Source: a virus. Taken from it: a stretch of DNA of 24,840 nucleotides. The notes below the pieces were generated by a model, which saw only the letters and a program-made list of their open reading frames with translations, searched no databases and had not been told where the DNA came from. The stretch covers positions 1 through 24,840 of the IMG/VR virus record IMGVR_UViG_3300022935_000113, one strand, 5' to 3'. This document shows, one piece after another, positions 1-24,840 of this stretch. Position 1 is the first letter of the stretch. Each line of letters opens with the position of its first letter. The position numbers were made by a program, and so were the translations under genes.

Positions 1-724
1 TAAACCAAGAGTTGTTTAAGGCGCTGTTATGGCCGGCCATTTTGTGCGTGTCGTCAAATTGCGTGTACAGGCTTTTCATCACCGGCGTCCATTCGATCAT
101 GTTCAGGGTAGACAAGTCTGAGTAGGCTTGCGCCGCGCGCTCTTGCGATATCTTTCCAAGCATAATCGACATGATGTAAGACGCCCTGAACGGAGCTGCC
201 TTAAAGCGCTTGTGCTTTGGCTTTATGATTTCGTGAATGTACTTTGAGTGCTCGAACAATTCCAAATCGACTAGCGGCCTGAGATCCGACTGCGTTACCT
301 TGCGCGCTTGCGGAACGCATGATCTCAAGAGGTACTGCACCGGAGATATCACAGTTGCCGGTAAGTCAAGTAGATCGGCGGTTGACCGGTTTGCGCCTTG
401 GTCGAGGACAAGGTACACGTCCTCGTTTTCTACCAGTGACACCGTGACGGGGATTGTTTCGCCGCTCTGAATGCAGGCGAGCAGGCGATGCTGGCCGTCT
501 AAAAGCCTGCCGCTTTTTGCGAACACGATAGGCTCTGGACTAAGCACCCAGCGACGCAGTGACATTTCGCGCGTTAGGTGTTTTAAGTGCGCACTTCTGA
601 CTGGGCGGTTTGACGTGTTTCTTTCTAGCCATGCACGCGCCTTTTCCGGCGTTAAAACCGTTTCCATAGTTTCGATGGCGCCTGTGTGCGAGGCGGTTTG
701 ACGTAGTTCAGTTTGAATGCTCAT
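1..724 (-). CDS. DGQHR-motif (ParB-like fold) phage protein, partial (3' end beyond window)
   Basis: This frame is open from an ATG at 724-722 to the left edge (241 codons, no stop), so the C-terminus is missing. The protein carries RLLDGQHRLLA at about residues 73-83, a hallmark of ParB/sulfiredoxin-fold proteins common in phages, where the DGQHR segment lies in the nucleotide- or phosphate-binding site. A helical segment with many charged residues precedes it. The start codon shares ATGA with the stop of the upstream 76-residue gene, and the sequence just upstream (GGAGGAAGAG) is a good ribosome binding site. It is the third gene of a leftward group with the SprT-like gene. What it does (DNA binding, nuclease, or regulator) cannot be read from the sequence. 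Assignment to the DGQHR group is from the motif alone; the gene itself is very likely real. Confidence 0.8.
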   Translation of the reverse strand, partial: MSIQTELRQTASHTGAIETMETVLTPEKARAWLERNTSNRPVRSAHLKHLTREMSLRRWVLSPEPIVFAKSGRLLDGQHRLLACIQSGETIPVTVSLVENEDVYLVLDQGANRSTADLLDLPATVISPVQYLLRSCVPQARKVTQSDLRPLVDLELFEHSKYIHEIIKPKHKRFKAAPFRASYIMSIMLGKISQERAAQAYSDLSTLNMIEWTPVMKSLYTQFDDTHKMAGHNSALNNSWF

Positions 725-951
725 GGGTTCTCTTCCTCCGTTTTGAGCGTTTGTGGCCGTAGCTTTGGCCGTATTGATCCAGACAACTTGCCGGTGTTCT
801 CGCAGTAGAGATCCGCCGGCAACGTGTCTGACAGCGCCTCCGCGGCCACAAGAGCGTCTGAGCACGCCTTGAAGCTGTCGAGGTACATGCGTGCTTGCAG
901 GGTGTGACCCTGCAAAGCGTATTCGATGATGAGCGCGTAGAAGAATGTCAT
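721..951 (-). CDS. hypothetical protein, 76 aa
   Basis: A 76-residue protein with a hydrophobic N-terminus (MTFFYALIIEYALQ) and a hydrophilic, charged C-terminus ending EEENP. I do not recognise a family. It starts 3 bases after the stop of the SprT-like gene and its stop overlaps the start of the DGQHR gene (ATGA), so it is wedged between two genes and probably translated by coupling. The C-terminal coding stretch also supplies the ribosome binding site of the next gene. The N-terminal 14 residues could be a short amphipathic or membrane-associated helix, but no clear signal peptide follows. Support for it being real comes from the packing, not from similarity. Confidence 0.6.
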   Translation of the reverse strand: MTFFYALIIEYALQGHTLQARMYLDSFKACSDALVAAEALSDTLPADLYCENTGKLSGSIRPKLRPQTLKTEEENP

Positions 952-954
952 GGC

Positions 955-1527
955 TTAGCCAATGTACTCAAAGCATTCTTGGCCGTTGCATTCCATCAGG
1001 AAGCTCACGCGCGCTTGCTCGTCGTTGACGAAGCGATCTCGCAAGATGCGATAAATCTGCTTGAAGCCTTCGCCGTGCGGCTGGCGCATGTGCGCCCAGC
1101 GAGACTTGTCTGAATACCACAGCGTGTACTGCACATAGTGCGACAACTCATGCGTGACTTGGATCAGGTTACCGTGATCGACGTCGCCGACTTTAACGAA
1201 CATCCCGCCGCAGCGTGGGTCGTTGTCAAATGACTTGTATTCCGTCCACCAGACGTAACCGTCTTTAGTTTGAGCTTTTGTCGTGCGGAATTTAACGACG
1301 CCGGTTTCGACGTTTTTGATCTGCCAGTATGACAAGTTGATTAGGATGCGGTTGCGCCCCGCTTTGCTGCAGTTTGAGCTGTCGCGGTTAGGCTTTTTGA
1401 CTTCAAGCACTTTTAGCGCTTTAGCCTTTTCAGACTTGGTCAGTCTGTACGGCGTGCGGTCTAAGCCGTCTAAGACGTTAGAGATCATGATTTCGATGAA
1501 ACGGGTTTCGCGTTTTAAGTTTGTCAT
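955..1527 (-). CDS. SprT-like zinc metalloprotease-type protein
   Basis: A 190-residue protein with HELSH at residues 126-130 (HExxH zinc motif: H126, E127, H130) followed by H151 in the segment HGEGFKQIYRILR, the layout of SprT/Spartan-like domains, where the third ligand follows about 20 residues later. The family includes DNA-protein crosslink proteases, and phages carry many short members of unknown substrate. The N-terminal half is basic (KSEKAKALKVLEVKKPN). Start choice: an in-frame ATG exists at 1569, but the ATG at 1527 has GGGAGG 9 bases upstream, so I use it. It is the first gene of the leftward group and faces the late operon across a 245-base control region. The catalytic residues are intact; activity on DNA-bound proteins is only inferred from the family. 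Confidence 0.75.
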   Translation of the reverse strand: MTNLKRETRFIEIMISNVLDGLDRTPYRLTKSEKAKALKVLEVKKPNRDSSNCSKAGRNRILINLSYWQIKNVETGVVKFRTTKAQTKDGYVWWTEYKSFDNDPRCGGMFVKVGDVDHGNLIQVTHELSHYVQYTLWYSDKSRWAHMRQPHGEGFKQIYRILRDRFVNDEQARVSFLMECNGQECFEYIG

Positions 1528-1536
1528 GTTTTTGCG

Positions 1537-1550
1537 CCTCCCAGCGCTGG
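1537..1550 (-). promoter_or_regulatory. SprT-gene ribosome binding site overlapping a perfect palindrome
   Basis: Read leftwards, GGGAGG (1542-1537) lies 9 bases before the ATG at 1527 and decides that start. It overlaps a perfect 10-base palindrome, CCAGCGCTGG (1541-1550). A protein or RNA fold at the palindrome could mask the ribosome binding site; this is inference. Confidence 0.5.
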
Positions 1551-1577
1551 GTTGGTATGGTTGTTGCATCCTTCACT

Positions 1578-1603
1578 GTTAACATTAAGTTAACTAGATT
1601 TTA
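1578..1603 (-). promoter_or_regulatory. candidate leftward promoter with double GTTAAC operator
   Basis: Two palindromic GTTAAC hexamers (1578-1583 and 1589-1594) are separated by ATTAA, giving an 11-base repeat spacing, about one helical turn. Just upstream on the minus strand is TAAAAT (1603-1598), a 5/6 match to a -10 box; no good -35 box accompanies it. The hexamers would sit at or just after the start of transcription, where a repressor or activator could act on the SprT group. The arrangement is seen directly; the regulatory role is inferred. Confidence 0.3.
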
Positions 1604-1692
1604 TTTACAAGCCTTTAATTGCGAAAAAAGCATAAAAGTGTTAAAAAAATATCAGCGGCTACATCCTTCCACGCCGCAAGAGCTGCCGGCTC

Positions 1693-1718
1693 CCCCGCGC
1701 GACCTCCCACGCGCGGGG
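1693..1718. other. GC-rich hairpin in the divergent intergenic region
   Basis: CCCCGCGCG (1693-1701), an 8-base loop, then CGCGCGGGG (1710-1718) give a perfect 9-bp stem. No T-run follows on either strand (TTCC to the right, GAGCC leftwards), so it is not a standard intrinsic terminator. It may insulate the divergent units, shape the late mRNA leader, or be a protein-binding site. Confidence 0.5.
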
Positions 1719-1746
1719 TTCCGTAGTAGCAAAAATGCTGTATTAT
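1719..1746 (+). promoter_or_regulatory. weak candidate promoter for the rightward operon
   Basis: TATTAT (1741-1746, 5/6 match to a -10 box) lies 27 bases before the first rightward ATG. The best -35 candidate, TTCCGT at 1719-1724, is poor with 16-base spacing. A small inverted repeat AGCA-AAAA-TGCT (1728-1739) fills the spacer and could be an operator. A phage polymerase or activator might be used instead. Confidence 0.25.
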
Positions 1747-1772
1747 GTGGGAAAGGTATTCAGGAGTGTATA

Positions 1773-1940
1773 ATGCCGAAAAAGGGTCTTTATGCGAATA
1801 TTCACGCTAAGCGTAAGCGCATTGCGGCGGGAAGCGGCGAAAAGATGCGCAAGGCTGGAAGTAAAGGCGCGCCGAGCGCAAAGGCGTTTAAAGCTGCCGC
1901 GAAGACTGCGAAGAAACCGAAGAAGAAGGATAAGAAGTAA
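1773..1940 (+). CDS. small lysine-rich phage protein (DUF6321-like)
   Basis: A 55-residue, very basic protein beginning MPKKGLYANIHAKRKRIAAG, with GSGEKMRKAGSKGAPSAKAF in the middle and a C-terminal tail almost purely Lys/Ala. From memory this matches the DUF6321 family of short phage and phage-like proteins; the conserved part is the KGLYxNIHAKRKRIAAGSGEKMRKxGSKGAPxAK core. The ATG at 1773 has AGGAG at 1762-1766. The same frame stays open further upstream, but that part is intergenic in character and has no such site. The charge suggests nucleic-acid binding or a packaged peptide; no function is established. It heads the rightward operon. Confidence 0.8.
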   Translation: MPKKGLYANIHAKRKRIAAGSGEKMRKAGSKGAPSAKAFKAAAKTAKKPKKKDKK

Positions 1941-2056
1941 TGTCTGAGCCATTTACCCCATGTGAAGAATGTCCTACGACGGAAGGCTGTCAGGAGCGGG
2001 GCGATTGCCACAGAGTGGCCGTTCCAAAAGAGCGGAAATCAAGAGAAGCGAGATAA
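1940..2056 (+). CDS. Cys-rich microprotein, 38 aa
   Basis: The ATG at 1940 overlaps the stop of the preceding gene as TAATG and opens a 38-codon frame ending at TAA 2054-2056. It reads MSEPFTPCEECPTTEGCQ and then ERGDCH, with cysteines at 8, 11, 17 and 23 plus His24, followed by a basic tail (VPKERKSREAR). Four cysteines, two of them as CxxC, and an adjacent His in 17 residues suggest a small metal-binding (zinc-ribbon-like) or disulphide-bonded peptide. Its coupling to the preceding gene and the fact that it fills an otherwise empty gap argue that it is real. I do not recognise a family. Confidence 0.6.
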   Translation: MSEPFTPCEECPTTEGCQERGDCHRVAVPKERKSREAR

Positions 2057-2066
2057 AAACCATGTG

Positions 2067-2258
2067 ATGTTTACTGCATTTGTTCTCCTGTGTGCGCAAG
2101 ACATATGTTTTGCAGTTGGCGGTCCATCCTTCAGCACAGAGAATGAGTGCATAGCGGATTTTATGCAGAATGGCGTCATAGCGCTGCAGCTCAAATATCC
2201 GACGCACACGATACAGCAAGTGAAATGCTATGAGTGGGAAAAGAGAATTGGCGCGTAG
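2067..2258 (+). CDS. small secreted or membrane-anchored protein, 63 aa
   Basis: Starting at the ATG at 2067, the protein begins MFTAFVLLCAQDICFAVGG, a short hydrophobic segment, then GPSFSTENECIADFMQNGV, and ends with KCYEWEKRIGA. Four cysteines occur (9, 14, 27 and one near the C-terminus), suggesting disulphides outside the cytoplasm. Similar short proteins with a hydrophobic N-terminus and an ExxCxxDF segment occur in marine phages, without known function. The frame extends upstream to 1962 but would then overlap the Cys-rich microprotein, and the hydrophobic start favours 2067 (or GTG 2064). The ribosome binding site is weak (GAGAAGCGAG about 10 bases upstream). Confidence 0.6.
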   Translation: MFTAFVLLCAQDICFAVGGPSFSTENECIADFMQNGVIALQLKYPTHTIQQVKCYEWEKRIGA

Positions 2259-2275
2259 CAAGGTGAAATGGTGAT

Positions 2276-3361
2276 ATGAATTTATTAGATGATATTATAA
2301 AATTTGCACTACGTCAGCGTTACCCTGAAGTGACGCCGCCGGTTACTAAGTTTGACAAAAAGAAGGGCAAAGAATACCTAGCAAAAAGTGAAAGCCCTGA
2401 AGCTAAAGCTGTAAAAAAGGTTCGGGATGATGCCCAGCGGCGGATAACTGCCGGAGATTATGACCCATATTTCAATATCTCTGATCGGTTCACGGTTGAT
2501 CGCTATAAATATCCGGTGGCTTCGCAGTCAAATCAGACCCTTTCTGTTTTGCCGGCAAAACAGGAAACAGTTGATAAGTACAGAAAGTTTTACAACAACC
2601 CTCAATCAAAAAGAAATCTTCTTGATGCATACGAAAAAGGCATTGATAGGCCAAATACGTCAGATTGGTATTACATGGGCCAACTTGAGCAAGAATTTAT
2701 TAATGAATACGGTGATAAATTAGGGCGCCAAAAATTTCAAGAAATGTTTGCAGACCCAATGGCTGCGTGGACCGGTGGCGCAGATCCTCAAGCAAATCTC
2801 TTAATGGCTGGGTATGACAACTTTAGAAAAGCGCAGGGAGTTGGGTTGCCTGAAAATACATTTGACTACCCTTATCCAATCGGCGGTCGTTTTTTAGGTA
2901 ATAACGCAAAAGCAGCTTCTAAAATTGAGGCTGAGGGCGGCATAAACCCAAAGACAAACCCGAAGCGGTTTAATTTCTCTACAAACTTTCAGGGCGCCGA
3001 AGATCGTGCGACTATGGACGAGCAGATGATGACGATTGGGTATAAGCAGCAAGTTCCCACGCCAAACACATATGGCGCTGTTGAGGAAGTCGCTGTGGAG
3101 CTTGCTGACAAAAAAGGCGTCACGCCTATGAAGTTTCAGGAAGTCGTCTGGCATGGTGGAACTGGGAAAGAGGGCAAGCCTATGATCCAGTTTGTGAATG
3201 AAGCAATTGAACGCACCAGCGCAGTGACCGGCCTGCCGCCAAAAGATGTTGTGCGGATGATGGTTCGCGGAAGCATTCCAATCTTTGGCGCTGGCGCCGC
3301 AGCCCCAATGACAAACGATATCCTCAACTACTTTTCAACGCTAGAAGGTAACGGCTCCTGA
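2276..3361 (+). CDS. conserved phage protein of unknown function (DUF7178-like C-terminus)
   Basis: A 361-residue soluble protein. Residues 1-210 are charged and Tyr-rich (GDYDPYFNISDRF, DWYYMGQLEQEFINEYGD) and not recognised. Residues 225-315 carry NPKRFNFS (228-235), TMDEQM (246-251), NTYGAVEE and KPMIQFVNEAIERT (301-314), which resemble from memory the DUF7178 group found in marine phages. A short Gly/Ala-rich hydrophobic patch (IPIFGAGAAAP) lies near the end. AAGGTG at 2260-2265 precedes the start. The stop overlaps the next start (TGATG). Its place just upstream of the portal suggests a head or DNA-packaging role, but this is only positional. It is not a terminase: there is no Walker A or nuclease motif. 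Confidence 0.75.
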   Translation: MNLLDDIIKFALRQRYPEVTPPVTKFDKKKGKEYLAKSESPEAKAVKKVRDDAQRRITAGDYDPYFNISDRFTVDRYKYPVASQSNQTLSVLPAKQETVDKYRKFYNNPQSKRNLLDAYEKGIDRPNTSDWYYMGQLEQEFINEYGDKLGRQKFQEMFADPMAAWTGGADPQANLLMAGYDNFRKAQGVGLPENTFDYPYPIGGRFLGNNAKAASKIEAEGGINPKTNPKRFNFSTNFQGAEDRATMDEQMMTIGYKQQVPTPNTYGAVEEVAVELADKKGVTPMKFQEVVWHGGTGKEGKPMIQFVNEAIERTSAVTGLPPKDVVRMMVRGSIPIFGAGAAAPMTNDILNYFSTLEGNGS

Positions 3362-3930
3362 TGGCAAACCCTTTAAAATACGCGCGCGGGTTACTTGACT
3401 TGCTGCACTTCTCCGATGAAGTGCGGCCAGTAGTCGATCCTAAAAAGCATCTGACGAACCCGAATATTCGCGGCGCCGAGGCATCGCTTGCGCGTTCTAA
3501 GGTAAGAACAACGCCATTCCGTCAGGAGCCAAAAGAGTTTTACGATCCTTATCCACCACAAAGTTATTGGGCGTCTGAGGGTTACAAAAAGGAGCGCGGT
3601 CTAGGTGACGCGATCCATACGACGCGTCAGCCAGTTGAGGGCTTCTACGATATTAGTCAGGATGCAGATCGCTTTTTGCCAGTAGCGATTGAAAAAGTTG
3701 ATGACATTTTATCTACTAATAAGATTAATATCCCTGACGGGGAGAGGTCTGACCTGATTATCTCTGAAGCTATGAATATGGCAAAAGTCGCAAAATATCT
3801 TGGTCTACAAAACCGCAAAGCACGGCCAAATGTTTACACCCAGTTCAACCCTGTCGTTCCGGAGTTTGTGAAGCCTCCGGAGGGACAGTTTATGAGTATT
3901 CTCGATTATTTGGAAGGATTAGAGAAATGA
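3361..3930 (+). CDS. hypothetical protein, 189 aa
   Basis: A 189-residue protein, unrecognised. It starts MANPLKYARGLLDLLHFSDE, has a Pro/Tyr-rich middle (KEFYDPYPPQSYWASEGYKK) and ends in an acidic/hydrophobic helix (SILDYLEGLEK). No signal peptide, membrane helix or catalytic motif is apparent. Its start overlaps the preceding stop (TGATG) and its stop overlaps the next gene's start (ATGA), so translation is probably coupled. The Pro/Tyr-rich stretch recalls the upstream gene's similar FDYPYPIGGRF and the two could be partners or related, but this is weak. Confidence 0.7.
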   Translation: MANPLKYARGLLDLLHFSDEVRPVVDPKKHLTNPNIRGAEASLARSKVRTTPFRQEPKEFYDPYPPQSYWASEGYKKERGLGDAIHTTRQPVEGFYDISQDADRFLPVAIEKVDDILSTNKINIPDGERSDLIISEAMNMAKVAKYLGLQNRKARPNVYTQFNPVVPEFVKPPEGQFMSILDYLEGLEK

Positions 3931-4097
3931 GTACACACGTTTATGAAACCGAAATGAATGATTTTGGAAAATCTCTTTTAGAGACTAACCCAAATTTTAA
4001 AATTGAAATTCTTGAAACCTTAGGCGACGAGAATGATCTCCTACCAATGTATAAAGTTCGAGTGACTGAAGAGAGGCCAGATGAGCGATCAAGTTGA
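3927..4097 (+). CDS. hypothetical protein, 56 aa
   Basis: The ATG at 3927 overlaps the preceding stop (ATGA) and opens 56 codons ending at TGA 4095-4097, overlapping the next gene by 17 bases. The product starts MSTHVYETEMNDFGKSLLE and contains LPMYKVRVTEERPDERSS. It fills what would otherwise be a 150-base gap in a region with no other gaps, which is the main support. It is acidic, soluble and unrecognised. The last part also holds the ribosome binding site (GAGAGG, 4071-4076) of the following gene. Confidence 0.6.
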   Translation: MSTHVYETEMNDFGKSLLETNPNFKIEILETLGDENDLLPMYKVRVTEERPDERSS

Positions 4098-4641
4098 AGA
4101 CATCCGTAAAAAGTTTTCCTTAGCATTTGATGATGTTGATCCTTACGCACGAAAGTTGGTTTACAAAACTGACGATCAGGGGCGCACATACCGAGATTTT
4201 GGAGATTATTTATATACAGAGGATCAGCTCCAAAATTTTATGGAATACATGAACGCTGAGCCTAATCTTCTTGATACGCGCCGCAGTGCGGTGCGAAATT
4301 TTATGGGAAAGGGACGCGATCCTATGGAAGCCATGGCGATGTCTAAGGCTATGGAGATGGTCCCAGTGGCAAATTTGCCATATGTCGCTGATGATGTTTA
4401 TGGGAGAGCTAGGCAGATTAGGGACGCATATCAGGAGGAAAGAAAACTTGATATGCTAGGCCATATTGCAATGATGGGCTTGGATGTTGCGCCATCAATA
4501 TACGGTGGCTTTAAAGGGCTACAGTTTGGGCGAAATGTTTTAAAAAATGACGCCGCTAAAATGGCGAAAACGCCTATGTCAATGCGCAAGCAGCCACCTT
4601 TAAGCGCAGGCATTCTTAACGACTATTTGACAGGTAAATAG
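4081..4641 (+). CDS. hypothetical protein, 186 aa
   Basis: A 186-residue protein preceded by GAGAGG at 4071-4076. The N-terminal half is acidic (MSDQVEDIRKKFSLAFDDVD) with a Tyr-rich DYLYTEDQLQNFMEYM stretch. Residues about 75-95 are Met-rich (DPMEAMAMSKAMEMVPVAN). A moderately hydrophobic segment near residues 125-146 (LGHIAMMGLDVAPSIYGGF) could contact a membrane or pack inside the particle. No family recognised. It ends 9 bases before the portal start, so it belongs to the block of poorly known proteins directly upstream of the portal. Confidence 0.7.
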   Translation: MSDQVEDIRKKFSLAFDDVDPYARKLVYKTDDQGRTYRDFGDYLYTEDQLQNFMEYMNAEPNLLDTRRSAVRNFMGKGRDPMEAMAMSKAMEMVPVANLPYVADDVYGRARQIRDAYQEERKLDMLGHIAMMGLDVAPSIYGGFKGLQFGRNVLKNDAAKMAKTPMSMRKQPPLSAGILNDYLTGK

Positions 4642-4650
4642 GAGCCGTAC

Positions 4651-6774
4651 ATGGACTACGAAATCAACGAGCTTACGGCGCAACTTGAAGCCGAGTTAAA
4701 TCCGGATGTAATGTCGGAAGAAGATCTGAAGGCGATTGTCGGAAAAGAGATCGACGACGCAATTGACTTCATCGACAATTGGGTAAGCCCAAGCAGGGCA
4801 ACCGCTACGGAATATTATCGCGGCGAGCCATTTGGCAACGAAGAAGACGGGCGCAGCCAAGTTGTCAGCATGGACGTGCGGGATACCGTACAGGCGATCA
4901 TGCCGTCGCTGATGCGTATATTTAATAGCACAGAGCATACCGTTGAATACGTCCCAAATGGGCCGGAAGACGTCGCCATAGCGAAGCAGGCGACAGATTA
5001 CGCTAACTATATCATCAACCGCGACAACAACGGATTTTTACATATCCACGCGGCGTTCAAAGATGCGCTAATCCGTAAGGCAGGCATTTTGAAATGTTAC
5101 TGGGATGACCAGACAAAATTTGAAACACATGATTTCACAGGATTAGACGATAATGGCTTAAACGCCTTGATGGCGGATCCAGATGTCGAGGTTGATATTG
5201 TTGCCTCCGAGCCAGTTGGTGAGCCTCAGATGGACCCTATGACAGGCATGATTATGCCTCCCCCTATGGTTCACGCGGCGCGCGCAACGTACACAATGCC
5301 AGATGGCCGAGTTAAGCTGGAGGCTGTGCCGCCGGAGGAGTTTCTAATATCACGCGAAGCAAAATCCCTTGAGGACGCGGATTACGTCGCCCACCGGCGC
5401 GTTATGACGGTGTCAGAGCTTGTTTCGATGGGGTACGACTTTGACGAGGTTTCCAGCCTTGGTTCTGCATATGACGACATGGAGACAAACGTCGAGCGTT
5501 ACACCCGCAATAGAGCTTTGGCAAACGAGATGAACGAGCGCGACGACCCCGCGATGAAGAAGGTGCTCTACATCGAAAGCTACATAAAAGTAGACTACGA
5601 CGGTGACGGCATTGCCGAGCTGCGTAAAGTTTGCACCGCCGGCGACGGCAAAAAGATACTGATGAACGAGCCGTGTGCAATGGTTCCATTCGCAGTGTTC
5701 TGCCCAGATCCTGAAGCGCATGATTTCTTTGGCATGTCTATCGCTGACACCGTTATGGATATCCAGCGCATCAAGTCATCAATCATGCGCAACACGCTTG
5801 ATAGCTTGTCTATGTCTATCCACCCGCGTGTCGCGGTGACTGAGGGCATGGTCAACATTGAGGATGTTATGTCAACAGAGGTTGGCGCCATAATTCGACA
5901 GCGATCTGCCGGTCAGGTCCAGCCGCTTTCCATGCCATTCGTTGGCCAAGCGGCGTTTCCGGTACTCCAGTACATGGACGAGATCAAAGAGGCCCGCACA
6001 GGCATCTCAAAGGCGTCTGCAGGCTTAGATGCCAACGCCCTGCAATCATCCACCGCGTCGGCGGTTCAAGCCACTGTGAGCGCCGCTCAGCAACATATTG
6101 AGCTGATCGCGCGTATCTTTGCTGAAACCGGAATGAAGCAGCTTTATAAGATTGTGCTAAACCTGATTACAACTCACCAAGACCAGCCTCGCATGGTGCG
6201 GCTAAATAATGAGTTTATCCCAATCGACCCAAGGACGTGGAACACAAATTTTGACGTATCCACAAATGTCGCGCTTGGCCGAGGGACTGACACAGAGCGT
6301 ATGATGATGCTACGCCAGATTGCGGAGATGCAGAAGGAGGCCATGTCAACAATGGGTCCAATCAATCCGCTTACGGATATGTCGAAGTTGGCTAATACAT
6401 TGAAGGCGATGACAGATCTAGCGGGCTTCAAGGACACATCACAATTCTGGGGTGACCCGACCAAGTTCCAGCCTCCGCCACAGGATGACAAGCCGGATAT
6501 TAATGAGCAGTTAATCGCTGTCCAGATCCAGCAAATCCAAGCTGATATCCAAAAGAAAGTTGCCGAGTTACAGCTTGAGCGCGAAAAGATGATGATGGAA
6601 GACGACCGGAAGCGCGACGAGCTTGAAGCTGAGCTGTACGTTAAAGCTGAAGAAATGAAAGCTAAGTATGGCACGCAGCTAAACGTCGAGAAAATCCGAT
6701 CAGACATGTCTATTAACCGTGAGGTTATGAAGGCACAGGCAGACATAATTAAAGAGGCTGCGCGTGAAGAGTAG
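4651..6774 (+). CDS. portal protein (P22-like)
   Basis: A 707-residue protein with the layout of P22-type portals: an acidic N-terminal segment, the wing/clip region with RSQVVSMDVRDTVQAIMP (68-85), an FGMSIADTVMDIQRIKSSIM segment (about 360-379) and TGISKASAGLDANALQ (450-465) near the crown. The portal forms the dodecameric ring at one vertex through which DNA is packaged and ejected. Residues 315-320 read DYDGDG, a possible divalent-metal loop. Residues about 617-705 are highly charged and strongly predicted by eye to be a long helical coiled coil, unusually long for a barrel. AGGAG (4640-4644) precedes the ATG. The last 11 bases overlap the next gene. Family assignment is from remembered sequence features and length. 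Confidence 0.88.
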   Translation: MDYEINELTAQLEAELNPDVMSEEDLKAIVGKEIDDAIDFIDNWVSPSRATATEYYRGEPFGNEEDGRSQVVSMDVRDTVQAIMPSLMRIFNSTEHTVEYVPNGPEDVAIAKQATDYANYIINRDNNGFLHIHAAFKDALIRKAGILKCYWDDQTKFETHDFTGLDDNGLNALMADPDVEVDIVASEPVGEPQMDPMTGMIMPPPMVHAARATYTMPDGRVKLEAVPPEEFLISREAKSLEDADYVAHRRVMTVSELVSMGYDFDEVSSLGSAYDDMETNVERYTRNRALANEMNERDDPAMKKVLYIESYIKVDYDGDGIAELRKVCTAGDGKKILMNEPCAMVPFAVFCPDPEAHDFFGMSIADTVMDIQRIKSSIMRNTLDSLSMSIHPRVAVTEGMVNIEDVMSTEVGAIIRQRSAGQVQPLSMPFVGQAAFPVLQYMDEIKEARTGISKASAGLDANALQSSTASAVQATVSAAQQHIELIARIFAETGMKQLYKIVLNLITTHQDQPRMVRLNNEFIPIDPRTWNTNFDVSTNVALGRGTDTERMMMLRQIAEMQKEAMSTMGPINPLTDMSKLANTLKAMTDLAGFKDTSQFWGDPTKFQPPPQDDKPDINEQLIAVQIQQIQADIQKKVAELQLEREKMMMEDDRKRDELEAELYVKAEEMKAKYGTQLNVEKIRSDMSINREVMKAQADIIKEAAREE

Positions 6775-7006
6775 ACAGCAAGTCATAGATGACGGCAGGG
6801 AGGCGAAGCGCCTCCTTGAAGATACAGATCTCCAAAAGTTTATGGATGAATTCGAGCGAGATTGTTGGGAGCAGTTTACTAAATCTGCCCCTGACGACCA
6901 AGGCGGGAGAGAGGGTTTATACATGAAACTGCAAGGCTTAGAGGCTTTCCGCCAAAAGCTGCGCGCAATGGAAGATAACGCGACTATTGAAAAAAATAAA
7001 AAGTAG
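6764..7006 (+). CDS. small conserved phage protein, 80 aa (GTG start)
   Basis: An 80-residue highly charged, probably all-helical protein (DLQKFMDEFERDCWEQFTK, GGREGLYMKLQGLEAFRQK). It starts with GTG inside the last codons of the portal gene (11-base overlap), with AGAGG at 6753-6757 as the ribosome binding site. Short helical proteins of this type lie between portal and scaffold in related phages; function unknown, perhaps a portal or scaffold accessory. The CWEQF and GGREGLYM segments look like the conserved core. Confidence 0.75.
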   Translation: MKSRQQVIDDGREAKRLLEDTDLQKFMDEFERDCWEQFTKSAPDDQGGREGLYMKLQGLEAFRQKLRAMEDNATIEKNKK

Positions 7007-7028
7007 CCGCATAATATGGAGTTAACGC

Positions 7029-8030
7029 ATGTCAGAAACCAACAACCCTCTTGGGACTGATCTGAACACCGCACAAAATGCAATCAAGGCACTACTCACA
7101 CCTGAAGAGGATACTGTGACAGACCCTGATGCGCTTGAGGCTGAAGCCGTAGAAGCGGAAGCCGAAATGCCAGAGCACGATGAAGAGTACTCTCAAGAGT
7201 ACGATTCAGAGTACGATGGCGATCTTGAAGCTGAAGGCGACGCCGAAGAGCTTGACGACACATCCTTTGACTTACTGTCGGCCACGGTCGAGGTAGATGG
7301 AGAAGAGATTACCGTCGAAGAGTTAAAACGCGGAAATCTAAGGCAGCGAGATTATACACGCAAAACTCAAGAACTGGCCGAAGCTCGAAAGCAGATGGAG
7401 GCGCAATTTGAGGATATAGAGCGTGAACGGGCTCAATACGCACAAATGCTCCCTGCACTGCAGGCGCGTTTGGAGCAGCCGGTTGAACAGGAGCCAGATT
7501 GGGACACTCTGTATGATGCAGACCCAAGGATGGCAGCAAAGGCAGAACGTCAGTGGAAAAAGCGGCAAGAAGAGCGCGAAGCTCAATTGCAAGCTGTACA
7601 AGCTGAACGTCAGCGCTTAGCCGAGATGGAGCAGCAAAAGATGCATCAAATGCAGGCTCGCTACTTTGAGGAACAGCGTAATATTCTGCCGGATATCATT
7701 CCAGAGTGGCGCGATAATACCGTCGCCGCGAAAGAGGCCAAGGATCTTAGAGCTTTCCTTCTAAATGAAGGTTTTAGTGAAGAAGATGTAAACGGCCTAA
7801 CGAATGCAACGCTTGTGAAGTTAGCGAGGAAAGCAATGTTGTACGATAAAGGTCAGACACGCGCAACGGAGGCTCGGAAAAAGCCGAAGACGCAGAAGAC
7901 CAAGACACTCAAAGCTGGATCTCGTAACACGCAGCCTAAACCGAAGAGTTCGCAGCAACAGGCGCTACAGCGCGTACGTCAAACTGGCCGTGTGCAAGAT
8001 GCCGCGGCTGCAATCAAATCTCTACTTTAG
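7029..8030 (+). CDS. capsid scaffolding protein
   Basis: A 333-residue protein with a very acidic N-terminal third (EAEAVEAEAEMPEHDEEYSQ), the motif VEVDGEEITVEELKRGNLRQ at 87-106, a long charged coiled coil at about 108-215, and a basic C-terminal tail (ARKKPKTQKTKTLKAGSR) ending DAAAAIKSLL. Acid, coiled coil, basic tail, and position between portal and major capsid genes is the standard arrangement for phage scaffolds, which template the procapsid and leave or are degraded. No protease domain is present, so it should be a separable scaffold. GGAG at 7018-7021 precedes the start; its stop codon overlaps the capsid gene's ribosome binding site. Confidence 0.8.
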   Translation: MSETNNPLGTDLNTAQNAIKALLTPEEDTVTDPDALEAEAVEAEAEMPEHDEEYSQEYDSEYDGDLEAEGDAEELDDTSFDLLSATVEVDGEEITVEELKRGNLRQRDYTRKTQELAEARKQMEAQFEDIERERAQYAQMLPALQARLEQPVEQEPDWDTLYDADPRMAAKAERQWKKRQEEREAQLQAVQAERQRLAEMEQQKMHQMQARYFEEQRNILPDIIPEWRDNTVAAKEAKDLRAFLLNEGFSEEDVNGLTNATLVKLARKAMLYDKGQTRATEARKKPKTQKTKTLKAGSRNTQPKPKSSQQQALQRVRQTGRVQDAAAAIKSLL

Positions 8031-8039
8031 GAGGCCATT

Positions 8040-9032
8040 ATGGCAATCGTATCAAACACCTTTACGTCTTTTGACGCAGTGGGTATCCGTGAGAGCTTGG
8101 CAGATATTATCTCAAATATTTCGCCTGAAGAAGTTCCACTTCAATCTAACATCGGTTCAGAAAATGTGTCTAACACATATTTTGAATGGCAGACTGACTC
8201 ACTTTCGGCCACAGACACAACACCACGCATAGATGGTGATGATGTGACATCTTTTGATGCCACAACAGCAACAACTCGCGTTGGTAACTACACGCACATC
8301 CTACGCCGCACATTGATTGTTTCAGACAACATGGGCGCACAGGATTTGGCGGGCCGCAATGATGAGTTTAGCTATCAGTTGGCCAAGCGCGGCAAAGAAC
8401 TCCGTAGGGATATAGAAGCTACCCTTACGGATAATAACGCGCAAAATGCCGGCAACTCAGCGCTGGCGCGTGAGACAGGTGGTCTAGGCGCGTGGATTGC
8501 GACAAACGACGTTTTCGCAACCGGCGGTACAACTGACGGTGCTTCACCAGCAGGCAACGGCACAAACGCTCGTACAGACGCGGCTGACACTGCCGACGCA
8601 ACACACGACGGTAAGGTCGCGTTCACCGAAGCGATGCTAAAAGATGCAATGCAAAAAGCATTTACATCTGGCGGTCAGCCAAGCATCTTGATGGTAGGCC
8701 CGCACAACAAGACAGTTGTGTCAGGCTTCGCGGGTATCGCGGCACAGCGTTACCAAGCGCCATCAGATAGCCCAACCACTATTATTGGTGCGGCTGACGT
8801 ATACCTGTCCGACTTCGGGACTTTGTCAGTCACGGCTAACAGATTTCAGCGTGAGCGTGATGCGTTCCTACTCGACCCAGAGTACGCATCTGTGTGCTAC
8901 CTACGTCCGATCCAGAATGTCGCATTAGCGAAAACTGGCGACGCAGAGAAAAGTATGGTCTTGGCCGAATTCGGCTTAAAGGTGACTAACGAGGCGGCGC
9001 ACGCTGGTGTGTTCGACCTACGCACATCATGA
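8040..9032 (+). CDS. major capsid protein (SU10-like, DUF5309-type)
   Basis: A 330-residue protein starting MAIVSNTFTSFDAVGIRESL. It shows features remembered for the SU10 major head protein group: the N-arm ending near SNTYFEWQTD (44-53), TRVGNYTHILRRTLIVSDNM (79-98), the KRGKELRRDIEATL spine helix (116-129), and FQRERDAFLLDPEYASV (269-285) near the C-terminus. These adopt the HK97 fold and form the icosahedral shell. The ribosome binding site AGGAGG (8029-8034) is the best in the window, fitting heavy expression. A short Ala/Thr/Gly-rich linker (158-190) is likely the variable surface loop. A hairpin follows the stop closely. Confidence 0.88.
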   Translation: MAIVSNTFTSFDAVGIRESLADIISNISPEEVPLQSNIGSENVSNTYFEWQTDSLSATDTTPRIDGDDVTSFDATTATTRVGNYTHILRRTLIVSDNMGAQDLAGRNDEFSYQLAKRGKELRRDIEATLTDNNAQNAGNSALARETGGLGAWIATNDVFATGGTTDGASPAGNGTNARTDAADTADATHDGKVAFTEAMLKDAMQKAFTSGGQPSILMVGPHNKTVVSGFAGIAAQRYQAPSDSPTTIIGAADVYLSDFGTLSVTANRFQRERDAFLLDPEYASVCYLRPIQNVALAKTGDAEKSMVLAEFGLKVTNEAAHAGVFDLRTS

Positions 9033-9040
9033 GTTTAGGC

Positions 9041-9060
9041 GGGGCGGCTTCGGTCGCCCC
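9041..9060 (+). terminator. candidate intrinsic terminator or attenuator after the capsid gene
   Basis: GGGGCGGC (9041-9048), TTCG loop (9049-9052), then GTCGCCCC (9053-9060) form an 8-bp stem (one G-U pair) with a UUCG tetraloop closed by C-G, exceptionally stable. It begins 9 bases after the capsid stop. Only a short, delayed T-run follows (ACTACTTTTG), so termination is probably partial, leaving expression of downstream tail genes. Function is inferred from position and shape. Confidence 0.6.
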
Positions 9061-9079
9061 ACTACTTTTGGAGGGATAC

Positions 9080-9379
9080 ATGAAACGTCTTTTCAGCCAA
9101 GATCCAGTGACCGGCATCACTAAATACTGGCATGTCACCGACAAGGGAGAGTATGTCGTTGAAACGCAGCAAGATGTTTCATCAATTGCGGCATCAAATA
9201 GGCGCCAGTACAACGACACCCCAGATAGATATGGTGACGTCAACAAGGTAGCTTCTATTCCGCTTTCAGTGTATTATGAGCTGAAGCGCAAGGGGATTGC
9301 AGACGATCCGAAAGCGTTTCGCAAGTGGTTGAATGACCGCGACAACCAAGTATTTAGGACAAGGGCGGGTACGCTGTGA
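9080..9379 (+). CDS. small phage protein of the connector region, 99 aa
   Basis: A 99-residue protein from MKRLFSQDPVTGITKYW to RDNQVFRTRAGTL. The C-terminal DPKAFRKWLNDRDNQVFRTR is the part I recall from proteins next to capsid genes in related phages, where it is only annotated as hypothetical. The ATG at 9080 is preceded by GGAGGG (9070-9075). An in-frame ATG at 9029 would place the terminator hairpin in the coding sequence and lacks a ribosome binding site, so it is rejected. It sits between capsid and adaptor genes and its stop overlaps the adaptor start (GTGA). Confidence 0.75.
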   Translation: MKRLFSQDPVTGITKYWHVTDKGEYVVETQQDVSSIAASNRRQYNDTPDRYGDVNKVASIPLSVYYELKRKGIADDPKAFRKWLNDRDNQVFRTRAGTL

Positions 9380-9993
9380 GCATTACAACCTACGCAGAAT
9401 TACAATCGGCCATATCTAACTGGCTAAACCGAAGCGATTTAGACGCGGTTATTCCGGACTTTATCGCGTTGACCGAAGCTGACATGGACCGCAAGGTGCG
9501 CCACTGGCGCATGGAAGAGCGAGCCACTGCAGACATCGACGCGCGCTACACGCAGCTTCCCAGCGGCTTTCTAGAGGCTGTACGCTTTCACCTAGACGTT
9601 GACGAGCGCTCAATTGACTTAGTCACGCCGGTCTACATGCAGAAGCAGCGCAACGGCAATAATGACGCCACTGGGCGCCCGAGGTATTACTCTATCATCG
9701 GTGGCCAAATAGAAGTCTGGCCAACCCCTGACGGGACGTACAGCGGGGAGTTGTACTACTACGCCAGAACTGCGCCATTAACTGACTCAAACACGTCAAA
9801 CTGGATATTGCAGTATTTCCCTGACGCTTACCTATACGGCGCTCTCATGCACGCAGCGCCGTACCTTGTAGATGACCAGAGAACACAAGTTTGGGCGCCG
9901 TTGTATCAACAGGCTATTGCTGGTATAAATGCAAATAACGAAACTGCTAAATTTGGCGGATCCGGCTTGCGTATGCAAGTGAACACATTCTAG
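9376..9993 (+). CDS. head-tail adaptor protein (SU10-like)
   Basis: A 205-residue protein, starting with GTG in a GTGA overlap with the preceding stop. It begins MSITTYAELQSAISNWLNRS and contains FIALTEADMDRKVRHWRMEE (29-48), TQLPSGFLEAVRFHLD and RYYSIIGGQIEVWPTPDG. These are features of the adaptor family of short-tailed phages, a mostly helical protein that forms a ring under the portal and joins the tail. The position after the capsid genes fits. A short unstructured C-terminus (AKFGGSGLRMQVNTF) would reach into the portal or nozzle. Confidence 0.8.
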   Translation: MSITTYAELQSAISNWLNRSDLDAVIPDFIALTEADMDRKVRHWRMEERATADIDARYTQLPSGFLEAVRFHLDVDERSIDLVTPVYMQKQRNGNNDATGRPRYYSIIGGQIEVWPTPDGTYSGELYYYARTAPLTDSNTSNWILQYFPDAYLYGALMHAAPYLVDDQRTQVWAPLYQQAIAGINANNETAKFGGSGLRMQVNTF

Positions 9994-10002
9994 GAGATAA
10001 AG

Positions 10003-10380
10003 ATGGCAACCATTGCAGATTATGTGTTAGATGCAGCGCTTGATAAACTTGATCAGGAAGCAAACCGCATTGATATCACATCACAAGAAGCCACAGATGC
10101 TACTGAAGCAAATACTACTTATTCGCTTGGTAACAGCACTTCAGTAAATTTTGGGCCTCCTACAGATGGCGACACATCTGGCCGTAAGGTCACATGTGCT
10201 GCTATTTCTGATGGATCAGTTACCGGATCTGGAACGGCGACACATTTTGCTATTACAGACACAACAGCAAGCCCTCCTCGACTTTTGGTTACGGGTACAC
10301 TCACAACTCAGCAAAGCGTAGTTTCTGGCAACACATTTACAGTTGCCGCATTTGACGTAGAAATTCCAGACCCAGCGTAG
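10003..10380 (+). CDS. beta-rich virion structural protein, 125 aa
   Basis: A 125-residue protein. A short helical start (MATIADYVLDAALDKLDQEA) is followed by a Thr/Ser/Gly-rich region without charged clusters, typical of a beta-sandwich: ATHFAITDTTASPPRLLVTG and QSVVSGNTFTVAAFDVEIPD. Similar proteins next to adaptor and fibre genes of marine phages are annotated only as structural. AGGAG (9992-9996) precedes the ATG. It may be a capsid or neck decoration or a small fibre base protein. Confidence 0.7.
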   Translation: MATIADYVLDAALDKLDQEANRIDITSQEATDATEANTTYSLGNSTSVNFGPPTDGDTSGRKVTCAAISDGSVTGSGTATHFAITDTTASPPRLLVTGTLTTQQSVVSGNTFTVAAFDVEIPDPA

Positions 10381-10386
10381 GTTTAA

Positions 10387-10725
10387 ATGGCTAAGTTATT
10401 TAGTAGAGTTAGAGTTGAAACCTCGACAACTGGAACCGGTGATGTCACGATTGGGGCGCCCGTTGCGGGTTTTACTAGCTTTGCTAATGCAGGCGTAGTA
10501 GATGGCGACACTGTATCATACGTCATTGAAGATGGCGCAGGCTACGAAATTGGTACTGGTGTCTACACAGCTTCAGGCACAACATTGACAAGAAATGTCA
10601 TACAGAGCAGCAACAGTAACAGCGCTTTAAGTTTAACCGGAAACGCGGAACTATTTCTATCTTTAAATAGTAATGACGTTTACACTCAAGACCAAGCTAT
10701 TGGCATTACGATCGCGTTAGGATGA
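10387..10725 (+). CDS. virion structural protein, likely fibre-associated, 112 aa
   Basis: A 112-residue beta-rich protein containing TSTTGTGDVTIGAPVAGFTS, VIEDGAGYEIGTGVYTAS and TTLTRNVIQSSNSNSAL. This domain occurs widely in phages as a separate small protein or as part of fibre proteins; the ETSTT(G)TGxxTxG...GxGxYxxSGTTLxR pattern is its signature. It lies directly before the giant structural gene, 4 bases apart, and may be its partner or base. Exact function is unknown. The ribosome binding site is weak (AGCGTAGG). Confidence 0.7.
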   Translation: MAKLFSRVRVETSTTGTGDVTIGAPVAGFTSFANAGVVDGDTVSYVIEDGAGYEIGTGVYTASGTTLTRNVIQSSNSNSALSLTGNAELFLSLNSNDVYTQDQAIGITIALG

Positions 10726-10729
10726 AAAG

Positions 10730-13700
10730 ATGGCAAAAAAGATAGTCTTCAATTACGAGTTCGACGCTGACGAACAAAAGATTACCCTACTTGATGACGT
10801 TTACCCAAAGCGCCGTTTGCTGATGATAACAAACGTGACCAGCGGGGAAATTATTTATCTTTTCAATGACGCCACCAAAAGTGGTACGTTCGCGTTCGAT
10901 TACGATGACTACACTACAACCATCACGCTTGACTACGACACCACCGCAATGGATGATGCAGACGAGCTGCAAATTTTTGTGGAGTGGGATAACCAGACGG
11001 TAGACTTTGATGAAAGTTACGTTGACCCAGTTTCAAAAATTAGGGTGTCCCAGCCAGAGAACCTAATTGACACTGACTTTGAATATGGGCTTCAGTCAAC
11101 TAAGTGGGAAACGCTTGAGCTTACTAAAAACATTCCGACGTTTTACAGCCGTAACGGAGATTTATCTTTTGAGATAGATGATATTACGGTGCAAAGCGGC
11201 AGTAACACTGTAACAGTTGTTACTGTTTCAGAGCATGGCCTTCAGCGTGGAACACCTATCCTAGTGCAAGGCACGGCGTCTTCATTGTGTGATGGCGGTT
11301 TTACAAGTTTATCTGTTATCAATGATACGACTTTTACTTATCAGGCTAAGTCAAATTTATCTTTTAGTGGAAGCATAAAAACAACCAATACCCAAGTATT
11401 CCAAGGTTCAATATACTCCGGTACTGAATTTAAAATCAGAAGTATTGCCGGTATTACTTCAGACGGAGTGGCAGAGGGTTCGACCTTAACGGTGACCACC
11501 GAGTATCCAACAGACTTTGTTGCTGGAACAAAATTTGCCTTAACAAATAGCTTCGCTTCAGCCGGCAGAACATTTAGCACGGCTAATGTTGATATAGAAA
11601 ATGTATCAACTGACACTAAGACAGTAACCATAGGCTACACGTCAGAGGCTTCGAGTAATACCTCCCAAGCAATGACCACAATACAGCCATACAATTACTC
11701 CGCAAAAGATAATAGATCAATTTACATTGACCCAAACGATGTAACTGTGAACAACGGAGATATTTATTTTACAAATGGCCACGGCAGGCCATTCAATTCT
11801 GATACTGGCGTTACTGATAATATGCAAAGCGCACAATTTACATTCTACTATGACATTCCGTTTGGTGAAACGCCTATCTCCCCTCTACAAAGAGGTAGAT
11901 TTTACATTGCTAGATATATTGACGCAAACCGCCTTAGAGTTTTCCCATATGTAAACAATACTGGGAACTCAAGTGATTCGTACCCTTATTACAGCGACAT
12001 ATTTGCATATTATGCACAATACAATTTTAATAAAATTAACATTACTAGCATTCCAGCTAGGTCTACCTATAAGCACGCATTCTTAGGTGGTTACTTTACA
12101 AACAGATCAGATCGCACCCAAGATCGTTTGCACATGTATTACAACAGATATATTGCCTACAACTTTAATTGGCCGTCCAGATCGCACATTAATACATTCA
12201 CAACTAGTGATAATTCCTACGACTTCTCTGACAACGACGGAATACACTTAATTGCGGGTGACACCAGTAATAGTGCGTCTATAGATAATGGTTTATGGTC
12301 TAACGGAAGTAGCGCTGCTGAGTTTAGAAGCCTATCGGTGGGCAGCTCAAGCCTTACTTATGTTTACGGCGGTTCAAGTAACACATCCTACATTCCTAGC
12401 CGCTTTGGCACTTATAGGATGTCGTTAGCAACCGTTAATGCGATTGACCATGTTTCTATACCCCTACAGTTAAACAATAACAGGAATACTATATTTTTAA
12501 GTAACCACGGCTTTTTGTCAGGTGACACTGTAGTCTACACTCTTACCTCTGGAACCCAACCTTCTGGACTAGTTAGTGGTAGAACCTACATAGTTACTAG
12601 AATTAGTAGTGATAGATTTAAGTTAAATTACAATGGCTCTGAAGTTGATCTATCGACCCATGGTAGCATTGGGGCTGTTTTAAATTTTAGCGTAACATCT
12701 ATAAACCCAAATGCTGACACTATAGAAATTGCAGAAAATACCTTTCAAGAGGGTGACGCGGTTCTCTACACTGACGGCGGCGGAACTGCTATTGGGGGCT
12801 TAGTTAGCGGCGATACATATTACGTTTACAGAAAATCTGGGGATAGATTTAGACTAGCCTCAGACCCAAACCTAGTTACAGGCGTTAGTGTTAGTATGGG
12901 TAGCACCAGATCTTGGAACACTACTTACTTCAGAACTGACAACACTATTAGACCTTATTTTTTTAACACACATGGGTTCACTACTGGCAATGCTATTTTG
13001 TATACACAAACATCTGGAAATCCTGTCGGCGATCTAAAATCTGGTAATATCTATTACGTCAGGGCGATCAGCTCTGTGTATTTTGCTCTATATTCATCTC
13101 GCTCAGACGCTTTAAGTGATACTTCTAGAATAAGAATTTCTATTCCTAGTGGGTTCCCGCTTTTTACGGAAAATTATGCAGTTGACTTTACGAGTAAGCC
13201 GTCGCCAGATGAAGATCACGTTTTGGGTAGTTCATTCGTAGGCGCGGCAGATGGTAACTATACTCTTGCTACTACGTCTGCAGACCAAATGTCTTTTACA
13301 CTTTCTTCCAACTCAACAATCTTGGGCAGGCAGATTGAAACGACTGTGCAAAATTCGTTTATTGAAAACGAAGATGCGTTTTACTACAGGGATCATGGGT
13401 TCGCCACTGGCGCGGATGTAGTTTACACATCATCCCAACTGCATTTTAGCGGCCTGACAAGCGGCGCAACTTATTACGTCATACCATTAGACAGAAACCG
13501 CTTCCAACTTGCTACGTCGCAAGACAATGCATCACAGGGCATTGCTGTAAGCCTGTCGTCTAGTGGGAGTTCATCTAGCCCTATAACTGACGTTATATCG
13601 TTTCAGGGTAATAGTATTGTCGCAGCGGCGGCTGGCAACGGAACTATTGCGTTCAGTAATGGCGGAATAGTAGTCTCCGGCGACGGGACATTATTCAACT

Positions 13701-16162
13701 CTTTATTTAAATCTGGGGATACGATAAAAGTGTCGCCCGAGACTACAGAGTTTGGCTATGAGGAGAATTCAAATTCAATCATTACAACAGTAGCTGGTAG
13801 CTCAACTCCTACCAGTCATAACATGAACACTGGAGACAGTGTCGCTTTTAGGCTTGTATCCGGCGCGTTTCCAGACGGCGATTTGCTTGAGAACAGAGTG
13901 TATTATATTCGTGATCTTGGTAGTACGACTATTGCGCTTTACTACACAAGATCTGACGCCATAGCCGGTACAAACCAGATTATTTTAAGTGGCACTGGAT
14001 ATTACTCTAATGTAAGAATTATCCCTCTAGATAGAGGAGAAATTATAGAAAGAGTTGTTGATTATGTTAATAGCAACACGCAATTAGAGGTCACTGATCC
14101 TTTTGAAACTTCTGCGACATCAGGAACATATTTTATCAATAGCCAACTTCTACTTAGACCTGACGGATTTGCTTTACACCGCCCATATGACGGCGGCGTT
14201 GAGCTAATTCCGCCCACCAATCCAGACAGCCAAATGATACGGCAAACTCGTAAATACTTTCGGTATCAGTCTGGTAAAGGTATTCAGGTATCGTTTGCAG
14301 TAAACTTTAGCCCTACAACTCAAGTTGACGACATGTATTACGACGGGTCTGGGGATTTGTACTTAAAGACACGTTTCCCCCACAGGTTGAGCGCGGGACT
14401 TGAGATTGAAGTGTCAGAAGCAACAGGATCAAATGCTGACAACTTTAATGGCGTTAGGTCTGTTAGCTCTATTATTGATGACTACACGGCTGTCCTTGAT
14501 ACTGGCGTATCAGGTTCTGCGAATATTCAGATACAAGGTAACGCAGAATTTTATGTTAAAGGCTGGAACAATAGCTCATTAAAGTGTGGGCTATTTGACG
14601 ACCAAAACGGTATATTCTTTAGTTATGACGGAGGGTCTTTATCTTGTAACGTAAGGTCTTCAATCCGCCAAATAGCCGGAACTTCACAACTTACATTTCG
14701 CAGTGGCGACGTTAACGGAACAGGGACAAAGTTTTTATCGCAACTTGTGAAAGGCCAATACGTCGTTATCAAGGGGCAGTCTTATCAAGTTACAAAAATA
14801 TCAAGTGACACACTTTTCCATATTACGCCTAGCTACCGAGGCACAGACGCCCAAGGCGTAATTATTACAGTCACAGAAACTAACAGCACTCCGCAAGAAC
14901 AGTGGAATTTGGATAAGGCTGACGGAACTGGGTACACAGGCTTCCAGCTTGATTTATCACGAATTCAAATGGCTTACATTGACTACTCTTGGTACGGCGC
15001 TGGTAAGGTGAGGTTTGGATTTAAGGACCAGCACGGTAAGGTGCAATATGTCCATGAGTTTGTGCATGGCAACTTTAAGACCGAGGCTTACATGCGCTCT
15101 GGAAACATTCCGGCGCGGTACGAAATCCAAAATAACGGCTTACCCTCTTATGTTCCAGCGCTTGCGCACTGGGGTACGTCTGTAATTATGGATGGCCGGT
15201 TTGACGACGACAAAGCATACGTCTTTAATGCGTCAGGTAATAACATCAGTACAACTGGCTCAAATAGTCTGACATTCACCGGTGAAATTGAAACACTTAA
15301 AAAGTATCGAGAGCCTGACAACGGTAACATATTTTTAAATTATGCTGTCCATGTTGAAGTGCCGGACGCGCAATTAAATGCAGCTTTTGCGAAGGTTGGC
15401 ATAACAGGCGCGGGGCTGGCATCAGGTACGGTTTTGGCGCTACCGGAAAGCACATCTGCGACATACTATCAGCCATACCAGCCTAGTGTGAAAACCAGAA
15501 TTTCTGGTGAGGGTTCATCAACAGATAGGACTAGAACCCTTATGTTGATAGATAGAGCCCCAACAGCCTTACCTACTCCTGATCCTCAAACAGGGTTAAC
15601 AACAAGTACATATACTCTTGATCTAGATGTTGGGGAAGGCGGAGCTGACGCATCACAAGTGACAAGAAATATCCCGCTGATTAGTGTAAGGCTGGCTCCT
15701 TCTGTTGATACATCTACAGTTGGAAAACTTGGTGAGCGTGAAATTATTAACAGGATGCAACTTATTCTAAGTCAGGTGTCTATTCTTACGACGCATACCG
15801 CTGAGATTAAGTTGATACTTAATGGACTTTTATCAACAAACGCTTGGCAGCGTGTTACAAACCCGTCACTTTCTGAGTTAATTTACCATGGCGGCAACGA
15901 CACAATTTCTGGGGGCGCTGCATTATTCTCCTTCCGAGCCTCTGGGGACACTGGGACAACCCGCTCGCAACAGCTAACCACTCAGGCGTTAGGCGACGTG
16001 GCGACATTGGGTAACTCAATTCTGGGCGGCGACCAGCCGTTCCCAGATGGTCCAGATGTTCTAACGGTTGTGGCGACCCTCACAGAAGACCCGTCAACAG
16101 TAAACTCATCAACGCCATTTAGCGTATCAGGTCGTATTTCATGGTCTGAGAGCCAAGCGTAA
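10730..16162 (+). CDS. giant virion structural protein, 1810 aa (myovirus-like C-terminus)
   Basis: An 1810-residue protein, by far the largest here. Order of parts: beta-rich N-terminus (1-145); a first EHGL module (168-205); a Tyr/Asn-rich, AT-rich-coded segment (320-580); five degenerate HGF...GL..G..YYV...RF.L modules (592-1080); and a C-terminal part (about 1140-1810) with RPDGFALHRPYDGGVE, QTRKYFRYQSGKGIQVSFA, IDYSWYGAGKVRFGFKD, GTSVIMDGRFDDDKAY and the ending FSVSGRISWSESQA. The C-terminal motifs match, from memory, large virion proteins of T4-like marine (cyanophage/pelagiphage) myoviruses. No catalytic motif is apparent. It is most likely an external tail or fibre-attached protein contacting the host. 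Few charged clusters and high Ser/Thr/Asn content fit an all-beta fold. Confidence 0.8.
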   Translation: MAKKIVFNYEFDADEQKITLLDDVYPKRRLLMITNVTSGEIIYLFNDATKSGTFAFDYDDYTTTITLDYDTTAMDDADELQIFVEWDNQTVDFDESYVDPVSKIRVSQPENLIDTDFEYGLQSTKWETLELTKNIPTFYSRNGDLSFEIDDITVQSGSNTVTVVTVSEHGLQRGTPILVQGTASSLCDGGFTSLSVINDTTFTYQAKSNLSFSGSIKTTNTQVFQGSIYSGTEFKIRSIAGITSDGVAEGSTLTVTTEYPTDFVAGTKFALTNSFASAGRTFSTANVDIENVSTDTKTVTIGYTSEASSNTSQAMTTIQPYNYSAKDNRSIYIDPNDVTVNNGDIYFTNGHGRPFNSDTGVTDNMQSAQFTFYYDIPFGETPISPLQRGRFYIARYIDANRLRVFPYVNNTGNSSDSYPYYSDIFAYYAQYNFNKINITSIPARSTYKHAFLGGYFTNRSDRTQDRLHMYYNRYIAYNFNWPSRSHINTFTTSDNSYDFSDNDGIHLIAGDTSNSASIDNGLWSNGSSAAEFRSLSVGSSSLTYVYGGSSNTSYIPSRFGTYRMSLATVNAIDHVSIPLQLNNNRNTIFLSNHGFLSGDTVVYTLTSGTQPSGLVSGRTYIVTRISSDRFKLNYNGSEVDLSTHGSIGAVLNFSVTSINPNADTIEIAENTFQEGDAVLYTDGGGTAIGGLVSGDTYYVYRKSGDRFRLASDPNLVTGVSVSMGSTRSWNTTYFRTDNTIRPYFFNTHGFTTGNAILYTQTSGNPVGDLKSGNIYYVRAISSVYFALYSSRSDALSDTSRIRISIPSGFPLFTENYAVDFTSKPSPDEDHVLGSSFVGAADGNYTLATTSADQMSFTLSSNSTILGRQIETTVQNSFIENEDAFYYRDHGFATGADVVYTSSQLHFSGLTSGATYYVIPLDRNRFQLATSQDNASQGIAVSLSSSGSSSSPITDVISFQGNSIVAAAAGNGTIAFSNGGIVVSGDGTLFNSLFKSGDTIKVSPETTEFGYEENSNSIITTVAGSSTPTSHNMNTGDSVAFRLVSGAFPDGDLLENRVYYIRDLGSTTIALYYTRSDAIAGTNQIILSGTGYYSNVRIIPLDRGEIIERVVDYVNSNTQLEVTDPFETSATSGTYFINSQLLLRPDGFALHRPYDGGVELIPPTNPDSQMIRQTRKYFRYQSGKGIQVSFAVNFSPTTQVDDMYYDGSGDLYLKTRFPHRLSAGLEIEVSEATGSNADNFNGVRSVSSIIDDYTAVLDTGVSGSANIQIQGNAEFYVKGWNNSSLKCGLFDDQNGIFFSYDGGSLSCNVRSSIRQIAGTSQLTFRSGDVNGTGTKFLSQLVKGQYVVIKGQSYQVTKISSDTLFHITPSYRGTDAQGVIITVTETNSTPQEQWNLDKADGTGYTGFQLDLSRIQMAYIDYSWYGAGKVRFGFKDQHGKVQYVHEFVHGNFKTEAYMRSGNIPARYEIQNNGLPSYVPALAHWGTSVIMDGRFDDDKAYVFNASGNNISTTGSNSLTFTGEIETLKKYREPDNGNIFLNYAVHVEVPDAQLNAAFAKVGITGAGLASGTVLALPESTSATYYQPYQPSVKTRISGEGSSTDRTRTLMLIDRAPTALPTPDPQTGLTTSTYTLDLDVGEGGADASQVTRNIPLISVRLAPSVDTSTVGKLGEREIINRMQLILSQVSILTTHTAEIKLILNGLLSTNAWQRVTNPSLSELIYHGGNDTISGGAALFSFRASGDTGTTRSQQLTTQALGDVATLGNSILGGDQPFPDGPDVLTVVATLTEDPSTVNSSTPFSVSGRISWSESQA
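12503..13969 (+). repeat. five degenerate HGF/YYV protein modules in the giant gene
   Basis: Modules start near residues 592, 670, 747, 888 and 1029. Each has a turn (HGF or HNM) with (S/T)GD or (S/T)GN, an aromatic beta strand (VVYT, VLYT, ILYT, VVYT, VAFR), a GL/GD-x-SG turn, a second strand (TYIV, TYYV, IYYV, TYYV, VYYI) and a closing RFKL/RFRL/YFAL/RFQL/TIAL. The second lacks the HGF turn. An earlier related copy begins near 168. Spacing varies (about 77 to 141 residues). Confidence 0.7.
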
Positions 16163-16181
16163 ATTAAGGAGGCGTTAAGTT

Positions 16182-17351
16182 ATGTTAGGCTTTAATCCCC
16201 TAGCCGCTACGCCTCTTTCCTCGGCTTCAGTCGGTGATATAAACTTTAGCACCGTAAATTTTCAAGCTGACGACATCACCAGCTCAGCGCCGGTTATTGA
16301 TATTGTTTCTATTTTTGAGGAAGAAACAGTACCGATTTCCGATATCACGCTTGGCGCACCAACGATCGGCGCCGTCACCGCGCTTTATACAGACGTACTA
16401 TCCGCCGACGAAATTACACTCGCCACGCCGGTGGTGGACACGGCGTCTGTGTTTGAAGACGAAACGGTAACAGTCGATGACGTCATAACCGGATCCCCAG
16501 TAGTTGACGGGGCAACTCCGGTTTACACCGATGTCCTGTTTGCAGACGATATCACATCCAGCGTTCCTGTGGTCGATGGCGCGACGCCGCAATATACAGA
16601 CGTTTTGGCCGCTAACGAAATCACGCTAGGGGTTCCAACGGTAGATACGGCTCCTGTGTTTGAGCGTGAAACTTGCGACGTTGATGATGTGACGCTAGGC
16701 GCACCGTCTATTGAGACTGCGACGGTCGCTGTCATTTCCAACTTCTTCCCGCAGGGTGTAACCGCCGGCTCTCCAGATGTGGATACGTTATCGGTCTTTC
16801 AAGAGTATATATTGGCGGCAGAAGATATCACAGCCGGCGTGCCGACGTTTGCGGTGCGCTTTACTTGGGACTTCCAAGAGCTTGTTGCTGAGAGTTGGCG
16901 TGAGGCTTACCCAAATCCGTTCCCGCCTTATTATGACAACCTAGTTACTAAGTATGCTCTGGTGGAGGGTGTGCTAAGGTCTGTAGTTGGGTTTCAGCCA
17001 GAAGAAGATTTATTTGTAAACACAATAGTTGGCGGTCGCTCTTTAGGCTCTGTGCATAACGGTAGCATAGGTTATGTTAACGCAAATGATGCAAATCGTA
17101 TAATTAGATACATATCTGGGGCCAGTATTAGCGAAGAAGCACTAGACTACATAGAAAACTATATGCTGCCTTATATGGCGGCTAACCCTGATCTATATTC
17201 TAAATATTACACGGGCGACGGCACTTCTACTAGATTGCCTAATTGGAGCGAACAGGGAGAAAGCACAGACACTTGGACTGAGCAAGCTCCGCTAAGCGCA
17301 AGTTGGACAGAGGCTTCTGAAAGTGTTAAAGTTTGGACAAATGCCGCATAG
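16182..17351 (+). CDS. tail fibre-type protein with nine exact 23-residue repeats
   Basis: A 389-residue protein: an N-terminal 29 residues (MLGFNPLAATPLSSASVGDI), nine 23-residue repeats (30-236) of the form D-D-I-T-x-x-x-P-V-V-D, a globular segment (about 228-345) and four Trp repeats at W355, W365, W375 and W385. AAGGAGG (16167-16172) precedes the start. The repeat resembles ITxGAPxxxxP repeats that I recall in fibre or tail proteins of alphaproteobacterial phages; they probably form a beta-prism or beta-helix shaft. It lies between the giant protein and other fibre genes. No enzyme motif. A strong base composition change occurs at about 16,900-17,000, just after the repeats. Confidence 0.78.
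   Translation: MLGFNPLAATPLSSASVGDINFSTVNFQADDITSSAPVIDIVSIFEEETVPISDITLGAPTIGAVTALYTDVLSADEITLATPVVDTASVFEDETVTVDDVITGSPVVDGATPVYTDVLFADDITSSVPVVDGATPQYTDVLAANEITLGVPTVDTAPVFERETCDVDDVTLGAPSIETATVAVISNFFPQGVTAGSPDVDTLSVFQEYILAAEDITAGVPTFAVRFTWDFQELVAESWREAYPNPFPPYYDNLVTKYALVEGVLRSVVGFQPEEDLFVNTIVGGRSLGSVHNGSIGYVNANDANRIIRYISGASISEEALDYIENYMLPYMAANPDLYSKYYTGDGTSTRLPNWSEQGESTDTWTEQAPLSASWTEASESVKVWTNAA
16269..16889 (+). repeat. nine tandem 69-base coding repeats
   Basis: Repeat units begin at residues 30, 53, 76, 99, 122, 145, 168, 191 and 214, each exactly 23 residues apart without an insertion or deletion. Unit ends alternate between an F-E-x-E-T type (units 1, 3, 6) and a Y-T-D-V-L type (units 2, 4, 5), suggesting amplification partly as 46-residue pairs. 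Units 7-9 are more diverged. Confidence 0.9.
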
Positions 17352-17360
17352 GAGACTTAG

Positions 17361-17945
17361 ATGGCTATAACGATTACAAAACCTACAGTCGGGGCGTCCG
17401 AGGACACTTGGGGGACGCAGATAAACACGGCGCTAGATACAATTGTGTCTGAGGTAAACGAAAACGCTGATGGGACGAACCCTATAGTCTTAAAAGAAGG
17501 TGCATTTCAAATTGGAACGACCTCTGCCGCCACGACAGTTGCAACTACGGGCGACGAGCTAAACGTTTTAGACGGTGATACTGTCGCGTCCTCTGTCGAT
17601 GTGGCGACCACAGACCAAATCATACTGAACGACGATGGCGTTATGAAGCAAGTGACGGTTGCCACTCTCAGCGCTGCAATACCTTCAGAAGTTATTGACG
17701 ACGAAACGCCGCAACTTGGCGGCAACTTAGACCTTAATGAAAGTGATATCACTGGCACTGGTAATATTAATATCACTGGCGGCTTAACCGCGACAGCGGC
17801 GACAGGATTGACGCTAGGAAATTGGACAATTTACGTTTCGGGGACTGACTTAAAGTTTAAATATGGGTCAACTGACCGCTTTAAGCTATCAAGCTCTGGA
17901 GCGCTTACTGTAGAAAGTAATGTAACGGCATATGGGGGTGCTTAA
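17361..17945 (+). CDS. tail fibre protein, 194 aa
   Basis: A 194-residue protein of typical phage fibre composition. It starts MAITITKPTVGASEDTWGTQ, a segment common at the N-terminus of marine phage fibres (the attachment part), then has TGDELNVLDGDTV (63-75), a repeat-type shaft motif, DETPQLGGNLDLNESDITG (114-132), GNWTIYVSGTDLKFKYG and a C-terminal SSSGALTVESNVTAYG. Ser/Thr/Gly/Ala-rich and low in charge, fitting a trimeric beta-helical shaft. AGGAG (17350-17354) precedes the ATG. The stop overlaps the next start (TAATG), coupling it to the glycine-rich adhesin, probably its tip. Confidence 0.8.
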   Translation: MAITITKPTVGASEDTWGTQINTALDTIVSEVNENADGTNPIVLKEGAFQIGTTSAATTVATTGDELNVLDGDTVASSVDVATTDQIILNDDGVMKQVTVATLSAAIPSEVIDDETPQLGGNLDLNESDITGTGNINITGGLTATAATGLTLGNWTIYVSGTDLKFKYGSTDRFKLSSSGALTVESNVTAYGGA

Positions 17946-19072
17946 TGGCTTTAGCTACCACAAATTTAAGTATGCTTAACATTCAGAATGAGTTTGGTGG
18001 CTCAACTCCTATATCTTTGAGTGAATATTATAAAGGCGGCGGGCTTGTAAGCCCTGACGCAGTAGACCCGTATACTATTCCCACAGGGTCAGCCGGAACC
18101 ACTATTTCTATAGGAGATTTTAGGGGAGCTGAGCAATATATTGCGCCAACAACTTACACCTACACTTTAACAAGTAGCACTCAGGGTGAGTGGGATATGA
18201 GGGCAGCGGCAATAGCAGACGGCTGGGATGGCAGCTTACAGCTATTTGTAATCATAGACAGCGGCGTCTACGTCTGGTCTGATAACACGTCAACTCCTGC
18301 TATGTTGATAGCTGGCTCCTTCCCCAACGGACTTACCGTGACAGTTAATGGGTTTATTATTGGGAAAGGTGGCGAGTCAGCAGTAAGAGCAGGCGTATAT
18401 ACTCAGTTAGGCCAAGCTGGTGGCCCTGCCATCGAATGTAACTCAAACTGCTCCATAAATATAGGAAGCTCAGGCTGGATCGGCGGCGGCGGTGGCAGTG
18501 GTGGAGGCTCCTATGGCGGCGGCGGTGCTGGTGGAGGTAATGGTAATATTGCATTTTCAGTTACCGCGGATGGCGGTGCAATTGGTCAAGAGGGCGACGA
18601 TAACGCGGGTGTTACGGGTTCAGGAGGTGGCGCAGGGGGCGCTGGTGGGGGCCAGATCGCAGGGACCAGCGCAAATTATGTGACACAAAACCAATACAAC
18701 TCTGGTAATTATATTACCCAAGGGGCTGCCGGTGGCAGAAAAATAGGAACAGGTGCAACTGGTGGTAACGCGGCTGCGTTTACTACTCACGGCGCAAACG
18801 GCGGCGATGGCGGTGCAAATGGCAGTGCTGGCGATGATTCAGGTCCAGACGGTAGCCAATCTGGAATGTGCTTTGTCCAAGACGGAGGCTTTGCCGTAAA
18901 CGGTTCAGGCGGTGGCGGTGGCTGGGGCGCTGATGGTGGTGATGGGTATTATAGGCAAAACTTTGGTGTGGCTGGGGTAAGAAAGGCCGGTGGATCAGGC
19001 GGTGCAGCTAAGATAGGCACAGGTTCGGTTACATGGTCAGGTTCAACTTCACATATATTAGGAGCTACATGA
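17945..19072 (+). CDS. glycine-rich tail adhesin, likely receptor-binding
   Basis: A 375-residue protein. The N-terminal part (1-65) has SMLNIQNEFGGSTPISLSEY and TTISIGDFRG, an attachment domain common to phage adhesins. A beta domain (66-140) includes FVIIDSGVYVWSD. Residues 140-355 are very Gly-rich (WIGGGGGSGGGSYGGGGAGG and several later clusters), like polyglycine type II sandwiches of T-even gp38 adhesins, where loops between Gly blocks bind the receptor. The loops here (for example ANYVTQNQYNSGNYI, GMCFVQDGGFAVN) would then be specificity determinants. The Gly-rich fold is inferred by analogy. The gene follows the fibre gene by TAATG overlap and is next to a small gene that may be its partner. 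Confidence 0.75.
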   Translation: MALATTNLSMLNIQNEFGGSTPISLSEYYKGGGLVSPDAVDPYTIPTGSAGTTISIGDFRGAEQYIAPTTYTYTLTSSTQGEWDMRAAAIADGWDGSLQLFVIIDSGVYVWSDNTSTPAMLIAGSFPNGLTVTVNGFIIGKGGESAVRAGVYTQLGQAGGPAIECNSNCSINIGSSGWIGGGGGSGGGSYGGGGAGGGNGNIAFSVTADGGAIGQEGDDNAGVTGSGGGAGGAGGGQIAGTSANYVTQNQYNSGNYITQGAAGGRKIGTGATGGNAAAFTTHGANGGDGGANGSAGDDSGPDGSQSGMCFVQDGGFAVNGSGGGGGWGADGGDGYYRQNFGVAGVRKAGGSGGAAKIGTGSVTWSGSTSHILGAT

Positions 19073-19452
19073 TGCAAGAAGAATACGGATACGGAGGTAA
19101 TGTATACGCTACCCAAGCAGAGGTGGATCAGGCTGTTATTGACTTAAAAAATGAGCTTGATAACCAGCCCACTGTTTACTGTAGGATTAAGCGCGTTACT
19201 GGAAGCGAAGAGGATGGCTGGACAGTCCCCGAAGAGCTTCTGACTGATCAAGAGATATTGTCTGCCACTGACGGTTTTTATAGCGCGTCATCTAGATACG
19301 CTTCTGAAAATCACATGGGATTAACGGCATCAGAAATGCTATCAAAAGTGGCTGAGTATAAAATTTTGCATGGACAACACAAGTTGGCGAACACTGTGTT
19401 ATATTATAGGAAAACAGCGCCAACCAACGAAGACATGTCAGGATATGTATAA
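19072..19452 (+). CDS. hypothetical protein following the adhesin, 126 aa
   Basis: A 126-residue acidic protein starting MQEEYGYGGNVYATQAEVDQ, with VTGSEEDGWTVPEELLTDQE and a helical C-terminal half. Two consecutive ATGs exist (19069 and 19072). AGGAG at 19060-19064 is 7 bases from the second, which also overlaps the adhesin stop, so I use 19072; the first would add one Met. Unrecognised. Location directly after the adhesin and coupling to it make an adhesin chaperone or fibre-joint protein possible, as in gp37/gp38 systems, but nothing in the sequence shows this. Confidence 0.7.
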   Translation: MQEEYGYGGNVYATQAEVDQAVIDLKNELDNQPTVYCRIKRVTGSEEDGWTVPEELLTDQEILSATDGFYSASSRYASENHMGLTASEMLSKVAEYKILHGQHKLANTVLYYRKTAPTNEDMSGYV

Positions 19453-21395
19453 TGCCGCTCATACCTCTAAAAATCCCCGCCGGTTTTTATCGTACCGGCA
19501 CAGACCTTGATGGGTCTGGTCGCTGGCGCGATGGTTCACTTGTCCGGTGGCGTGACGGGTCGCTTCGGCCTGTAAAGGGGTGGAGGCAAAATGAAAATAT
19601 TGATGATATATCAGAAAACCCGCCGCGCGGGATGCACTCTTGGCAGACGCAAGACAACTCAAGATTTTTAGCCGCCGGCACTTATAATGAGTTGAAAGCC
19701 GCTTTAGCATCTGGCGCAGTCTACGACATTACGCCATCAAATCTCACAAGTGGATCTAAGGATGCGCAAGTCAACATTGGTTATGGCTACGCAGCATACG
19801 GGACAGGCATTTACGGTGACCCTCGCCCAGACACCGGAAACTTAGTCGAGGCGACCACTTGGTCTTTGGATAACTGGGGCGAAAATTTGGTAGGGACGTC
19901 ACCTGCAGACGGTAGGATTTGGGAGTGGTCTTTAGATACGGTCACTGGTTCTGAGCTTGTCCAGAATGGTACGTTTGACGTAGCTCCGACTTCGCCTGAT
20001 TGGGTTCTTGGCACTGGCTGGGTTTACAGAGGATCCCCTGACTTTAAAGTTCGTTGGGATAAAAGCGCAGCGTCTGCAGTGACAAGTCTTGAGACATATG
20101 TTTTTGGGTTATCATCAGGGACAAAATACGTTGTCACATTATCTCTCCAAGACGTTGATGATTCAGATGGTATTACGCCATCAGTCAAAATTAAAGTAAC
20201 TGGTCTTGCCACATTAACTGAACTTATTGTGGATGATCTAAAGGTTGGCTTAAATACCGTCGTATTTGAAAGCGACGACAGTAGTGCGAAGCTAGAAATT
20301 TATCCAAACACTGCCACAGAAGAAGACTTTGACATCGACACCATAAGTGTCAAGGAGGCCGTCGAGGCGCAGCAAGTCGCAAACTCCCCAACGTCTGTAG
20401 GATCTATTCTTGTTACAGAGGAGCGGTTCATATTTGCGCTTGGATGCACAAGCCAAGACCCAGTGACGGGTTATTCTCCGCGCTTAGTTAGGTGGTGCGA
20501 CAGGGAAGATAACACGTCTTGGACGGCGACGGCTCTAAACCAAGCCGGTGAAATTGAGTTGCAAACTTCAGGCAAGATTGAAACCGGAATTCGCACACGC
20601 GGCCAAACCTTAATTATTACTGACGTTGATGCGCATATCGCAAGATACGTTGGCCCACCATATGTATATGGTTTTGAGCGTGTAGGTACTTCATGTGGTA
20701 TTATATCACGAAAGGCGGCGGCTGATGTTGACGCCGGTACATTCTGGATGGGCAAGGGCGCGTTTTACCGATTTGACGGGAACGTCGTTTCGCAAATACC
20801 GTGTGACGTCCATGATTATGTATTCAACGATTTGAATACAAGCCAACGCAGTAAAGTTTGGGCTTGGACAAACGGCCAGTTCAGCGAAATTTGGTGGTTC
20901 TACCCGTCATCTAGCAGTACAGATAACGAAATTGATAAGTATGTCGCGTATGACTACCGCGAGGGGCATTGGCTTATTGGGGAGTTATCTAGAACGTCAG
21001 GCACAGAACAGGGCGTGTTTGAGTATTCAATGTTGGCAGGCGCAGATGGCGCGGTGTACGACCACGAAGTTGGCCGCTCATACCTGAACGGCGCAGATCA
21101 GGCGATTGTATACGCGGAAACAAGCGCGATCAGTTTAGGCAATGGCGACCAGATCATGCAGGTCACAGACCTTATTCCTGACGAAAAGACGCAAGGCGAT
21201 GTGAGTATAAGTTTTAAAAGCAGGTACTATCCCAACGCCGAAGAGTTTTCGCACGGACCGTATACGCCGTCAAACCCGACGTCTGTTAGATTTTCTGGTC
21301 GCCAAATACGCATGAAGGTTCAGGGTAGTGACCCGTATACGGATTGGAACGTAGGTACGATGCGAGTTAATGCAAAGGCAGGGGGTACTAGGTAA
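19452..21395 (+). CDS. tail nozzle / stabilization protein (P22 gp10-like) with inserted domain
   Basis: A 647-residue protein starting MPLIPLKIPAGFYRTGTDLD, with the motif GRWRDGSLVRWRDGSLRPVKGW (23-44), typical of P22 gp10-like stabilization/nozzle proteins that form the lower tail tube. The core continues with FIFALGC, the propeller-type IRTRGQTLIITDVDAHIA (380-397), FWMGKGAFYRFDG and EIWWFYPSSSS. Between residues about 165 and 303 lies an extra domain (SELVQNGTFD...DFDIDTISVKE) that resembles a carbohydrate-binding jelly-roll. The start overlaps the preceding stop (TAATG). Family assignment is from motif memory; a structure prediction would settle it. Confidence 0.7.
   Translation: MPLIPLKIPAGFYRTGTDLDGSGRWRDGSLVRWRDGSLRPVKGWRQNENIDDISENPPRGMHSWQTQDNSRFLAAGTYNELKAALASGAVYDITPSNLTSGSKDAQVNIGYGYAAYGTGIYGDPRPDTGNLVEATTWSLDNWGENLVGTSPADGRIWEWSLDTVTGSELVQNGTFDVAPTSPDWVLGTGWVYRGSPDFKVRWDKSAASAVTSLETYVFGLSSGTKYVVTLSLQDVDDSDGITPSVKIKVTGLATLTELIVDDLKVGLNTVVFESDDSSAKLEIYPNTATEEDFDIDTISVKEAVEAQQVANSPTSVGSILVTEERFIFALGCTSQDPVTGYSPRLVRWCDREDNTSWTATALNQAGEIELQTSGKIETGIRTRGQTLIITDVDAHIARYVGPPYVYGFERVGTSCGIISRKAAADVDAGTFWMGKGAFYRFDGNVVSQIPCDVHDYVFNDLNTSQRSKVWAWTNGQFSEIWWFYPSSSSTDNEIDKYVAYDYREGHWLIGELSRTSGTEQGVFEYSMLAGADGAVYDHEVGRSYLNGADQAIVYAETSAISLGNGDQIMQVTDLIPDEKTQGDVSISFKSRYYPNAEEFSHGPYTPSNPTSVRFSGRQIRMKVQGSDPYTDWNVGTMRVNAKAGGTR
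19944..20360 (+). other. carbohydrate-binding-like domain inserted in the nozzle gene
   Basis: Residues about 165-303 begin with ELVQNGTFDV and WVLGTGWVYRG and end with DIDTISVKE, the start and end patterns of CBM-like jelly-roll domains (NGxF(D)...W...G...; a late D(F)DID strand). The core nozzle sequence resumes at ANSPTSVGSILVTEER. Recognition is by eye. Confidence 0.5.
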
Positions 21396-22051
21396 TGCCA
21401 ATCCCCGTCCTCCCGCCAATTGGCTCCGACCTACGCCAGTGGGGTAGGCTTATTACGCAATACCTTAGATCAAACCTATCAAAGTTAGGCTTCAAAACGG
21501 ATGACGATAATCCGTCTGAAAATGGTGTCATACTTTGGGAAGAGACAAGCGGATACCCTGTTGTCTCAAAGAACGGTGAATTTGTACAAATTATACTTGA
21601 AGACGGCCACGCAAATTTTATCAGGTCGTCCACGTTGACATATCCTAGCGGCTCATCGCCAATAGCAATTCTCTTTGATGACCCACTAAGCAGTAAAGGC
21701 ATCAGTAAAGACGCCACCAACCCGACGCGCATTGTGTTCGACCAAGCCGGCGAATACCTTGTCATGTTTTCTGCGCAAATCTCCAGCAGCTCGTCTAGCA
21801 CTGTAAACTTTTACTTTTGGGCTGCGATCAATGGCGTTGACGTGGCAAGCACAACTATGAAAAACACGTTGCACCAGAATGGCGCGACATTAGTTGTGTC
21901 TAGATCTGCTAAGTTTGACGTTAACGCCGGTGACTACCTAGAGGCGATGACAGCGGTTGACAGTACAAGCGGTAGGCTAGAGGCGTTCACGCAGGCTTTC
22001 GCGCCAAATACGCCTGCGGCGACGCTTGCGATCACAAGGGTTCACGGCTAG
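21395..22051 (+). CDS. virion protein with C1q/TNF-type jelly-roll-like C-terminus
   Basis: A 218-residue protein. Residues 1-70 contain LPPIGSDLRQWGRLITQYL and a short NPSENGVILWEETSGYPVVS segment, likely the virion-attachment part. Residues 110-218 look like a C1q/TNF-like jelly-roll: RIVFDQAGEYLVMFSAQIS, NFYFWAAINGVDVASTTMKN, GATLVVSRSAKFDVNAGDYL, ATLAITRV. The strand pattern is common in phage fibre tips. Probably a trimeric head or tail decoration or fibre tip. The start overlaps the nozzle stop (TAATG). Confidence 0.7.
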   Translation: MPIPVLPPIGSDLRQWGRLITQYLRSNLSKLGFKTDDDNPSENGVILWEETSGYPVVSKNGEFVQIILEDGHANFIRSSTLTYPSGSSPIAILFDDPLSSKGISKDATNPTRIVFDQAGEYLVMFSAQISSSSSSTVNFYFWAAINGVDVASTTMKNTLHQNGATLVVSRSAKFDVNAGDYLEAMTAVDSTSGRLEAFTQAFAPNTPAATLAITRVHG

Positions 22052-22061
22052 GGGTGTTAAT

Positions 22062-22514
22062 ATGGAAGATAATGTTGTACATTTATATCCAAAGCCGCGA
22101 GTGTCTGTGCTCCCACTACTAAAAGAAGACTTTGACCGTTTTCTTGATATGGGCTTAGAGATGATAGCGCCTGCAGTTGAGCGGCAGTCCAACAATGTCA
22201 CGCTGAAGGATATTGAGGACGATATAAGAGATGAGGGATCGGTTATGTGGCTGGTCCGATTAGAGGACACGCTAGTTGCGGCCATAACAACGGTCGTTGT
22301 AAAGCACCCTCAAAGAAACAACCTAAAGATTGAGTTTATGGGCGGCACTAAGATGAGTGAGTGGATGAACGAAGCGATCGACGTTTTGTCCGGTTTAGCC
22401 AAAAAAGCTGAATTAGGCGCCCTAGAGGCAGATGGCCGTATTGGGTTCGATAAATATGTAGATGCGTCACCGTTCCGCGAAATCTACAGGCACTATGTGA
22501 TGGAGTTATCATAA
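22062..22514 (+). CDS. GNAT-like phage protein, 150 aa
   Basis: A 150-residue protein with a GNAT-like layout: N-terminal helix LKEDFDRFLDMG, beta strands around VMWLVRLEDTLVAAITTVVV (61-80), then KIEFMGGTKMSEWMNEAIDV (89-108), a helix (SGLAKKAELGALEADGRIGF) and the ending FDKYVDASPFREIYRHYVME. The family is known from acetyltransferase-fold proteins in tail or ejection gene blocks of phages, often lacking clear catalytic residues. The canonical RxxGxG/A acetyl-CoA loop is not obvious, so activity is uncertain. AGGGGTG precedes ATG 22062; the ATG at 22026 lies within the preceding gene. The stop overlaps the next start (TAATG). Confidence 0.55.
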   Translation: MEDNVVHLYPKPRVSVLPLLKEDFDRFLDMGLEMIAPAVERQSNNVTLKDIEDDIRDEGSVMWLVRLEDTLVAAITTVVVKHPQRNNLKIEFMGGTKMSEWMNEAIDVLSGLAKKAELGALEADGRIGFDKYVDASPFREIYRHYVMELS

Positions 22515-23530
22515 TGGGTTCAAAGACAACAGAAACGCGGAGTATGCCAAAGTTTCAGGAAGACTTCCTGAGAAACACGGTGATACCGTTTGCAGAGGAC
22601 TTTCTGGCAACCCCATATGAGAGCTACGGCGGTGACCGCGTTGCGGGGCTTACCGACTTACAGAAGGCGGCGCTTGCAGGGTATGGTGAATTAGACGACG
22701 GAAGCGAATTATACGGAGCCGCTAGTGATATTTACGGTGACCTAGGTGAGTTTGAAGCTCCAGAATTAGCCGGCACTACCATAGGCGACGTCGGTAGTAT
22801 CGCTGATGTGGATATGGCAAAGTACATGTCGCCGTACACACAGGAAGTTATTAATCGCGGGATGGACGACATCTACCGCGCGCAGCAAAAGGGCATGGGC
22901 CAGTTAGGTGCAGCCGCAAGTAAAGCCGGCGCCTTTGGTGGATCTCGCCATGGCGTAGCAGAAGGCGTAGCCGCCGGTGAATACGGCAGAGCTGCAGGCG
23001 ATTTCGCCGCGACGCAACGCGAGAAAGCATTCGCGCAGGCAATGGGTCTGGCTACAGGTGATATAAACCGAGAGCAACAGCGTGCCTTAACGCAAGCCGG
23101 ATTAGACCAGAGAACAGGGTTGGCTAACCAAGCTGCGGCTTTAAGCTCTGCGCGATTGCGCGGCGCAGGGGCGGCGGGGTTAAGTGGACTAGCTGATAGC
23201 GGTTTACGAAATCAACTTGCGGCCTTAAACGCGCAAATGACAGCCGGTGAAGCGGAAAGAACGCTAAGCCAATCAGGGCTTGATGCCGGTTACCAAGACT
23301 ACCTCGCCCGTATGAAGTATCCATTAACGCAGTTTGGCGTTCTAACTGGAACCGCTGGATCTATCCCGACAGGATACGGAACGACAACCACAGCCACAGG
23401 CGGTATGGGGCCAACGCTAAGTGCGTTGGGTTCAATTGGTATGGGATTTGGTATGGCTGGTATGGGTCCGTTTGCGGGGATACAGAATTTTGCAGGTACT
23501 ATGGACAACCCCTTTAGTTGGATGAGATGA
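22514..23530 (+). CDS. ejection-type internal virion protein (YMSPYTQ family)
   Basis: A 338-residue Ala/Gly-rich, mostly helical protein. An acidic N-terminus carries ETRSMPKFQEDFLRNTVIPF. The motif MAKYMSPYTQEVINRGMDDI (101-120) and GAFGGSRHGVAEGVAAGEY (139-157) are the conserved part I recall in internal virion and tail proteins of marine podoviruses and related phages. The helical region to 270 is Gln/Ala-rich. The C-terminus is Gly/Met-rich and hydrophobic (LGSIGMGFGMAGMGPFAGI), a plausible membrane-inserting segment in DNA ejection. GGAG (22502-22505) precedes the ATG, which overlaps the preceding stop. Confidence 0.7.
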   Translation: MGSKTTETRSMPKFQEDFLRNTVIPFAEDFLATPYESYGGDRVAGLTDLQKAALAGYGELDDGSELYGAASDIYGDLGEFEAPELAGTTIGDVGSIADVDMAKYMSPYTQEVINRGMDDIYRAQQKGMGQLGAAASKAGAFGGSRHGVAEGVAAGEYGRAAGDFAATQREKAFAQAMGLATGDINREQQRALTQAGLDQRTGLANQAAALSSARLRGAGAAGLSGLADSGLRNQLAALNAQMTAGEAERTLSQSGLDAGYQDYLARMKYPLTQFGVLTGTAGSIPTGYGTTTTATGGMGPTLSALGSIGMGFGMAGMGPFAGIQNFAGTMDNPFSWMR

Positions 23531-23541
23531 GGAGTTAAGTA

Positions 23542-24735
23542 ATGGGATTTCAAATAGATCCGGTAACAGGTAAGCTAGTCAGAACTCCTTCTATTATGCC
23601 GGAAGGAACCCAAGTTACGCCTCCAGATGTCCCGTTAAGTTTGCAAAATGACATATTTTCCGAGGGCTTTCCTACGGCGGATGACGCATCGTTAACGGTA
23701 GACACTGGGCCAAAGCTAGTTGAGCCATTCCAAAATGTGAGCGCTTCGGTGACGCCCGCAAATAATAATGTGACGCCTTTAAATATGACAAATATTCAAG
23801 GCGAAGACCCTTTAGCGAGCAAGCCAGACACGTTACCTAACCCAAAATCGCGCACCGGAAATACATCATCTTTTGCGAGCTTGCTGAAGACGATGGGTGA
23901 GCTAGAAAACCCGATCCCGTTAGACCCGACGCAAAACCTGACAAAAAACCAACGTATGATTTTGGCGTTTGCCGCTCTTAAAGACGCCGGCATGGCGCTT
24001 CAGGGCGAAGAGGGAACGTCTTTCGCATCAACGCTAGAAGGGTTTAGAGAACGCCAAGATATGGAGCGTAAGCGTCAAGCGGCGTTAGCCCAGCGTAAAA
24101 TAACAGAGCGCATACTTGGCGGCGGAGAGGACGGCGCCGCAGGCGGTGGAGTTGGAGGCTTAACCGATGAGATGCTAATTAACGCAGCGGCGGCTGGGCT
24201 TATTGAGCCTGCAGCGGTTAAAATTGAGCTTGAGCGGCGCAAGGAAAAGCAAAACGATTTGCTAGATTTAGCGGGTAAGTACGGCACAATTGACTTAATT
24301 GATGCGTTAGAGGCACATCCAAATTTAGGCCAAATACTTGGGGCGGAAGGCACAATAAGAGGCGTGATTGATAAAATAGCGCCTGCGTTCCAAGAGGACT
24401 ACAGCGAGTTAATGCGTCGCGTTGAGCAACTGCAAGGCGGTGTGTTTAAAGAGGCGTTCCAATCGCTTCGCGGCGGAGGGCAGATCACTGAGAAAGAGGG
24501 CGAGAAGGCTTCTGCAGCGCTCGCACGATTGAGCACAGCGCAAGGCGAAAAGGCATTCCGGCAAGCGCTTGCTGAATATAAATTCTACATTAGGCAGGGT
24601 ATTGCTCGCCTAAATGGCGAAGATATTCCGCTTGATAACTTCTATGTTCCCGAAGAAACGGTATCGCCAGAGGCGGAAGCAGGCGCGGGCGATGATGTTA
24701 TCAGCGATGAAGATTTAGAGAACATTTTTGATTAA
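23542..24735 (+). CDS. hypothetical virion-associated protein, 397 aa
   Basis: A 397-residue protein, unrecognised in detail. The N-terminal 110 residues are Pro/Asn/Thr-rich and probably flexible (GFQIDPVTGKLVRTPSIMPE). The middle is helical, with KNQRMILAFAALKDAGMALQ (135-154) and GTSFASTLEGFRERQDMERK, then a Gly linker (LGGGEDGAAGGGVGGL, 192-207) and a helical C-terminal half rich in charged residues, ending in an acidic tail (DVISDEDLENIFD). AGGAG (23530-23534) precedes the start. Flexible N-terminus, helices and Gly linker fit ejection or core proteins of short-tailed phages. It is followed after 9 bases by another gene. Confidence 0.65.
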   Translation: MGFQIDPVTGKLVRTPSIMPEGTQVTPPDVPLSLQNDIFSEGFPTADDASLTVDTGPKLVEPFQNVSASVTPANNNVTPLNMTNIQGEDPLASKPDTLPNPKSRTGNTSSFASLLKTMGELENPIPLDPTQNLTKNQRMILAFAALKDAGMALQGEEGTSFASTLEGFRERQDMERKRQAALAQRKITERILGGGEDGAAGGGVGGLTDEMLINAAAAGLIEPAAVKIELERRKEKQNDLLDLAGKYGTIDLIDALEAHPNLGQILGAEGTIRGVIDKIAPAFQEDYSELMRRVEQLQGGVFKEAFQSLRGGGQITEKEGEKASAALARLSTAQGEKAFRQALAEYKFYIRQGIARLNGEDIPLDNFYVPEETVSPEAEAGAGDDVISDEDLENIFD

Positions 24736-24744
24736 GGTAAGGCT

Positions 24745-24840
24745 ATGGCGTCAGCATCAAAGATATACCAAAAGGCTCAAGAGGCATTTGATAAAATGCA
24801 AGATGCTTTGGCTAACAACGACGAATCTGAAGCCCAAAGT
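24745..24840 (+). CDS. partial gene start (N-terminus only)
   Basis: An ATG at 24745 with AAGG a few bases before it opens 32 codons to the window edge. The product starts MASASKIYQKAQEAFDKMQD and continues ALANNDESEAQS, a helical charged start. Too short to identify; by position a further internal virion or ejection protein is expected. Confidence 0.55.
   Translation, partial: MASASKIYQKAQEAFDKMQDALANNDESEAQS

Follow-up and report, generated by a model that had tools for sequence, protein, structure and literature searches.

The 1810-aa protein encoded at 10730–16162 on the plus strand of the window (hereafter the giant; the window being the whole stretch analysed, an entire linear virus contig of 24.8 kb that represents a partial genome) is probably the exchangeable distal part of a two-gene tail fibre, docked by a small, tail-specific anchor through a short tag at the C-terminus of that anchor. 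The homology of the anchor, the anchor–tag architecture, the replacement at the fibre site, and the exchange of the giant emerge from comparisons with other viral contigs and phage records, which are labelled here by L-numbers (L011, L012, L109, and so on).

All the structural genes discussed lie on the plus strand of the window, in the following order: an SU10 portal (4651–6774; PF23899, 9.9e-211), a scaffold, a major head protein (phrog_1328), a 116-aa gene, an SU10-type tail adaptor (9376–9993; PF24175, 3.4e-37, with solved structures 7z47 and 9nwi), which is the presumed tail-side site for the anchor, a 125-aa gene, the 112-aa anchor gene (10387–10725), the giant, a 389-aa beta-repeat protein (16182–17351), three further genes, and a tail nozzle of 647 aa (19452–21395; phrog_3287, with matches to the solved nozzles 9nwi, 6.8e-13, and 8zkk, 7.9e-8); among the last four genes of the window are those for a DNA-ejection-type protein and for a type of protein released during infection. 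A preliminary description of this DNA placed the giant between an SU10-like adaptor and a nozzle, and both are indeed there, although genes of 389, 194, 375, and 139 aa separate the giant from the nozzle. The first of these appears to be a resident of the SU10 lineage outside the exchanged unit, with a 54% homologue in L109, a contig lacking the giant. The 375-aa protein (17945–19072), with a glycine-rich second half and a match to phrog_10745 (unknown), is possibly another fibre component. Upstream of the portal (1–4641), no terminase was recognised, a minus-strand ORF (2–865) matches phrog_5931 (unknown), and three plus-strand ORFs just before the portal match nothing. Profile searches of the window for the contractile sheath (PF04984) and the T4 portal (PF07230) were negative, and near relatives of about 36–39 kb are also devoid of a sheath; with an SU10 portal and adaptor, a nozzle, and no sheath in this partial contig, the structural genes are best described as a podovirus-type module. 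The earlier proposal of a role without a contractile tail is supported by the complete podovirus ctQRb9, which carries the giant and has no sheath.

The reading frame of the giant is open throughout, and its translation contains the three motifs quoted in the preliminary description from the stretch 14147–16159, which corresponds exactly to residues 1140–1810. In PHROGs, the giant matches phrog_5838 (4e-170) and phrog_1645 (2.6e-39), the best-matching stretches falling in the region of residues 1140–1810, and it has the N-terminal domain, the RVS.PENLIDTDFEYG motif, the RYQSGKG...YSWYGAGK core, and the terminal ISWSESQA of phrog_5838, in agreement with membership of that family. Residues 1–300 and 1137–1810 are conserved and residues 301–1130 are divergent. 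The conserved N-terminal part comprises a beta domain at residues 1–90 (10730–10999; AlphaFold2 pLDDT 90–98), followed at residues 91–135 (11000–11134) by the motif DPVSKIRVSQPENLIDTDFEYGLQSTKWETLE, which is common to the short phrog_1645 proteins and modelled with low confidence. Residues 301–1130 (11630–14119) form an array of beta domains with HG..G..V.Y...G..YYV-type repeats, which is the fastest-diverging part and is missing from the short relatives; the phrog_1645 profile aligns collinearly with both ends of the giant, with around 1000 residues inserted between them. The conserved core at residues 1137–1810 (14138–16159; mean pLDDT 82) is predicted for the most part as confident beta domains, and a small subdomain resembles the F2-pyocin side fibre 25ve in sequence (E 2.1e-6). 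In the PDB, fold matches of the giant were weak, including lectin-like and lyase-like ones, and no convincing structural likeness of the core to any solved structure was found. A capsid turret or decoration was also considered and rejected, because the Foldseek matches among predicted viral structures were weak (haloarchaeal tailed viruses, TM 0.3–0.5, one of them HFTV1), the head of the turret is described in the HFTV1 paper as a deacetylase-like domain, and the PDB matches were unconvincing. Some variation in the layout of the giant was observed: in L078 it is apparently split into two genes (1757–5926 and 5938–7440), the DTDFEYG motif being encoded in an ORF of its own, upstream of the core; in DSL-LC01 (L004:10200–12674) an 824-aa neighbour bears this motif; and in the podovirus giants of L025, L037, L045, L046, and L055 the core is about 115 aa longer than in the window or L011.

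The C-terminal third had been regarded as the host-contact module, a role that the distribution of conservation does not favour: it is 84–93% identical to that of L011 and among the best-conserved parts of the protein, whereas the identity falls to 49% in residues 301–1130, against 80–96% elsewhere, and the C-terminal third therefore looks like a conserved scaffold rather than the variable part in contact with the host. Positive selection on residues 301–1130 was rejected in the comparison of L011 with L012, where dN/dS is 0.39 in this region and 0.10–0.14 elsewhere but dS is raised too, pointing to faster evolution or recombination; the dN/dS contrast is small in other close pairs.

Relatives of the giant are widespread, with at least 590 related stretches in viral contigs, and a tblastn search with the region of residues 1140–1810 recovered 172 phage records, the majority from myoviruses of Synechococcus and Prochlorococcus, so that the matches are not confined to podoviruses. 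Neither are they confined to T4-like marine phages, to which the C-terminal motifs had been ascribed: the best match among annotated phages is the podovirus ctQRb9 (57.6% over the full query), ahead of the cyanomyovirus S-BM3 (45.8%), an Actinomycetia phage, and then many Kyanoviridae. Short relatives (phrog_1645) occur in the podovirus HMO-2011, the cyanomyovirus S-RIM8, and the Synechococcus siphovirus S-CBS4. Because relatives stand in podovirus, cyanomyovirus, and siphovirus records, exchange of this family across tail types appears to be already visible in public genomes, and the depositors of HMO-2011 remarked in its record on the likeness of the short relative to S-RSM4. The short protein of HMO-2011 (L006:4655–5914) is 67% identical to that of S-RIM8 (L094:6926–8236), a likeness that would represent a second, separate podovirus–myovirus exchange, and S-CBS4 (L096:4240–7887) bears two tandem diverged relatives (gp44 and gp45) amid tail-fibre genes.

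A tree of the core, with 69 rows from 80 viral contigs and annotated phages, places the window in a clade of 18 rows (SH-aLRT 100) in which 11 podoviruses (the window and 10 others, several of them labelled from adaptor or nozzle homology in partial contigs) are mixed with five sheath-bearing myoviruses (the sheath of L015 being phrog_10581); outside this clade, all the rows with a known tail are myoviruses, and well-supported branches require the podovirus label to change at least twice. Tail type was called from the sheath, the T4 neck, the T4 portal, or an SU10- or HMO-type portal, coat, adaptor, or nozzle, and 30 of the 69 rows are without a label because Phrog_156 and PF23899 label few contigs; the Pfam P22 coat profile gave no match even in HMO-2011-type records, and local BLAST was used instead. 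The window groups with L011 and L012, with 83% identity in the core, and both of these have an HMO-2011-type coat; the portal of L011 is of the same type (64% identity to HMO-2011 for the portal, 58% for the coat), and the HMO-2011 portal is only 21% identical to that of the window. The DNA similarity between the window and L011/L012 extends over 10718–16150, starting 12 bases before the giant and stopping near its last codons. Three families of podovirus major head protein accompany the giant (phrog_1328, phrog_267, and phrog_371). This mixture of podoviruses and sheath-bearing T4-like phages in the core clade, together with the incongruent gene content at the site, indicates that the giant has been exchanged between phages with different tails, as had been proposed. 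Vertical inheritance with many losses, in which the giant would be an old fibre from ancestors of podoviruses and T4-like phages with no recent exchange, agrees with the breadth of the family; nevertheless, the present data speak strongly against it and make it highly improbable, since the core is 83% identical to that of phages whose head is unrelated and whose portal is 21% identical, relatives with 79–89% identical portals do not have the giant, and the trees of the anchor and the giant disagree.

The site occupied by the giant was compared in 80 contigs with portals 79–100% identical to that of the window, 24 of which (portals 79–89%) keep at least 1.5 kb past the adaptor. None of these 24 relatives contains the giant at the site in view, either by BLAST or by profile, nor does any of 15 whole relative records, some near genome size, in searches that included a positive control, and no sheath was detected among the portal-selected relatives. 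Many of the relatives have at this position a tail fibre whose N-terminal domain is homologous (42–67%) to the 112-aa protein, several of these one-piece fibres ending in an S74 chaperone or a collar tip and others in different tips; other relatives have different fibres. The same anchor domain, which spans residues 1–95 of the window protein (10387–10671), also opens proteins of cultured phages annotated as tail fiber or S74-like. With regard to the T4 gp10-like docking domain known from anchor-branched receptor-binding systems, PHROGs gave no match for the window protein or the L017 anchor, and Pfam gave none for the window protein or the L011 anchor. In the anchor tree, for which the programme issued a long-branch warning and the domain is short, the anchor of the window falls with the SU10 relatives (SH-aLRT 99) and is separated from the anchors that accompany other giants, and plain identities agree (53–60% to most SU10 relatives, 32–43% to the anchors of other giant-bearing phages). 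Since the anchor groups with the portal lineage of the window and the giant does not, the anchor appears to have stayed with the tail lineage and the giant to have come in. The 112-aa gene can be read as a fibre of which the anchor alone is left, extended by a C-terminal tag. A second, independent case is provided by L011 and the cultured Roseobacter phage CRP-603, in which the coat is 88% and the flanking genes are 58–72% identical: at the same site, CRP-603 has a single 879-aa fibre and L011 has an anchor followed by the giant, and the N-terminus of the CRP-603 fibre is 50% identical to the L011 anchor. An apparent empty site in HMO-2011 (coat-161-238-nozzle) was superseded by this better comparison.

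The ten-residue tag at the end of the window anchor, QAIGITIALG (10693–10722), is a variant of the pattern A-[IV]-A-[YLF]-[AS]-I-A-L-G, supported by pattern counts and position preferences. The tag or a variant ends 37 of the 80 upstream-adjacent ORFs that precede giants, compared with 12 among 7920 other ORFs of these loci, counts that are descriptive because the pattern was defined after inspection of the data and many loci are related; among tagged loci, synonymous codons vary, as does the distance to the giant. In the core clade of the window, the tag is found in 15 of 15 loci with upstream sequence, 13 with the strict pattern and two (the window and L016) with variants, and around 20 of the 78 loci with upstream sequence have no tag there, including the S-PM2 lineage. 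The proteins bearing it differ, comprising the SU10/HMO-type anchor domain, a phrog_1640 N-terminus in ctQRb9, a 297-aa protein in S-BM3, and others. Residues 1–280 of the S-BM3 protein match positions 1–279 of the 1092-position phrog_9851; a regular-expression scan of S-BM3 found no further tagged proteins, its own upstream gene ending in a tag variant. Further tagged proteins of 69–1549 aa occur elsewhere in the giant-bearing contigs L053, L028, L030, L039, L047, and L067, some with typical fibre N-termini, suggesting more than one tagged anchor per genome. Outside the original sample, the portal-selected contigs contain seven tagged ORFs (around four distinct, one requiring a slightly wider pattern), each of which is the first gene for a fibre beyond the adaptor region and is followed by other small, separately encoded proteins rather than the giant, and in several cases then by a distal fibre piece. 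Because these tagged ORFs precede other separately encoded proteins, the tag seems to accompany fibres with a separately encoded distal part, and it is not specific to the giant. A shared tag acceptor in the N-terminal domain of the giant and the 114-aa alternative partner was sought by profile comparison, with a negative result.

That tagged anchors precede partners other than the giant could also mean that the tag serves a shortened anchor as a self-capping or trimerisation peptide and that the giant, merely a genetic neighbour, is attached at the neck or capsid; the PHROGs category of the family is head and packaging, and in several T4-like phages the gene adjoins that of the neck protein gp13. 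This explanation is, however, unlikely, as the position of the giant is precisely that of the tail fibre in two unrelated types of podovirus, and every member of the window clade with upstream sequence has the giant directly behind a tagged anchor; moreover, one-piece fibres end in tips of their own, the tag appearing when the distal part is encoded separately. The neighbourhood of gp13 (in S-BM3, S-CAM1, and AG-345-P14) likewise bears on the idea of a neck or tail whisker comparable to T4 fibritin, with the giant serving in assembly or sensing rather than in host binding. In T4, wac lies next to gp13. Cyanomyoviruses are without T4 wac and several fibre genes (PMC2984593), and the lack of wac also counts for this idea; nevertheless, a whisker is quite improbable, considering that in podoviruses the giant occupies the fibre site behind a fibre anchor, that no similarity of the giant to fibritin was found, and that in S-PM2 the homologue, S-PM2d173, is two genes away from S-PM2d175, a gene described as belonging to a contiguous block that may encode parts of an adhesin and as having been under selection in chemostats (PMC9910659).

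According to the favoured model of a two-gene fibre, the 112-aa protein would be a tail fibre reduced to its N-terminal anchor and binding the SU10-type tail, most likely through the adaptor, with the tag, whose alternation of Ala/Ser and hydrophobic residues suits a beta-strand, in place of the fibre shaft and tip. This terminal strand would dock the giant, a virion protein of HMO-2011/phrog_1645 type in which the two conserved ends are split by the array of around 1000 residues, and the array would project from the virion and probably contact host or environmental glycans. The neighbourhood of the S-PM2 homologue and the absence of wac and several fibre genes from cyanomyoviruses speak indirectly for such contact with the host. 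With the tail-specific part confined to the small anchor, the giant could swap between unrelated podoviruses and T4-like myoviruses, the tag sitting at the end of a local fibre anchor, and the anchor–tag junction is likely the key to its mobility. More generally, and with somewhat greater reserve, the A-x-A-x-A-I-A-L-G C-terminal peptide may well be a connector strand that recruits separate distal fibres to podovirus and myovirus anchors, in which case a single giant adhesin could be used by phages whose tails are unrelated. Transfer of host-contact proteins between unrelated tails is usually put down to mosaicism without a mechanism; the SU10-type and HMO-2011-type podoviruses offer two natural experiments in which the anchor stays with the tail, the distal part is replaced, and a short tag stands at the junction, which makes this junction a concrete, testable rule. 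It also indicates which protein is the distal fibre of numerous marine phages where the annotation reads only 'virion structural protein', and fibre genes could be annotated by their C-termini.

Several known systems resemble this arrangement in part. The phrog_5838/T4-GC_863 virion structural proteins of Kyanoviridae (S-PM2, S-BM3) are like the giant from end to end, including the N-terminal domain, the motif, and the core, but differ in residues 301–1130, and the giant of the window stands at a podovirus fibre site behind an SU10-lineage anchor. The short phrog_1645 virion proteins (HMO-2011 phage1322_65, S-RIM8) have a core collinear with that of the giant, although they comprise only about 420 aa, without the array of around 1000 residues, and the HMO-2011 copy lies upstream of the terminase. 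The one-piece tail fibres of SU10-portal and HMO-2011-type podoviruses (L147, L155, CRP-603 gp58) share the N-terminal anchor domain and gene position with the anchor of the window, but have the shaft and tip in one polypeptide and no tag. A parallel in organisation is offered by the anchor-branched systems (K1-5 gp37/gp46/gp47, G7C gp66/gp63.1, and the Klebsiella KP32 and KP34 phages), in which an anchor and a separate, exchangeable receptor-binding protein are joined by a short peptide (PMC6872550). As in these systems, the anchor and the exchangeable distal protein of the window are separately encoded, judging from homology and gene position; in K1-5, SP6, and the Klebsiella phages, however, it is the second protein that bears, at its N-terminus, the peptide docking to the anchor (PMC6872550), whereas in the window the anchor itself has the conserved peptide at its C-terminus, and the partner protein is common to different tail types. 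Docking with this reversed polarity is not described in the literature found, and would constitute a variant of the anchor-branched receptor-binding systems.
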